Positions 1 through 64,000 of a DNA stretch of 64,000 nt are shown here, piece after piece. The DNA lies in assembly GCF_041379045.1 (NCBI RefSeq), contig NZ_CP166871.1:496001-560000 (forward strand), written 5' to 3'. The notes below the pieces were generated by a model, which was not told where the DNA came from, did not search any database, and worked only from the letters and a program-made list of their open reading frames with translations. A program made the position numbers and the translations under genes. This DNA comes from Thalassotalea ponticola (GTDB lineage Bacteria; Pseudomonadota; Gammaproteobacteria; Enterobacterales; Alteromonadaceae). The stretch's first letter is position 1. Every line of letters starts with the position of its first letter.

Positions 1-2235
1 CTAAGCGTTGGTTGTAATATTCCGGGTCTGTCACAAGACGACAAAAAAGCAGCGTATGAGGCGGATATCACCTACGGTACCAACAATGAATTTGGCTTTG
101 ATTATCTACGCGATAACATGGCGTTTTCACCAGAACAACGAGTACAGCGCACCTTAAACTTCGCCGTTATCGATGAGGTTGACTCGATCTTAATCGATGA
201 AGCGCGTACTCCGTTGATTATCTCAGGTGCTGCCGAAAACAGTTCAGAAATGTACCGCGTGGTCGATCAAATTGTACCACTGCTTGAGCTACAAGATCGC
301 GAAGACGAAGAGGGCGTTGAAAGCACCGGTGATTTCACCGTCGATGAAAAATCAAAACAAGTTTACCTAACTGAGCGCGGCCAAGTGAGAGTTGAGGAAA
401 TCTTAATTGAGCGCGGTATGCTAAACGAAGGTGATTCGCTTTACGGCGCAACCAATATCGCCTTACTGCACCACGTTATGGCAGCGCTTCGCGCGCACAA
501 ATTGTTTGTTAAAGACGTTGATTACATCGTTAAAGACGGTGAAGTGGTTATCGTTGATGAGCACACCGGTCGTACCATGGAAGGCCGCCGTTGGTCTGAA
601 GGTTTGCACCAAGCGGTGGAAGCCAAAGAAGGTGTAGACATTCAAAACGAAAACCAAACGTTAGCGTCAATTACCTTCCAAAACTACTTCCGTTTGTACA
701 ACAAACTATCGGGGATGACTGGTACGGCGGATACCGAAGCGTTTGAGTTTAACCACATTTACGGTTTGGAAACGGTTATCATTCCAACCAACCGTCCAAT
801 GATCCGCAACGACATGTCGGATTTAGTTTACCTGACCCAACAAGAAAAGTTTGAAGCAATCCTCGCCGACATCAAAGACTGTGTTGAGCGGGGCCAACCA
901 GTGCTTGTTGGTACTATCAGTATCGAAACATCTGAGTTTTTATCGCAATTACTGCGCAAAGAAAAAATCAAACACAAAGTACTGAATGCGAAATTCCACG
1001 CTGAAGAAGCTGAAATTGTGGCCAATGCCGGTAAGATTGGCGCAGTGACCATTGCTACCAATATGGCAGGCCGTGGTACCGATATCGTGTTGGGCGGCAA
1101 TTTAGCGACCGAACTGGCTAAATTAGACAACCCATCGCAACAACAAATCGACAGTGTAACGTCACAATGGCAAGCCGAGCATGAAAAAGTACTTGAGCTA
1201 GGCGGCTTACACATTATTGCTACTGAACGCCATGAGTCGCGTCGTATTGACAATCAGCTACGCGGTCGAAGTGGTCGTCAAGGTGACCCTGGTTCAACCC
1301 GCTTTTACCTGTCAATGGAAGATGCGTTAATGCGAATTTTCGCCTCAGAGCGCATAGCAAACATGATGCGCAAGTTGGGGATGGAACACGGTGAAGCCAT
1401 TGAGCATCCATGGGTAACCAAGTCAATAGAAAACGCGCAACGCAAAGTTGAAGGTCGCAACTTCGATATTCGCAAGCAGTTGCTTGAATACGATGATGTT
1501 GCCAACGACCAACGCAAGGTTATTTACGATCAACGCAACGAGCTACTCGATGACGGCGATATTGCTGAAACCATTGAAGCCATTCGCTTAGATGTGATCA
1601 ATGGCATTATTGATGGTCATATTCCACCGCAATCACTTGAAGAGATGTGGGATATTCAAGGCCTTGAAGAGCAGCTTAAAGGCGACTTAGCGCTTGATTT
1701 ACCAATTGCCAAGTGGTTAGAAGAAGATGACAAGCTACACGAAGAGTCATTGCGCGATAAGATCATTAACGCTGCTAATGACGCTTACAAAGCGAAAGAA
1801 GAGCAAATTGGTGCCGATGTATTGCGCCACTTTGAAAAGGCGGTCATGCTGCAAACACTTGATAACCTTTGGAAAGAGCACTTAGCTGCGATGGATCACT
1901 TGCGTCAAGGTATCCACTTGCGTGGCTATGCACAAAAGAATCCAAAGCAAGAGTACAAGAAAGAGTCTTTCGCGCTGTTTTCTAGTATGTTAGATAACTT
2001 GAAGTACGATGTGGTTAGCTTGTTGTCAAAAGTTCGCATTCAACAAGAAAACGAAGTTGAACAAATGGAACAGCAGCAACAGCAAAAAGCAGAACAAGCG
2101 CCAATGCAGTTTAACCATGACAGCGCGAGCGCAACGGCGGCTGAAACAAACTCAGTGCCACGCGTTGGTCGCAATGAACCGTGTCCGTGCGGTTCGGGTA
2201 AAAAATATAAGCAATGTCACGGTAAGCTTTCGTAA
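1..2235 (+). CDS. secA: Protein translocase ATPase SecA, 5'-truncated by window edge
   Basis: SecA is the cytoplasmic motor ATPase that pushes unfolded preproteins through SecYEG. The open frame runs from base 1, and the residues before the first ATG (position 118), including [16 protein letters not shown], are conserved SecA sequence, so the gene starts before the window. Visible: the DEVDS motif of the first nucleotide-binding fold, the second motor fold with GTDIVLGGN and [14 protein letters not shown], the helical scaffold, a Gln-rich linker, and the C-terminal zinc site [13 protein letters not shown] that contacts SecB. About 745 codons are present of the usual roughly 900. An intrinsic terminator follows, and mutT lies downstream as in E. 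coli. Confidence 0.98.
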
Positions 2236-2257
2236 CGCGCGGCATGCATAACCACAG

Positions 2258-2296
2258 AAGGGCGGTGCTACGATGCGTAGTTACCGTCCTTTTTTA
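2258..2296 (+). terminator. Intrinsic terminator after secA
   Basis: A long stem with arms AAGGGCGGTGCTACG and CGTAGTTACCGTCCTT (one mismatch and a one-base offset) is followed directly by T6. It separates secA from mutT. Confidence 0.85.
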
Positions 2297-2352
2297 CATT
2301 TAAAGCCATTATTAACGATAAATATTAACAGTAAACCTTTGTTGAAGTGATT

Positions 2353-2748
2353 ATGACAAAACGTATTCATGTTGCCGTTGGGGTGATCTACCGTCAAGGC
2401 CAGTTCTTTTTAACCAAGCGTTTAGCCAACGCGCATCAAGGTGGTAAGTGGGAATTTCCAGGGGGCAAAGTCGAAGTCGATGAAACCGTCCACCAAGCAC
2501 TGCATCGCGAGCTGTTAGAGGAAATTGCCATTGATACCTTAGCGATGCAGCCGTTATTAATCATTAGTCATGACTACCCAGATAAACAGGTGTTACTTGA
2601 GGTGTTTTTAGTCGACCAATTTAATGGTGAGCCAAGTGCGCAAGAAGGGCAGCAACAAGGTTGGTTTAGCTTACCGCAATTAACGGATATGGACTTTCCC
2701 GCCGCCAATCAGGAAATTCTAACTAAGCTGTTGTCAATGGGCCTATAA
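2353..2748 (+). CDS. mutT: Nudix hydrolase MutT, 8-oxo-dGTP diphosphatase
   Basis: MutT hydrolyses 8-oxo-dGTP to the monophosphate and so prevents A:T to C:G transversions. The Nudix box is complete at residues 36-58 (GGKVEVDE...RELLEEI). Length, about 131 residues, matches the family (129 in E. coli). An in-frame GTG lies 6 bases upstream (2347), but the ATG at 2353 gives the usual MTKRIHVAVGVI start. The position just after secA is the classical enterobacterial and Alteromonadales arrangement. No thiamine phosphate synthase-like C-terminal extension is present. Confidence 0.93.
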   Translation: MTKRIHVAVGVIYRQGQFFLTKRLANAHQGGKWEFPGGKVEVDETVHQALHRELLEEIAIDTLAMQPLLIISHDYPDKQVLLEVFLVDQFNGEPSAQEGQQQGWFSLPQLTDMDFPAANQEILTKLLSMGL

Positions 2749-2953
2749 ACCCTCTAGTGGTCATTTAAAGCGGATAATGCCTACATCGCTAAGAGCGGCC
2801 TAACTTTAGTTTAAATCGACTGTCAGACCGTTTTAACCAGTACGGTACAAATTACTACAGTATTGCCGTCTACTTACCACCGACTTTAGAGTTGGTGTTT
2901 ATCTACAACAGTTGTGGTGAAGTTAGAGGTGTTGTGAGGAAAAAGGTTGAATC

Positions 2954-2984
2954 TAGGCTCTAGCGGAACGATGTCTAGAGCCTA
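2954..2984. terminator. Hairpin between mutT and the DUF3465 gene
   Basis: A perfect 10-bp stem (TAGGCTCTAG / CTAGAGCCTA) with an 11-base loop lies 26 bases past the stop codon of the minus-strand DUF3465 gene. Read on the minus strand, a T5 tract follows about a dozen bases beyond. It is probably a terminator for the two convergent genes, but a weak one. The rest of 2749-3009 shows no gene. Confidence 0.45.
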
Positions 2985-3009
2985 AGGATGCCAGTGGAAT
3001 TTTATAGGC

Positions 3010-3531
3010 TTACCAGTATTTAATGCCGGCGTGAATTAAGTAGCCGTCTTCGTGATCACCTCGTGGATCGGGATCGCGATGGGTCCAGTGCACTACGCCC
3101 CCCTTGTCATTCCATTCGTATTCGCCGTAAAACTTAACTTTATCGCCTTGGCGCAAGGTATTGATTCGATTTGCTAAATCAATATTGTGAGCAATTAACA
3201 GTGTTTGTTTATTATCAAGGCGAATAATAAAGCGCTGATGACGAGAGCCTTGTTCATCGTCGGCTAAAATTTTAATCACCATTCCTTCACCTGAGACTTG
3301 AATATCAGAGATGTTGTGTTGCTGCGCATAAGCAATTTTTTCTAACTCACCAAGCTTGTCGATATCAACAAACTCTTTGTAATTACTGGTGTTAAACGCG
3401 CGTTCAAGCCGCTCAATGTCATTGGTTGGCTTTTTATCTTCGGCGATCTGCGCCGATTTTTGCCGTTCCTGAAATTCAAAATACGTCATCCCAGCAACAA
3501 ATATAGCAAACACTAACAGTATATATTTCAT
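3010..3531 (-). CDS. DUF3465 family exported protein
   Basis: This 173-residue protein has one N-terminal hydrophobic segment (residues 2-18), a signal peptide or anchor, so it is probably periplasmic. The C-terminal half (about 75-173) matches DUF3465 as I recall it: [34 protein letters not shown] and HWTHRDP. The family is described as a small OB-like beta fold of unknown function, seen in marine and oral Gammaproteobacteria and Neisseriales. I chose the ATG at 3531 over the GTG at 3540 because the hydrophobic segment begins there. No function is assigned. Confidence 0.75.
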
Positions 3532-3696
3532 AATAACCACATCGTCTATTTAAACAGAAAGGGGACTTTTTCAGTATGCCAAATAGCCACATTTAAAAGC
3601 AAGTAACTTATTGATTTACAGAGGTTAGCTAACACCAATGGTAGTTAGCTATTGTTGGCTATTACACCAACACCTAGCGGACAAGTGAATCTTGGT

Positions 3697-3933
3697 TTAT
3701 TTGGCGTCGGTGAAGAAGCTGTTGTTTTGTAAAAATTGGTCTTCAAGAGCATCGAGCATATCTTCACTTAATGCGTCGGTTGCTTGAATCGGTTGCGAAA
3801 TTTTGTGGTTTTCTTCAGCCCAGTCACCTAAGTCAATTAGCTTACAGCGCTCTGAACAAAACGGGCGAAACTTGGCTTGTTCATTCCACACAACAGTTTT
3901 TTTGCAAGTGGGGCAGTCTACTTTTGTCACCAT
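3697..3933 (-). CDS. yacG: DNA gyrase inhibitor YacG, zinc-binding
   Basis: YacG is a small zinc protein that binds GyrB and inhibits gyrase. The four zinc ligands are visible as CPTC (residues 7-10) and CSERC further on, followed by the family motif [10 protein letters not shown]. The 78-residue length fits. The start is the ATG at 3933, preceded by GAGGA at good spacing; a longer reading from an upstream TTG would lie over this ribosome-binding site. It clusters with zapD and coaE downstream, as in E. coli (coaE-zapD-yacG), although here the order on the minus strand is pilD, coaE, zapD, yacG. Confidence 0.93.
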
Positions 3934-4032
3934 GAATATCCTCAAACTACGATGATAATAAATTATAGGGTAAGCGAGAGTAATGGTAGCGCAGATAGCC
4001 CTTGGATGAAATGGTTTTTGTTATCAAAAGCC

Positions 4033-4779
4033 TTAGCACTTGGCTAGTTTAAAGGTGACATTATCGGTAATGTACTGTTGACCCTTTTGTTCGCAAAGCT
4101 CCATAAAGCGAATCGAATAGCGATAGCGATTACCACTGACCAACGGAAAGTAATCGGCGCCGTCTTGCACTTCGATGCGCAATAGCAATAAACCTTCGCC
4201 GGCGTCTTGATAAAAGCTGTTATCGACGTTAACGATTTCAAAGTTGGCTTTTTGGCGAATAAATTTAAGTACGAGTGCCAGTGACTGTTCAACCAGATTT
4301 AACGACGATAACCAGCGTTCAATATCGTTTTGTAAGAAAATTGGTGGTTGCTTTAACCAGTGCACTAACGCCGGTAAGTCAAAACCACAATAAGCGCCGG
4401 TAACGCTAAAGCGTTTGCGCATCGCATCTAAAAATTTGTCGTCTTTTAATGCAGACCAAGGGGTCTGTTTGCTGCGTAACTCGCTAGACAGCTGTTGGGT
4501 CTGCTGTAGGCTGTGACTGAGTACTTTGCTATCAACAGATGGTGATTTTGACCACAAATTGAGGTTGTGTTCGAGCTTTTCTAAATCTTTGATCATATCA
4601 CCGCGCACATCGGTGCGATCAAGGGTGTCTAATATGGTAAATAGAGCACTGAAAAACGCACTGTGACTGGTCTCAAAATCTTGGCCTAAACACGCTCTGG
4701 CTTGAGCAAATAACTGCTCTAGCTTTAAATAGTTGCGAATGCGCTCGTTTAATGGGTGTTCGTAAAGAATGCCTGCCAT
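4033..4779 (-). CDS. zapD: Cell division protein ZapD
   Basis: ZapD binds the FtsZ C-terminal tail and cross-links FtsZ protofilaments at the division ring. The 248 residues fit the family (247 in E. coli), with the recognisable start YEHPLNERIRNYLKLEQLF, a mostly helical N-terminal domain and a beta-rich C-terminal domain ending in KLAKC. The gene sits between coaE and yacG, as usual. About 200 bases separate it from coaE, so it may have its own promoter. Confidence 0.93.
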   Translation of the reverse strand: MAGILYEHPLNERIRNYLKLEQLFAQARACLGQDFETSHSAFFSALFTILDTLDRTDVRGDMIKDLEKLEHNLNLWSKSPSVDSKVLSHSLQQTQQLSSELRSKQTPWSALKDDKFLDAMRKRFSVTGAYCGFDLPALVHWLKQPPIFLQNDIERWLSSLNLVEQSLALVLKFIRQKANFEIVNVDNSFYQDAGEGLLLLRIEVQDGADYFPLVSGNRYRYSIRFMELCEQKGQQYITDNVTFKLAKC

Positions 4780-4981
4780 CGATTTATTAGCTAATGTTGT
4801 GGTTATCGTTATTGGTTAATTTTTCTATAGTAACGACACCGCAATACAAAGGCAACACAGTTGCAAGGATTAAAGCAAAATGGCTGTAATTCACATTTCA
4901 TCACGATGATAGTATGGGGGGGATCAGAGGTGAAATTGGTGTTTTATTTGTACTGGATGCTAATTTCTATACCAACTTCTG

Positions 4982-5584
4982 TTAGCCTGCCAAAGCCAAT
5001 AGTTGCTTGTGTACCTGAGCCACCTGTTGTTTTAATTCTGCTAGGCTACAGTTGTTGTTATCAATAACAAAATCAGCGGCGGCTACCCGCTGTTCTCGGC
5101 TTATTTGCGCATCAATAATTCGCTCTACTTGTGCTTTATCGTTGTTATCTCGGGCGATGGTGCGGCTAATTTGGGTTTCAACGGTTACATCAACCACCAA
5201 GACTTTATCAACGTGCTGGTCAAGGCCGTTTTCAAGCAATAACGGCACGACAAGCAGGCAGTAAGGGCTGGTGGCTTGTTTACATTGTGTTAACATGGTT
5301 TGCCGAATAACAGGGTGTAGTAACGCATTTAACCAGTCTTTGTCCTTAGCTACTTTAAATACCCGCTCGCGCAACTTGGCGCGATTTAGCTCGCCATTGG
5401 CAAGTATGTAGTCTGCGCCAAAGTACTCGGCAATTTTAGCTAACGCTGGAGTACCTGGGGCGACAACGTCACGGGCAACAACGTCGGCATCAACAATATC
5501 AATGCCGAACTCGGCAAACATATTGGCAACGGTAGTCTTACCGCTACCAATACCACCTGTTAGACCTATAATTAGCTGACTCAT
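4982..5584 (-). CDS. coaE: Dephospho-CoA kinase CoaE
   Basis: CoaE phosphorylates the 3'-hydroxyl of dephospho-CoA in the last step of coenzyme A synthesis. The P-loop GLTGGIGSGKTT (residues 7-18) is intact, followed by the VDADVVAR substrate motif and the LLVVPLLLENGL segment. The length of 200 residues is typical. It lies downstream of pilD on the same strand, the arrangement common in pilus-bearing Gammaproteobacteria, but 116 bases of repetitive spacer separate the two genes. Confidence 0.95.
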   Translation of the reverse strand: MSQLIIGLTGGIGSGKTTVANMFAEFGIDIVDADVVARDVVAPGTPALAKIAEYFGADYILANGELNRAKLRERVFKVAKDKDWLNALLHPVIRQTMLTQCKQATSPYCLLVVPLLLENGLDQHVDKVLVVDVTVETQISRTIARDNNDKAQVERIIDAQISREQRVAAADFVIDNNNCSLAELKQQVAQVHKQLLALAG

Positions 5585-5631
5585 TATCTACCTCAAACAC
5601 TTAATTGATGGGCAAACTTTAGCGCTTTGCC

Positions 5632-5702
5632 TCTTACAGTCTTACGCATTACAGCTTACCGCCTTACAGCTTACCGCCTTATAGCTTACAGCTTTATAGC
5701 TT
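5632..5702. repeat. Degenerate CTTACAGCTTA-type intergenic repeat, copy 1
   Basis: The spacer just downstream of the pilD stop is built from short degenerate units (CTTACAGCTTA, CCGCCTTACAGCTTA, CCTTATAGCTTA). Related arrays occur at about 8005-8065 and 11978-12040, each directly behind a minus-strand stop codon. Confidence 0.8.
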
Positions 5703-6606
5703 AACCCAAAAGCCCCATATACCGCGCCCAAATTTGTTGTCCCCATAGGGCGCAAATCCAACCAGCTATAGCTAAATACGGACCAAACGGAATGGGCTTT
5801 GACCCTTCATGGCGTTTAAATAAAATTAAACTCACGCCAATAACAGCACCGACTAATGAGGCCATTAAAATAAGTAAAGGCAACAGTTGCCAGCCAAACC
5901 AAGCGCCAAATACGGCAAACAGCTTAAAGTCGCCATAACCCATACCCTCTTTACCTGTGGCTAGCTTAAATAGCCAATAAATTGACCACAAACTCATATA
6001 ACCGGCAATGGCACCAATGACTGCTTGGTCTAAGCTAACAAAGACGTTATTTAAGCCAAGAATTAAGCCAAGCCAGACCAGTGGTAAGGTAATTTGATCC
6101 GGCAAAATCATATGATCAAAATCAATCATGGTCAGCGCGATTAAACACCAGGTAAGAACAATCATAAACAGCGCTTGCCAAGTCACACCAAAGTGCATCG
6201 CAACAACTAGTGAGGCAAGGCCGCTGAGCAGTTCAATTATCGGATAACGCATGGATATTGGGTTACTGCACTTGGCGCATTTACCGCGTAGTAACAACCA
6301 CGAGATTACGGGAATGTTTTGCCATGGCTTAATTTTAGCACCGCACTTGGGGCAACTTGATGCTGGCTTTGACAACGTCATCGCCGCACTTTGCTCCGCC
6401 GATTGTTTCGCAGATTTTTTTGCTTCTTCAGTTAATTCATCGGCTAACAACTCACGACATTCACAGGCCCATTCAGCTTGCATCATTTTCGGCAAGCGAT
6501 AAATGACCACATTTAAAAAACTACCAACGAGGAGGCCTAACACTGCGCAGGAACTATAAAAAGCAACAGGGTATTGGTTAAATAGCGAGATCAAATCAGA
6601 AAGCAC
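5701..6606 (-). CDS. pilD: Type IV prepilin peptidase / N-methyltransferase PilD
   Basis: PilD is the inner-membrane aspartic peptidase that cleaves the prepilin leader after Gly and methylates the new N-terminal Phe. Visible: an N-terminal membrane segment, the cytoplasmic zinc tetrad (CPKC then CAKC, 25 residues later, around the motif NIPVISW), several further membrane helices, the first catalytic Asp in the segment TMIDFDHMILPDQITLP and the second in GYGDFKLFA. The length is 301 residues. It is separated from pilC by an intrinsic terminator, so it probably has its own promoter. Its substrate PilA is encoded 3.3 kb away. Confidence 0.96.
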   Translation of the reverse strand: MLSDLISLFNQYPVAFYSSCAVLGLLVGSFLNVVIYRLPKMMQAEWACECRELLADELTEEAKKSAKQSAEQSAAMTLSKPASSCPKCGAKIKPWQNIPVISWLLLRGKCAKCSNPISMRYPIIELLSGLASLVVAMHFGVTWQALFMIVLTWCLIALTMIDFDHMILPDQITLPLVWLGLILGLNNVFVSLDQAVIGAIAGYMSLWSIYWLFKLATGKEGMGYGDFKLFAVFGAWFGWQLLPLLILMASLVGAVIGVSLILFKRHEGSKPIPFGPYLAIAGWICALWGQQIWARYMGLLG

Positions 6607-6640
6607 GGTGAATTACCTTTTTATTGTTATTAATACTTAA

Positions 6641-6670
6641 AAAAGCCGAAGTCTTAACTTCGGCTTTTGT
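6641..6670 (-). terminator. Intrinsic terminator after pilC
   Basis: A perfect 12-bp stem, AAAAGCCGAAGT / ACTTCGGCTTTT, with loop CTTA. A/T tracts on both sides let it work in either direction. It lies in the 94-base spacer between the pilC stop and the pilD start. Confidence 0.9.
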
Positions 6671-6700
6671 TATTTGCAGTGTGAAAAATGTACAAACTGC

Positions 6701-7945
6701 TTAAATTACGGCACCGATTTGGAATATCGGCAGGTACATGGCAATAATCAAACCACCAATCACTACGCCTAAAACCGCCATGATCATTGGCTCAAGTAGC
6801 GCAGTTAAGCCATCAACGGCATCATCTACTTCTTGCTCGTAAATGGTGGCTACCTTAGCTAGCATATCATCGAGGGCGCCCGATTCTTCACCTATCGTCA
6901 CCATTTGAATTACCATATCGGGAAATATATTCACGTTGCGCATTGCAAGGTTCATTTGCATACCGGCAGATACTTCAGATCGAATCTCTTTTATCGCCTC
7001 GCGATATATCGCATTGCCTGAGGCTCCAGCAGCCGAGTCAAGGGCGTCAATTAAAGGGACACCAGCGGCAAATGTGGTTGATAGGGTACGGGCAAAGCGG
7101 GCTACCGCGGCCTTATCTAAAATCATACCGATAACTGGTATCTTTAATACGTAGGCATCCACTTTATCGCGAAATTGTTGACTGTTTAAATGTGCACGTT
7201 TGAATAACCAGCCGACGATAGAAACAGCAGCGAGGGCGATATACCAATAGGCGACCATAAAATCAGATATACCAACCACAAACAAAGTGAAAGCAGGTAG
7301 TTCAGCATTAAAGCTAGCAAAAATATCAACAAAGGTTGGTACCACAAATATTAACAAAATTGAGGTAACAATTGCTGCAACAATCAGTACCGCAATTGGA
7401 TAAAATAGCGCTTTTTTAATTTTTGATTTTAACGCTTCGGCCTTTTCTTTGTATAAGGCAATACGACCAAAAATGGCTTCTAAGGCACCTGATTGTTCAC
7501 CCGATTGCACTAAATCACAATATAAGTCATCAAAATATTTTGGATGGTCGCGCAAACACTCTGATAGTGGTAAGCCAGATTGAACTTTATTACCGATGTC
7601 ACCTAACAGTTGGCGGATGTTACCGTTGTCGTTGCCTTTACCGATCATTTCGATGGTTTGTACTAATGGTACACCAGCGGTTAGCATGGTAGCGATTTGT
7701 CTCGATATTACTGCGATATCGGCAGGCGTAATGGCTTTATCGCCACTGCTAAGCAGTGATTTTTTCTTCTTTTTGTGTTTTAACGGGGTAATGCCTTGTT
7801 TGCGCAGCTGGGCTTTGAGTTCAATTGCGTTGGTGGCAGCAAGCTCGCCTTTTATTTTTTTACCTTTGCGGTTAACCCCTTCCCACTGAAAGGTATCTAG
7901 TGCTTTAGGTTTAACCGTTTTTTCTTGTGGGGTTGCAACAGTCAT
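6701..7945 (-). CDS. pilC: Type IV pilus inner-membrane platform protein PilC
   Basis: PilC is the GspF-family platform protein that couples the assembly ATPase PilB to pilin extraction from the inner membrane. Two GspF domains are visible (about residues 78-200 and 280-405), each followed by hydrophobic segments, with the family motif GEESGALDDML near the end. It has 414 residues, a usual length, with a basic N-terminal cytoplasmic extension. It follows pilB by about 130 bases, with a repeat-filled spacer between them. Confidence 0.96.
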   Translation of the reverse strand: MTVATPQEKTVKPKALDTFQWEGVNRKGKKIKGELAATNAIELKAQLRKQGITPLKHKKKKKSLLSSGDKAITPADIAVISRQIATMLTAGVPLVQTIEMIGKGNDNGNIRQLLGDIGNKVQSGLPLSECLRDHPKYFDDLYCDLVQSGEQSGALEAIFGRIALYKEKAEALKSKIKKALFYPIAVLIVAAIVTSILLIFVVPTFVDIFASFNAELPAFTLFVVGISDFMVAYWYIALAAVSIVGWLFKRAHLNSQQFRDKVDAYVLKIPVIGMILDKAAVARFARTLSTTFAAGVPLIDALDSAAGASGNAIYREAIKEIRSEVSAGMQMNLAMRNVNIFPDMVIQMVTIGEESGALDDMLAKVATIYEQEVDDAVDGLTALLEPMIMAVLGVVIGGLIIAMYLPIFQIGAVI

Positions 7946-8004
7946 GAAATTTATACCTTATTGTTATTTGCGTTGTGTTTTAAATCTTCGCACAGATTTA
8001 CTTT

Positions 8005-8065
8005 GCGCTTACCGCTTATAGCTTAGGACTTATCGCTTACAGCCTTACCACTTTATAGTCTTAAA
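8005..8065. repeat. Degenerate CTTACAGCTTA-type intergenic repeat, copy 2
   Basis: This is the same style of unit as copy 1 (CGCTTACCGCTTATAGCTTA, CGCTTACAGCCTTA). It starts a few bases past the pilB stop codon on the minus strand. Confidence 0.75.
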
Positions 8066-8073
8066 GCCTTGTT

Positions 8074-9774
8074 TTAAGCCGTCACTCGACTGACTTCAGC
8101 CAAACTGGTCACCCCGGCTTTGGCTTTTAATAAAGCCGACTGGCGCAGGTTATTATAACCTTCTTTTTGCGCTTGCTCGGCAATATCTAACGAGCTGGCA
8201 CCATCCATAATCAGCTTGGCGTTTTCTTCACTAATTTTCATTACTTCGTAAATCCCCACACGGCCTTTATAACCCTTGGTGCATTCGTCACAGCCTTTGG
8301 GTCTATAGATGGTGATATCGTTTACTTCATCAGGATTAAAACCGAGTTCAATTAACGCTTGCGGCGAGGTATCGTCTACCTCCTTACAGTGGTTACACAA
8401 TCGGCGCGCAAGGCGTTGGGCAATAATCAAGCTGACTGAGCTTGCCACGTTATAAGATGGCACGCCCATATTTAACAAACGAGTCAAGGTCTCGGCGGCT
8501 GAATTGGTATGTAGGGTAGACAATACCAAGTGACCGGTTTGCGCCGCTTTAATGGCGATTTCTGCAGTTTCTAAATCACGTATTTCACCGACCATAACAA
8601 TATCGGGATCTTGTCGTAAAAACGACTTTAACGCCTCGGCAAAGGTTAAGCCGGCTTTGTTGTTAATTTGTACCTGATTAACCCCTTCAAGATTAATTTC
8701 TACCGGGTCTTCGGCGGTAGAAATATTGCGTTCTTCTGTATTTAAAATATTTAAACCGGTATAAAGCGATACCGTTTTACCAGAACCTGTTGGCCCAGTG
8801 ACCAAAATCATCCCTTGCGGTTTTGATAGCGCATCTAAATACAAAGCTTTTTGGTCTTCTTCGTAACCTAAAATATCAATGCCAAGCTCGGCGCTTGAAG
8901 AGTCTAAAATACGCATTACCACTTTCTCGCCCCACATGGTAGGCAGGGTGGAGACACGAAAATCAATCGATTTATTTTTGGTTAGTGCCAGTTTAATGCG
9001 ACCATCTTGCGGTACACGGCGCTCGGCAATATCTAGCTTTGACATAACCTTTAAACGGGCGGTCATTCGACTAGCAAGATTTACCGGTGGAGTGGCGACT
9101 TCTGTTAAAATACCGTCAACGCGAAAGCGAATGCGAAACTTTTTCTCAAACGGTTCAAAGTGTAAGTCAGAGGCACCTTTTTTTATCGCATCGAGCAAAA
9201 TTTTATTAATATACACCACGATAGGGGCGTCGTTTTCGCCACCTTGCGGATCGTCGTCTTGCTTTTCTGTATCTTCAACCGCTATGCTGCCAAGCTCATC
9301 GGCATCTAAGTCGCTAATATCAAGTGCTGATTGTTCGTCTTCTAGTATCGATTCAATGGTAGCGTTTAAGGTTGTGTCATCAGCGAGCACCATTTCGGTG
9401 CTATAGCCGGTATTAAATTGCAACTCTTCAAGAGCATCAACATTGGTTGGGTCGGATACCGCCACATATAAAATACCACCGCGTAAATACAGCGGTAAAG
9501 CGCGGTGTTTTTGAATCAGCTTATCGTTGCGAAGGCCATCGGGTAATAGGGTTAAATCGAGCTTTTTAAGGTTGACTACCGGTATACCAAAGCTTTTTGA
9601 CAGTACGCCAATTAATTCAAGCGCAGATAGCTTTTCTTTATTAATTAAATAATCAACCACAGAGCGCCCTGTTTTTTGGCACTCACCATATATATCGGTC
9701 GCTTTGGCTCTCGATATCAACTCGTGTTTTACTACGGCTGAAAGAATACTTGATTGACGCTGAATCCCTTTCAT
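8074..9774 (-). CDS. pilB: Type IV pilus assembly ATPase PilB
   Basis: PilB is the hexameric GspE-family ATPase that powers pilus extension. In order: an N-terminal MshEN/GSPII_E_N region (about 1-150), the Walker A GPTGSGKT near 329-336, the Asp box, the Walker B-like segment [19 protein letters not shown], a His box ([15 protein letters not shown]) and the zinc-binding C-M motif CNHCKEV...[11 protein letters not shown]. The 566 residues are typical. It is transcribed after pilA but is separated from it by a strong terminator, which would hold PilB far below pilin levels. Confidence 0.97.
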
Positions 9775-9830
9775 AACGATTACATTCTTATATTATTCAT
9801 AACTACAGTGTACCTAATTTCAGCCATAAA

Positions 9831-9854
9831 AAAAGCCCCAAAAAGGGGCTTTTT
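9831..9854 (-). terminator. Intrinsic terminator after pilA
   Basis: A 9-bp stem (AAAAGCCCC / GGGGCTTTT) with an A5 loop lies 16 bases after the pilA stop on the minus strand. It would limit read-through from the highly expressed pilin gene into pilB. Confidence 0.9.
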
Positions 9855-9868
9855 AAAAACAGTTTTAA

Positions 9869-10300
9869 TTAACCATTATTAACGTCACAAGCACCAGCAG
9901 CAACACACGAACCAGTGAAGGTCCAAGCTACTTTACCGTTAGCAACAGCGCCGGTAGCTATGTAAGTATAACCACCAGCAGCAGCTGTACCAGTACCTGT
10001 GATCACTGGAGCAGTAGCTGTACCTGTTAAAACAACTGATGATAAGTTCGATGTTGCGGTTGTGTTATCCGCAGGAACGCCATTCGTACCTGGTGTGTGA
10101 CAAGCCGTACCACCTGTTTGAACACATAGATCAACAGCTGTTTTTACAGAGCCAACGGCAGTTGTTACTTCAGAAAAACGAGCTTTGCGCGTGTAATCTT
10201 GATATGCAGGTAATGCTACCGCTGCCAAAATACCGATGATCGCAACAACGATCATTAATTCGATTAGGGTAAAACCTTTATTGTTTTGAATAGTTTTCAT
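9869..10300 (-). CDS. pilA: Type IV major pilin PilA
   Basis: PilA is the structural subunit of the type IV pilus. The class III leader is plain: nine residues ending in Gly, then [19 protein letters not shown] with the conserved Glu at mature position 5. The rest is a 134-residue mature protein with a Thr/Ala/Gly-rich head and four Cys residues (DLCV, TACH, GSCV, GACD), the last pair able to form the C-terminal disulfide loop. PilD in this window is the likely processing enzyme. Upstream lies a long non-coding region in which I could not find a convincing sigma-54 site. Confidence 0.95.
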
Positions 10301-10955
10301 AATGAAGTTCCATTAAATATATATTTATTGTTATGGGGGCTATTGGCTAATATGGATCAGAAATTCATAAAAGTAAAATATAAATTGATGAAAAAGTTGA
10401 AAAAGTTTGTTTTTTATTGTTTTCTTACAGCGCTTTTACCCCTTTAGCCCAGAAAATATACAGTTTTGCTACATGACGCAGACTTTAAATGTTTTTTCAA
10501 ATTTTTTCTAATTTGTTATTGGGGGGGCCAATAGATTTTCATTTAAGTAGGGTATCAGTATCATTTACACCTAAATTCAAACTCACTCTTAATACTACAG
10601 TCCTACGCTACAGACACATACTACAGATATGCGCTAAAGGCGTATGCTGCAAGCGTACTATACAGGCATAGTTTATAGGTATAGTAGCAACGCCAATGGG
10701 CTTGCATTATTCGTGCACTATTTGTGAACGACCATAGAGGGCTGTTACCTCTGGTTCTATTGCTATGCATGTAGCACTCATTGCCGTCTGAGCTTTTAGG
10801 TGCTTGGCTGTTTAGGTACTTGGCTGTTTAGGTACTTGGCAATGAGTGTGTTTATACAAAACTATTTTGCGAGTTGGGTATACCGGTTGATCAAAAGTTT
10901 AATTAAAACGTTTAATTAACATGTTGAGTTAAAACGCTGGGTTATAAACCCTTAG
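10301..10955. other. Non-coding region between pilA and nadC
   Basis: These 655 bases carry no convincing gene. They hold the pilA upstream region (very AT-rich from 10301 to 10440), a G7 run at 10521-10527, a stretch with repeated CTACAG and TATAG words (about 10594-10690), and a 16-base tandem repeat at 10795-10840. The 60-codon open frame on the plus strand at 10489 has no ribosome-binding site and no protein-like features. Confidence 0.7.
10795..10840. repeat. 16-base tandem repeat, about 2.9 copies
   Basis: Three consecutive units read TTTAGGTGCTTGGCTG, TTTAGGTACTTGGCTG and TTTAGGTACTTGGC. Only one base differs between the first and second units. The array lies in the pilA-nadC intergenic region. 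Confidence 0.9.
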
Positions 10956-11882
<927 letters not shown>

Positions 11883-11977
11883 TTAATAAAGTGTTTGTAG
11901 CGACTATCTGTGCTTTTGCTAACTCTTATCGCCTAGTACGGCATTGGCTGTTTTTTATTTATCGTGTTTGCAGCTCT

Positions 11978-12040
11978 AGCGTCTTATCGCTTGCGGCTAA
12001 CAGCTTTTCGCTTACAGCTTATCGCCTTACAGCCTTACTG
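11978..12040. repeat. Degenerate CTTACAGCTTA-type intergenic repeat, copy 3
   Basis: Units such as CGCTTACAGCTTATCGCCTTACAG resemble those behind pilD and pilB. It abuts the stop of the minus-strand retropepsin-like gene and slightly overlaps its last codons. Confidence 0.75.
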
Positions 12041-12550
12041 CGTCAGGGTTAAATATTTACCACTTTGACTGAAGTCTAGCTGTTTAAGTGCACTCATACC
12101 CAGTAAAATTTCGTTTGTTTTCATCCCTGGGTTTATGTTTGCGGCGACATTATACAAAATAATGTTACCAATACTCAATTCGGCAATTTCGGTTTGCTGC
12201 ACTTGGACACTGCCATTGGCGGTTTGCACGTAATGGTAGCCCATGATAGGAAGATTTAAATTGTCGGCAAGACTGGCGGGAATCGATACGTTAGTGGCAC
12301 CGGTATCGAGCAAAAACACCACGTCGCTACCGTTAATAGAGCCGTTGGTAAGGTAGTGGCCAAAGCGATTGCGTTCGAGCGTAACCTCGCTGCGACCGTC
12401 TTGGGTTAAATTCATTTGTGGTTGCTGATTGGGGTTGTGTTGCTTTTGCAATACCCCTTGAAAAAACCAAAACATCAGCACAAAAAACAGGCCCCATGCA
12501 ATCCACATCATGGCTTTGCCCATTTTTTTATTGTCATCAAATTCGCTCAT
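12035..12550 (-). CDS. Retropepsin-like aspartic protease family protein (TIGR02281 type)
   Basis: The protein has 171 residues with one N-terminal membrane helix (about 12-30), which would place the rest in the periplasm. The C-terminal domain (about 60-171) is a single retropepsin-like unit with the active-site motif LLDTGATNVSIP near residues 80-91 and the later ILLGMSALKQLDF segment typical of clan AA proteases. Such single-domain proteins would need to dimerise to be active. The substrate is unknown. It is divergent from ampD, with about 50 bases between the start codons. Confidence 0.85.
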   Translation of the reverse strand: MSEFDDNKKMGKAMMWIAWGLFFVLMFWFFQGVLQKQHNPNQQPQMNLTQDGRSEVTLERNRFGHYLTNGSINGSDVVFLLDTGATNVSIPASLADNLNLPIMGYHYVQTANGSVQVQQTEIAELSIGNIILYNVAANINPGMKTNEILLGMSALKQLDFSQSGKYLTLTQ

Positions 12551-12604
12551 AGGCTATGGTATCAGTTTTAAGAAATCCTATTAGATACTATGATGGTTGA
12601 GACC

Positions 12605-13174
12605 ATGAAGATCAACAACGGTTGGTTAGACCTCGATAATTTTTGCATTCCGATTGAACACCAACCCTCCCCCTATTGTGATGATCGTGAAGATAGCGAC
12701 ATCAGTTTATTGGTCATTCACAATATTTCACTGCCGCCGGGACAATTTGGTGGTCCGTATATAACCGATTTATTTATGGGGCGATTAAATCCAGCCGAGC
12801 ACGATTATTTTGTTGATATCTATCAACTCAAGGTATCGGCGCATGTTTTGGTGCGACGCGATGGTTCGGTTATCCAATATGTGCCGTTTCACAAACGGGC
12901 GTGGCACGCAGGCGTGTCCTGTTTTCAAGGCCGGGAAAAGTGCAATGATTTTTCCATTGGTATTGAACTCGAAGGCACCGATACTGCACCGTATACTGAT
13001 GCTCAATACGCGTCACTAGCAACCATTACTCAGGCGATACAGGCCCATTATCCCGATATTACTGAACAACGTATCACTGGGCACTGTGATATTGCGCCGG
13101 GGCGAAAAACCGATCCGGGACAAAGTTTTGACTGGCACTGTTTCAGGCGCACACTCTCTGCTAAGCATACGTAA
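12605..13174 (+). CDS. ampD: 1,6-anhydro-N-acetylmuramyl-L-alanine amidase AmpD
   Basis: AmpD is the cytoplasmic zinc amidase that removes the peptide from anhydro-muropeptides during wall recycling, and it also sets beta-lactamase induction where AmpR is present. Zinc ligands are visible: His in LLVIHNISLPPGQFGG, His in RAWHAGVS, and the GHCDIAPGRKTDPG motif. The length is 189 residues from the ATG at 12605; an in-frame ATG at 12590 would add five residues. The MKINNGWL start matches E. coli better. It pairs with ampE downstream. Confidence 0.94.
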   Translation: MKINNGWLDLDNFCIPIEHQPSPYCDDREDSDISLLVIHNISLPPGQFGGPYITDLFMGRLNPAEHDYFVDIYQLKVSAHVLVRRDGSVIQYVPFHKRAWHAGVSCFQGREKCNDFSIGIELEGTDTAPYTDAQYASLATITQAIQAHYPDITEQRITGHCDIAPGRKTDPGQSFDWHCFRRTLSAKHT

Positions 13175-13399
13175 CTAGCGACAGTGAACCTGTACAGGAG
13201 CGTTTAGCTGTTGTGCTAAGCCTTATTGGCGCTTTGTGTAGGCGAGACGAGTGTAAGGGATTGTGAATGTTTCGCGTATATTGATATACTGCTTTTTTAT
13301 TGTATTGTTACCTTAAGTTATTAAATTGTATCGGTTATCTTTGAGCTGTTCGCTCAGACGATAGCAATGTTAACAAGGTTACCAACGACGGTTTTTTAT

Positions 13400-14245
13400 A
13401 TGAGTTTGATCAGTTTACTTTTTGCCCTTGCCGCCGAGCGCGTATTGATGTCGCAACGTTGGCATTTTGACGTGTATTATCGCGCTTATGTTCGTTTTGT
13501 TCGCCGCTTTGTGTCAAAGGGCGAAATTTGCAAAAGCCGTGGCAATTTACTCGCCTTTGCCGTATTGCCCGCGTTGGCGTTATGGGCTGTGCTTGAGTTT
13601 ATCGACAGCGCCGTTATTGAGTTTTTGCTGTCAACCGCGATACTTATGGTATGTATAGGCTGTCAAACTGCGCGAAATGGTTATAAACACTTTTTAAATG
13701 CCGCAATGCGCGGTGACGATGTAGCCATGTCGCATCAGCAAATGCAACTACAGGGGGAGCAAAGTTTTGATGGCGAAACCTTTGGTCAAACCCTAGTTTG
13801 GTTAAACTATCGCTATTATATGGCGGTGATGATTCTGTTTGTATTTTTTGGCATTGCCGCGGTGGTGTTTTATCGTTTACTCGTGGCGGCTAATACCAGT
13901 ATTCGACATGACAATGACGACTTGGTTTTACCTGAACAAGCACAACAAAAATCGGCTTCACTATTGGCGATTATCGATTTTATTCCGGTGCGCTTTGTCG
14001 CCTTTGGTTACATGTTGGTAGGTCATTTTTCACGAGCGCTAAGTACTTGGTTAGAAGGCTTGCTAAACAGCAAGTTAAGCAATCGCCAGTACTTGTGTGA
14101 TGTTGCCAAACAGTCGGAAGAAATTACCGTTGCCGACGGTGACTACACCTCTGAGCCAAGCTTTTTGGTTCGCCTTGCCAAGCGCAATGTGATGTTGTTA
14201 CTCGCAGCCGTTGCTTTTCTCACCCTTGCCGGCGCCGTGCACTAG
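13400..14245 (+). CDS. ampE: AmpE-like inner-membrane protein (beta-lactamase regulator family)
   Basis: AmpE is a polytopic inner-membrane protein encoded beside ampD; its biochemical role is poorly known. The 281-residue product starts MSLISLLFALAAERVL, which aligns by eye with the AmpE N-terminus (E. coli AmpE has 284 residues). It has hydrophobic segments near the N-terminus, at about 58-90, around 145-165 and at the C-terminus. An upstream in-frame ATG at 13367 would add 11 residues ahead of the hydrophobic start and is less likely. The 225 bases between ampD and this start hold no other gene. Confidence 0.85.
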   Translation: MSLISLLFALAAERVLMSQRWHFDVYYRAYVRFVRRFVSKGEICKSRGNLLAFAVLPALALWAVLEFIDSAVIEFLLSTAILMVCIGCQTARNGYKHFLNAAMRGDDVAMSHQQMQLQGEQSFDGETFGQTLVWLNYRYYMAVMILFVFFGIAAVVFYRLLVAANTSIRHDNDDLVLPEQAQQKSASLLAIIDFIPVRFVAFGYMLVGHFSRALSTWLEGLLNSKLSNRQYLCDVAKQSEEITVADGDYTSEPSFLVRLAKRNVMLLLAAVAFLTLAGAVH

Positions 14246-14518
14246 TTGCTCGGCGCACCGCTCGCTATACCTTATCCCCTTATTTCAGTTACCAACAGCG
14301 CCACCTATATAACTATATTGTTATACATGGTGGCTGTGAGCTGCGTAGACATGTGCATTAGTGCAGTGGCAAGTTTGGCAATGACATCTATAGTGTTAGC
14401 TAGGCTGACTATTAAGGTACTTTCAATCAGCCTGACGGTTAATCGCTGACCCTTACCTATTATTGATTGGCTTTCGGTCGCTTAATACTTGCGATAACCG
14501 CTATCTAAGTCGGAATTT

Positions 14519-14533
14519 ATTGGTCTTACCAAT
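14519..14533. promoter_or_regulatory. PdhR operator, distal
   Basis: ATTGGTCTTACCAAT is a perfect dyad, ATTGGT-N3-ACCAAT, matching the known PdhR box. It lies about 240 bases before the pdhR start. Confidence 0.85.
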
Positions 14534-14655
14534 GGTGTTTTCTAACTACTTTACGCTTGTTAATACAATGTTTTTAGATGCATATTTATACTGGTCGTAG
14601 CTGTAATGATTTTACATAAGCCATTATATCTGTTATTTTAACGGCTGGTTTTGTA

Positions 14656-14674
14656 AAATTGGTAATACCAATTT
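14656..14674. promoter_or_regulatory. PdhR operator, proximal
   Basis: AAATTGGTAATACCAATTT is an 8+3+8 perfect dyad containing ATTGGT-N3-ACCAAT. It lies about 100 bases before the pdhR start codon and probably mediates pyruvate-relieved autorepression of the operon. Confidence 0.9.
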
Positions 14675-14774
14675 ACCATCAGTGTTCTGCGGCTTTAAAG
14701 CAACAATTTTGCTTTGGCACCGAGCAGACACTTTGGTAAGGCAGGCGAAAAGCACAAGGCTTATATTAATATCA

Positions 14775-15548
14775 ATGGCTTACGAAAAGATAAAACAACC
14801 GAAGTTGTCGGATGTGATCACTGCTCAGTTAGAGGAGATGATCCGCGAAGGTAGTTTACGTGCCGGGCAAAAATTGCCACCGGAGCGCGAACTTGCTAGT
14901 CAGTTTAACGTGTCTCGTCCATCACTTCGCGAAGCCATTCAAAATTTAGAGGCGAAAGGTTTAGTTAATCGTCGCCAAGGCGGCGGTACCTTTGTTAGTG
15001 AAGACTTGCTCAAAGGCTTGTCCGATCCTCTGTTTGCGCTGATGGCACAACAAGGTGAATCGCAATTTGATTTGCTTGAGTTTCGCCACGGTATAGAGGG
15101 GATGGCGGCGTATTATGCGGCCATGCGCGGTACCAAAGACGACTTTAAAGTCATCGAAGAAAAATACGAAGCAATTAGCGTTGCCCACATTGAAAATACG
15201 GCGCTGCAGGAAAACTTTCGCGCCGAAGCCGAAAGCGTATTTGAGTTCTATCTCGCTATCTGCCAAGCATCGCACAATGCGGTCATTTTGCAATTAGCAC
15301 GAGCAATGAGTGGCTTGCTGATTGACAATATTGAAAAAAATTTACAGGTATTAGCCAAGCGCCCTGATGTACCAGGGCGCATTGCGCATTACCGAAAACG
15401 CCTTATGGAAAGCATTATCAGTGGCGAACCCAACAAAGCATGGGGGGCAAGTCACAAAAATTTGGCCTACATCGAAGAGGTTATGCTTAATTTGGCACAA
15501 GAAAACTCGCGGGTGACACGCAGTTTGCGTCGTTTACAAACTCGCTAA
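14775..15548 (+). CDS. pdhR: Pyruvate-sensing GntR-family repressor PdhR
   Basis: PdhR represses the pyruvate dehydrogenase operon and is released by pyruvate. The start MAYEKIKQPKLSDVI matches E. coli PdhR closely, so I chose the ATG at 14775 over the open-frame start 93 bases upstream. A winged helix (residues 8-75: KLPPERELASQF, SRPSLREAIQNLEAKGL, RRQGGGTFV) is followed by a helical FCD effector domain. The protein has 257 residues. Two matching operators lie upstream, and aceE begins 117 bases downstream on the same strand. Confidence 0.97.
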   Translation: MAYEKIKQPKLSDVITAQLEEMIREGSLRAGQKLPPERELASQFNVSRPSLREAIQNLEAKGLVNRRQGGGTFVSEDLLKGLSDPLFALMAQQGESQFDLLEFRHGIEGMAAYYAAMRGTKDDFKVIEEKYEAISVAHIENTALQENFRAEAESVFEFYLAICQASHNAVILQLARAMSGLLIDNIEKNLQVLAKRPDVPGRIAHYRKRLMESIISGEPNKAWGASHKNLAYIEEVMLNLAQENSRVTRSLRRLQTR

Positions 15549-15665
15549 ACGTTTACTGCCTTTAAAATTAAGGTTTGTCGTTATTTTCGACTACATTTTA
15601 AGGCAACTTATACATTTATTACGTCCTTTAATAACAAAGGCGTGAAATTGGAGAAAAACATCGTT

Positions 15666-18338
15666 ATGACTGATCAAATCAATCACGATATCGATCCACA
15701 AGAAACGCAAGAATGGTTAGAGTCATTAGACGCTATTCTTGAGCAAGATGGGCCAGAGCGTGCGCATCACATTCTTGAGTCGTTGATCGAACGCGCGCGT
15801 CGTGGTGGTACACATTTACCTTTTGACGCTACAACGGCTTACGTGAACACCATTCCTCCTGGGCAAGAGCCAAACATGCCAGCTGATCAAACGATTGAAG
15901 CGCGTATTCGCGCCGCGATCCGTTGGAATGCGATGGCGTTGGTATTGCGTGCTTCTAAGAAAGACTTAGAGTTAGGTGGTCACATTGGTTCATTTGCATC
16001 AAGTGCGACGTTATACGATGTTGGTTTTAACCACTTTTTCAAAGCTGCTAGCCCTGCAGACGGTGGCGATTTTATTTTTGCCCAAGGTCATATCTCGCCT
16101 GGTATTTACGCACGTGCTTTCTTAGAAGGTCGTTTGACTGAAAAGCAAATGGACAACTTCCGTCAAGAAGTTGATGGCGAAGGTCTGTCGTCGTACCCAC
16201 ACCCGCACTTGATGCAAGATTTTTGGCAGTTCCCAACGGTATCAATGGGCTTAGGTCCGCTACAAGCAATTTACACGGCTCGTTTCCTTAAGTACTTAAC
16301 CGATCGCGGTATCAAAGACTGTTCAGGTCAGCGCGTTTACTGTTTCTTAGGCGACGGTGAAACTGATGAGCCAGAATCATTAGGTGCTATTGGCTTGGCA
16401 GCGCGTGAAGGCTTAGACAACTTGTGTTTCGTTATCAACTGTAACCTTCAGCGTCTAGACGGCCCGGTGCGTGGTAACGGCAAAATCATTCAAGAGCTTG
16501 AAGGTACCTTCCGCGGTGCTGGTTGGGAAGTGTGTAAAGTTATTTGGGGTTCTTACTGGGATCCACTTATTGCTCGCGACACCTCAGGCAAGTTATTACA
16601 GCTAATGAACGAAACGGTTGACGGTGAATACCAAAACTGTAAAGCCAAAGGCGGTAAGTACACTCGCGAAAATTGGTTTGGCAAATACCCAGAAACGGCA
16701 CAGTTAGTGGCTAACATGTCAGACGATGACATTTGGCGCTTAAACCGCGGTGGTCACGATCCAGTAAAAGTATACGCTGCTTACGACAAAGCGATGAAGA
16801 CCAAAGGCCGTCCAACGGTAATCTTAGCTAAAACTGTTAAAGGTTACGGTTTAGGTCAATCAGGTGAAGCACAAAACGTTGCTCACAACGTTAAGAAAAT
16901 GGATATTGAATCAATCAAGCAATACCGCGATCGTTTCAATATGCCAATTTCTGATGATCAAATCGAAGATTTACCATTCTTCCGCTTTGCTGACGATAGC
17001 CCTGAAATGCAATACATGCGCGCTCGTCGCGAAGCGTTAGGCGGTCAGTTGCCGGCACGTCGTGAACAGGCTGATGAAAGTTTAGAGATCCCATCGCTAA
17101 AAGCGTTTGAAGCAATTACCAAAGGCAGTGGTGAGCGTGAAGTATCATCTACTATGACCTTTGTTCGCGTGTTAAATGCGTTGTTAAAAGACAAGAAAAT
17201 TGGCGATCGCATTGTGCCAATTATTCCAGACGAAGCGCGTACCTTTGGTATGGAAGGTTTGTTCCGTCAAGTGGGTATTTACGCTCACGAAGGACAAAAA
17301 TACGTACCACAAGATTCAGACCAAGTTGCTTACTATCGCGAAGATAAGAAAGGTCAAGTTTTACAAGAAGGTATTAACGAGTTAGGTGCAATGGCATCTT
17401 GGGTAGCCTCTGGTACCTCGTACTCAACGTGTAATGCAACGACTATCCCGTTTTACATCTACTACTCTATGTTTGGTTTCCAACGCGTTGGCGACTTAGC
17501 GTGGGCAGCTGGTGATAGCCAAGCGCGTGGTTTCTTATTAGGTGCAACAGCGGGTCGAACGACACTAAACGGTGAAGGCTTACAACACCAAGATGGTCAT
17601 TCACACGTACAAGCGGGTTTGATCCCGAACTGTTTAACCTACGATCCAACGTACGGCTATGAAGTAGCGGTAGTTGTGCGCGAAGGTTTGCGTCGTATGT
17701 ACGAAGAAAATGAAAACATCTTCTACTACTTAACGCTAATGAATGAAAACTACCAGCACCCTGCAATGCCAGAAGGCGTTGAAGATGGCATTATCAAAGG
17801 TATCTACAAGCTAGACCGCGTTGAGGCCAACGGTAGCGCCAAAGCCAATGTTCAGCTAATGGGTTCAGGTACTATCTTACTGCAAGTAAGGGAAGCGGCT
17901 CGTATCTTAGCCGAAGACTTTGCTATTTCATCTGACGTGTTCTCAGTAACCTCGTACAACGAGTTGGCTCGTGACGGTCAAGAAGCCTTGCGTTGGAACA
18001 TGCTACACCCAGAAAGCGAAGCAAAAGTGCCGTACATCAGCACGGTTATCAGCAAAGATGCTGGCCCTGCGATTTCAGCTACTGACTACGTAAAAGCCTA
18101 CTCAGATCAAGTTCGTGCATTTATCGACACCGACTACCGAGTGTTAGGTACTGACGGTTTCGGTCGTTCAGATTCTCGCGCTAACTTGCGTCGTCACTTT
18201 GAAGTGAACGCGCACTACATTGTTGTTGCGTCATTGTATGAATTGGCGCAGCGCGGCGAAATCTCAATGGATGTAGTTACCAAAGCAATTAACGACTTTG
18301 GTATTGATGCTGACAAAATTAACCCGCTTTACGCTTAA
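15666..18338 (+). CDS. aceE: Pyruvate dehydrogenase E1 component AceE (homodimeric type)
   Basis: AceE is the thiamine diphosphate enzyme that decarboxylates pyruvate and acetylates the lipoyl groups of AceF. The 890 residues agree with E. coli (887). Visible: the N-terminal segment that binds E2, the ThDP motif GDGETDEPES ending near VINCNLQRLDGPVRGNGK, and the transketolase-like domains with RTTLNGEGLQHQDGHSH. The start is the ATG at 15666 with GGAG upstream; a reading from 15642 would cover that site. aceF follows after 36 bases. Confidence 0.98.
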   Translation: MTDQINHDIDPQETQEWLESLDAILEQDGPERAHHILESLIERARRGGTHLPFDATTAYVNTIPPGQEPNMPADQTIEARIRAAIRWNAMALVLRASKKDLELGGHIGSFASSATLYDVGFNHFFKAASPADGGDFIFAQGHISPGIYARAFLEGRLTEKQMDNFRQEVDGEGLSSYPHPHLMQDFWQFPTVSMGLGPLQAIYTARFLKYLTDRGIKDCSGQRVYCFLGDGETDEPESLGAIGLAAREGLDNLCFVINCNLQRLDGPVRGNGKIIQELEGTFRGAGWEVCKVIWGSYWDPLIARDTSGKLLQLMNETVDGEYQNCKAKGGKYTRENWFGKYPETAQLVANMSDDDIWRLNRGGHDPVKVYAAYDKAMKTKGRPTVILAKTVKGYGLGQSGEAQNVAHNVKKMDIESIKQYRDRFNMPISDDQIEDLPFFRFADDSPEMQYMRARREALGGQLPARREQADESLEIPSLKAFEAITKGSGEREVSSTMTFVRVLNALLKDKKIGDRIVPIIPDEARTFGMEGLFRQVGIYAHEGQKYVPQDSDQVAYYREDKKGQVLQEGINELGAMASWVASGTSYSTCNATTIPFYIYYSMFGFQRVGDLAWAAGDSQARGFLLGATAGRTTLNGEGLQHQDGHSHVQAGLIPNCLTYDPTYGYEVAVVVREGLRRMYEENENIFYYLTLMNENYQHPAMPEGVEDGIIKGIYKLDRVEANGSAKANVQLMGSGTILLQVREAARILAEDFAISSDVFSVTSYNELARDGQEALRWNMLHPESEAKVPYISTVISKDAGPAISATDYVKAYSDQVRAFIDTDYRVLGTDGFGRSDSRANLRRHFEVNAHYIVVASLYELAQRGEISMDVVTKAINDFGIDADKINPLYA

Positions 18339-18374
18339 TTAAGCAATTAGCGTAAGATAGGCAAGGATAACAAC

Positions 18375-20321
18375 ATGTCTGATATTAAAGAAATTGTTGT
18401 ACCAGACGTTGGCGGTGACGAGGTCGAGGTAATCGAACTTAGCGTTGCTGTTGGCGATACGGTTGACGTAGAAGATGCGTTAGTCAGTGTAGAAACTGAC
18501 AAAGCGTCGATGGATATCCCATCACCAGAAGCTGGTGTGGTGAAAGAAATTAAAGTGGCTGTTGGCGACAAAATTTCAGAAGGCGATCTAATCGTACTTC
18601 TTGAAACGGCAGCAAGTGCTGACCAAGCACCAGCAGAACAAGCACCCACAGCGCAAGCTGAGCAAGCCACACCGCAAGCGGCTAGCGCAGAGCAGGGCTC
18701 ATCATCTCAAGTGATTGAGGTAATGGTACCTGACATCGGCCAAGACGGCGAAGTTGACGTAATTGACGTATTAGTTGCCGCGGGTGACAACATTGAAGCT
18801 GAAGACGGTCTTATTACGTTAGAAACCGATAAAGCCACCATGGATGTACCAGCTCCTCAAGCCGGTAAAGTGGTTGAGGTTAAAGTTGCGAGCGGTGATA
18901 AAGTTGGTGAAGGTTCTTTGGTGTTGTTGCTAGAAGTGGGCGAGGCGTCTGCTGAGCAACCTGTGGCACCTGCAGCGAGTACCGCAACCGAACAAGCAAG
19001 CCCTGCACCTGCTAGCAGCGAAGTTATCGAAGTAACGGTACCTGATATTGGTCAAGACGGCGAAGTTGATGTAATTGATGTATTAGTTGCCGCGGGCGAT
19101 AGCATTGACGCAGAAGACGGTTTGATCACCTTAGAGACCGACAAAGCCACGATGGATGTTCCGGCACCGCAAGCGGGTAAAGTGGTTGAGGTTAAAGTGG
19201 CAACTGGTGATAAAGTTGGCACGGGTTCATTGGTGTTATTGCTTGAAACGCAACCTACAACATCAACACCGGCTCCAGCACCTGCTGCTCCTGCGCCAAA
19301 AGAGCAAACCGTTGTTGCAGCGCCAGCAAGTGCTGAGAAAAAAGCGGCACCGGTTCCGCATCACCCAAGTGCGGGTGCCAAACAAAAGCAAGGTCATATT
19401 TACGCGTCACCAGCGATTCGTCGTTTAGCGCGCGAGTTTGGTGTGGACCTAAGCCAAGTTAACGGTACCGGTAAGAAAGGTCGAATCCTTAAAGAAGACG
19501 TCCAATCGTATGTGAAATACGAACTGTCACGTCCGAAAGCGACGGCAAGTGCCTCAGTATCAGGCGGCCAAGGTGGTTTACAGGTTATTGCTCAGCCGAA
19601 AGTGGATTTTGCTAAGTTCGGTGAAGTTGAAACCGTCCCACTGACTCGTATTCAAAAGATATCGGGTCCAAACTTACATCGCAACTGGGTAACCATTCCT
19701 CATGTCACTCAGTTTGATGAAGCGGATATCACCAACGTAGAAGCGTTCCGCAAGGAACAAAACGTATTGGCTGAGAAGCGCAAGCTTGGCTTTAAGATCA
19801 CGCCATTAGTGTTCATCATGAAAGCAGCCGCAGCGGCCCTGCGCGAGTACCCGGTATTTAACTCGAGTTTGAGTGAAGACGGCGAAAGCTTAATCATGAA
19901 GAAATACGTGCATATTGGTGTGGCGGTAGATACACCAAATGGTCTGGTGGTACCTGTGGTACGCGATGTAGATCAAAAAGGTATCTACGAGTTGTCAAAA
20001 GAGTTGCTAGAAATCTCTGCCAAAGCGCGTGACGGCAAACTAACGGCCAAAGATATGCAAGGTAGCTGTTTTACCATCTCATCACTGGGTGGTATTGGTG
20101 GTACTGCATTTACGCCGATTGTTAACGCCCCAGACGTTGCCATTTTGGGTGTCTCTAAATCGGAGATGAAACCAAAGTGGAATGGTAAAGAGTTCGAGCC
20201 GCGCTTGATGTTACCATTGTCATTGTCATATGATCATCGCGTTATTGACGGTGCGGTAGCCGCGCGTTTCAGCGTTTATTTATCATCAATGATGACAGAT
20301 ATTCGCCAGCTAATTTTATAA
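18375..20321 (+). CDS. aceF: Dihydrolipoamide acetyltransferase AceF with three lipoyl domains
   Basis: AceF is the E2 core that passes acetyl groups from its lipoyl arms to CoA. In order: three lipoyl domains (about 3-78, 115-190 and 216-291), each with its lipoylation Lys in ETDKASMD or ETDKATMD; Ala/Pro/Gln-rich flexible linkers; the E1/E3-binding domain ([19 protein letters not shown]); and the acetyltransferase domain ending in the catalytic DHRVIDGA motif. Domains 2 and 3 differ at only about six positions, whereas domain 1 is clearly diverged. The 648-residue length fits a three-lipoyl E2. A terminator follows. Confidence 0.98.
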
Positions 20322-20328
20322 GCGAACT

Positions 20329-20352
20329 AGCCGGTGCTTGCACCGGCTTTTC
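20329..20352 (+). terminator. Intrinsic terminator after aceF
   Basis: The stem AGCCGGTGC / GCACCGGCT with a very short loop is followed by TTTT. It partly separates aceF from lpdA. Confidence 0.88.
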
Positions 20353-20645
20353 TGCGTAATGGGCAGTGCTTAACCGAGATAAAATAGCCTAACGTTTATC
20401 GATATCGCCTCTGTTGCGTGTTGAAACATTAACTTTTGCATTATTTTGCAGAAATGTTGGCGATTTTTTATCACTCACGGTAAACTTGCCCGCAATAAAA
20501 ACAGAGCGTGCGTTAAAAGTTTTCAAAATGGCTTTTAACTGCGCTTAAAGTAAGAATTTCACAACACGCCGTAAGTATTTTGGGGTGTTGTTTGGTCGCC
20601 GATAAAGCGGATTATTGGCGCTAGTATCAAGTATTTGAGGTAAAC
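20353..20645 (+). promoter_or_regulatory. Long aceF-lpdA spacer, likely lpdA promoter region
   Basis: About 290 non-coding bases follow the aceF terminator, so lpdA probably has its own promoter. An 8-bp inverted repeat, GTTAAAAG (20512-20519) / CTTTTAAC (20532-20539), is present. The ribosome-binding site before lpdA is GAGGT. I could not assign a specific regulator. Confidence 0.5.
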
Positions 20646-22076
20646 ATGAGTAATGATATAAAAACTCAAGTCGTTGTGTTAGGTGCAGGCCCAGGTGGTT
20701 ATTCTGCTGCGTTTCGCGCTGCAGACCTTGGTTTAGACGTAGTATTAGTAGAAAGCCGTAAAACGTTAGGTGGTGTTTGCCTTAACGTTGGTTGTATCCC
20801 TTCAAAAGCACTACTACACGTTGCTAAAGTGATCGACGATGCTAAAGAAATGGCGTCACACGGTGTTACTTTTGGCGCACCACAAATCGATTTAGACAAA
20901 ATTCGCAGCTGGAAAGAAAGCGTAATTGGCCAGTTAACCGGTGGTCTTGCGGGTATGTCTAAAGCTCGTAAAGTAACAACGGTAACGGGGTACGGTAAAT
21001 TCACCGGCAGCAACACCATTGCTGTTGAAGGCGAAGACGGCACCACCAATATTAGCTTTGACAATGCAATCATTGCCTGTGGCTCGTCTGTTATCGATTT
21101 ACCCTTTATTCCAAATGACGATCCTCGCGTGATCGATTCAACTGGTGCGCTTGAGTTACAAGACGTTCCAGAAGAAATGCTGGTACTAGGTGGCGGTATT
21201 ATTGGCTTAGAAATGGGTACCGTATACAACGCATTGGGCTCAAACGTTTCTGTTGTTGAATTTGCAGATCAACTCGTGCCTGCTGCTGACAAAGATATCG
21301 TTAAAGCGTACACCAATTACAACAAGAAAAAGTTCAACATCATGTTGTCTACTAAAGTTGTTGCTGTTGACGCCAAAGACGATGGTTTATACGTAACCTT
21401 CGAAGGTAAAAATGCGCCAGAAGGTCAAGTGCGTTATGACAAAATCTTAGTTGCGGTTGGTCGTAAGCCAAACGGTCATTTAGTTGCTGCTGACAAAGCT
21501 GGCGTTAATGTGGATGAGCGTGGCTTTATCAATGTAACCAACGAGTTGCGTACTAACGTTAACCACATCTTCGCGATTGGTGACGTGGTTGGTCAACCAA
21601 TGCTAGCACACAAAGCAGTGCATGAAGCACACGTTGCAGCTGAAGTTATCGCTGGTAAGAAACACGTATTCGACCCGCGTTGTATTCCGTCAATTGCTTA
21701 CACTGACCCTGAAATGGCTTGGGTTGGTATCACTGAGCGTGAAGCAAAAGAGCAAGGCTTGAACATCGAAGTGGCAAACTTCCCGTGGGCTGCATCTGGC
21801 CGTGCTATTGCATCAGCGCGCACAGAAGGTAAAACCAAGATGATCTTTGATAAAGACACGGGTCGCGTTCTTGGTGGTGCGATTGTGGGTATCAATGCTG
21901 GCGAAATGCTAGGTGAAATCTGTTTAGCCGTTGAAATGGGCGCCGACGCTGAAGACGTTGGTTTAACCATTCACGCTCACCCAACGTTAAACGAATCAAT
22001 CGGTTTAGCGGCTGAAATTTTTGAAGGTTCAATTACCGATCTTCCTAACCCAAAAGCGGTTAAGAAAAAGAAGTAA
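20646..22076 (+). CDS. lpdA: Dihydrolipoyl dehydrogenase LpdA (E3)
   Basis: LpdA is the FAD disulfide oxidoreductase that reoxidises dihydrolipoamide for pyruvate and 2-oxoglutarate dehydrogenases and the glycine cleavage system. Visible: the FAD fold VVLGAGPGGYSAAFRA, the redox-active pair in GGVCLNVGCIPSKALL, the NAD fold LGGGIIGLEMG, and the C-terminal interface with the active-site His-Glu pair HAHPTLNESIG. The 476 residues fit the family (474 in E. coli). The separate promoter region suits a subunit shared by several complexes. Confidence 0.98.
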   Translation: MSNDIKTQVVVLGAGPGGYSAAFRAADLGLDVVLVESRKTLGGVCLNVGCIPSKALLHVAKVIDDAKEMASHGVTFGAPQIDLDKIRSWKESVIGQLTGGLAGMSKARKVTTVTGYGKFTGSNTIAVEGEDGTTNISFDNAIIACGSSVIDLPFIPNDDPRVIDSTGALELQDVPEEMLVLGGGIIGLEMGTVYNALGSNVSVVEFADQLVPAADKDIVKAYTNYNKKKFNIMLSTKVVAVDAKDDGLYVTFEGKNAPEGQVRYDKILVAVGRKPNGHLVAADKAGVNVDERGFINVTNELRTNVNHIFAIGDVVGQPMLAHKAVHEAHVAAEVIAGKKHVFDPRCIPSIAYTDPEMAWVGITEREAKEQGLNIEVANFPWAASGRAIASARTEGKTKMIFDKDTGRVLGGAIVGINAGEMLGEICLAVEMGADAEDVGLTIHAHPTLNESIGLAAEIFEGSITDLPNPKAVKKKK

Positions 22077-22125
22077 TTAGTACGTCAAACTAATCGGTTG
22101 TCGCCACTTTTGCGGTGACAAGTGC

Positions 22126-22160
22126 AAACGCCTTATAGAGTTATCTGTAAGGCGTTTTTG
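22126..22160 (+). terminator. First terminator after lpdA
   Basis: The stem AACGCCTTA / TAAGGCGTT is followed by a T-rich tract, within 60-90 bases of the lpdA stop. Confidence 0.85.
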
Positions 22161-22176
22161 TTTTTAATAACTTATT

Positions 22177-22205
22177 AAAAGGCAAAGCTCGGAGTTGCCT
22201 TTTTG
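22177..22205 (+). terminator. Second terminator after lpdA
   Basis: The stem AAAAGGCAA / TTGCCTTTT with a 9-base loop and T tract is in tandem with the first. The remaining 220 bases up to acnB are non-coding and presumably hold its promoter; I see no confident operator. Confidence 0.75.
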
Positions 22206-22426
22206 CGTACTGTGTTATTTAGAATACGGTTTCGCGTTTTATCACCTTGTTGAATTTAATAGTAAATTTCAATGGTGAATACCAGATATAAATATCAGTT
22301 ATGACAACTCGGTTTAGTTTTTTGTCTAAATCCCGTATAATTCGCACGGTTTAAATGACGAAAATCAAATGATCTGTAATGCATTTACGCTTGGATTATT
22401 TGCGACACAGAAGAGAGGAAAGCAAA

Positions 22427-25024
22427 GTGCTTCAAGAATATCGCAAACACGTAGAAGAACGTGCGGCAGAGGGTATTGTACCTAAGCCTCTAGATGCAGA
22501 ACAAGTTGCACAACTTGTTGAATTAATTAAAAACCCACCAGCAGGCGAAGAAGAATTTTTATTAGAGTTATTAACTCATCGCGTACCGCCAGGGGTTGAT
22601 GACGCTGCGTATGTAAAAGCGGGCTTTTTGGCCGCAGTTGCTAAAGGTGAAGCGCAATCACCAATCTTAAACGCTGAACGCGCAACGGAATTATTGGGCA
22701 CCATGTTAGGTGGCTACAACATCCAGCCAATGATCGACTTATTAGACGATGAGGCGTTAGCCGACAAAGCCGTGGCTGGTTTATCAAAAACGTTATTGAT
22801 GTTCGACGCGTTCTTTGACGTTAAAGAAAAAGCCGATGCAGGTAATGAAAAAGCAAAAGCTGTTATCGAATCATGGGCTAATGGCGAGTGGTTCACATCG
22901 CGTGAAAAAGTCGCAGAAAAAATCACCGTAAAAGTATTTAAAGTCACGGGTGAAACCAACACTGATGACTTATCTCCAGCACCAGATGCGTGGTCACGTC
23001 CTGATATTCCTTTGCACGCGAAAGCGATGTTAAAAATGTCTCGCGACGGTATCAACCCAGACGACGATGGCAACGTTGGCCCTATCGCTCAAATTGAAGA
23101 ATTACAAAAAGACGGTATCCCACTAGCGTACGTAGGTGACGTAGTTGGTACTGGCTCATCGCGTAAATCAGCGACTAACTCGGTGTTGTGGTTTATGGGT
23201 GATGACATCCCTTACGTACCTAACAAGCGCGGTGGCGGTGTGTGTTTAGGCGGTAAAATTGCGCCAATCTTCTACAACACGATGGAAGATTCAGGTGCGT
23301 TGCCAATTGAACTAGACGTACAAGCGATGAACATGGGTGACGTTATTGATATCTTCCCTTACGAAGGTGTTGTTAAGCGCTCAGGTACAGACGAAGTTAT
23401 CTCTACGTTTAAGTTGAGCTCGGTACTTCTTGACGAAGTTCGCGCAGGTGGTCGTATTCCACTGATTATCGGTCGCGGCTTAACTACTCGTGCTCGTGAA
23501 GCACTAGGTTTGGGCGATACAGATCTGTTTGCTAAGCCGGTTGATGTGAGTGACTCTGGCAAGGGCTTTACCCTAGCGCAAAAAATGGTTGGTAAAGCGT
23601 GTGGCGTTGAAGGTGTTCGCGCAGGTCAGTACTGCGAACCTAAAATGACCACGGTTGGTTCACAAGATACCACCGGTCCAATGACGCGTGACGAGCTGAA
23701 AGATTTAGCCTGTTTAGGTTTCTCAGCCGATCTTACCATGCAGTCATTCTGTCATACTTCGGCCTATCCAAAGCCTGTTGATGTGCAAACTCATCACACA
23801 TTACCTGATTTCATCATGAACCGCGGCGGTGTGTCACTGCGTCCAGGTGACGGTGTTATCCACTCGTGGTTAAACCGTATGTTGTTACCAGATACCGTAG
23901 GTACTGGTGGTGACTCGCACACTCGTTTCCCGCTAGGTATTTCATTCCCAGCTGGTTCTGGTTTGGTTGCATTTGCTGCCGCAACCGGTGTCATGCCTCT
24001 TGATATGCCTGAGTCAGTTTTGGTGCGCTTTAAAGGGGAAATGCAACCGGGTATTACGTTACGTGACCTAGTACATGCGATTCCTTACTACGGCATCAAG
24101 AACGGTCTATTAACTGTTGAAAAAGCCGGTAAGATCAATGAATTCTCAGGTCGTATTCTTGAGATCGAAGGTCTTAAAGGGTTAACGGTTGAGCAAGCGT
24201 TTGAGTTGTCAGATGCATCGGCAGAGCGTTCTGCGGCAGGTTGTACCATCAAGTTAGAAGAAGACTCAGTGAAAGAATACTTAGAGTCTAACATTGTGAT
24301 GCTTAAGTGGATGATCAGCGAAGGATACGGTGATGTTCGCACCATCGAACGTCGTATTACGGCAATGCAAGAGTGGTTAGATAACCCATCGCTAATGGAA
24401 GCTGACCAAGACGCTGAATACGCACACGTACTAGAAATTGATCTGGCTGAAATCAAAGAGCCAATCGTTTGTTGTCCGAACGACCCTGATGATGCCAAAC
24501 TGTTGTCAGAAGTTGCTGGCGATCACGTTGACGAAGTATTCATCGGTTCATGTATGACGAACATCGGTCATTTCCGCGCTGCGGGTAAGCTTCTTGACGG
24601 TTTCGGTGGCGTTTTATCGACGCGTATGTGGGTTGCTCCACCAACCAAGATGGACCGCGATCAGCTAACCGACGAAGGTTACTACTCAATTTACGGTAAA
24701 GCGGGTGTGCGCATTGAAACTCCTGGCTGTTCATTGTGTATGGGTAACCAAGCGCGCGTCGCTGATAAAGCAACAGTGCTGTCAACGTCTACGCGTAACT
24801 TCCCTAACCGTTTAGGTACAGGTGCTAATGTGTACTTAACCTCAGCTGAACTTGCCGCTGTTGGTGCTATTGTTGGTCACTTGCCAACGGTTGAAGAGTA
24901 CATGGAGTACGCGAAGAAGATTGACGCGACAGCCGCGGATACCTATCGCTACTTAAACTTCCACCAAATGGAAAATTACACTAAAAAAGCAAAAGAAGTT
25001 GTTATTGCGCAAAACGTTGCATAA
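22427..25024 (+). CDS. acnB: Bifunctional aconitate hydratase 2 / 2-methylisocitrate dehydratase AcnB
   Basis: AcnB is the main iron-sulfur aconitase of the TCA cycle and can also act on 2-methylisocitrate. I chose the GTG at 22427 because it is preceded by AGAGAGGA at good spacing, gives the family start [16 protein letters not shown], and yields exactly 865 residues as in E. coli; the ATG at 22379 lies before the ribosome-binding site. The HEAT-like domain comes first, then the swivel domain, then the catalytic domains with cluster ligand motifs [14 protein letters not shown] and [10 protein letters not shown]. Its position after lpdA is conserved. Confidence 0.98.
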
Positions 25025-25048
25025 CAGCAGTCTTTAATAGTGTTTACT

Positions 25049-25075
25049 AGGGTCGCTTAGCGGCCCTTTTTATTG
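25049..25075 (+). terminator. Intrinsic terminator after acnB
   Basis: The stem AGGGTCGC / GCGGCCCT (one mismatch) with loop TTA is followed by a T tract. Confidence 0.85.
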
Positions 25076-25108
25076 GCTTAATATAAGTTACTGACGTATT
25101 TTTATAGT

Positions 25109-25474
25109 ATGGATTATCAATTTACCTTAGATTTTATCACCGCTTCGCCACGCGCCGAATTTAGCTTGGAACATCAAATAATAGGGCCTTGGTTGGAATC
25201 GGAAATTGGCAACGATAGCAACAAACTGGCTGATGTTTTTCAGTTCATCACCGAACACGAGATGGACACCGCAAAGCAGTTGCTTACTGGCAAGGAATTT
25301 TCACTGGCAATTGAAGATGGCGAGATCACCATCTTTGCTAATGCAACGGACAGTGATGCGACTCTACCAGAGCAGCTATTAGCCGATGTCGATGACTTTG
25401 ATATGGCGCAGATCGCCAGTTGTGGTATAGAAGACTTTGTTGAGATGTTACACGCGTGGCAGGCGTTTATCTAA
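25109..25474 (+). CDS. yacL: YacL, UPF0231 family protein
   Basis: This is a 121-residue acidic cytoplasmic protein of unknown function. The start MDYQFTLDFITASPRAEFSLEH and the total length match E. coli YacL (120 residues), which also lies directly after acnB. No catalytic motif is visible. The preceding terminator suggests independent or read-through transcription. Confidence 0.9.
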   Translation: MDYQFTLDFITASPRAEFSLEHQIIGPWLESEIGNDSNKLADVFQFITEHEMDTAKQLLTGKEFSLAIEDGEITIFANATDSDATLPEQLLADVDDFDMAQIASCGIEDFVEMLHAWQAFI

Positions 25475-25776
25475 GATGGCGAGTATTATTAGGCACCAGC
25501 CTTTTATTGTATGTGTCTCGTTGCGATAGCACTAAATTGCAACGCTCACTCAGTCGATAAAACTGCTATTGACCAGTGACTACAGGTGTTATTTATAGTT
25601 ATTTTCGTTATTCTAAGGTATTGTTATAAAAGATTTTTAACCAATAATCTAAGCTTGAGTCTGTGTCGTTTAATAGTCTAACAGCGCTGTGGTCGGTAAT
25701 TCAATCTACAGCGATGTTAAGTAACGCGCCTAAAGGGCTCAACGGCAACTGTGAAACTGTATTCAGGGATATGTAA
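25475..25776 (+). other. Non-coding region before the RND efflux operon
   Basis: These 302 bases hold no gene. A ribosome-binding site AGGGAT precedes the adaptor start at 25777. No regulator gene lies beside the operon, and no clear operator was found. Confidence 0.6.
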
Positions 25777-27096
25777 ATGACGTCAACAACCGAACCAAAT
25801 AAATCGAGCAAATCACATCTTAAGCGCAATGTGTTTTTGGTTGTTATTATACTCGCCATCGGTTTTTTCGGCTTTCGCTTGTTAAAATCGATGGCGCCGA
25901 TGCCTCCGAAAAAACCAATGGACAACAAAGCGCCGTTAGTTCAAGCGGTCGATATTGTGGTCGATGATGTGACGTTTTCTGTAGCTAGCCAAGGAACAGT
26001 CAAAGCTCGCACTCAAACCGTGTTGGTTTCTGAGGTGTCGGGCCAAGTGACATTTGTCTCAGATAAGTTTCGCGTCGGTGGCTTTTTCAGCAAAGACGAG
26101 CTGATGCTCGAGATAGACCCATCTATTTATCAAGTGCAATTGTTGCAAGCGCAATCGCGACTTGAATCAATGCAAGCGGCGTATATTGAAGAGCAAGCGC
26201 GCTCCGAGCAAGCCAAACAAGAATGGAAACTGACGGGTAAGCCTGTTGAAAAAGCACCTATTTTAGCACTGCGCACGCCACAGTTAAAAAAAGCGCAAGC
26301 CGATGTAAAAGCCGCAGAAGCTGATTTGCAAGAGGCACAGCGCAAGCTCAATCGCACCAAAATTTATGCGCCATACGATGCACTGGTTGTAGAAAAATAT
26401 ATTGATATTGGCCAGTATGTGGCCACGTCTAGCCAGTTGGCACAAACGGTTGCCATTGACTACGCTGAAGTGCGATTGCCAATCAAACAATCGGATTTGC
26501 GTTATTTAAACCTACCGAAATTGAATGAATCAGGCGGTAGCGAACGCGCCGTCACTCTGCTTTACGGCGACGGTGATAATCAACAGCAGTGGTCATCAGT
26601 TATCGCTCGCTATGAAGGGGTGGTAAGTAATCAATCACGGGTTCACTACATTGTTGCCCAGATTGATGATCCGTATAACCTGATTAATAACCAACGCAAT
26701 TTTGAAGCCCGCATTGGTATGTTTGTCAACGCGGTTATCGAAGGGAAAACGGCAGATAACATAGCGATAATACCACGCGAAGCGGTGCATGGGATGAACA
26801 CCGTCTATGTCGTGAGCAAAGACAATACCTTGCAAATTAAGCAAGTTGATATTGTTCGCTCAACGGCGGAACACTTGTTAGTAAAGAATCAGTTTAACCA
26901 AGGCGATAGACTGGTTATGACTCGCCTTAGAACACCAGTTCAAGGTATGACTGTTCGGGTTGAAGGTGATGACAGCGCTGATTCAAACAGTGATATAGAG
27001 GATAATGTAAACTCACAGCGCAGCAGTGCAGCCGAAACTCCGTCGTCAATTGCCACAAGCAATGACACACGCCAAACGACGAAAGAGGCTAATTAA
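25777..27096 (+). CDS. RND efflux periplasmic adaptor (membrane fusion protein)
   Basis: The adaptor links an inner-membrane RND pump to an outer-membrane channel. The 439-residue protein has an N-terminal anchor (about 16-35), an HlyD-type lipoyl/barrel-sandwich half (VSEVSGQVTFVSDKFRVGGFF), an alpha-helical coiled-coil hairpin rich in Gln, Glu and Ala (about 118-195), the returning half-motif IYAPYDALVVEKYIDIGQYV, then beta-barrel and membrane-proximal domains. The C-terminus is a Ser/Thr/Asn-rich tail. The pump gene begins two bases after the stop. No TolC-like gene is nearby, so a TolC encoded elsewhere is presumably used. Substrate unknown. Confidence 0.93.
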   Translation: MTSTTEPNKSSKSHLKRNVFLVVIILAIGFFGFRLLKSMAPMPPKKPMDNKAPLVQAVDIVVDDVTFSVASQGTVKARTQTVLVSEVSGQVTFVSDKFRVGGFFSKDELMLEIDPSIYQVQLLQAQSRLESMQAAYIEEQARSEQAKQEWKLTGKPVEKAPILALRTPQLKKAQADVKAAEADLQEAQRKLNRTKIYAPYDALVVEKYIDIGQYVATSSQLAQTVAIDYAEVRLPIKQSDLRYLNLPKLNESGGSERAVTLLYGDGDNQQQWSSVIARYEGVVSNQSRVHYIVAQIDDPYNLINNQRNFEARIGMFVNAVIEGKTADNIAIIPREAVHGMNTVYVVSKDNTLQIKQVDIVRSTAEHLLVKNQFNQGDRLVMTRLRTPVQGMTVRVEGDDSADSNSDIEDNVNSQRSSAAETPSSIATSNDTRQTTKEAN

Positions 27097-27098
27097 TC

Positions 27099-30000
27099 AT
27101 GCAATCTGTTGATAGACCAACCGGTATCATTGCTTGGTTTGCGCGAAATAGCGTCGCTGCCAATTTGTTAATGGTATTTATTATCGTTATGGGTGTGTAC
27201 CAATACATGTCGATAACGAAAAAAATGTTCCCCGAATTTAGCCCAAATACCATTATGGTTACGGTAACCCACCTCGGCGCGTCACCTGAAGACGTGGAAC
27301 AGTCGGTATTGTTGCAAATTGAAGAAAAACTGGAAAACGTGCAAGGTCTTAAACGCGTTACCTCAGAGGCGACCGAGGGGTTAGGGCGAGTTATCATTGA
27401 AGTGAATTCAGGTTATTCACTTGAAGATAAGCTCAATGAAGTACAGATGCAGGTCGATACCATCACCACTTTTCCGGCGCAAATAGAGCGACCACTGGTA
27501 ATGAAACAAGAGTTTCAAAGCGAGGTACTTTGGGTATCTGTTAACGGTGATATGGATAGGCGCACGCGCCAAGAGCTCGCGCAAGATATCAAAAACGAGA
27601 TCATGGCGTTACCCGACGTCAACATCGCCGAAGTGGTCGGTTTGCGCGACTATGAAATTGCGATTGAGATCACCGAATTAGAGTTGCTTGAATACGGGTT
27701 AACCTTTGACGATATTTCGCGTGCAATTCAACGCTCGTCGCTCAATTTACCGGGTGGTACGATTAAAGCGAAAGGTGGCTATATTCAGTTGCGCACAGAA
27801 GGGCAGGCGTATACAGGGCAAGAGTTTGCCAAATTGGTATTGCGCACCGACCCTGATGGTACCCATTTGCGCTTAGGTGATATTGCCACGATCAAAGACA
27901 CATTTGTTGAAGACGAGGGTTTTGCCCTATTTGATGGGCGTCCAACCACCAGTATTCGCGTTAAATCGGTTAGCGACCAGAACGATTTAGAAATCTCGCG
28001 CCAAGTAAGGCAATACGTTGCTAAAAAACAACAAACACTGCCAGATGGGGTCAGTCTTGATATCTTTGCTGATACCTCGTTTTATTTAAGCGAGCGATTG
28101 AGCATGATGTTTGAAAACTTGCTGCTTGGTGCAGCGCTGGTGTTTTTGGTACTGACCTTGTTTTTGCGTATTCGCGTTGCCTTTTGGGTAATGGTCGGTA
28201 TACCTATCTGTTTCCTTGGCGCTTTTATGATGATGCCATTATTGGGTGATTACTCGGTAACGGTTAATCTGTTGAGCTTATTTGCTTTTATCATGGTACT
28301 GGGCATTGTGGTCGACGATGCGATTGTTATTGGTGAAAGCGTGTACAGCGAAGTGCAAAAGCATGGCCACAGCGTTGATAATGTCATTCGAGGGGCGCAT
28401 CGCGTTGCTATGCCGGCGACCTTTGGTGTACTCACAACCATCGCCGCATTTGCCCCTTTGGTATTTATTGAAACCAACTTTTCCAGCTTCTTCCAATCCA
28501 TCGCAATCGTGGTGATGTTGTGTCTGTTGTTTTCAATTATTGAATCGAAATGGATTTTACCGGCCCATTTAGCGCACATGAAATATCGCGAAATTGATCC
28601 CGATAACGCACACATTATTCATCGTATTCAATTGCGCTTTAAAGCCTGGCTAGATGGTTTTATTAAGCATCGCTATCAAAGTGTTTTGCGCATAGCGTTG
28701 CAATACCGCTATGTAACGATGGCGTTGTTTTTTGCGGTATTGATGATTTCGATGGGATTGGTTGCTGGCAGCTTAGTGAAAACCGAAGTGTTTCCCAATG
28801 TGCCAAGTGACTTTATCCGAGGCCAATTAGTCATGGAAGATGGCAGTGCACCAGAGCAGCGCAACCAAGCACTCACGCGTATTGTCGATGCCGGTTATCA
28901 AGTGGCGAGTGACAATCCACACCAAGGCGAAGAGTTTATTGATCACATGATGGTCTTTACCAATGGCAATTTGTCTGGTGGTGTGTTGATGGAACTGAAG
29001 AAGTCAGAGTATCGACAACTGACCGCTTTTGATATTGAAAAATTATGGCGTGAGCAAATAGGTGAAATACCCGGCGTGAAGGAACTGCGTTTGTTTGCCG
29101 GCACCAATGTTGGTGGTGGTGCCGCGCTAGAGTTTCAGCTTAACGGTATGGATGAGAATGAACTTGAGCAGGCGGCATTGGAGCTGCAAGCGAAACTCAC
29201 AGAGTACGGTGGGGTTTATGATATTCGCAACTCGTTTAGTCGCGGTAGTGAAGAAATTAAATTGGCGATAAAACCTCAAGCGGAAGTACTTGGTTTGACG
29301 TTAGCCGACTTAGGCAAACAGGTTCGTCAAGCTTTCTACGGCGATGAAGCCCAGCGCATTCAGCGCGGCCGCAATGAAGTCAAAGTGATGGTGCGTTACC
29401 CTCAATCTCAGCGTCGCTCGATTAGTGATTTAGAGAATATGTGGGTGCGTACACCTAGTGGTGAAGAAGTCCCATTCTATCAAGTTGCCGACGTTGAGAT
29501 ACAGCAAGGGTTTTCAAAAATTACCCGCATCAATAATAAGCGTACCATTACCATTGCGGCTGAAATTGATAGTGAAAAAGTGGAGTCTCGCAAAATCTTG
29601 GCCGAATTTAACGGTGGTATCATCCCTGATATTTTAGCTAAATACCCATCAGTGAAATACGGCATGGAAGGGGCGAGCAAAGAACAGCAAGATTTTCTTA
29701 AACAGTTACTGTTTGCGGCCATTACCGCACTGTTTTTAATTTATGGTTTAATCGCCATCCCAACAAAGTCATATTCGCAACCCTTGGTTATTATGTCAGT
29801 GATTCCGTTTGGTATTATCGGGGCAATTTGGGGCCATTTCATCGTTGGTAAAACCATTAATATGATGTCGATGTACGGTTTTATCGCCCTCTCGGGGGTC
29901 GTGGTTAACGACTCCTTGATATTAGTCGATTTTATCAATCGGGCCAAGCAGTCGGGCAAGCGTATGCTCGATGTCGTGGTTGAAGCGGGTATGCAACGCT

Positions 30001-30236
30001 TTCGGGCGATTTTGTTGACCTCGCTGACGACGTTTTTTGGTATTTTACCGATTTATTTTGAAACCAGTTTGCAGGCTCAGTTTATCATTCCCATGGCGAT
30101 CTCGTTGGGCTTTGGTATTATGTTTGCGACGGTAATTACCTTGTTTTTAATCCCCAGTTTATATTTGATAAGAGACGATGTTGGCCGCTTGGTTAAAGGT
30201 CGACGTAAACTTGGCTCAGAGATAAAGCAAGGCTAG
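27099..30236 (+). CDS. RND efflux transporter permease (AcrB/MMPL superfamily)
   Basis: This is a proton-driven inner-membrane pump of 1045 residues. The first membrane helix (about 10-30) is followed by a large periplasmic loop, a bundle of five or six helices (about 335-560) containing GIVVDDAIVIGESVYSEV, a second large loop, and a C-terminal bundle with GVVVNDSLILVDFINRA. The conserved Asp residues of TM4 (VVDDAI) are present. It forms an operon with the preceding adaptor. The sequence looks like the poorly characterised marine RND group rather than AcrB or MdtB proper; substrate cannot be inferred. Confidence 0.94.
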   Translation: MQSVDRPTGIIAWFARNSVAANLLMVFIIVMGVYQYMSITKKMFPEFSPNTIMVTVTHLGASPEDVEQSVLLQIEEKLENVQGLKRVTSEATEGLGRVIIEVNSGYSLEDKLNEVQMQVDTITTFPAQIERPLVMKQEFQSEVLWVSVNGDMDRRTRQELAQDIKNEIMALPDVNIAEVVGLRDYEIAIEITELELLEYGLTFDDISRAIQRSSLNLPGGTIKAKGGYIQLRTEGQAYTGQEFAKLVLRTDPDGTHLRLGDIATIKDTFVEDEGFALFDGRPTTSIRVKSVSDQNDLEISRQVRQYVAKKQQTLPDGVSLDIFADTSFYLSERLSMMFENLLLGAALVFLVLTLFLRIRVAFWVMVGIPICFLGAFMMMPLLGDYSVTVNLLSLFAFIMVLGIVVDDAIVIGESVYSEVQKHGHSVDNVIRGAHRVAMPATFGVLTTIAAFAPLVFIETNFSSFFQSIAIVVMLCLLFSIIESKWILPAHLAHMKYREIDPDNAHIIHRIQLRFKAWLDGFIKHRYQSVLRIALQYRYVTMALFFAVLMISMGLVAGSLVKTEVFPNVPSDFIRGQLVMEDGSAPEQRNQALTRIVDAGYQVASDNPHQGEEFIDHMMVFTNGNLSGGVLMELKKSEYRQLTAFDIEKLWREQIGEIPGVKELRLFAGTNVGGGAALEFQLNGMDENELEQAALELQAKLTEYGGVYDIRNSFSRGSEEIKLAIKPQAEVLGLTLADLGKQVRQAFYGDEAQRIQRGRNEVKVMVRYPQSQRRSISDLENMWVRTPSGEEVPFYQVADVEIQQGFSKITRINNKRTITIAAEIDSEKVESRKILAEFNGGIIPDILAKYPSVKYGMEGASKEQQDFLKQLLFAAITALFLIYGLIAIPTKSYSQPLVIMSVIPFGIIGAIWGHFIVGKTINMMSMYGFIALSGVVVNDSLILVDFINRAKQSGKRMLDVVVEAGMQRFRAILLTSLTTFFGILPIYFETSLQAQFIIPMAISLGFGIMFATVITLFLIPSLYLIRDDVGRLVKGRRKLGSEIKQG

Positions 30237-30293
30237 ATTTGATGTAGAGTGTGGGTGATTACTTACTTAATTGCCTTGGTTTTCGAATTAAAA

Positions 30294-30340
30294 CGAGGCC
30301 AATTAGTGCGCCAACGGGGGCACTAATTGGAGATTGCCTC
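30294..30340. other. Large hairpin between the RND pump and hydrolase genes
   Basis: An 11-bp perfect inverted repeat (CCAATTAGTGC at 30299-30309, GCACTAATTGG at 30320-30330) is extended by GAGGC / GCCTC beyond a 5-base interruption. No T tract follows directly, so it is not a typical intrinsic terminator; it may still act as an mRNA-end structure for the pump operon. Confidence 0.6.
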
Positions 30341-30419
30341 TCGTGCTGTTTTATTGCACACTAGCTTAAAAGCCGTTAAGGCAACGTATTAGCTTGTGTA
30401 ACTTGTAATGAGGATGTCG

Positions 30420-31058
30420 ATGAAAATAATCATATTACACGGATTGTTTATGAACAAAGTGATCATGGCTCCTCTCGCTCGGCGTTTAGAGCAACGAGGC
30501 TACAGCGTTGACAATATTTCTTACCCAAGCACTCGCGCGGATAAAAACGCGTTGTTCGACGATATCGACGCGCGCGTCGGTGAGGGGCCGACAGTGCTTC
30601 TGGGCCATTCTCTCGGCGGTTTAGTCGCCACCGAATACCTATTTGAACGCAAAGTGTCAGTTAACCGTATTCCGTTGGTGATCACCTTGGGCACACCGCA
30701 TCAAGGAGCACAAATCGCCGAGGATATGAAAAAGGTTAACATTCAACGGTTATTGGGCTCGTCGGTGCAATTTGGCCTACTGCCTAAACACTTTGAAAAA
30801 GCCTGGCCATTGCCGCAAAAGTTGGTGTCTATAGCCGGTAGTCTCAATATTGGTGCTCGGCCTTTGCTCGATCGGGTATGGCGCGATGAAATCGAGCAAT
30901 CAGATGGAACGGTGAGCATCAATGAAACCCGTATTCCCGGTATGACTGAGCACATTATTGTTAAGCAAACACATACTGCTATGGTGTATTCAAAAGACGT
31001 GGTTAATCTAATTGACGATATGTGTCAGAAATACGTGACGCAGCAAGAGCCATTATAA
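30420..31058 (+). CDS. Alpha/beta hydrolase, lipase-like
   Basis: This cytoplasmic serine hydrolase has 212 residues. The fold begins MKIIILHGLFMNK with the oxyanion-loop HG; the nucleophile elbow is LLGHSLGGLVA (Ser near residue 66); later acid and His candidates include the DG in QSDGTVSINE and the H of KQTHTAMVY. The last motif resembles PGAP1/lipase-type esterases. Three in-frame ATGs occur within 12 bases; the third (30420) is best placed behind GAGG. Substrate unknown. Confidence 0.88.
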   Translation: MKIIILHGLFMNKVIMAPLARRLEQRGYSVDNISYPSTRADKNALFDDIDARVGEGPTVLLGHSLGGLVATEYLFERKVSVNRIPLVITLGTPHQGAQIAEDMKKVNIQRLLGSSVQFGLLPKHFEKAWPLPQKLVSIAGSLNIGARPLLDRVWRDEIEQSDGTVSINETRIPGMTEHIIVKQTHTAMVYSKDVVNLIDDMCQKYVTQQEPL

Positions 31059-31362
31059 CGTTCAACCACAAGTAACGGTGAGTTAATCGCTGTCGATATC
31101 GGCAGTAGAATTCAATACAGCGTAATAACCTTACTTGCTAATTCTCTTATATTGCAGGCTTACACTATTGCAGGCTTACACTCGCCATATTCACCACTTG
31201 GCAACCAGTGTATGTACCGTTAGACAGCTTGTTATTTTCCGATAATCTTAACTCACATCTCAGCTGCCCCTTAGCTAAGCCCTTATTCCAAGTTTGGATT
31301 AATTAAGTGGTTAATTGATCACAACGTATATCACCTTCGCATTAACTATTAAATTTTAATCA
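31059..31362. other. Non-coding spacer up to the transposon left end
   Basis: No gene is visible. It contains a 16-base direct repeat at 31150-31181 and ends in ATCA directly before the element. In the uninserted ancestor this spacer would have joined the glnK upstream region at 45000. Confidence 0.7.
31150..31181. repeat. Perfect 16-base tandem duplication
   Basis: Two adjacent identical copies of TATTGCAGGCTTACAC. The unit length equals that of the array at 10795, but the sequence is different. Confidence 0.92.
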
Positions 31363-31498
31363 TGATCATCGCCACTTAAATTGAGAATCTCAGGCAAGTT
31401 AATCTGAGACATTTCAGTGACTTTTCGACCAAATAAAAATTTTCTCTGCCAATTAACTTGAGATTTATTCATGATACTGCCTTCCAATTTGAGATTTA
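31363..31498 (+). repeat. Left end: terminal inverted repeat and TnsB-site-like repeats
   Basis: The terminal 26 bases match the right end at 25 positions (only base 18 differs). Behind it are at least three further copies of a (T)TAAnnTGAGAnnT word, at about 31398-31411, 31453-31466 and 31484-31497, as expected of an array of TnsB-binding sites in a Tn7-like end. ATCA at 31359-31362 is the putative target duplication. Confidence 0.9.
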
Positions 31499-31727
31499 TG
31501 TAATTTAAATTCGCCGATACGGAAAATATCAAATAGTTAGTATTTTTTAGGCTCGCAAAGGAAAATAAAAATTAATTATCTTAATTTATATAGTAGCGAC
31601 CTAGGAAAACTGCATTCGGAATATAATGCATCCACATAGCTAATTCACAAATAAATTAAGCTGCGGTATGCTTGGTAAACAATAATGAAATAGGGTCGTT
31701 ATTTTAAGACGAGAAAACTTTAGTATT

Positions 31728-32573
31728 ATGAGCTACGGAAAGGACGATTATTACCTGTGTGATGGAGTGTATGGTGCTCCTTGGACTTGGCCTGACGATG
31801 ACGAGTTCTCATTAGATGATGAGGAATTATCATCTAAGGAAAATACTGAAGTAGAAATTAATTTGAGAACTCAGTGGATGGAGTCACTTGATTCACCACG
31901 CTATTCATTGGATGATTATTTGAATGCTCTTTTCAAAGCGACTATTCACAAAGGACTTTACTTAGCAAGTTCGCGTTATTGTCGAGTAGAAAAAATACCT
32001 TCAGATTATGCCTTCGCAATATGTAAAAATTGTTCCATATCGGAATTGATAATATCAGACTTAAGCGGATATCGCTTGTTCCAGTCTATGGGAGATATTA
32101 AACGGCTAGATTTGTTTATTGAAGAATTAGTTAGGAAAAGGGATAAAATATCAGTTTATTTTAAAGTTTCCGAAATTCAGCTGTTTATTCATAGAGAGAT
32201 GCAAATAAAGCATGGGGAAAGGTCACATTTATCAATGGATAGAGAAATTATGAGGGTTTTGCTTTCCATTATGCGGTTGTATTTCTTAGTAAATGAAACT
32301 AGGGAAATGAGCTTCGGAGGTTTTATCGAGTTGATGAAAAATTATAATGAAAAAATAGGACAGGTAAAGTCATATTGTCCTGATTACGTTATCGACTCCG
32401 GTAGACAATACAATACTAACTGGAGCGCGAGACATCAGCATTCCCTGTTATATTATCTTCCAGAAGTTATGAGAATTTTTGTTAAAAATTTGATGAGGCA
32501 ACAGTTTTCGAGCTCTAAATCTGATGTAATTAAGGCGTTGCAAGACTCCGTAACGAAATACCATTTAACTTAA
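31728..32573 (+). CDS. Unknown protein coupled to the polymerase-like gene
   Basis: I do not recognise this 281-residue protein. It begins with an acidic, aromatic-rich stretch (DDYYLCDG, WTWPDDDEFSLDDEELS), followed by a mainly alpha-helical body with no membrane segment and no obvious catalytic motif. A Cys pair (CRVE, CKNC) lies near residues 85-100 and does not form a clear zinc site. Its TAA stop overlaps the ATG of the next gene (TAATG), so the two are translationally coupled and likely work together. It is the first gene inside the left transposon end. A terminal protein, primase-like or regulatory partner of the polymerase is possible but unsupported. Confidence 0.8.
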   Translation: MSYGKDDYYLCDGVYGAPWTWPDDDEFSLDDEELSSKENTEVEINLRTQWMESLDSPRYSLDDYLNALFKATIHKGLYLASSRYCRVEKIPSDYAFAICKNCSISELIISDLSGYRLFQSMGDIKRLDLFIEELVRKRDKISVYFKVSEIQLFIHREMQIKHGERSHLSMDREIMRVLLSIMRLYFLVNETREMSFGGFIELMKNYNEKIGQVKSYCPDYVIDSGRQYNTNWSARHQHSLLYYLPEVMRIFVKNLMRQQFSSSKSDVIKALQDSVTKYHLT

Positions 32574-34366
32574 TGAAAAGACTTGTTTGTTCCCGCTTCG
32601 ACTCTAACATTCCAAACGCGGCTAAAATAAAAAAGCACAAAGTCAATTTTACCAATCCCCGAGTGATAAAAGAGTCTAACTACTACTGTTTAGCAACTGA
32701 TGGAAATGAAGTTTTTAACGGTAAGAGAATGTCTCTTGATTCGTTTTTTCAGTGGTTCTCTGACAAAAATGAAACTTTACTTGTATTAACCGATAAAGAG
32801 GCTTCGCTTCTCGTACGGTGGGCAAATATTTTTGAAGTGAAATTAGTATCTTTTGAGAGTTCATTTCCAATATTTACAGATATTAGATTCAATCCCAATT
32901 TGGAAAAGAGTTTTGTTTTATTAGAAAAACATTTGTCATATATAAAACGGATTGGCTTAAATTCGAACAGAATAAATTCAGAACTGATAATGAAATCAGG
33001 GAAAACCATAAAGCGAAAGTTCGGTAATAAAACTAATTATGATGTGATGTTTGCACATGCTTATCTTCCACCATATCAAGAAGTTTTTAGATTTTGTGAA
33101 TTTAGAAAAGATAGGATGATAATCGCGCTAGATTTTAATTCTATGTTTGCTAGTTGCATGGAGGGCCAATATTTAGACCCAGAAGAAGTGTATTATGAGC
33201 AAGTACATTCAAGTAGTGCTGAAAAATCATACCCCCCTGGGCTATATCATGTTGTGCTTAAAAGACCTCGCTCTGCATTCTTTGCCGAATATCACCCGTT
33301 TAAATATACGCAATTAGGGCTGTCTCTTCATTTTGATACAGAACAAAGTTGTGAAATTGAGACTCAACTTTTTCATTTCGAGCTAGAGGTTTTTAAAGAA
33401 TATTTTGAAGAGGTTTATATCTTTTCAGTTTTGAGATCATCAAGACTAAAAGGACACCCGCTATATACAAAATCTCGACGACTTTATAGTCTTCGTATGA
33501 AGGCAAAAAGAAAGAATAAACTAGAATTGGAAAAGCTTTATAAACTTCAGTTGGCAATGTTACATAGCGTAACTAACAAAAAGTCGTATAAGAAAGTTGT
33601 GTGCGAATCTTATTCTGAATTACTGAATCTATTAAATGTTGAGTATTCACTGACGCTGCACAAAGAACAACCTCTCCTTATGAACTCATCTCCGTTATTG
33701 AAAAAGATCGGATTAAAAAATAACAATGATAAATTAGTAGGCTCATTCATTGACTTAAATAGTTCAGAGACCATATTTAGTTTCTCCAGTCAGGTGATAG
33801 CTAAATCTAGATTAAAGGTTTTTCAAACTTTAGTAGAACTTAAAAAGTTTAACGATCTGGATATATGTTATATCAACACAGACTCAATTCACATCTCTAT
33901 ACCTAGGGATTCATATCACTGCTTTATGGAACGTTATGCTGAAATGTTAGGGGATGATATTGGTAAGTTGAAAGTGCAGGCTATGGCGGGTCAGGCTATT
34001 TGGTTTGATATAGGGCATTATTTTCTTCTAGAAAATGCCAATATCGTAAAGTGGGCTAATTCGGGCTTAAATCATAAAGGGAATAAAAACCCTCATTTAG
34101 GGTTTAGAGAGAGATATCGAAAGCTGAAAGTTAATAATCGCTCAACGATATTGAAAGAAAAAGTAACTTTTTTATCGAGTCTATCGTATAAAAAAAACCT
34201 CCCGAAGAATATAGATATGAATCTGGATAAAATTGATTATCAAAGATTCAAAATAAGTGAGATTGCGAGCTTTGATCAAGCGTCTCTGCGTATAATGAAG
34301 GAGAGGCAAAAATCCTTTGCCGTAAAGAAGCAATATTTTGACTTTTTACGAGCTCATTACGTGTAG
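32573..34366 (+). CDS. Divergent family-B DNA polymerase-like protein (DNA_pol_B_2 type)
   Basis: The 597-residue protein carries palm motifs of protein-primed family-B polymerases. Motif A is IALDFNSMFASCM (Asp187), compare DxNSLYP. Motif C is CYINTDSIHIS (433-438), compare YxDTDS: the first Asp is Asn435 and the second, Asp437, is kept. The motif B region KLQLAMLHSVTNKK (about 324-337) is strongly degenerate against KxxxNSxYGK. A later HYFLLENANIVKWANSG segment (about 482-498) resembles the KxY/thumb region. The N-terminal 180 residues lack recognisable exonuclease motifs. It could be an active specialised polymerase or one whose fold was co-opted. It is coupled to the preceding gene, and a hairpin array follows at once. 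Confidence 0.75.
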   Translation: MKRLVCSRFDSNIPNAAKIKKHKVNFTNPRVIKESNYYCLATDGNEVFNGKRMSLDSFFQWFSDKNETLLVLTDKEASLLVRWANIFEVKLVSFESSFPIFTDIRFNPNLEKSFVLLEKHLSYIKRIGLNSNRINSELIMKSGKTIKRKFGNKTNYDVMFAHAYLPPYQEVFRFCEFRKDRMIIALDFNSMFASCMEGQYLDPEEVYYEQVHSSSAEKSYPPGLYHVVLKRPRSAFFAEYHPFKYTQLGLSLHFDTEQSCEIETQLFHFELEVFKEYFEEVYIFSVLRSSRLKGHPLYTKSRRLYSLRMKAKRKNKLELEKLYKLQLAMLHSVTNKKSYKKVVCESYSELLNLLNVEYSLTLHKEQPLLMNSSPLLKKIGLKNNNDKLVGSFIDLNSSETIFSFSSQVIAKSRLKVFQTLVELKKFNDLDICYINTDSIHISIPRDSYHCFMERYAEMLGDDIGKLKVQAMAGQAIWFDIGHYFLLENANIVKWANSGLNHKGNKNPHLGFRERYRKLKVNNRSTILKEKVTFLSSLSYKKNLPKNIDMNLDKIDYQRFKISEIASFDQASLRIMKERQKSFAVKKQYFDFLRAHYV

Positions 34367-34396
34367 TCTGCTCTTTAGGTGCTAATTATTTTGCAT

Positions 34397-34402
34397 TATA
34401 AT
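34397..34402 (+). promoter_or_regulatory. Perfect -10 box (TATAAT) before the hairpin array
   Basis: TATAAT lies 31 bases after the polymerase stop and would start transcription at about 34409-34412, the foot of the array. The -35 region (TTTAGG at about 34374) is weak. Confidence 0.45.
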
Positions 34403-34408
34403 GTTTTA

Positions 34409-34530
34409 AGCAGATGGGGGCAGGATGTTATTTATTCATCCTGTATTGCTGTAAGAGTGTTTCACTCGCCGCTATCGCGGATAAGTCCCTTAGAATGTTT
34501 TCATTCTTGCTCATTGAGCTACCCCCATCG
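34409..34530 (+). ncRNA. Candidate structured RNA: six-helix hairpin array
   Basis: An 8-bp closing stem (GATGGGGG at 34413-34420, CCCCCATC at 34522-34529) encloses five perfect hairpins: CAGGATG/CATCCTG (34421-34443), GAGTG/CACTC (34455-34467), CCGC/GCGG (34469-34480), AGAATG/CATTCT (34492-34507) and GCTC/GAGC (34509-34519). All pairs are Watson-Crick, so either strand could fold. A TATAAT box just upstream favours the plus strand. It does not fit a tRNA, an attC or a CRISPR. It lies between the polymerase gene and the 3' end of convergent tniQ, so it may be a partner RNA of the polymerase, a regulatory RNA, or a DNA structure. No clear terminator follows. Confidence 0.5.
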
Positions 34531-34597
34531 GCTCACTTACTAACCTTTCTCTGCATCGTGATTAACTACGTTGTGATTCCTTTTCAAATAGTATCAC

Positions 34598-35872
34598 TTA
34601 AATATTTAAGTCCAGTTGATAAATATTTGCACTTGCTTTAACTCGTTTATTACTTGGCGATGTGTGAACCACACTTTTTATGCTAGGGTTAATTATCGAT
34701 AAGGGCTTATGTTTTAAGCCTAAACGCAAATCATTTGAAAGTTTTTTTAAATCTTTTGGATTGCAATAAACTGAAGATATGAGGTCTGATCCTGCCTGAA
34801 AGCCGATAATAAGTGTTTTGTCTTTGATGGCTAAAATGATATCGCTCAAGTCAATATTTCCACGATAAAGGACTTCAGTCATACCTGAGAGGCATTTCAT
34901 TTTATTTGTCTTGTTGTATCCAGTTAGTAACTTAATTACAGGTGATACATCTACAGGCGTATTATGATGAAGGTTGGTTCCTCTCTTTGTTTTTACTAGC
35001 CCATGATCTAATAGCAATTGCATTTTATGTCTAGGGAGGGCTAATAACTCACAAGCTACTTCGTTATGTACATACAATGGAAGTATCTCGTTACTGAAGT
35101 TTATTCGAGCAATTTTATCGTGTTGCTGAATAACGCAGCTTGCAGGCCAAATGTTTTTTAGATTTTTAAATAAGATATTTAATGATGTTCCAGCAAAGTT
35201 TAGGGGATACAAATCAGAAAATTTATTGATAGATTTATAAACCAATTCCCTAGCAAAATTAAGATTGTTTAGAAGCTCATATCCATCTTTTACTCTTTCT
35301 TGGTAGTTAGGTATTGAAGCAAACCTATTTCGTTTTACAAACGGCTCATCTAGGTTATTTATAAAATAAGAAATCAAAAGGCAGTCAGCAACTTGGCTCT
35401 CACTTAAAGAGGTAAAACTATGCGAGCGTAATGGAGTCAACTCCAATCCACACAGTGGAGAAGAGCACCTGCCTTTCAGCAATGTTATATCCCAGGTTAG
35501 GGGGTGATTACAGCTACCACACTTGTCAATTAGCGGTTCACGATGCTCAGAGCATTGGTGAGTGAAAGGGCATTGAACTTCAGAATTTATATACCCCTTT
35601 TCATGAATACAGCGTAAACAAATTTTCGGCTCTATTTGTGTGGCTAGTTCAAAAAGAGGGGTTTTTATGTAGGCTCGCTTGAGCTTATGTGATTTTGCGT
35701 AAAATTGGATATCCGACGACAAGGAAACTTCATGCCCGCGCACTATTCTATTTATTAATGACTTAGGTATCATTCTATCTATATAAGTAAAGCCATTTCG
35801 CATCGCCAATCGGAGAGCATATCCAATGTTGCTTTCATCGGGGTACATCGTGGGAATAACTGCAAGTTGCAT
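34598..35872 (-). CDS. tniQ: Target-selection protein TniQ/TnsD family
   Basis: TniQ proteins recognise the target and recruit the TnsC AAA+ regulator. This 424-residue protein has the TniQ N-terminal domain with its zinc-ligand array: CLRC (85-88), CPFTHQCSEH (101-110), CGSC (118-121) and two later Cys (136, 141). The C-terminal half, about 200-424, is helical and poorly conserved. At 424 residues it is shorter than Tn7 TnsD (508) and close in size to other single-TniQ elements. It is the last gene of the tnsA-B-C-tniQ operon, 9 bases after tnsC. With no cas genes or tnsE, it is the only visible target selector. Confidence 0.93.
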   Translation of the reverse strand: MQLAVIPTMYPDESNIGYALRLAMRNGFTYIDRMIPKSLINRIVRGHEVSLSSDIQFYAKSHKLKRAYIKTPLFELATQIEPKICLRCIHEKGYINSEVQCPFTHQCSEHREPLIDKCGSCNHPLTWDITLLKGRCSSPLCGLELTPLRSHSFTSLSESQVADCLLISYFINNLDEPFVKRNRFASIPNYQERVKDGYELLNNLNFARELVYKSINKFSDLYPLNFAGTSLNILFKNLKNIWPASCVIQQHDKIARINFSNEILPLYVHNEVACELLALPRHKMQLLLDHGLVKTKRGTNLHHNTPVDVSPVIKLLTGYNKTNKMKCLSGMTEVLYRGNIDLSDIILAIKDKTLIIGFQAGSDLISSVYCNPKDLKKLSNDLRLGLKHKPLSIINPSIKSVVHTSPSNKRVKASANIYQLDLNI

Positions 35873-35881
35873 AAAAGGTGT

Positions 35882-36826
35882 CTAGTGGCCTGTTTGAAAA
35901 ATACGATTAACAAGGGTATTGACTTCACTATCAGGAAGGTCGTCTGAACAAAATGGGTTTAATTTGGCTTTTCCGTACATGGAGTAGTTCTCTTTCAACT
36001 TTGACAGTAGCACCGATTTATCTTTTATATCCGACATGTCTTCAAGTAAAAACAAGCTCTCTAGCGTACTGAAACTGCGTTCCATATAGGCGAGATATAA
36101 CCTATTGAGTAAAGGCCCATCTTTGTAATTTAAAAATGGAAAGCCTATTTTGTCGATAAACCAATTGATACATTCAAGCCAGTCGTCAGTTCGAGGCTCT
36201 ATTTTTTCTAACTTTACAGAGCGCATCATTCTGCGGCTCAACTGCTCATTATCATCTACAGTTTTATCTGTTTTCCCAAAGGTTAGTAGTCTCATAGCCC
36301 GTTCACTACCAATAAACACGATTGAGGCTGGAAGCTCATCAAGCAAGCTACAAAAGTATTTGAGCGTATTGAGTGCTGTGACACCGTCGGTGTTGGGTAA
36401 AACTTGTTGTATTTCATCTAAAATAATAAGTTCAACACCCAGCTCTTTAACTAAGTGACGAAACTGTTCATCTAACTCTCCAGGCTCTGTCTTACCCTTT
36501 GGTGGCGTTGTTCCGAGTGCTTTGATTAAGAGCTTTAATATATCATCTATCTGCTTATTGGATTGTTTGAAGCGATATCTAAAAACAGGTCTAAACGTTT
36601 TTTCTCGAACTTTTCTTGGTGGAAATAGAGCCTCATATTGTTCAGCTAGAAATGATTTTCCCTCACCGGATTCCCCATATATGAGAACCCCTTTTTTATT
36701 TTTAGGCTGAGTATGCATTGCATGCACACGACATATTCTTTGCCAAGCCACTTCTAATGAATCATGTTTTACTAATGAGCTAGGAATTTTTATAAAAGGA
36801 TAGTTTGAATTATTTTTTATTACCAT
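35882..36826 (-). CDS. tnsC: AAA+ transposition regulator TnsC (TniB-like)
   Basis: TnsC is the ATPase that bridges target selector and transposase and imposes target immunity. Walker A is GESGEGKS (51-58) and Walker B is LIILDEIQQ (133-141), followed by a sensor-1-like segment SIVFIGSERA. At 314 residues it is far shorter than Tn7 TnsC (555) and close to TniB and to TnsC of the shorter Tn7-like elements. Its start overlaps the end of tnsB by 7 bases, so translation is coupled. Confidence 0.95.
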   Translation of the reverse strand: MVIKNNSNYPFIKIPSSLVKHDSLEVAWQRICRVHAMHTQPKNKKGVLIYGESGEGKSFLAEQYEALFPPRKVREKTFRPVFRYRFKQSNKQIDDILKLLIKALGTTPPKGKTEPGELDEQFRHLVKELGVELIILDEIQQVLPNTDGVTALNTLKYFCSLLDELPASIVFIGSERAMRLLTFGKTDKTVDDNEQLSRRMMRSVKLEKIEPRTDDWLECINWFIDKIGFPFLNYKDGPLLNRLYLAYMERSFSTLESLFLLEDMSDIKDKSVLLSKLKENYSMYGKAKLNPFCSDDLPDSEVNTLVNRIFQTGH

Positions 36827-38844
36827 CGTCGCGCTTTACCACTTGGTGTTTTAACTACTGAGTCTTTCGGTATCTTCGAACCTGACTCTTCTTGATGTTC
36901 AGTAATATCTAAGTTTGCATAAAATGCTTTTGAATCAGAAGGATTTGAGTTGTTTGAGTTGTTTATTCTTTCTGAAACAGTAAGCCCCTGACTGATGTTT
37001 TCCTCAAATGATGGAGCTTTAGGCCCGCTGGTTTTTTCACGGGTTTTCTGAGGGTAAAAACTTTCCACGTTTCCTTGGTAGTAGCCTGTAGGTGTATGTT
37101 TTTTGCCTTGGAAAATATCATAGCTCTTAGGCTTAAAACCTTTCAATTCATCAAAAGAAATGGGGCAAGGCATACTATCTAGATTGGCGTTAGCGGCTAA
37201 TATTTCGCGAGCTTGATTCGTCAAAGGATCAATAAAGCTAACCGTCACATAGCGAGCGTCGAATGGATCAAAGAACACTTCGACATCTGGATTCTCCCCA
37301 TTGTCAGAGTACGTAACCATCTCCTGATAGAGGGTTTTCAGCTCATCACTAAAAAAATTCTCGCCCAAAATATGAACACTTCCGCGAGCTTGTAACTTGT
37401 TACTTTGTTTATCTTTTAAAACATGAAATGCCTGAAGCATTTGATTATAAGGGGTGTGTGGTCTAGGAGTTCTTTTTATTGACTCATTCCACGCAACCAC
37501 CGGAACTAACTTTGCTTCCTCATGAAATTTGTGCGTATACTCTGTTAAAAAAATGTTAAGCAAGCGAAGAAAGTCACTAACCTTCACATCAGCATATTTT
37601 TCCATTTTTTTCTCTAGCTTTTCATTGTTTATATCTGTTCTCTTGCCTTTGTAACTGTTAAAGCCCACTGTTTTAAGACCTTTATCATCCTCAAGAATCA
37701 TTCCCTTGAAAAATGACTGCCGCAGGGTTTTGTTAAAAGATTCTACGAAGGGTTTTTTAACTGGCTGATTTGACGGCGTGTAAACGGGACTTATACCTAA
37801 TCGTTGACAGGCTTTCCAGATGGCTGCGTTGTTAAAACCAGCGCCATTGTCCATGACCAAGGTAAATGGCTTTCCTTTCGCGATTAAATTTTCATCAGAA
37901 AAATAACACTGTCTCAGAAGGTTTAGGACATTTTCTTTGTTTTCTGCTTTTCCATAATCGACAACGACAGCAATTGGGTATCGAGTCATACAATCGATTG
38001 CGGTATAGAGAGAAATTGTCTTTGTTGGTTTCAGGGTCTCATCATCAATGAGACACATATTCACATGAAGCCTATCGAGCTCTACTCGTTGCATGGCAAA
38101 GTACGTTCTGATGCTTCTTCGTAAAGTCAGTAATAATTGATTCTTGGATGCTGATGAAAGCCTCGGGTTATTTAATTTGTCGCCGACCTCTTTTAATGAT
38201 CCAAGTCTCCTATAAAAAGTTCTTTCACTCGCTAGCTTTATTTCGCTATCTATTTTTGCTTTTTCTTCAACTGCGCATTTGTAGGCTGCGTAATGAGCTC
38301 TCTTAATCTTTGAATCACTAGCAGACCAGACTGTCGATACGTGAGCCTGTATCTCGGCTTCGGTTTTTGCATTTAAACGAGATGCAGCAAATCTCCGTTT
38401 ACTCGCTAGGCTATCTGGATCAAATCCAGATATTACCCATGTTCGCCAATAACGCGCTATTGTTGTTTGCGCAGGATGCTTCTTGATCAAGGTCTCAGGG
38501 TGTCGTTTTTCAACTTCCTTAATCAATTCCTTGTACGTGTTGAGCGTCGTGGCTGCTAAACCTTGGCTAGTTACTAAATCTCTTAACGTGAGAATATATT
38601 TTAAGCGATCATCTCTATCTGCCTTTTGATATTCCGTGAGAGGTACGTGAGGTTTCTCTTCGAGCTTATGTATGTATTTTTGTTCATCAAGATAGTTTTC
38701 GAAATCTTGAGATGACAGCATTGTTTTTTGAGATTTATCTTCATCTTTTTCAAGAACATAATTGTATGCATCTGCAAAAATCAGTGTTTGAATTTCACCT
38801 TTTTGATCATAAAATTTCGAACCGATACCAATACCCGTTACCAT
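36820..38844 (-). CDS. tnsB: DDE transposase TnsB
   Basis: TnsB binds the transposon ends, cuts the 3' ends and joins them to the target. The 674-residue protein has N-terminal helix-turn-helix-type DNA-binding regions (about 80-220), an rve/integrase core with catalytic candidates Asp267/268 (CLIDDETL), Asp332 (VMDNGAGF) and Glu368 (PFVESFN), a DD(35)E spacing, a Mu-type beta-barrel, and a Ser/Pro/Lys-rich C-terminal tail (about 590-674) of the sort that contacts TnsC. It overlaps both tnsA and tnsC by 7 bases. The catalytic core looks intact. Confidence 0.96.
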   Translation of the reverse strand: MVTGIGIGSKFYDQKGEIQTLIFADAYNYVLEKDEDKSQKTMLSSQDFENYLDEQKYIHKLEEKPHVPLTEYQKADRDDRLKYILTLRDLVTSQGLAATTLNTYKELIKEVEKRHPETLIKKHPAQTTIARYWRTWVISGFDPDSLASKRRFAASRLNAKTEAEIQAHVSTVWSASDSKIKRAHYAAYKCAVEEKAKIDSEIKLASERTFYRRLGSLKEVGDKLNNPRLSSASKNQLLLTLRRSIRTYFAMQRVELDRLHVNMCLIDDETLKPTKTISLYTAIDCMTRYPIAVVVDYGKAENKENVLNLLRQCYFSDENLIAKGKPFTLVMDNGAGFNNAAIWKACQRLGISPVYTPSNQPVKKPFVESFNKTLRQSFFKGMILEDDKGLKTVGFNSYKGKRTDINNEKLEKKMEKYADVKVSDFLRLLNIFLTEYTHKFHEEAKLVPVVAWNESIKRTPRPHTPYNQMLQAFHVLKDKQSNKLQARGSVHILGENFFSDELKTLYQEMVTYSDNGENPDVEVFFDPFDARYVTVSFIDPLTNQAREILAANANLDSMPCPISFDELKGFKPKSYDIFQGKKHTPTGYYQGNVESFYPQKTREKTSGPKAPSFEENISQGLTVSERINNSNNSNPSDSKAFYANLDITEHQEESGSKIPKDSVVKTPSGKARRW

Positions 38845-39458
38845 GTTTTTACCCTTGTAAGTAGGGTATCGCCCTCCAACAAGGACGATATGTCGAATTG
38901 GTAAAATCCACTTGATAACAAATAATATGCTTCTTCAACGCTTGAGTTAGAAATTTCACTTAGTGATTCAATTAAATCATTAAATGTGGTGAGTTCTGCA
39001 AAGTCACAATCATCGATTGAGAAGGATAATTCTAGAGACTTGCATGAAGCGATTAATTGATAATTAACTCTGACTATAGGTGACAAACCAACTTCAGTTA
39101 CTATGCGTATTTCGGGTTCCCCGAGCGACTGTGAATAGTCAGAAAATTTCTGAATAGTAGCCTGATATTTATCATCAACTTTAGTCGAACTATGCACTTC
39201 AATATATTCAGAACTGCCATTAATATATTCAACGAGAAAATCAGGTGTTTTTGCTGAGATTTTTTCGAGTAATGGATTCTCAATGTGCATCGTCTCAACT
39301 TGGCTAGCGAATGAGGAAATTTGAGGGTCGCACTCAAAAATACATGCATAGCAGTATTCGAGAAAAGACTCTACCTTGATTGTTGTACCCGCCTTTTTTG
39401 AGTAAAAGCGAAATATATGTCGGCCACGATGCTTATTTGCATTGTACTTCACATTCAT
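38838..39458 (-). CDS. tnsA: Endonuclease TnsA (5'-strand cleavage)
   Basis: TnsA cuts the 5' ends of the element so that Tn7 relatives move by cut and paste. The 206-residue protein keeps the nuclease landmarks: Glu34 in ESFLE, Asp73 in TPDFLVEY, and the following strand YIEVHSS. In Tn7 the third site is Q-V-K (Lys132); here it is E-V-H (His89), so the canonical Lys appears replaced. The C-terminal part is a helical domain for TnsB/TnsC contact. It begins the minus-strand tns operon; the start is preceded by the TAGGTAGG ribosome-binding site. The 220 bases upstream are a divergent promoter region. Confidence 0.9.
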   Translation of the reverse strand: MNVKYNANKHRGRHIFRFYSKKAGTTIKVESFLEYCYACIFECDPQISSFASQVETMHIENPLLEKISAKTPDFLVEYINGSSEYIEVHSSTKVDDKYQATIQKFSDYSQSLGEPEIRIVTEVGLSPIVRVNYQLIASCKSLELSFSIDDCDFAELTTFNDLIESLSEISNSSVEEAYYLLSSGFYQFDISSLLEGDTLLTRVKTW

Positions 39459-39494
39459 TGTGCCTACCTAGAACAGCGTTAAATTCAACTTTTA

Positions 39495-39516
39495 GAGTGC
39501 TCGATTTGAGCCACTC
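39495..39516. promoter_or_regulatory. Inverted repeat in the tnsA / HTH-gene divergent promoter
   Basis: GAGTGCTC (39495-39502) and GAGCCACTC (39508-39516) form a nearly perfect dyad with one bulged base, 37 bases upstream of tnsA. It is a plausible operator for transposase expression; the regulator is unknown. Confidence 0.4.
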
Positions 39517-39678
39517 GAATTATGGCTGTATTAAAGACTGTCAGAGCAGAAAAAAACACAGAACCATTTGCGCTTTTTAAATTAAAGATTTTATATTGCT
39601 TTAATGGTGCTTTTTATCTAGCTTTAGGGCTGTTTCTTTAATTGTTTTTTTTAATGTCGATTGGGTTTTGGGGGTGTT

Positions 39679-40074
39679 TTGGTTAAGTACAAGTATTCAT
39701 CTGAAAAGATTTTTGAGGTTTTAAGTGAACTCGAAGAAGCGGGGGGAGGAAATTCTGAGTTTTATAGAAAACACAACGTGAATAGCACTACGGTCTATGA
39801 ATGGCGTAAAAAGTTTGCTCAGTTAAGTGTTGAAAGCATTAAACACTTGCGCCGTGTAGAAGCTGAAAATATTAAGCTGCTCAATGAGTGCGAAAAGTTG
39901 ATCAGTCAAAGAAATGCTGCTGTAGAGTTTATTAAAAATCAATATCCATCGGACAAAGAACGCTGCGCTTTTGCTAGTGAGTTAGTTAAGAAGGGCATTA
40001 TAGGGCCAACGGATGTCTGCGACTTATTTACCATAAAATTGAATGGTTTTCGTTATGAGCCTAAAAAGCGATAA
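39679..40074 (+). CDS. IS3 OrfA-like helix-turn-helix protein without a DDE domain
   Basis: The 131-residue product starts KYKYSSEKIFEVLSELEEAG and contains an IS3/IS911 OrfA-type HTH (FYRKHNVNSTTVYEWRKKFA) and a leucine-zipper-like coil (about 55-85). It continues into a second HTH-like segment (CAFASELVKKGIIGPTDVC) that resembles the beginning of IS3 OrfB. It then stops, with no integrase core, so it is either an IS remnant or a domesticated DNA-binding protein. It is divergent from tnsA, where a transposon regulator would sit. The start is a TTG behind TTGGGGG; an in-frame TTG at 39661 would add six residues. Confidence 0.7.
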   Translation: MVKYKYSSEKIFEVLSELEEAGGGNSEFYRKHNVNSTTVYEWRKKFAQLSVESIKHLRRVEAENIKLLNECEKLISQRNAAVEFIKNQYPSDKERCAFASELVKKGIIGPTDVCDLFTIKLNGFRYEPKKR

Positions 40075-40686
40075 CACTGAGTTTTGACGTTGACTGTCTA
40101 AAGAAGGTTTATTCACATAGTTTTGCATCAAAACATCTTGTGAACATTTTTATTGGAATTACGATAACTATTTTGAGCATTAAAATGAATTGGACATTAA
40201 ATTGATGGTATAGAGAAGACTTAATGCAACATAACGTGATATAGCCTAAATAACGCTTATATGTAGTAGCTCATATCTAATCTGACACTTGTCATTGACA
40301 GGGTTTAGGCTTAATCTGACAGACTGCAATGTCGATAAACGGACGGTCACAGTCATTTACTGCAATAGGCTCAAATCTGAATAGCTGACGTTGAGCGGGT
40401 ACTGCTGAGCTAGGTCATTTATGCCCCAAAACGAGTTAGCGCTAATACTCCATTTTAGGCTGAAGACTATCAAAAACAATTAAACTGATCCTGTTGTTCA
40501 AAGTAAGATTTTTGAAGAAACAAGCTCAACGAGTGTATTGCAGAATAACTACTTTTTGAACTGTTATTTAACAGGATGGAATGAATTAATAATTAGTGTT
40601 GTGACATCAATGACATAGTGTTTTTTATTCGTTATATTTATCTCAATAAAAAATATATGACAAAAAAGATTATAAAGGGAATTTGT
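40075..40686. other. Non-coding cargo region with AATCTGACA words
   Basis: About 610 bases without a convincing gene. AATCTGACA occurs twice and AATCTGAAT once within roughly 100 bases (about 40280-40385); the TAATCTGA core also occurs in the left transposon end. Near 40428 the words GTTAGC and GCTAATACTCC resemble the tail of the attC-like site at 44111. These suggest leftovers of older insertions or a lost cassette. Confidence 0.5.
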
Positions 40687-42243
40687 ATGAAAACTATTTT
40701 ACCATTAACCATAGGGATCAGCATTCTATTAATAGGTTGTAATTCCACACTAATTTATCGAAAAGTTTCTGAATCAGAAATACCTGAATATAAATCCAAA
40801 TTATCCTTAAATGAATTAATACAATACAAATCGAATTGGAAGCAGCCTGAGAATAAGAGCGAGCCTTGTGAAATGTTGATGGAAAGGTATGCACCTGTAT
40901 CAGTTGAGAGCCAGTCCTACTCAATCACTTGGGATGGTGAATGCGAGGGAGGCAAAGCATCAGGGCTTGGTAAAGTGGTCGCAAATCTAGGTGCTGTAGA
41001 GAGCTATGAAATAGGCTATGTAAAAGGTGGTATATCTGAACAATATTACTATAGCGGAGTAAAGGGAGCGAATATTGTCAAATATGGCCTCTACATAAGA
41101 GAAGGTAATAATTCTGTAAAAACACTAGATAATTATGCTGTTACTAAAAGTGATGGCGAGATAGATTATGTGTACCTATCAGTTGAAACTGATAAGACTA
41201 CAGGGATAGCACTAGGCTCAAATTATAGAAAATATAATGATGGAACGGCAACGCAAATAGGATATTTTGGCAATGGTTATTTCTTCGGAAATAGACAAAA
41301 TTTCGATACCAACTCGACTAACACGGCAAATCTATGGGGCTTCTTTAATACAAACACTGATAAGCCAGATAATTATGTTGTCCTTAAGAACAATCAAGGA
41401 ACTTGGCATCAGCTTTTTGAATATGGCTCAGCGAAAGAAACTGTTCAGTTACCAGAGAAGTATTTAAATACTTTAATGAGAGTAACAGAGGAAGGTGCTC
41501 AAGCTACTAATAAAGTTAGACAAAGTGGTCAGTATGCTTTAGCAATGAAAAAGAAATATGATGCGCAAACAGTGGCACCTACTAAAAATATACCAGATGA
41601 GCCTCAACCTGAGACTTCTAAAGGAATTGCAACTGGCACAGGTTTCTTTATTTCTAATGATGGTTATGTGCTTACCAATAGTCACGTAATAGAAGGTTCA
41701 TCAAACATTTCAATTATTCTAAATGGTAAATCTGTATCGGCTACTTTAGTTGATCATGACCCGAGCAATGATATCGCTTTGCTCAAAGTAGAGGAGGCGG
41801 TTGAAGGTTTGCCTATTGAGCTTAAGACGAAAACGAAGCAAGGGACTGAAATTGCTGTATTAGGCTATCCAAATATAGGGTTACAAGGTAACGAACAAAA
41901 AGCGACATTCGGCTATATTAATGCTAATTCAGGTATCCAAGGCGATACACGTTATTTTCAAATCAGTTCGCCTATCCAGCCCGGAAACTCTGGTAGCCCA
42001 ATGGTAACTAATCAAGGCGTAGTCATTGGCATTGCTTCTGCATCGTTAAATCAATCAGCAGCTATTAGAGCTACGGGAACATTGGCACAAAATGTAAATT
42101 ATGCCGTTAAAATAGCTTATGCACTGCCAATGCTGATAAATCATGGTGTGGACTTTATTGAACCAGCTAAGCAAAAATCCTTGGAAAAAACAGAGCTGAT
42201 AGAAAGTATCTCTAATAGTGTCGTGCTTGTAATTGCTGAATAA
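40687..42243 (+). CDS. Lipoprotein with trypsin-like (S1C/HtrA-type) protease domain
   Basis: The 518-residue protein begins MKTILPLTIGISILLIGC, a lipoprotein signal with the lipid-acceptor Cys18, so it is membrane-anchored outside the cytoplasm. The start at 40687 has AAAGGGA upstream; an open frame 69 bases longer would bury the signal. The N-terminal half includes a MORN-like stretch (ITWDGECEGGKASGLGKV). The C-terminal 180 residues are a chymotrypsin fold with the triad His333 (VLTNSHVI), Asp362 (NDIALLKV) and Ser435 (PGNSGSPM). No PDZ domain follows, unlike DegP. Substrate unknown; it may be a defence or envelope-stress factor carried as cargo. Confidence 0.85.
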   Translation: MKTILPLTIGISILLIGCNSTLIYRKVSESEIPEYKSKLSLNELIQYKSNWKQPENKSEPCEMLMERYAPVSVESQSYSITWDGECEGGKASGLGKVVANLGAVESYEIGYVKGGISEQYYYSGVKGANIVKYGLYIREGNNSVKTLDNYAVTKSDGEIDYVYLSVETDKTTGIALGSNYRKYNDGTATQIGYFGNGYFFGNRQNFDTNSTNTANLWGFFNTNTDKPDNYVVLKNNQGTWHQLFEYGSAKETVQLPEKYLNTLMRVTEEGAQATNKVRQSGQYALAMKKKYDAQTVAPTKNIPDEPQPETSKGIATGTGFFISNDGYVLTNSHVIEGSSNISIILNGKSVSATLVDHDPSNDIALLKVEEAVEGLPIELKTKTKQGTEIAVLGYPNIGLQGNEQKATFGYINANSGIQGDTRYFQISSPIQPGNSGSPMVTNQGVVIGIASASLNQSAAIRATGTLAQNVNYAVKIAYALPMLINHGVDFIEPAKQKSLEKTELIESISNSVVLVIAE

Positions 42244-42264
42244 ATGCCAGAGGAAAGCTGAATA

Positions 42265-42711
42265 ATGGATTTTTTTTCCGGTGTTAGTGTTATTGCTGCT
42301 GTGCTTTCCGCTGTCTCAGCTTTCTTTGCATGGAGAGTTACTAATAAAGCTTATAGATTTAATAAGAGTCTTGTTTTACATAAATCTGAACTAGAAATGA
42401 TAGATAGCCTGATCGAAAGCTTGATAAAACTTAAATCTGTCAGACAATTGAATCCTTTGGAAATGCCTGATGATGATTTCTTAAATACTGAAAAGCTCTT
42501 AGATGATATTAAGGTGAAAATTGATTCTATTTGTAATTCAAATAAAGAGGTCGAAACAGCCGTTAAAAGCTGGTCAAATAAACCAGAGGGGAGGATACTG
42601 ACTCTGATTAAGTCTAAAAATTCTTGGGAAGAAATTAAAGAGTCTGACCCTGATTTTTTAGATGGAATAATTGATTACTTTAAAATAATTAAAAAGGATT
42701 TGCTTAAGTAG
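42265..42711 (+). CDS. Small membrane-anchored protein of unknown function
   Basis: The 148-residue protein has one N-terminal hydrophobic helix (about 5-25) and a charged, helical cytoplasmic body with many Lys, Asp and Glu residues. I do not recognise a family. The start codon has GAGGAAAG in front and lies 21 bases after the lipoprotein protease stop, so the two are probably co-transcribed and may form a functional pair across the inner membrane. Confidence 0.75.
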   Translation: MDFFSGVSVIAAVLSAVSAFFAWRVTNKAYRFNKSLVLHKSELEMIDSLIESLIKLKSVRQLNPLEMPDDDFLNTEKLLDDIKVKIDSICNSNKEVETAVKSWSNKPEGRILTLIKSKNSWEEIKESDPDFLDGIIDYFKIIKKDLLK

Positions 42712-42930
42712 AAATGTTGATTTCAGATAACTCTACCCATATGAATTAGTCCATACAAGTCAGGGTTAATTTCTATGTATATAACGTGCGTAGTTCTAAC
42801 ACTTTCAGACCTCAGTTGTGAGATGCCTCTAAATTGTTTTTATCCAAAAATGTCTAGGTTAGTCAGGTCGATTCACATCTAGCAATAAGTTACTAAGTTT
42901 GATACTAGCGTGTAAATTAAAAAAGTGAGT

Positions 42931-42955
42931 AATAGCGCTAGAAAAACGCGCTATT
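42931..42955. other. Hairpin before the AlbA_2 gene
   Basis: A perfect 8-bp stem (AATAGCGC / GCGCTATT) with a 9-base loop and a short T run. It may terminate the preceding two-gene unit. The rest of 42712-42992 shows nothing further. Confidence 0.5.
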
Positions 42956-42992
42956 TTGCCCTATTAAATTGTTATGAAAAGTGGAGGGTTAA

Positions 42993-44114
42993 GTGTTAAA
43001 TCGTAATAAATTACTCCAGTTGTCATTATCTGAAATACCTTCAGAAACAGAGTACCTTGATTATAAACAACAAATTGATATTACCTCTGAATCTGGGCGA
43101 GCTAAATTAATTCGCTTAATTTGTGCAATGAATAATAGTAATCCCAATGCCCATTCATTTATTTTTGTTGGTATTGGCGATGATAAAACCATCATAGGAG
43201 TCCCCTTTTTAGATGATGCTAAATTTCAAAACGCAGTTAAAGGATTCATAAGTAATTGCCCCAAATTGTCATATGAAAATATAAATTTCAATGACACTGC
43301 TCCAGAAAAATTTATTGGTATTATTACGATATATCCTAGCGAAAACATAAGCTATGTAGCTAAGAATATTTGGAAGCTAAAAGAAGGAGATAAATTCATC
43401 CGTCGGGGTAGTACAACAGAGAAGTATGATGGGGATAATGAGCATTTGCATAAGAATATTCGAGTTAAGCAAAATCAATTCGAATCAAATCAACTAACTC
43501 AAAAAGCAACAGTTTCATTAGGTTCAACTTTAGATGCAGTCATATCTTTCTATAATGACACCGATAAAGAGTACAACCCTCGGCATTACGTCTTTAATGA
43601 TCAATGTGTTGTAGGTATTTCTACTTGGTATGAAGAAAACTCTGACTATCATTCAGAGGTGACAGTTTCCATTTTGAATGATCAAGTTACTTATTTTTGG
43701 TCAGCTTTGGATACTGTTAAAATCGAATGCTTAGAACAGCATATTTTAATTGAAGAGCAAGCTTTAGTATTCTGGCAAGGTGAACGAATATATTTTCCAT
43801 TTAAATTAACTAAACTAGATTTTTCAAAATTAGGTAGTTACAGCGTTCAAAAAAAATTACTACTTTCCATGCCTCATTTAACTACCGAAGAAATAGCTGA
43901 TTTTATTAATAGCATCCCTGGTAAGTTAAAGCGTGAAAAGGAGTACATTGAAATACTTCCATACGAACTATTATTAGCCGCTCTCAATGGTTCTCAAAAA
44001 GCAGTAAGTTTATTGCTTAATAAAAATAATGGTAATATAGATGGTGCATTAGCCGAATCATATAGCGAAGCAATACTCATATACAATGAGCTAAAGGATA
44101 GCGTACTGTTTTAA
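42993..44114 (+). CDS. AlbA_2 (Schlafen-type) domain protein
   Basis: The 373-residue protein has an N-terminal AlbA_2 domain (about 12-150): SETEYLDYKQQ at the start, a hydrophobic strand with SFIFVGIGDDKTIIGVP, then IGIITIYPS and the closing GDKFIRRGSTTEKYD. The C-terminal 220 residues are unassigned and lack the ATPase or winged-helix region common in longer AlbA_2 proteins. Related proteins occur in phage-defence islands; a role here is inference. The start is a GTG behind GGAGGG. An attC-like sequence begins at the stop codon, so it may have arrived as an integron cassette. Confidence 0.82.
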   Translation: MLNRNKLLQLSLSEIPSETEYLDYKQQIDITSESGRAKLIRLICAMNNSNPNAHSFIFVGIGDDKTIIGVPFLDDAKFQNAVKGFISNCPKLSYENINFNDTAPEKFIGIITIYPSENISYVAKNIWKLKEGDKFIRRGSTTEKYDGDNEHLHKNIRVKQNQFESNQLTQKATVSLGSTLDAVISFYNDTDKEYNPRHYVFNDQCVVGISTWYEENSDYHSEVTVSILNDQVTYFWSALDTVKIECLEQHILIEEQALVFWQGERIYFPFKLTKLDFSKLGSYSVQKKLLLSMPHLTTEEIADFINSIPGKLKREKEYIEILPYELLLAALNGSQKAVSLLLNKNNGNIDGALAESYSEAILIYNELKDSVLF

Positions 44115-44207
44115 TAATAAGTTGCTTAAACGGACAAAAAATAGCTGGCTTTTGCTCGTTCCTCGCTAATTTTAGACTACAATTATTTGTCGCTTGACGT
44201 GGCGTTA
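44111..44207 (+). repeat. Integron attC-like site, degenerate
   Basis: Outer arms TAATAAGTTGCTTAAACGG and CGCTTGACGTGGCGTTA pair imperfectly, then ACAAA(A) / (A)TTTGT pairs inward, and the centre has TGGCTTTTGCTCGTTCCTCG. This layout matches attC sites of Vibrio and Shewanella cassettes as I remember them. The outermost boxes are degenerate, so it is probably no longer efficient. No integrase gene is in the window. Confidence 0.65.
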
Positions 44208-44363
44208 ATACTCCAAAGCTACCGTATATTAGAAATAGCTAACGGGCCGAGTCTGGCACAACAGAGACGTTTAAAGTAAGAATTTTCCACCGAAGGAGTT
44301 GCCGCACAATGAAACTGATGGGATAACTCCTGATGCTCACACTATATAAAGTCTGAATAACCT

Positions 44364-44537
44364 TTATGCTCTTATCTCCGACTTGATCCGCTTGTTGATT
44401 TCAGAGCGATGCACGCTGACCGCTTCTGGTGCGTCGATTCCGATTTTCACCTGTTCCCCCTGGATTAAAATAATTTTGCAGGCTATGTTGTTGCCTATAT
44501 GGATAGTTTGTCCAATTTTTCGGATGAGAATAAGCAT
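44364..44537 (-). CDS. csrA: CsrA/RsmA family RNA-binding regulator, transposon-borne paralogue
   Basis: CsrA dimers bind GGA motifs in mRNA leaders and control translation. The 57-residue product begins MLILIRKIGQTIHIGN and contains the conserved IGIDAPEAVSVHRSEI segment with the RNA-contacting Arg near residue 44. The start is the ATG at 44537 behind AAAAGGA; the open frame extending 59 codons upstream is unrelated sequence. It lies 460 bases inside the right transposon end, on the opposite strand to the neighbouring AlbA_2 gene. A second, chromosomal csrA presumably exists outside the window, so this copy may tune element or host functions. Confidence 0.9.
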   Translation of the reverse strand: MLILIRKIGQTIHIGNNIACKIILIQGEQVKIGIDAPEAVSVHRSEINKRIKSEIRA

Positions 44538-44939
44538 GGTAAATCCTTTTAATTGAAATGATGGAAGAAAAGCAAGGTAACCGTGTCGAGAGCATGTCCT
44601 TGCCCATTCAATTAGAGTGTAGTTCAGTGTTTGACTTGTGACAAAGCCACATGACTTGCATATCGCTGACTTGGTTAATGCCTCATTAGCTAGCTTTGAT
44701 GAGATGAACGCCAACGTCTAATGAACAATTCCAGTCTATTTGCAATTCACTTCGTAAATACCTTTTATGGCGCAGTAAACTTCAAGCGCTCAAGGCAAGG
44801 TTCGGGAGTTGATTTGGCCGTTTAAGGCTTGAAGATAAATGCGGGTTTCGTGGTCAATTTAGTGCGGAATGTACAATTATCTCTAATAGAGCCGCTATTT
44901 TAGAGAACGAAGAAGATCTAACTTAGTTTTCATTTATAC
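44538..44939. other. Non-coding region between csrA and the right end
   Basis: About 400 bases without a gene. Two inverted repeats are present: CTTCAAGC (44780-44787) / GCTTGAAG (44827-44834), and TCTCTAA (44880-44886) / TTAGAGA (44900-44906). The remaining bases show nothing I can name. Confidence 0.5.
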
Positions 44940-44999
44940 GTGTACTTAATCTCAAAATCTCAGGTAGCCACGAATTCTCAACTTAAGTGGCGATGATCA
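44940..44999 (-). repeat. Right end: terminal inverted repeat and TnsB-site-like repeats
   Basis: Read inward on the minus strand it starts TGATCATCGCCACTTAA, then G, then TTGAGAAT, matching the left end except at base 18. A second pair of TGAGATTTTGAGATTAAG words follows at 44946-44963. ATCA at 45000-45003 repeats the bases flanking the left end. Confidence 0.9.
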
Positions 45000-45040
45000 A
45001 TCAAAACAAGCACAACAATTGGTCAACGAGCCAGTTCTGA

Positions 45041-45057
45041 TGCACTTATTTGGTGCG
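45041..45057. promoter_or_regulatory. NtrC-binding site upstream of glnK
   Basis: TGCACTTATTTGGTGCG matches the NtrC enhancer consensus TGCAC-N5-TGGTGCA except at the last base. It lies about 80 bases before the sigma-54 promoter and 42 bases outside the transposon. Confidence 0.8.
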
Positions 45058-45120
45058 CGAGTTTCCTTTGAATATCACCAGCTCATATTAAGCTATTGTT
45101 TTTTATTGTTTTTGTTCTTG

Positions 45121-45136
45121 TGGTACGCAAATTGAA
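45121..45136 (+). promoter_or_regulatory. Sigma-54 promoter of glnK-amtB
   Basis: TGGTACGCAAATTGAA fits TGGCACG-N4-TTGCW with one change in each conserved block and the correct GG to G spacing. It lies 33 bases before the glnK start. With the NtrC site it indicates induction under nitrogen limitation. Confidence 0.8.
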
Positions 45137-45144
45137 AGCAATAG

Positions 45145-45507
<363 letters not shown>

Positions 45508-45516
45508 CAGGGGGAA

Positions 45517-46764
45517 ATGATGGAAGAGTTAACGACTTTATCAGGTACGGTTGCAGAGCTTCGCTTTGCTCTTGATACCTTTTACTTTTTGCTTTCGGGC
45601 GTCTTAGTTATGTGGATGGCTGCGGGTTTTGCCATGCTTGAAGCAGGTATGGTGCGCTCAAAGAACACCACCGAAATTTTAACAAAGAATATATCACTAT
45701 ATTCAATAGCTTGCGTTATGTTCCTACTGGTTGGCTATAACATTATGTACGTTGATAATGCCGAAGGGGGAATGTTACCGTCTGTGGCGACGTTAATTGG
45801 TAGCCAGGCAGCAGATGCAGACCATTCACTCGAGTCTGACTTCTTCTTCCAAGTGGTATTCGTTGCAACGGCAATGTCTATCGTATCAGGGGCCGTTGCA
45901 GAGCGAATGAAACTGTGGGCGTTTTTAGTCTTTACCGTAATACTGACTGGTTTTATCTATCCCGTTGAAGGCTACTGGACATGGGGCGGTGGATTTTTAT
46001 CTGAAGCGGGCTTTAGCGACTTTGCCGGCTCAGGTATTGTTCATATGGCCGGTGCAGCTGCAGCCTTAGCGGGGGTTATTTTACTCGGTGCTCGTAAAGG
46101 CAAATACGGTAAAAATGGCGAAATATTCCCAATCCCAGGTTCAAATATGCCGCTGGCAACGCTTGGTACGTTCATTTTATGGATGGGTTGGTTTGGCTTT
46201 AACGGCGGTTCACAATTACTTGTTTCGGATGCTGAAAATGCCACAGCGGTTGGTCAGATTTTTGTCAATACCAATGCTGCTGCCGCTGCGGGTGCTATTG
46301 CCGCTTTATTGTTGAACAAAGTGATTTGGGGCAAGGCCGACTTAACCATGATTTTAAATGGCGCATTAGCTGGTTTAGTAACCATAACTGCTGATCCTTT
46401 ATCACCATCACCATTGTTTGCCAGCTTACTTGGCGCACTAGGTGGCATGTTAGTGGTTATCTCAATTACCTCATTAGACAAGCTGAAAATTGACGATCCA
46501 GTTGGTGCTATTTCGGTTCACGGTGTGGTTGGCTTCTTCGCTCTTATGGTCGTGCCGTTTAGTAACTCAGAGGCAACCTTTGGCGCGCAACTATACGGTG
46601 CATTCGTTATATTTGCTTGGGTATTTGCTGCCAGCTTCGCCGTTTGGTTTGTGTTGAAGAAAACCATGGGTATCCGAGTGAGTGACGAAGAAGAATACAA
46701 CGGTGTCGATAAATCTGATTGTGGTATTGAAGCGTACCCTGAGTTTGTTTCACTGAAAAGTTAA
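45517..46764 (+). CDS. amtB: Ammonium transporter AmtB
   Basis: AmtB is a trimeric channel-like ammonium transporter in the inner membrane. About eleven membrane helices are visible in 415 residues, with family segments WMAAGFAMLEAGMVRSKNT, the first pore His in SGIVHMAGAAAALAG, GWFGFNGGS, and the second pore His in GAISVHGVVGFFA. There is no signal peptide resembling that of E. coli AmtB; the first helix directly follows a short acidic N-terminus. Two adjacent ATGs (45517 and 45520) are possible starts behind GGGGGAA. It forms an operon with glnK. Confidence 0.96.
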   Translation: MMEELTTLSGTVAELRFALDTFYFLLSGVLVMWMAAGFAMLEAGMVRSKNTTEILTKNISLYSIACVMFLLVGYNIMYVDNAEGGMLPSVATLIGSQAADADHSLESDFFFQVVFVATAMSIVSGAVAERMKLWAFLVFTVILTGFIYPVEGYWTWGGGFLSEAGFSDFAGSGIVHMAGAAAALAGVILLGARKGKYGKNGEIFPIPGSNMPLATLGTFILWMGWFGFNGGSQLLVSDAENATAVGQIFVNTNAAAAAGAIAALLLNKVIWGKADLTMILNGALAGLVTITADPLSPSPLFASLLGALGGMLVVISITSLDKLKIDDPVGAISVHGVVGFFALMVVPFSNSEATFGAQLYGAFVIFAWVFAASFAVWFVLKKTMGIRVSDEEEYNGVDKSDCGIEAYPEFVSLKS

Positions 46765-46804
46765 GGCGCCAAAAACGCAATGTAATGGCGCACATATAAC
46801 TGAT

Positions 46805-46834
46805 AAGGGCTGGATTTATCTAGCCTTTTTTTTA
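46805..46834 (+). terminator. Intrinsic terminator after amtB
   Basis: The stem AAGGGCT / AGCCTT (one bulge) is followed by T7, 40 bases past the amtB stop. Confidence 0.8.
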
Positions 46835-47007
46835 CCGATAGATTTGGTCAACTAAATTGCCTTGGCGTCTTGCGCCAAGGGCAAATAGCCGCTGTTATTT
46901 ATTGCCACTTAGTTATGCCAATGCTATGTTAATTTTAATGTTAAGTGAGCAATCAATGCGCGTTATGTCATAACCGTGAGTGTTTGTGGATAAGTAGAGG
47001 TGGTAGA

Positions 47008-47304
47008 ATGAAAACAGTTGTATCTCTTTGGGCTGTCGGAGTGACAGCGTGTGTTATGCTCGGTTGTGCGTCGTCAGACAATTACGGCTGTGAAGACATT
47101 GTTTTTAATGAAGAGCAACGTCAATATTGTGCTCATTTACAGCAACAAATCAAAGACGCTGACGGCCAACCAATAATTCGTACAGAGCTCGAACGCCGAT
47201 ATGAACAAGATTGTGTTGATATTCGTTACTTTCGCGACGATAAACGCGATGAGCGCTGTTTAACCGAGCAAGTAAAGCAAGAGTTAAAAACCAAACAAGA
47301 ATAA
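47008..47304 (+). CDS. Small Cys-containing lipoprotein, unknown function
   Basis: The 98-residue product begins MKTVVSLWAVGVTACVMLGC, a lipoprotein signal with acceptor Cys20. The mature part is about 79 residues, highly charged, with further Cys residues in YGCEDI, QYCAHL, QDCVDI and ERCLTE that could form disulfides. I do not recognise a family. An open frame 63 bases longer exists, but the signal peptide and AGAGG before 47008 support this start. A thioredoxin-like gene follows after 23 bases, probably in the same operon. Confidence 0.8.
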   Translation: MKTVVSLWAVGVTACVMLGCASSDNYGCEDIVFNEEQRQYCAHLQQQIKDADGQPIIRTELERRYEQDCVDIRYFRDDKRDERCLTEQVKQELKTKQE

Positions 47305-47327
47305 CGATGCGTGTATAAGGAGCTTAT

Positions 47328-47834
47328 ATGATGTACGCAAAAGCCTTGTTCATTTTTTTGTTGACCTATTCATCGCTGTTATTGCCGAGCAAGGTAAGCG
47401 CTAGCGAGTCGTCTAGTGGTGCGGCTCAGGTAGATAGTATCGCCGAATTTAAGGCGTTGCTTGCGGCCAATAAGGGCAGAGTTGTTTATGTCGATTTTTG
47501 GGCGTCTTGGTGCATTCCGTGTAAACAGTCGTTCGCTTGGATGAATGACATGCAAAAAAAGTATCAACAACAAGACTTGGTTATTGTCGCCGTTAATCTC
47601 GACGTAAAAAGGTCGATGGCCAACGAGTTTATCCAACAGCACCCTGTCGATTTTTCGATACTTTACGATCCTCAAGGGCGGTTAGCTAAACAATTTAAGC
47701 TCAAGGGGATGCCGAGTAGTTTTATTTTCGACAGAAGCGGTAAGCTAGTACAAGCTCATACCGGTTTTTTTACCGAGCAGCAGGACCAATACGAAGCTAA
47801 TGTAGTGGCTGTACTCAACAACCAAAGTGACTAA
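47328..47834 (+). CDS. Exported TlpA-like thioredoxin-fold protein
   Basis: The 168-residue protein has an N-terminal signal peptide (about 1-25) and a thioredoxin fold with active-site WASWCIPCKQSF (CIPC) near residues 58-69, a LVIVAVNLDVKR strand and the cis-Pro loop KGMPSSFIFD. It probably acts as a periplasmic disulfide reductase of the TlpA/ResA type. Its partner may be the Cys-rich lipoprotein encoded just upstream. AAGGAG precedes the start. Its substrate is unknown. Confidence 0.88.
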   Translation: MMYAKALFIFLLTYSSLLLPSKVSASESSSGAAQVDSIAEFKALLAANKGRVVYVDFWASWCIPCKQSFAWMNDMQKKYQQQDLVIVAVNLDVKRSMANEFIQQHPVDFSILYDPQGRLAKQFKLKGMPSSFIFDRSGKLVQAHTGFFTEQQDQYEANVVAVLNNQSD

Positions 47835-47900
47835 CGAGGCGCAATGAATAGCTAATTGGCTGACGCTGATTGGCAAGCTAGCTTGAGTAAGTAAAGCGAC

Positions 47901-47934
47901 AAAAAAAAGCCGGCGCATGCGCCGGCTTTTTTTT
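47901..47934. terminator. Perfectly palindromic bidirectional terminator
   Basis: A8, then GCCGGCGCATGCGCCGGC, then T8: a 34-base perfect palindrome between the convergent tlpA-like gene and mdh. It should terminate from both sides. Confidence 0.95.
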
Positions 47935-47946
47935 ATTGGTCTAGGC

Positions 47947-48885
47947 CTATTGATTGATAAAATCAATACCTTCTTGAATGTCTTTGTTCAGCGTTGCAAG
48001 CATGTCGTCTTTTGCTTTTTGCTCGTAAGCGCTTAACTCGCCGTACGGCAAGTACTCTTCAACACCGTTTTTGCCTAGGCGTACAGGTTGAGCGAAGTAC
48101 TCAGCGTCACCAGTGTTGCCCTGAACGTATGCATAGTCAATAACATCGGCTTCACCTTGTAAACCACGTACTAGTGACATACAAAAACGAGCCGCAGCTG
48201 CGCCCATTGATAACGTTGCTGAGCCACCGCCAGCTTTGGCGTTAACAACTTCTGTACCAGCATTTTGGATGCGCGGTGTAAGAGCATCGATTTCTTCTTG
48301 GCTAAATTCAACGCCTTCAACTTGAGACAGTAGTGGTAAAATTGTGGTACCAGAGTGACCACCGATAACCGGCACTTTGATATCGTTGGTTGATTTGCCT
48401 TTTAACTCAGCAATAAAAGTTTCACTGCGGATAACGTCAAGGGTTGTTACACCAAATACGCGGTTTGCTTCATAAGTGCCAGCCTTTTTAAATACTTCGG
48501 CAACAATAGGCACGGTGCCATTTACCGGGTTGGTAATAACACCAACTAAGGCTTTAGGGCAGTTAGCAACAATACCCTCGGCTAGAGTTTTAATGATGCC
48601 CGCATTAACGGCAAATAGATCTGCGCGATCCATGCCCGGTTTGCGCGGCATACCTGCTGGAATGATTACAATGTCACAGCCTTGTAATGCAGGTGCTAGG
48701 TCATCAGCACCGTAGCCCTTAACGGTAACATCGGTAGGGATGTGAGATAAGTCAACAGCAACACCGGGAACAACAGGCGCTACGTCATACAAAGAAAGCT
48801 CAGAACCCGCAGGTAGTTGAGTTTTTAGTAAAAGAGATAATGCTTGACCGATACCACCGGCTGCACCTAATACAGCTACTTTCAT
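47947..48885 (-). CDS. mdh: Malate dehydrogenase Mdh
   Basis: Mdh oxidises malate to oxaloacetate with NAD in the TCA cycle. The start [20 protein letters not shown] gives 312 residues, as in E. coli; GGAG lies seven bases before the ATG at 48885, so the open-frame extension to 48939 is not used. Visible: the NAD fold, the mobile-loop substrate Arg residues ([13 protein letters not shown]), ITNPVNG, and the catalytic His in [11 protein letters not shown]. It is divergent from argR, the common arrangement in Gammaproteobacteria. Confidence 0.98.
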
Positions 48886-49182
48886 TGAATTTCTCCAGAA
48901 GTGATTTGAGGGAGTAATTGTCAACTCAGCCTTGTGCACTGGGGTTGAGTAATTACTTCAATTTTTTTAGTGCACAAAAGATACAAAATTGAGCCTTAAA
49001 ATACAAACACTTTTGTCAATAATAGACCGATAGTGCTATGATAGGCGTCTGGAAAAAATGGTCAAATGTCATGTAATTTGAACACCTCGCCTTAAAACTG
49101 GCTCAGCAATATCCGATTGCTGATAAAAGTGACGCCAAGGTATGCAGGAAGCGCCAACGCAACTGGAGTAAAAGACATATTT
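48886..49182. promoter_or_regulatory. mdh / argR divergent promoter region
   Basis: A 297-base spacer. It has GTGCAC twice (about 48935 and 48972), the words ACTCA / TGAGTAATTAC around 48923-48953, and a CAGCAAT / ATTGCTG hairpin at 49104-49122 in the argR leader. I could not find a convincing ARG box pair. Confidence 0.5.
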
Positions 49183-49653
49183 ATGAGTATGCAGCAAAAA
49201 CAAGAAGCCTTAGTAAACGCTTTTAAAGATTTACTTAAGCAAGAGCAATTTGGCTCACAAGGTGATATCGTCGACGCGCTAAAAGCGCAAGGCTTTGATA
49301 ACGTTAGCCAATCTAAAGTTTCTCGTATGCTGAGTAAATTTGGCGCTGTACGAACTCGTAATGCGCGTCAGGAAATGGTTTACTGCTTACCCGCTGAATT
49401 AGGGGTGCCAACAGCAAAAAGCCCGTTAAAACAATTAGTTCTTGATATTGAGTCAAATGAAGTGATGTTAATTGTGCGCACCAGCCCAGGTGCGGCTCAA
49501 TTGATTGCCCGACTATTGGACTCGCTCGGTAAGGCCGACGGCGTGTTGGGCACCATTGCCGGCGATGATACTATCTTCATTTCGCCTACGTCAGTTGATG
49601 AAATTGAACAAATTAAGAAAAACCTGTTTGAGCTATTTCAAAAGATGGAATAG
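49183..49653 (+). CDS. argR: Arginine repressor ArgR
   Basis: ArgR is the hexameric arginine-dependent repressor of arginine synthesis genes. From the ATG at 49183 it has 156 residues, the same as E. coli ArgR; the open frame continues 22 codons upstream without family similarity. A winged helix ([34 protein letters not shown]) is followed by the oligomerisation and arginine-binding domain with the [11 protein letters not shown] motif. It is divergent from mdh, and a strong terminator follows. Confidence 0.97.
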
Positions 49654-49690
49654 CCGCTAGGGTCAACAAACCCTGGGCTCAGCTCGACAA

Positions 49691-49726
49691 ACACAAAAGG
49701 CGCGATAGAAATCGCGCCTTTTGTGT
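49691..49726. terminator. Bidirectional terminator between argR and the DyP gene
   Basis: A perfect 16-bp stem (ACACAAAAGGCGCGAT / ATCGCGCCTTTTGTGT) with loop AGAA. It serves argR on the plus strand and the DyP peroxidase on the minus strand. Confidence 0.93.
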
Positions 49727-49756
49727 TTTATCCGTGCGAACATAGTACTGTTTTTG

Positions 49757-50680
49757 CTAGCCCTGCGCAGCCGCTTCTAGTAGTTCGCTTGATGGGACAA
49801 AGAACGTCGCACCGGTTTCTGCTTGAGTATAGTCGAGCAGTTGATCGCAGTGGCCGAGTGCGTCACCGGTGTAGCGGCTTGCTAAATGCTCGGTTAGATA
49901 CTCGGCATTGTGACAAAAGGCGACGTAAAACAGGCCTTGGTTTTTCATATGACCATAGGGCATACTCTGCTGTAGTATTTGCTTGGCGTTGCCATCATCG
50001 TCATATAAGGTGGTTCGCGCCCGATGTGACGTTGGTTCAGGTTCGGTCGCAAGGGTCTGTAAATCTTCGTATTTTGCTTGCCCGATTATTAACTCTTGTT
50101 GTTGTGTTGTCAGCTCCTGCCAGGCGCTCATATTGTGGCAAAATCGTTGGATCAGTAAATAACTGCCCTTGCTAAAAATACCATGGCTGTTATCGACAAG
50201 GGCGACTGTCTGTTTGTGTAACCCTCTGGGGTTATCTGGGGCGATGACAAAACCGGTGAGGTCTCGACCGTCTAAATAACGAAACCCCTTTACTTGTTCT
50301 ACCAACTCGACTGCGTCGCCAAGCAAGGCGCACACTTTAGTTGATACCGCGTGGTTAACATCGGCCCGATCACTGCGAATTTGGATAAATAGATCGTAGT
50401 TATTGGCTGGTGCTATTCGGTTATGGGATTCAATGTGATTAAACGGCGCCAGTTTATGAGGACGCCCTAACGGGTAATAATTATCCCAGTATGCAGCGCC
50501 TATCGCGATCACTGTGTTGAGGTTGGCTTCAGAGTAACTGTCGTTATACGCATCAAACATGGCGGGCAACTTAGCGAGAATCTTGCGGATAAACGCGTGC
50601 TTGTTATCAAGCACGTTAAACAGTAAATAATAACTGTGCAGGTTGGGTTCCGCACAAACGCCAATTTGCTCTAGGGCCAT
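49757..50680 (-). CDS. Dye-decolourising (DyP-type) heme peroxidase, YfeX-like
   Basis: DyP peroxidases use hydrogen peroxide and heme to oxidise bulky substrates; the cytoplasmic YfeX group has also been linked to protoporphyrinogen oxidation. The 307-residue protein lacks a signal peptide and shows GFRYLDGRDLTGF (the GxxDG motif with catalytic Asp), the proximal heme His candidate in PTSHRARTTLYD, and the FYVAFCHNAEYL and ATFFVPSSELL C-terminal motifs of the family. It is close in length to E. coli YfeX (299). No encapsulin gene is adjacent. Confidence 0.92.
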   Translation of the reverse strand: MALEQIGVCAEPNLHSYYLLFNVLDNKHAFIRKILAKLPAMFDAYNDSYSEANLNTVIAIGAAYWDNYYPLGRPHKLAPFNHIESHNRIAPANNYDLFIQIRSDRADVNHAVSTKVCALLGDAVELVEQVKGFRYLDGRDLTGFVIAPDNPRGLHKQTVALVDNSHGIFSKGSYLLIQRFCHNMSAWQELTTQQQELIIGQAKYEDLQTLATEPEPTSHRARTTLYDDDGNAKQILQQSMPYGHMKNQGLFYVAFCHNAEYLTEHLASRYTGDALGHCDQLLDYTQAETGATFFVPSSELLEAAAQG

Positions 50681-50751
50681 TGTTTAATAACTCATTAACT
50701 TTTTGTTCAAGTATATGAATTTAATATTAATTATGGAAGTAGTTAAATAGT

Positions 50752-51564
50752 CTATTTTGTGCTGTTTACTTGAAATAGCTGCTTATCATCCCAGCGCAAC
50801 GCGGTTAAACGTCCGCCCCACACACATCCTGTATCTAGGGCGTATATGTTATCGGCGTTAACGCGCCCCTCTAAAGAGGCCCAATGACCAAACACCCATT
50901 GTAGCTTGTCGAGCGTTTGATGTACCTCAAACCAAGGCTGTAAATGCTTGTTGGTATTCGCCTTGGGTGAATTCTTCGATTTAAATTCTAAACCACCGTC
51001 TTGATAGCAAAAGCGCATGCGCGTTAGCGCATTGACGGTAAAGCGAAACTTCTCAATATCACTGTGGCAGTGTTGCCAATGATTGGGTAAATTGCCGTAC
51101 ATAGCACGCAACCACTTTTTCGGTTTCTTGCTTTGTAGACGTTGACTGACAAATGCTGACATCTTTAGTGCTTTTTTGCTACTCCAGTTAGGCGGCAAGC
51201 CAGCATGACTTAAAAAGCCATTGCCATCGGGAAGGGCTAAGACCAGCGGTTGTTGGCGTAACCATTCCATCAGTTGCGCGCAGTCACTGGCGTGCAGTAA
51301 GTTGTCTAGTTTGTCTTTTTTGTTGGCCTTACTAACGCCGTAGTAGGTGGCCAGTAAGTGTAAATCGTGATTGCCAAGTACGGTTTTAGCGGCCTCGCCA
51401 AGTCCTGATACGTAGCGCAGTGTTGATAGCGAGTCTTCTCCGCGTGCAACGAGGTCACCACAAAACCACAATTGGTCTTGAACCGGGTCAAATGCTATTT
51501 TATCAACCAGCTTCTGTAACGATGCGTAGCAACCTTGGACATCGCCAATGAGATAAATGGCCAT
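50752..51564 (-). CDS. apaH: Symmetrical diadenosine tetraphosphatase ApaH
   Basis: ApaH hydrolyses Ap4A to two ADP and also removes Np4-type RNA caps. The metallophosphatase motifs are present: YLIGDVQGCY (GDxHG-like), LWFCGDLVARGED (GDxxxRG), VLGNHDLHLLA (GNHD), and later LSHAGLPP and FGHWASLEG. The 270 residues fit (280 in E. coli). It begins 2 bases after apaG and ends the lptD-surA-pdxA-rsmA-apaG-apaH run. Confidence 0.97.
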   Translation of the reverse strand: MAIYLIGDVQGCYASLQKLVDKIAFDPVQDQLWFCGDLVARGEDSLSTLRYVSGLGEAAKTVLGNHDLHLLATYYGVSKANKKDKLDNLLHASDCAQLMEWLRQQPLVLALPDGNGFLSHAGLPPNWSSKKALKMSAFVSQRLQSKKPKKWLRAMYGNLPNHWQHCHSDIEKFRFTVNALTRMRFCYQDGGLEFKSKNSPKANTNKHLQPWFEVHQTLDKLQWVFGHWASLEGRVNADNIYALDTGCVWGGRLTALRWDDKQLFQVNSTK

Positions 51565-51566
51565 GT

Positions 51567-51953
51567 CTAATTAACGATATTGGGCACAGCTAATGAAAAA
51601 CAGGGAATGTTGACGCGGTATTGGTTGCCGTCCAGGTCGCGCATGGTATAAAAGCCTTCCATTGCACCGATCGGCGTTTTTATCACTGAGCCACTGGTAT
51701 AACGGTAACGCTGTCCGCTGTGTAAGATCGGTTGTTGACCAACCACGCCATCGCCTTCTACGCTTGCTTTTTGGCCGTCAGCATCGGTAATAAGCCAACT
51801 GCGGGAGATGAGCTGTAATGTTTTGTCACTGTTATTTTCAATGGTTATGGTATAGCTAAATACATAACGCTGTTGATAACTATCAGATTGATCCTCGATA
51901 AAATCTACCTGACTTGAGACACTAACCAGTTGGCCCGGATCGTTACTGCTCAT
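51567..51953 (-). CDS. apaG: ApaG family protein
   Basis: ApaG is a small immunoglobulin-like beta-sandwich protein of uncertain function, encoded between rsmA and apaH. The 128-residue product has the characteristic stretch YTITIENNSDKTLQLISRSWLITDADG, then GVVGQQPIL and the closing GAMEGFYTMRDLDG. Operon position and length (125 in E. coli) agree with the assignment. Confidence 0.96.
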   Translation of the reverse strand: MSSNDPGQLVSVSSQVDFIEDQSDSYQQRYVFSYTITIENNSDKTLQLISRSWLITDADGQKASVEGDGVVGQQPILHSGQRYRYTSGSVIKTPIGAMEGFYTMRDLDGNQYRVNIPCFSLAVPNIVN

Positions 51954-51966
51954 CGTTTACCCCAAA

Positions 51967-52773
51967 TTATTGTTGTGGCGGGTTGTCTGCTAAATAATTA
52001 GCAATTTTCACGTAATCTGGCAAGCTGATATTTTCAGGGCGCAGTGAAGCACTGATCCCTAATTGCTCTAGTTGCTCAGCGCTAATCAGTTTTTTCAAAC
52101 TGTTGCGGATGGTCTTACGTCGTTGATTAAATGCTTCGGTACAGACGCGACCAAGCCACTTGATATCTTTCGCTGGGTACTCGATATGTTCCCGAGGGAT
52201 CAAGCGAACAATAGCGCTATCTACTTTTGGCGGTGGCTGAAAGGCTTCTGGACCAATTTCCATCACTGGCATCACCTGACAGTAGTATTGGCACATGATT
52301 GAAAGTCGGCCATAGGCTTTGCTATCTGGACCTGCCGCCATGCGGTTAACCACTTCCTTTTGCAGCATAAAATGCATGTCTTTGATTTTATCGCCAAAAC
52401 TGAGTAGGTGGAAAATCAACGGCGTGGAAATATTGTATGGCAAATTGCCAAACACGCGCAGCGGTTGGCTTTCGGCGAGCGTGCCAAAGTCAAACTTCAA
52501 CGCATCTATTTCATAAATGGTTAGGTGCTTCGCCAAAAACGGGTGGTGGCGTAATCGATGAGCTAAATCGCGATCAAGCTCAACGACGCTGATATCACCT
52601 GCGCGTTCAATGACCGGTTCGGTCAGGGCGCCAAGGCCAGGGCCTATTTCAATTAAGTTTTCGCCCTCTGCCGGGTCGATGGCGTCAACGATCCTACTGA
52701 TCACGGCGTCGTCGTGGAGAAAGTTTTGCCCAAATCGTTTTTTCGCCTGATGGCCTAAGTGTGATTTATTCAT
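51967..52773 (-). CDS. rsmA: 16S rRNA dimethyladenosine transferase RsmA (KsgA)
   Basis: RsmA dimethylates two adjacent adenines near the 3' end of 16S rRNA (A1518 and A1519 in E. coli). Motifs: [11 protein letters not shown] at the N-terminus, the SAM-binding [23 protein letters not shown], and the catalytic NLPYNIST. The 268 residues match the family. Its start overlaps the pdxA stop by 4 bases, giving translational coupling. Confidence 0.98.
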
Positions 52774-53753
52774 TGCTGATTTTGTACCAGGTTGATCGCG
52801 TTTAATAATGCGGCCTTAAAGCTGCCCACATCGGCTTGATTAGTTCCGGCAAGCTCAAGCGCCGTACCGTGGTCTACCGAGGTACGAATAAACGGTAAAC
52901 CTAAGGTAATGTTAACCGAGTTACCAAACCCTTTATATTTTAGCACTGGTAAGCCCTGATCGTGATACATTGCCAGTACCGCATCGGCATCTTGTAAATA
53001 TTTGTCTTGAAAAATGGTATCTGCAGGCAGGGGACCGATTAACGTCATCCCTTGCTCGCGCAGTTCATTTAAGGCTGGGGTAATGGTGGTAATTTCCTCA
53101 TTGCCTAAGTGCCCATCTTCACCGGCATGTGGGTTTAACCCACAGACGTAAATTTTGGGTTTGTCGATACCGAACTTTGCTTGTAAATCGTCGTGTAAAA
53201 TTCGAGTTATTTTTAAAATTCGCTCGCGAGTTACCGCTTTTGATACGTAAGCAAGTGGGATGTGCGTGGTCATTAAAGAAACGCGCAAGCCTTCGGTTGC
53301 CAGCATCATCACCACGTCATTACAATTCGCCTGTTGAGCAAAAAATTCGGTATGACCAGAAAATGCAATGCCGGCTTTGTTAATCAGTCCTTTGTGCACG
53401 GGACCCGTACAAACCGCTTTGAACTCACCACTCATGTTGCGTTCGCTGGCGATGCGCAGCGTTTCGACCACATAAGCACCGTTGTTGGGGTTTAATTGGC
53501 CAGCAACACACGGTTCGGCGAGTTTAACCGGCAATACGCACAGATGACCTGCTCGATGCGGTATTGGCGCTGCGTCGCTATCGTAAAGGCTTACAGTCAA
53601 TGGTAAGCCTAGTGCATTTGCACGCTGGACTAACAACTCGGGGTCGGCAATTGCCACTAATTGTACTGGCCAAGGTTGCTGTATTAAGTTGATTAAAATG
53701 TCCGGGCCAACACCAGCTGGTTCACCTGGCGTTATTGCGATTTTTGCGGTCAT
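52770..53753 (-). CDS. pdxA: 4-hydroxythreonine-4-phosphate dehydrogenase PdxA
   Basis: PdxA oxidises 4-phosphohydroxy-L-threonine in the DXP-dependent vitamin B6 pathway. The start [17 protein letters not shown], the SGHTEFFAQ segment, and the metal-binding His residues in [19 protein letters not shown] and MYHDQGL are all present in 327 residues. It lies 5 bases after surA and overlaps rsmA. Confidence 0.97.
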
Positions 53754-53758
53754 TGCAG

Positions 53759-55057
53759 TTACTCTTCCATGATTTCAATATAGGCTGCGTCGCGAGTTTC
53801 TTTCATCCAACGTTGCGCTTCTGCGCCAAACTTGCGATTAAACAATAATTGATACGCTCTATTTTCGTTATTCTGTTGCGTTGCGTCTAGGGTTCTACGA
53901 CCGGTAAGTTGCACTAAATGCCAACCAAATGACGAACGAAACGGCTTGGCGTATTGGTCTACCTCTAGATTCTCAATAACCTCTTTAAACGCCGGATCAT
54001 AATTTGCTGGGTCAGCCCAACCTAGGTCGCCACCGCGACTTGCAGTGGGTCCTTCAGAGTGCTCTTTGGCCAAGGTGTCGAAGTCGGCTTCGCCATTTTC
54101 GATTTGCACCAGCATATCGGCAAGCATTTGCTCAGCTTTTTGTTCAGATAAAATAATTGATGGTTTGATTAAAATGTGGCGAGCGCGCAATTCAGTTTTC
54201 TCAACCACTTGCTTACCTCGGGTTTCAAGGATCTTGATGATATTAAAGCCCAAACCCGTGCGTACTGGACCGAATACTTCACCTGCGTTTTTACCGTCGA
54301 CTAACTCGGCAAACAAGGTTGGCATTTCGTTGATACCACGCCAACCGAGGTCGCCACCGTCAAGGGCCGTGTCGGCACCAGATGACGCGATGGCAATCTT
54401 TTTAAAGTCTGAACCGTTGTTCAATAACTCGATAACTTTGTCGGCGCGCTGTTTGGCGTCTTCTAAATCTGCTTGTGTCGGCTCTTCTGGAAAGGCAATT
54501 AAAATGTGACCTAGGCGATACTCCACATTGGCATTAGTTTGCTCTTTCATTAATTCCACTAAGTTAGAGACTTCTTGTGGTGTGATACTGACCCGACGAC
54601 GAACGTTGATGTTGCGCACGTCATTGACGATTAACTCGGTGCGAATGCTTTCTCGGTAACGTTCGTAGTCAACGCCTTGGTTGACTAACATTTGGCGAAA
54701 TTGCTCGACTGTCATGCCGCGCTCTTGAGCGATTCGTCCGATAGCTTGTTCTAATTGACTGTCGCTTACTTGCACCCCCATGCGCTCGCCCATTTGCAAG
54801 AGTAAGCTGTCGTTAATGAGTTTCTCAATGGCTTGAGTGCGCAATACCGTGTCCGACGGTAGACTTTGATTTTCAGCTAGAGCCTGTTGCTTTACGGTAT
54901 TGACCAAATCATTGATGTCTGATTCTAGCACAACACCCGAATTGACGATGGCAACAACGTGATCCAGTGGTTGTGGCGCGGCGACGGTGTGAACACTGCT
55001 GATTAGCGAAAATAGCAGACCTGATAATGCGATAGCGGTTTTAGTAATTTTTTTCAT
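53759..55057 (-). CDS. surA: Periplasmic chaperone / peptidyl-prolyl isomerase SurA
   Basis: SurA escorts outer-membrane proteins, including LptD encoded just upstream, across the periplasm. A signal peptide (residues 1-26, ending VAA) is followed by the N-terminal chaperone domain with [17 protein letters not shown], two parvulin domains (about 174-275 and 285-385; the first begins [13 protein letters not shown], the second [11 protein letters not shown]), and a C-terminal helix. The length of 432 matches E. coli (428). Confidence 0.97.
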
Positions 55058-55098
55058 TTTACATCTTTAGTTATTTTAGGAGGCGCATTAGGCGCCTT

Positions 55099-57390
55099 TT
55101 AATTAGTCAAAAAGTAGGGGCGCTTGTAGCCGAATATGCCGGATTCGAGCATGTCATCAATAGGTAACGCTTGTTGGTTACTGCCAAGACCTTTAAGGAC
55201 AAACTGTATCATAAAGCCACTGTCGTATTCATCGCGGCTTTGGTTGTTCAACTCATCCACATCAAAGTTGGTATTAATATCACGATGATAAGCAAAACGC
55301 ACGGCCCAACAGCAACTTTCGTATTGAAATCCAGTATATGCTTCGAGTGAACGTTGCGCTACTAGGTCTTGTGTTACATGACCAACAAATGTCCAATTTT
55401 CATTAATCGGAAAACTGGTTAAGGCGCGCACTTGTTCAATTTTCTCACCAGAAAAGTTTTTGATGTAACGGTGACTGAGTTGTGCCAACTGACCATCGCT
55501 ATGACGATAGTCTAAGCTGATTTGGCTTTTTTCTGTTGACGAACTTTCGGTATCGTATTGAATCTCAGTTTGTAATTGCCAGCGCTCTAACAGTTGTAGA
55601 AACAGATCAGCGGCGAGCGATGATTGGTCAATGCGTTGGCCTTCCTCATCAAATGAGTCATTGCTGTTCTTTAAGTAGAAAATTCGACCCAGACTCAAGC
55701 GGAAAAGTTCCGCATTATCTGCGCTTAAAATACGCGTGGTCGCACCGAGCGATATTTGATTGGCTTGAGCAATGCGATCTAAGCCACTAAAGCGACGGTC
55801 TCTAAACAAGCCGTTAAAGTCGTCTTGCAATGGCGATGTATCATAGATAAAGATATTGTTTTGATCTTCTTTGGGGATGTACAAATACTGAATCTGCGGT
55901 TCAAATGTTTGCGTTTTGTCTTGGAAAAAAAGATCGGCATCGCGGTCAAAATTTAAACCCGCATGCAAACGCACTTTAGGCAAGGTGCGATTCACTTTAG
56001 GCTCTAACTCTAGCTCACTATTGGCGATTACAAAATCCAAATTGTCTTGCTTAAAGTAGGTGTGCATTAAACGCGCATCGGTATCGATAAACCAGCCAGG
56101 ACGAGATACAGGTAGCGATAGACCAGCTTCAACGTGAAATCGGTCGGCAGTTGGCAGCAGCGGATCGGCGATCTCAAAATGAGAGTATTCGCTGTACACA
56201 TTAAAGGTCGCGTTTGACAGCCCTAACGGCAGATACATTTGCGCCTCGAGTTGTGGCAGGGTTCGATAGGTGTCGTTACTATCACCGAGCACTTTAAAAT
56301 CTTGCAACTTTATTGATGAGTGCCAAAAGTCGGCGAAATACGCCAATTCACCTATTCGCCACAAATACGCATCGGATTTGTTAAACTGATCACTGCCGAT
56401 ATCAACTAAGTAGTTATCGTCACTGATATCGCTGTAGTCAAGGTGCAATCGATAGCGCTCTGAGAAGGTGCCAAAATGCTGAAAACGGTGTAAATAGCGG
56501 GCGCTGTCATCAACCAACTCCCGATCTCGATTGAGGTATTCAACATTTAACTGACCAAACTGACCACCGGTTAAATAGCGAAATTCACTGAGTAATTGGG
56601 TGCCGCGTTTGGACATGTAGTACGGGGTTATAGTGGCATCCATATTGGGTGCAATATTCCAATAAAACGGTTGGCCAAATTCAAAGCCGCGATTACCCGA
56701 CGTCGATATCTTAGGGTATAAAAAGCCGGTTTTGCGATCATCGGTTAACGGAAAGTTGAAATAAGGCAAATAAAACACGGGTATGTCTTTGATGCGAAAT
56801 ACGGTGTTCCACGCCTCGCCTTGGTTATCTTCGGTAGACAGATTGATATCAGCGGCACTGAGTTGCCAGTCGGGCACTGGCTCAGAGCATGTGGTAAAAG
56901 TCGATTCGGTTAACCGCAGTCCTTGCTCATTGATGGTTAAACTGTCGGCATGACCTCGCGTTGAACCCTGAGTTAAGCGATAGTCAGAATTGATTAATTC
57001 AATCTCTTTCGCTGTGCTATTGGCGCTAAGTCGGTCGGCTGAGACGGTGATTTTGTTGTTTTGAAATTGCGTCTTACCACGAGTCTCTAATAAGCCTGTG
57101 TCTTTATCGATGAGCACTTGATCAGCACGTATTTTATTTTGTCCGCTCGATACGACAACATCACCAGATAAGGACAGTTTTTTGTTTTTCTCAATCACTG
57201 ATTTTTTTGATTCAATGATGATGTGCTCGTCGTCGTAGTCCAGACCTAGATTACTCAACGAAATAGCTGGTGGCGGCGCGACTTGACATTGCGCTGCCAG
57301 ATTTGGCGTTGGCTCAGGCTGAGTTTGCGCGCTGACCATCAATGGCGGGGCCATATATGCGATTAATATCAATTTGCTAAGATGCTGCAT
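55099..57390 (-). CDS. lptD: LPS-assembly outer-membrane protein LptD
   Basis: LptD with LptE inserts lipopolysaccharide into the outer leaflet. The 763-residue protein has a signal peptide, an OstA/LptA-like periplasmic jellyroll (about 55-200: SGDVVVSSGQNKIRADQVL), and a large C-terminal beta-barrel. The four disulfide Cys residues have counterparts: one near the mature N-terminus (AAQCQV), one in FTTCSEP, and the adjacent pair in ESCCWAVR. It leads the minus-strand operon with surA. Confidence 0.97.
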   Translation of the reverse strand: MQHLSKLILIAYMAPPLMVSAQTQPEPTPNLAAQCQVAPPPAISLSNLGLDYDDEHIIIESKKSVIEKNKKLSLSGDVVVSSGQNKIRADQVLIDKDTGLLETRGKTQFQNNKITVSADRLSANSTAKEIELINSDYRLTQGSTRGHADSLTINEQGLRLTESTFTTCSEPVPDWQLSAADINLSTEDNQGEAWNTVFRIKDIPVFYLPYFNFPLTDDRKTGFLYPKISTSGNRGFEFGQPFYWNIAPNMDATITPYYMSKRGTQLLSEFRYLTGGQFGQLNVEYLNRDRELVDDSARYLHRFQHFGTFSERYRLHLDYSDISDDNYLVDIGSDQFNKSDAYLWRIGELAYFADFWHSSIKLQDFKVLGDSNDTYRTLPQLEAQMYLPLGLSNATFNVYSEYSHFEIADPLLPTADRFHVEAGLSLPVSRPGWFIDTDARLMHTYFKQDNLDFVIANSELELEPKVNRTLPKVRLHAGLNFDRDADLFFQDKTQTFEPQIQYLYIPKEDQNNIFIYDTSPLQDDFNGLFRDRRFSGLDRIAQANQISLGATTRILSADNAELFRLSLGRIFYLKNSNDSFDEEGQRIDQSSLAADLFLQLLERWQLQTEIQYDTESSSTEKSQISLDYRHSDGQLAQLSHRYIKNFSGEKIEQVRALTSFPINENWTFVGHVTQDLVAQRSLEAYTGFQYESCCWAVRFAYHRDINTNFDVDELNNQSRDEYDSGFMIQFVLKGLGSNQQALPIDDMLESGIFGYKRPYFLTN

Positions 57391-57596
57391 TCACTGTCCA
57401 TTAAAAATGCTAATTGTGTTATTTTTTGCTTGAGATGTTGTATCAAGTATTATCAACAGTGATACTGAGTCTTGTTATTCGCGCTAGGGGAGAGAATAAG
57501 TCTCTGGTATCTTTAATCTTATTATTGCTTTATAGTTTAACATAGCTTCGTCATTTTTTGTCTAGTGATTACACAAATAATTGTTAGGGTTTTATC

Positions 57597-58619
57597 TTGT
57601 CTTTATCATGCCGTACTGAGGCTCTCTGCAATTGGTTAGAGCAACAGTTTTCAACCGATTTTATTCATTTAACTGCACTTAAAGGCGACGCTGGTTTTCG
57701 TCGTTACTTTCGCTTTGTTCATCAAAACCAGTCGTATATTGCCGTAGACTCACCAGCCGACAAGTGCAACAACGCCAGCTTTATCAGTATTGCCAAAACG
57801 CTAAAAGCACACGCAGTCAAAGTGCCAGAGATATACGCTTGTGATCAGCGCAATGGATTTTTTTGCATTGAAGATTTCGGCAATTGCTTACTCAGTGACA
57901 AGCTCAGTGAACACACCATGCTTGGTTACTATCAACAAGCATTGGTTGAACTCGACAAAATACAAACCGTACAGGCGGTTGACGGCTACTCATTAACATC
58001 CTACGACGGACCGTTTTTACAACAAGAAATGGCCATATTTAGTCAATGGCTAGTGGCTGAGTACCTCAATATATCGCTATCACAGCAGCAACAAAGACAA
58101 TTACAACACTGCTTTGATATATTGGAAAGCAGTGCCTTGGCGCAACCTCAGTGTTTTGTGCATCGCGATTTTCACAGCCGTAATTTGATGCTGACTAACG
58201 ATAATCAACTGGCTGTGATTGACTTTCAAGATGCGGTAATAGGGCCAGTCACCTATGATTTGGTATCCTTGCTACGAGATTGCTACGTTCGTTGGCCCGA
58301 TGCCTTGGTCTGCCCGCTTTTCGCCCAATATTATCAAAAGTTTTGTAGAACAGCCGGTCAACAGTTTGCAGAGCAGATAAGCTACGATCAGTTTTATCAA
58401 TGGTTTGAGTTAATGGGCTTACAGCGTCATATTAAGGCCAGTGGTATTTTTGCCAGACTGTATTTGCGTGATAACAAACCGGGCTACTTGGCCGATATAC
58501 CGCTGACTTTATCTTACATCGTCGATGTTTGTGGGCGCTATCCACAATTACAATTTCTCGGTGACTTGGTTGCCAACATCGTGTTGCCGGCAATAAAAGA
58601 CAAAGGGGCGGACGCATGA
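57597..58619 (+). CDS. amgK: Anomeric MurNAc/GlcNAc kinase AmgK-type phosphotransferase
   Basis: AmgK phosphorylates MurNAc at C1 in the recycling route that bypasses de novo UDP-MurNAc synthesis. The 340-residue aminoglycoside-phosphotransferase fold shows the catalytic loop FVHRDFHSRNLML and the metal motif VIDFQDAVIGP. The start appears to be a TTG at 57597 with TTAGGG upstream. It overlaps murU by 4 bases (ATGA), and that pairing supports the AmgK call. It is divergent from lptD, as in Pseudomonas. Confidence 0.92.
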   Translation: MSLSCRTEALCNWLEQQFSTDFIHLTALKGDAGFRRYFRFVHQNQSYIAVDSPADKCNNASFISIAKTLKAHAVKVPEIYACDQRNGFFCIEDFGNCLLSDKLSEHTMLGYYQQALVELDKIQTVQAVDGYSLTSYDGPFLQQEMAIFSQWLVAEYLNISLSQQQQRQLQHCFDILESSALAQPQCFVHRDFHSRNLMLTNDNQLAVIDFQDAVIGPVTYDLVSLLRDCYVRWPDALVCPLFAQYYQKFCRTAGQQFAEQISYDQFYQWFELMGLQRHIKASGIFARLYLRDNKPGYLADIPLTLSYIVDVCGRYPQLQFLGDLVANIVLPAIKDKGADA

Positions 58620-59299
58620 AGGTTATGATATTGGCTGCAGGGCGCGGTGAACGCATGCGCCCATTGACCGACCACACGCCCAAGCCTTTGTTAAAGGTGT
58701 GCGATAAGCCGTTAATTGAACATCACATCACCCGTCTTAAAGCCGCTGGGTTTGATCAGTTTGTCATAAACTTAGCGTATCTCGGTGAGCAGATTGAAGG
58801 GTATTTCGGCAATGGCCAAAACTGGGGCGTAGACATTGCGTACTCGTGGGAGTTAGAAGGGGCTTTAGAGACGGCTGGTGGTATTGCTAATGCGCTGAAC
58901 CTGCTGGGGAACGAGCCATTTCTTGTGGTTAATGGCGACGTCTACTGTGATATTGATTACCGTCAATTGTGTTTGCCGAAACACAGCTTGGCGCATTTGA
59001 TTATGGTCTCTAATCCAGACCACCATCCGGCAGGTGACTTTAGCCTAGTGCAAGGTAAATTGCGCAGTGAGGGCAACGAAAATCGCTTAACATACTCGGG
59101 CATCGGCATCTTCAGACCGGCATTGTTTACCGGCCTCGCCGAGAAAAAACAGGCACTTGGTCCGATATTGCGCCAAGCGATGCTGTCGCAGGCGATTAGC
59201 GCTGAACACTACCAAGGACTGTGGAGTGATGTTGGCACACCATATCGCTTACAACAACTTGAACAACAGTTGCAGCGCGATAATGCTATTGTCGATTGA
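58616..59299 (+). CDS. murU: MurNAc-1-phosphate uridylyltransferase MurU
   Basis: MurU converts MurNAc-1-phosphate and UTP to UDP-MurNAc, the step after AmgK. The nucleotidyltransferase signature MILAAGRGERMRPLTDHTPKPLL opens the protein (residues 4-26), followed by FLVVNGDVYCDIDY with the metal-binding Asp and the late GLWSDVGTPYRL. The length is 227 residues. With AmpD nearby it completes two steps of wall recycling visible in this window. Confidence 0.94.
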   Translation: MKVMILAAGRGERMRPLTDHTPKPLLKVCDKPLIEHHITRLKAAGFDQFVINLAYLGEQIEGYFGNGQNWGVDIAYSWELEGALETAGGIANALNLLGNEPFLVVNGDVYCDIDYRQLCLPKHSLAHLIMVSNPDHHPAGDFSLVQGKLRSEGNENRLTYSGIGIFRPALFTGLAEKKQALGPILRQAMLSQAISAEHYQGLWSDVGTPYRLQQLEQQLQRDNAIVD

Positions 59300-59411
59300 A
59301 CTACACTAGCAGCGACGGTTAATAACAGCCGATCATAGCTCAACATTGCCAATGTGGTGTTGGCGTCGGTGAACAGAATACATAGATTGGATAGGAAACA
59401 GGCAGGCAGTT

Positions 59412-60206
59412 ATGCGTATTTGGGGCAAAGTCATCGGTTTTTTACTCGGCTTCATGGCGGGACGAGTTATAGGCGCACTGATAGGTTTGTGGTTAGGTCA
59501 CAAAATCGATAAAGGCGTAAACTTCGATTTTGAGGCACTGAGTAATAAAAATGAGCAACAACGCCAGCATATTTTCTTTGACGCCACATATTCGATTATG
59601 GGCCACATCGCCAAAGCCAGTGGGCGAGTCAGTGAAGAGGAAATAGCCTTTGCCAATGCGTCAATGCAACGCTGGGGATTGAACGATGAGGCAAAGCGCC
59701 GAGCCCAGAGCGCGTTTGCTGAAGGTAAACAAGCCGACTTTGATGTGGAAGCCAAAGTAAGACAGTTAAGAGTGGCCTCGTTTGGTCGCCATGACCTACT
59801 GCAAATGTTCGTTGAAATTCAAATTCAAGCGGCCTTCGCCGATGGCGATTTACACCCTCAAGAGCGGGCAATATTGCACCGTGTAGCTAAGGGATTGGGT
59901 ATCTCCAGTCGCGAACTCGACCAATTACTGGACCGCATTATCGCAGGTGAACAATTTCATCAGCAACAGTCTCCTGCGCAACAAAAACAACAGCTTAGTA
60001 ATGCTTATCGATTGCTTGGGGTGAGCGAGCAAAGTGATATGCGCGAAGTAAAAAAAGCCTACCGAAAATTAATGTCGCAACACCATCCCGACAAACTCGT
60101 AGCCAAAGGTTTACCACCTGAGTTGATGCAGGATGCAAAACAAAAGGCGCAAGACATTCAAGCTGCGTATGAACTAATCGCTAAACGGCGGGCGGCTAAT
60201 GGATAA
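59412..60206 (+). CDS. djlA: Membrane-anchored co-chaperone DjlA
   Basis: DjlA is a type III inner-membrane DnaJ protein that stimulates DnaK. The 264 residues show an N-terminal glycine-containing membrane helix (about 5-30: GKVIGFLLGFMAGRVIGAL), a TerB-like central domain (about 60-175), a Gln-rich linker and a C-terminal J domain with the HPD motif in SQHHPDKLVAKG. The family's GxxxG-type dimerising helix is recognisable. It is convergent with rluA. Confidence 0.95.
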   Translation: MRIWGKVIGFLLGFMAGRVIGALIGLWLGHKIDKGVNFDFEALSNKNEQQRQHIFFDATYSIMGHIAKASGRVSEEEIAFANASMQRWGLNDEAKRRAQSAFAEGKQADFDVEAKVRQLRVASFGRHDLLQMFVEIQIQAAFADGDLHPQERAILHRVAKGLGISSRELDQLLDRIIAGEQFHQQQSPAQQKQQLSNAYRLLGVSEQSDMREVKKAYRKLMSQHHPDKLVAKGLPPELMQDAKQKAQDIQAAYELIAKRRAANG

Positions 60207-60245
60207 CGACGCGACGCATTGATAACTCTGTCGCCTGACACGGCA

Positions 60246-60290
60246 CAACAATAAATAAGGGCTCAAAAACAGAGCCCTTATTTATTGTTG
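60246..60290. terminator. Bidirectional terminator between djlA and rluA
   Basis: A perfect 19-bp stem (arms 60246-60264 and 60272-60290) with loop AAAAACA, containing GGGCTC / GAGCCC and AT-rich flanks. It is shared by the two convergent genes. Confidence 0.93.
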
Positions 60291-60301
60291 TAAGGTTTGC
60301 G

Positions 60302-60970
60302 TTAATCAAATGGGCACGGTGCAATAAACTCGATTCTTTGTCCCGTGCTCGGGTGAGATAGCGCATAAAACTGCGAGTGCAGTTGAAGGCGCTTACTCAT
60401 CGCTAAGGCTTTAGGGTGGGCATATAATCTGTCGCCAAGAATCGGATGGCCAAGACTGAGCATATGCACCCTGAGTTGATGTGAGCGGCCGGTGATCGGT
60501 TTGAGTTCGAGTAAGCTGGTGCAGGCATCGCTCGACAGCAGCCGATAATGGGTGATTGCTTTTTTACCTCGCTGATGACAGACCATTTGCTTAGGGCGGT
60601 TGGGCCAGTCGCAAATCAGCGGTAAATCAATCTCGCCGTGTGTCTGCTGCAGATGACCAAACACACGTGCTATGTAGAGCTTTTCGGTTTGGCGCTGTTC
60701 AAACTGGCGCGAAATAGCCACGTGACTGGCTTTGTTTAACGCCATAATGATAATGCCAGAGGTTGCCATATCAAGCCGATGGACAATGGTCGCATTGGGT
60801 AATACTCGCTGCACGCGATGTTGCAAACAATCTTGATGTTCAGTTAATCGCCCAGGCACGGTTAGTAAACCACTGGGCTTATTTAATACGATGATATCGT
60901 CATCGCGATAAATCACCTCGAGATAAGGACTCATCGGTGGGGCGTAGACAAACTCTGGATTAGCACTCAT
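60302..60970 (-). CDS. rluA: Dual-specificity rRNA/tRNA pseudouridine synthase RluA
   Basis: RluA makes pseudouridine at 23S rRNA 746 and tRNA position 32. The catalytic motif IVHRLDMATSGIIIMA contains the active Asp, preceded by DDIIVLNKPSGLLTVPG and followed by GRSHQLRVHMLSLGHPILGD. The 222 residues match E. coli RluA (219) rather than the longer RluC/RluD, and no S4 domain is present. Its position between djlA and rapA repeats the E. coli order. Confidence 0.93.
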   Translation of the reverse strand: MSANPEFVYAPPMSPYLEVIYRDDDIIVLNKPSGLLTVPGRLTEHQDCLQHRVQRVLPNATIVHRLDMATSGIIIMALNKASHVAISRQFEQRQTEKLYIARVFGHLQQTHGEIDLPLICDWPNRPKQMVCHQRGKKAITHYRLLSSDACTSLLELKPITGRSHQLRVHMLSLGHPILGDRLYAHPKALAMSKRLQLHSQFYALSHPSTGQRIEFIAPCPFD

Positions 60971-61027
60971 GTTATCGATACAGCGTCAAAGGTTACGTCG
61001 ATATGACTCGGATTTAACTGTGGTTGC

Positions 61028-63916
61028 CTATTGGCTAACCACAATCAAACGGATGGCTTCAAAATTCAACTGAGCGTGGTCAATAACGTGATCCAATTGC
61101 TGTTGCTGAAGTTCGATAAAATCTAACTCTGACTGGCGCACGTTAGGGTTGACCGCGGCTAGCGCCTGTAAGCGTTCTAGTTCATCGCGCAGCGAGTTGT
61201 GCATTTTAGCTTTAGCTTCTTCAATTAACGACCTTACCTTGATTTGAGTGTGTTGTTCGGCTTTGTCGACAAGCATCGGTATTTGCCCTTTGAGAGCCTT
61301 AACCAGTTGCAATCCAACTTGCTTTTTCACCGGTGATAATTGGCCGTCGAACGCCGATTCACTTACTTTGCTGGCCAGATCGTTGCCTTGCTTGTCAAGC
61401 AACACGCGCACCGGCGTGGTTGGTAAATAACGACCAACTTGTAGCTGTGCTGGCGCCATAGCCGACAGGGTGTAGATACATTCAACAAAAAATGTACCCA
61501 CCGGTAATGCGGGATTTTTCAGTAAAGCAATGCTGGCATTACCAATATCATCACTGAGTATTAAATCCATAGCCCCGGTGACCATGGGGTGATCCCAAGT
61601 TAGCAAGTGGTAGTCTTCATTGCTCAACGCGGTATCGCGGTCAAACGTTACCGTGGTACCGTCTTCTGGTAGCATCGGGAAATTACTCGTTAACATATGC
61701 TCGCTGGGGGTTAATGCAATGGCGTTATCACTGCGATCATCTTGGTTTAGGCCAAACACGTCAAATAGTGAAAACATATAAGCGGGTAAATCGAAGCTTT
61801 GATCTTGTTCGGCGATTTTCGCCACTAACGCATTTGCCGCGCCTTGACCGGAGCTGTTGATTTCTAATAGCTTGTCACGACCTTGTTCCAGTTCGTGCTT
61901 TAATTTTAGATGAAGGTCTTTACTGCCTTTTAACACATTAACCAGAGCCTCATCTTGCCAGATGCCTTGCATCGCAAGCTGGTACACTTGATCACCGAAC
62001 TCTTCGTAAACAGCGCGCGCGGTAACACAGGTGTGTTCAAACGCATCTAAGGCGTTGTGGTACCAATTTAACAACATCGATTGCGGAGATTGATCAAAAT
62101 ACGGCACGTGAATGGAGATGTCATGTTGCTGACCAATGCGATCGAGTCGACCGATGCGCTGCTCAAGTAGATCGGGATTAGTTGGTAAATCAAATAGCAC
62201 CAGTTGATGAGCGAACTGGAAATTGCGACCTTCCGAGCCAATCTCCGAACACAACAACACTTGTGCGGCCTCCTCTGTTTGGGCAAAGTAAGCAGCTGCT
62301 CTGTCTCGTTCAAAAATGCTCATACCTTCGTGGAAAACCGCGCCTCGTATGCCCTCTCTTACCCGAAGAGCCTGCTCGAGATCTTTTGCTGTTTGCGCAT
62401 GGGCACAAATCACCAGTACCTTTAGCTGTCGGTCACTGTTGAGTAATTCTATCAAGTACTCAACTCGCGGATCAAAGTCGCTCCAATTGTCTTGACGAGG
62501 TTCCAAATGGTAGAGAATTTCAGGGGTAAACAACGAATTTACCGCCGCTGATTCAGTGCGCTGAGAAATCCAATCCGTCATCACCTCATCGTAGGGCTCC
62601 GGTAGTTCGAGCGCTTTGGCGAGTAGCTGACGCTTGGGGAAGCCCTTGATCGTATTACGCGAGTTTCTAAACAAAATACGCCCCGTGCCGTGGCGGTCTA
62701 ACAACATGGCGATTAATGCCTGTTTCGCCTCATTGCGTTGTTCATCGGAGCCGTTTAACTGAGCTAACAGAGTACTAATATCGGTAGGCGCAACGAGTTG
62801 TTGCAACACCTGTGTTTGTTGCTCGCTTAGATGCTGTTCAGCCAATATACTATTGGCAGCCTGAGCGACGTGCTGATACGATTTCTCTTCTTCAAGAAAT
62901 GCCGGATAATCGTAAAAGCGGTTACTATCGAGTAAGCGTAAGCGGGCAAAGTGACTTTCGTGACCTAGCTGATCTGGAGTGGCGGTGAGCAGTAATACAC
63001 CGGGAATGTTTTGCGCCAAAATATCAATACATTGATACTCTAGTGATGGCTCAGTTGCTGACCACTCTAAGTGATGGGCTTCATCAACCACCAACAGATC
63101 CCAGTCTTCGTTCGCGATATTTTCGAATTGCTCGGCGTTGTGAGAAAGAAAATTGAGATTGACTAGCACCAACTGCTCACTGCTGAACGGGTTGTCGCCG
63201 GCTTCGTATTGTTGACAGCGCTCTTCGTCAAAAATACTGAATTTAAGGTTGAAACGGCGCAGCATTTCCACCAACCACTGATGCATTAGCGATTCTGGTA
63301 CGGCAATCAGTACCCGTTGTGCTCGGCCAGATACCAGTTGTTGATGAATAATTAAGCCCGCCTCGATGGTCTTGCCCAAGCCGACTTCATCGGCGAGTAA
63401 TACCCTAGGTGCGTAACGCTTGCCAACCTCTTCGGCAATGTGCAGTTGGTGGGGAATGAGCGATACCCGGCCACCGAGCAAGCCAGTCAGCTCAGATTGC
63501 TGTTGCTGAAATTGATATTGCAATGATGATTTGCGCAGTTGGTACCAGTCGAGGCGATCAAATTGGCCGTTGAGCAGGCGATCATGTGGTTTGTTAAACT
63601 TAATGAAGTGATCGAGCATCATCTCTTTTAATGAGACTACGTCACCGGTGTCGGTACGCTCGCCAATATAGGTGTACAAGTCACCATCAATCTGTACTTG
63701 AGAAACCGTAATACTAAAGTTTTCATGCGATGGGATCACATCGCCAACGGCAAAGGTTACGCGAGTAAGTGGTGCATCTTTGATTGCATACTGTCGTGAT
63801 TCGCCGGTGGCCGTGTAGAGGATGGTGACAAAGCGTCCAGATACATCGACAACGGTACCTAAACCTTGATCAGACTCGCTGTCGCTGATCCAACGCTGAC
63901 CCAAAGAAAACGTCAT
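61028..63916 (-). CDS. rapA: RNA polymerase-associated SWI2/SNF2 ATPase RapA
   Basis: RapA (HepA) binds RNA polymerase and promotes its recycling. The protein has 962 residues from the ATG at 63916 (E. coli: 968), where MTFSLGQRWISDSESDQGLG matches the known N-terminus; an extra nine codons upstream are not conserved. Tudor-like N-terminal domains are followed by the SNF2 core: Walker A VLLADEVGLGKTIEAG, DEAHH, LLTATPDQLG, then LLCSEIGSEGRNFQFA and QRIGRLDRIGQ. The C-terminal RapA domains end in IRLIVV. The start is near the window edge, but the gene is complete. Confidence 0.97.
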   Translation of the reverse strand: MTFSLGQRWISDSESDQGLGTVVDVSGRFVTILYTATGESRQYAIKDAPLTRVTFAVGDVIPSHENFSITVSQVQIDGDLYTYIGERTDTGDVVSLKEMMLDHFIKFNKPHDRLLNGQFDRLDWYQLRKSSLQYQFQQQQSELTGLLGGRVSLIPHQLHIAEEVGKRYAPRVLLADEVGLGKTIEAGLIIHQQLVSGRAQRVLIAVPESLMHQWLVEMLRRFNLKFSIFDEERCQQYEAGDNPFSSEQLVLVNLNFLSHNAEQFENIANEDWDLLVVDEAHHLEWSATEPSLEYQCIDILAQNIPGVLLLTATPDQLGHESHFARLRLLDSNRFYDYPAFLEEEKSYQHVAQAANSILAEQHLSEQQTQVLQQLVAPTDISTLLAQLNGSDEQRNEAKQALIAMLLDRHGTGRILFRNSRNTIKGFPKRQLLAKALELPEPYDEVMTDWISQRTESAAVNSLFTPEILYHLEPRQDNWSDFDPRVEYLIELLNSDRQLKVLVICAHAQTAKDLEQALRVREGIRGAVFHEGMSIFERDRAAAYFAQTEEAAQVLLCSEIGSEGRNFQFAHQLVLFDLPTNPDLLEQRIGRLDRIGQQHDISIHVPYFDQSPQSMLLNWYHNALDAFEHTCVTARAVYEEFGDQVYQLAMQGIWQDEALVNVLKGSKDLHLKLKHELEQGRDKLLEINSSGQGAANALVAKIAEQDQSFDLPAYMFSLFDVFGLNQDDRSDNAIALTPSEHMLTSNFPMLPEDGTTVTFDRDTALSNEDYHLLTWDHPMVTGAMDLILSDDIGNASIALLKNPALPVGTFFVECIYTLSAMAPAQLQVGRYLPTTPVRVLLDKQGNDLASKVSESAFDGQLSPVKKQVGLQLVKALKGQIPMLVDKAEQHTQIKVRSLIEEAKAKMHNSLRDELERLQALAAVNPNVRQSELDFIELQQQQLDHVIDHAQLNFEAIRLIVVSQ

Positions 63917-64000
63917 AATAAAAAGACTCCAAAGTAAGAGCAATGCAAAAAGGGGCGCTATGGTAACGACTCAGAAACAAGTTTTCACCTGTTTATTCAG

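Follow-up and report, generated by a model that had tools for sequence, protein, structure and literature searches.

The gene for a family-B DNA polymerase (PolB)-like protein in Thalassotalea ponticola is one half of a conserved, recurring gene pair, which is a new observation. In the window (the whole stretch of 64,000 nt that was analyzed), a Tn7-like element carries the pair as cargo (Table 1). The reading that we place first, although we hold it with slightly less than even confidence, is that this mobile two-gene module serves to defend the carrier from phages or from competing elements, with catalysis as proposed below. The pair may be an unrecognized bacterial defense system.

Table 1. 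Features of the gene pair and of the element that carries it (positions in the window)
Feature	Position	Strand	Remarks
Left terminal inverted repeat, TGATCATCGCCACTTAAATTGAGAATC	31363..31389	+	Agrees with 44973-44999, read as reverse complement, at 25 of 27 positions
Internal repeat of the terminal motif, CCAATTAACTTGAGA	31449..31463	+	Consensus with 0 mismatches; possible transposase-binding site (putative function)
Partner gene	31728..32573	+	ORF; 281 aa, predicted all-helical, no known family
Family-B DNA polymerase-like protein, divergent, protein-primed type	32573..34366	+	597 aa, ATG start
TniQ-like target selector	34598..35872	-	Pfam TniQ, E 4e-4, below gathering score; adjoins tnsC
TnsC/TniB-like AAA+ ATPase	35882..36826	-	Pfam TniB, E 4.4e-17
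TnsB-like DDE transposase	36820..38844	-	Pfam rve, E 1.8e-6, below gathering score
TnsA-like endonuclease	38838..39458	-	Pfam Tn7_TnsA-like_N, E 3e-6
Cargo: trypsin-like serine peptidase	40618..42243	+	Pfam Trypsin_2, E 3e-28
Cargo: Schlafen AlbA_2/DUF5929 protein	42993..44114	+	Pfam
Right terminal inverted repeat	44973..44999	-	Pairs with the left 27-bp end

The end of the partner open reading frame (ORF) overlaps the start of the polymerase gene by 1 nt; an earlier note on this DNA, made from the sequence, had missed this overlapping gene. The search for homologs and their neighborhoods that the note had suggested yielded 17 loci, with mobile carriers. A partner homolog adjoins the polymerase gene at 15 of them, upstream in 13 and downstream in two (G079 and L018), and the two genes overlap by 1 to 4 nt at several loci. 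The two partnerless loci are L014, a fragment with a truncated polymerase gene, and L013, with an N-terminally extended polymerase. In L013 (8696-10696), an N-terminal extension of about 437 residues is present in place of a separate partner; the partner profile detected no similarity in this extension.

The family is rare. Polymerase matches were found in 3 of 97 relatives of the genome, namely, the window itself, G079, and G069, the last match being weak and containing stops. Among 398 genomes of the phylum, the window's own was the single match, and among 246 genomes of the family, there were two, the window's own and a fragment in G512. Two plasmid records matched the polymerase, while no match was obtained in the phage records. 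Pattern scans revealed nine loci in genome contigs and six in viral contigs. L015 and L017 are identical over their shared stretch, and L016 agrees with them in ORF arrangement and match values but not fully in sequence; these three were counted as one locus, and the fragments in G069 and G512 were left out of the total. The G512 fragment (L022, G512:C1:603566-603730), which comes from a member of the same family, covers 55 residues (E 5e-12) and is probably a remnant. A related TnsB is encoded on another contig of G512.

All named hosts belong to the Pseudomonadota. In a tree of 13 full-length proteins, six gamma- and betaproteobacterial members formed one clade, and the alphaproteobacterial members formed another one of seven together with one MAG labelled betaproteobacterial; six of the ten inner branches were weakly supported. 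We take the rarity (1 of 398 phylum genomes) as a pattern of accessory genes, in which decay is usual if they carry a cost. In L010 (9764-11614), an in-frame stop precedes motif C of the polymerase shortly, and in L012 (9812-11648), the polymerase is split into two frames; the partner frame is open in both. For this one pair of loci, dN/dS was about 0.2 (0.20 for the partner and 0.23 for the polymerase, the latter in two pieces).

The frame of 597 residues and the numbering of Asp187 and Asp437 in the earlier note proved exact. Asp187 of motif A lies within IIALDFNSMFASCM, and motif C reads CYINTDSIH, with N435 and D437. In the family alignment, D187 is kept in 17 of 17 rows. The motif B Lys (K324) is kept in all 15 covering rows, as are N435 and D437, so that the first motif C Asp is replaced by Asn throughout. 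A complete NSxYG of motif B was found in no row; its remnants are the N in L018 only and the Y in L013 only. YxGG was not found in the alignment either. The phi29-type exonuclease motifs are DxE, NxxxFD, and YxxxD, and inspection of the 597-residue protein by eye revealed none of them. In these respects, the note had described the protein correctly: no exonuclease motifs were seen, motif B is degenerate, and motif C retains its second Asp.

A Foldseek search of the PDB returned phi29 polymerase as the clear best match (E 6.3e-13), with an alignment spanning 334 to 359 residues, compared to 190 to 249 for other rows. When viral models were searched by fold, most of the top rows were, judged by name, protein-primed kinds of polymerase, a mode that we assume for the viral enzymes so named. 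Comparison of the family profile with seven phage PolBs gave, with default settings, a probability of 29 and E 5.8e-4 over motif C alone; extension to full length gave a probability of 80.5 and E 1.3e-5, motif A as well as motif C then being aligned in register, and the global mode gave nothing. In the profile alignment, D187, K324, N435, and D437 fall on phi29 residues that we take to be D249, K383, D456, and D458, and the correspondence of Asp187 and Asp437 to catalytic Asp residues rests on this alignment together with the fold matches. Moreover, 137 residues separate the motif A Asp from the motif B Lys, compared to 134 in phi29 (whole-protein spacing). This spacing and the long phi29 alignment bear on the TPR1 and TPR2 insertions of protein-primed PolBs, which may be present here. 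With E values of up to 1 allowed, Pfam DNA_pol_B_2 matched 3 of 12 relatives, the best at 8.5e-5. Taken alone, the window protein matched no Pfam (including DNA_pol_B_2), PADLOC, or PHROG model. Because of the phi29 Foldseek and profile matches, the resemblance to PolB is more than chance. We conclude from the modeled fold that the 597-residue protein derives from the protein-primed (phi29-type) PolB lineage; the palm proposed in the note is thus borne out by the fold match, the profile alignment, and the conserved Asp residues. A defense-associated reverse transcriptase was rejected as its identity, since neither the polymerase nor the partner matched a reverse-transcriptase family in Pfam or PADLOC and the fold is that of a PolB.

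Protein-primed PolBs (phi29, PRD1 type, Cp-1; DNA_pol_B_2) have in common with the window protein the palm fold and, with its family, the motif A Asp, the second motif C Asp, and the motif B Lys. The similar spacing of motifs A and B and a small gene adjoining the polymerase gene are also shared. In contrast to them, the family lacks the exonuclease motifs, YxGG, and a complete NSxYG, has Asn for the first motif C Asp in every covering row, is without a detectable terminal protein, and is not bound to a linear genome. Judged by its sequence, the family is a new PolB variant and not a standard protein-primed PolB, since motif B departs from theirs. The piPolBs of pipolins likewise reside on bacterial mobile elements and lack the first motif C Asp. 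The enzyme of the Staphylococcus epidermidis plasmid pSE-12228-03, which we take to be a piPolB, has about 1,100 aa, with TTDG as motif C and KILVNSTYGK as motif B, whereas the present family lacks an intact NSTYGK and has Asn in place of the Thr. Since that enzyme has TTDG and an intact NSTYG, we regard the two as distinct.

PolB2 (B2/G2) differs from the present family in belonging to the main PolB group, and we know of no PolB2 that resides on mobile elements together with a helical partner. In PMC7544198, archaeal and bacterial PolB2 is described as having a degenerate exonuclease and, in motif C, one Asp only, as here, and a D(K/R) motif near the active site, and archaeal PolB2 is described as performing translesion work. 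The polymerase could be imagined as an exonuclease-less, low-fidelity translesion enzyme that tolerates damage and has spread on mobile elements, comparable to archaeal PolB2 or to umuDC on plasmids; the partner would then be its accessory subunit. PolB2/G2, which acts in translesion synthesis (PMC7544198 and PMC12926913), likewise lacks proofreading and the first Asp of motif C, which agrees with this, and so does the UmuC-type gene found in L011 at 0.7 kb from the module. However, L011 was the sole repair-polymerase neighborhood among the neighbors scanned, the fold is nearer to phi29 than to other PolBs, and 12 of 13 upstream stretches scanned were without an SOS-box-like site, with one loose match in L008. 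We consider a translesion role distinctly unlikely.

The AF2 model of the partner is all-helical (pLDDT 75.9). A comparison of 14 sequences, with the disrupted gene of L009 omitted, revealed E88, Y144, L179, L184, W232, and R235 as invariant (14 of 14). The partner had no Pfam, PADLOC, or PDB-sequence match, the PHROG search returned two weak rows only (E 0.03 and 0.05), the fold search gave no clear structural neighbor, and comparison with the sequence of the phi29 terminal protein gave no match. By location, the partner gene mostly occupies the position of the terminal-protein gene in phi29, Cp-1, and the PRD1-type phage PR3.

The altered motif B and first motif C Asp in the covering relatives could mean that the polymerase is a dead, structural protein. 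A dead PolB might act as a nucleic-acid-binding or sensor subunit, and the partner, in which charged and aromatic residues (E88, Y144, W232, and R235) are invariant, might be the effector, for example, an abortive-infection toxin. Yet Asp187, Asp437, and Lys324, which a dead enzyme would not need, are invariant in the covering rows, and we give this explanation little credence. The polymerase is probably catalytically active. Activity would be compatible with the missing first motif C Asp because of the precedent of piPolBs and PolB2; according to PMC7544198, piPolBs without this Asp polymerize efficiently.

The location of the polymerase inside a Tn7-like element, as claimed in the note, was confirmed by tns genes and by 27-bp inverted ends at 31363 and 44999, which delimit about 13.6 kb. 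When 31041-31730 was compared with 39441-45170 in inverted orientation, the pair of ends alone stood out: it scored 17/18, compared to up to 15/18 for unrelated 18-mers among the 40 matches listed. The left flank of the element is present in 12 of 15 genus genomes, including the window's own. In three of five related genomes (G009, G014, and G005), the left- and right-flank matches lie 190 to 250 nt apart; in the other two, the left flank alone was matched within the stretch compared. The flanking genes are a hydrolase gene on the left and PII/ammonium-transporter genes on the right. The sequence AATCA is a possible 5-bp target duplication, but to read it at the left and the right, a one-base difference between the ends has to be allowed. 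From the tns genes, the inverted ends, and the closely spaced flanks elsewhere, we conclude that the pair is cargo of this element. When nine window ORFs were compared to PADLOC, the peptidase alone matched (RT-Protease_XI, E 8e-20, protease part only). Near the right end of the element, the C-terminal half of a small ORF (44364-44714, minus strand) looks CsrA-like by eye. A casposon was rejected as the carrier: a DDE (rve) transposase is present, and a Pfam scan of eight ORFs of the element, a set from which three smaller ORFs were left out, found no Cas1.

The note had also suggested that the element encodes its own DNA synthesis step. This was not supported: the same pair occurs in lambda-like prophages, on a plasmid beside a Tyr recombinase, and in other recombinase-bearing regions, and in G001, where a related TnsB is encoded (32% identity), the polymerase had no match. 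Together, these findings make self-synthesis of the transposon unlikely. More generally, the polymerase might replicate or complete mobile elements, as in casposons, Polintons, or linear protein-capped plasmids. Protein-primed PolBs are the replicases of such elements, and the terminal-protein position of the partner gene would suit this role. However, the carriers in which the pair is found have other machinery, and the partner resembles neither the phi29 terminal protein in sequence nor any clear structural neighbor. We therefore rate a replicative role as very improbable.

The other carriers are diverse. In L015 to L017, the module is located shortly after lambda-type prophage tail genes, and on the other side in L017 are genes matching malY-malX-malI of Escherichia coli with about 75% identity, suggesting that the host is enterobacterium-like. 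In L019, the module also follows tail genes. In L005, it resides on a plasmid with a Tyr recombinase gene on one side, and in L009 and L018, recombinase genes are nearby. In L009 (7184-8812), an integrase-core (rve) transposase reads from upstream into the partner ORF as an in-frame fusion, so that the partner gene seems to have been hit by an insertion sequence. An additional piece (6773-7108) also matches the partner profile, which included the L009 row. Directly 3' of the module in this locus, a DUF6880 protein is encoded (10787-12523; Pfam E 8e-162).

Known defense families were detected within about 6 kb of the module in 4 of 15 relatives, among the matches listed. In L005, SspF, which is present in 1 of 200 phylum genomes, lies 0.65 kb from the module, on the side opposite to the Tyr recombinase. 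The SspG and SspH models each matched one member of the batch scanned, and by order and size, these are the next two genes of L005. PD-Lambda-5_A is found 1.4 kb from the module in L012, and a dCTPase family, the model of which also matched in 6 of 14 control genomes, 5 kb from it in L010. HmaA is located 6 kb from the module in L009 and is the sole copy in that genome at E values up to 1e-100. The batch comprised 102 neighbors from 15 relatives, chosen from more, and 25 of 102 matching families were listed; capP, Cas12-like rows, and mREase_II were also on this list, at the level of the batch and without an assigned gene. Of ten neighbors scanned singly, eight had no PADLOC model at E values up to 1e-15. 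The association of the module with defense genes is suggestive. As clues to the trigger, RNA families and SOS boxes were looked for, and neither was identified, apart from the loose SOS-box-like match in L008.

A role as a defense effector fits these neighborhoods best, and we judge the chances that the module serves defense to be even. We propose that this PolB, in which Asp187, Asp437, and Lys324 are kept while NSxYG, the motifs for proofreading, and the first of the two motif C Asp residues are lost, would continue nucleotide addition with little template guidance. In phi29, NSxYG and YxGG touch the template or the nascent pair, and the Lys touches the incoming nucleotide. Weakly templated addition is favored here because NSxYG and YxGG are lost while the Lys and Asp residues are kept. 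The primer would be protein or DNA, supplied or controlled by the helical partner. That the partner itself primes as a protein seems rather unlikely to us, but if so, its invariant Tyr144 would be the candidate priming residue; protein priming rests here on operon logic, as the partner has no phi29 terminal protein match or clear fold match. Synthesis would be triggered by infection and would yield a product or adduct that stops either the invader or the cell, in the manner of the Abi and DRT systems, which are the nearest working analogs.

In AbiK, DRT1, DRT9, and DRT10, a polymerase is the defense effector, as is proposed here. Those enzymes belong to the reverse-transcriptase family, whereas the window protein has a PolB fold, and AbiK primes in cis, whereas the separate partner here would act in trans. 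Abi polymerases synthesize DNA by protein priming, untemplated in some cases (PMC9508834), and DRTs are likewise described as making DNA by protein priming, some of them without a template. Taken in full, the reading would be that a family-B polymerase, having shed the parts for template reading and proofreading, is here for the first time the core of an antiviral system, with the helical partner as the primer and with untemplated DNA or DNA-protein adducts made upon infection; as a whole, we consider it unlikely. As part of this same joint reading, a phi29-lineage enzyme would, by analogy, converge on Abi/DRT chemistry from an unrelated polymerase family.

Whether or not it serves defense, this is a rare, sharply defined PolB family, with an NxDS motif C, no complete NSxYG, and a fixed partner, and none of the libraries searched (Pfam, PADLOC, and PHROG) has a model dedicated to it. 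To our knowledge, immune-effector DNA polymerases have so far come only from the reverse-transcriptase family. If the proposal is true, the family would provide a new enzyme without much of the usual motif B signature and a second polymerase lineage as an effector, and DNA synthesis as a weapon would have arisen more than once.
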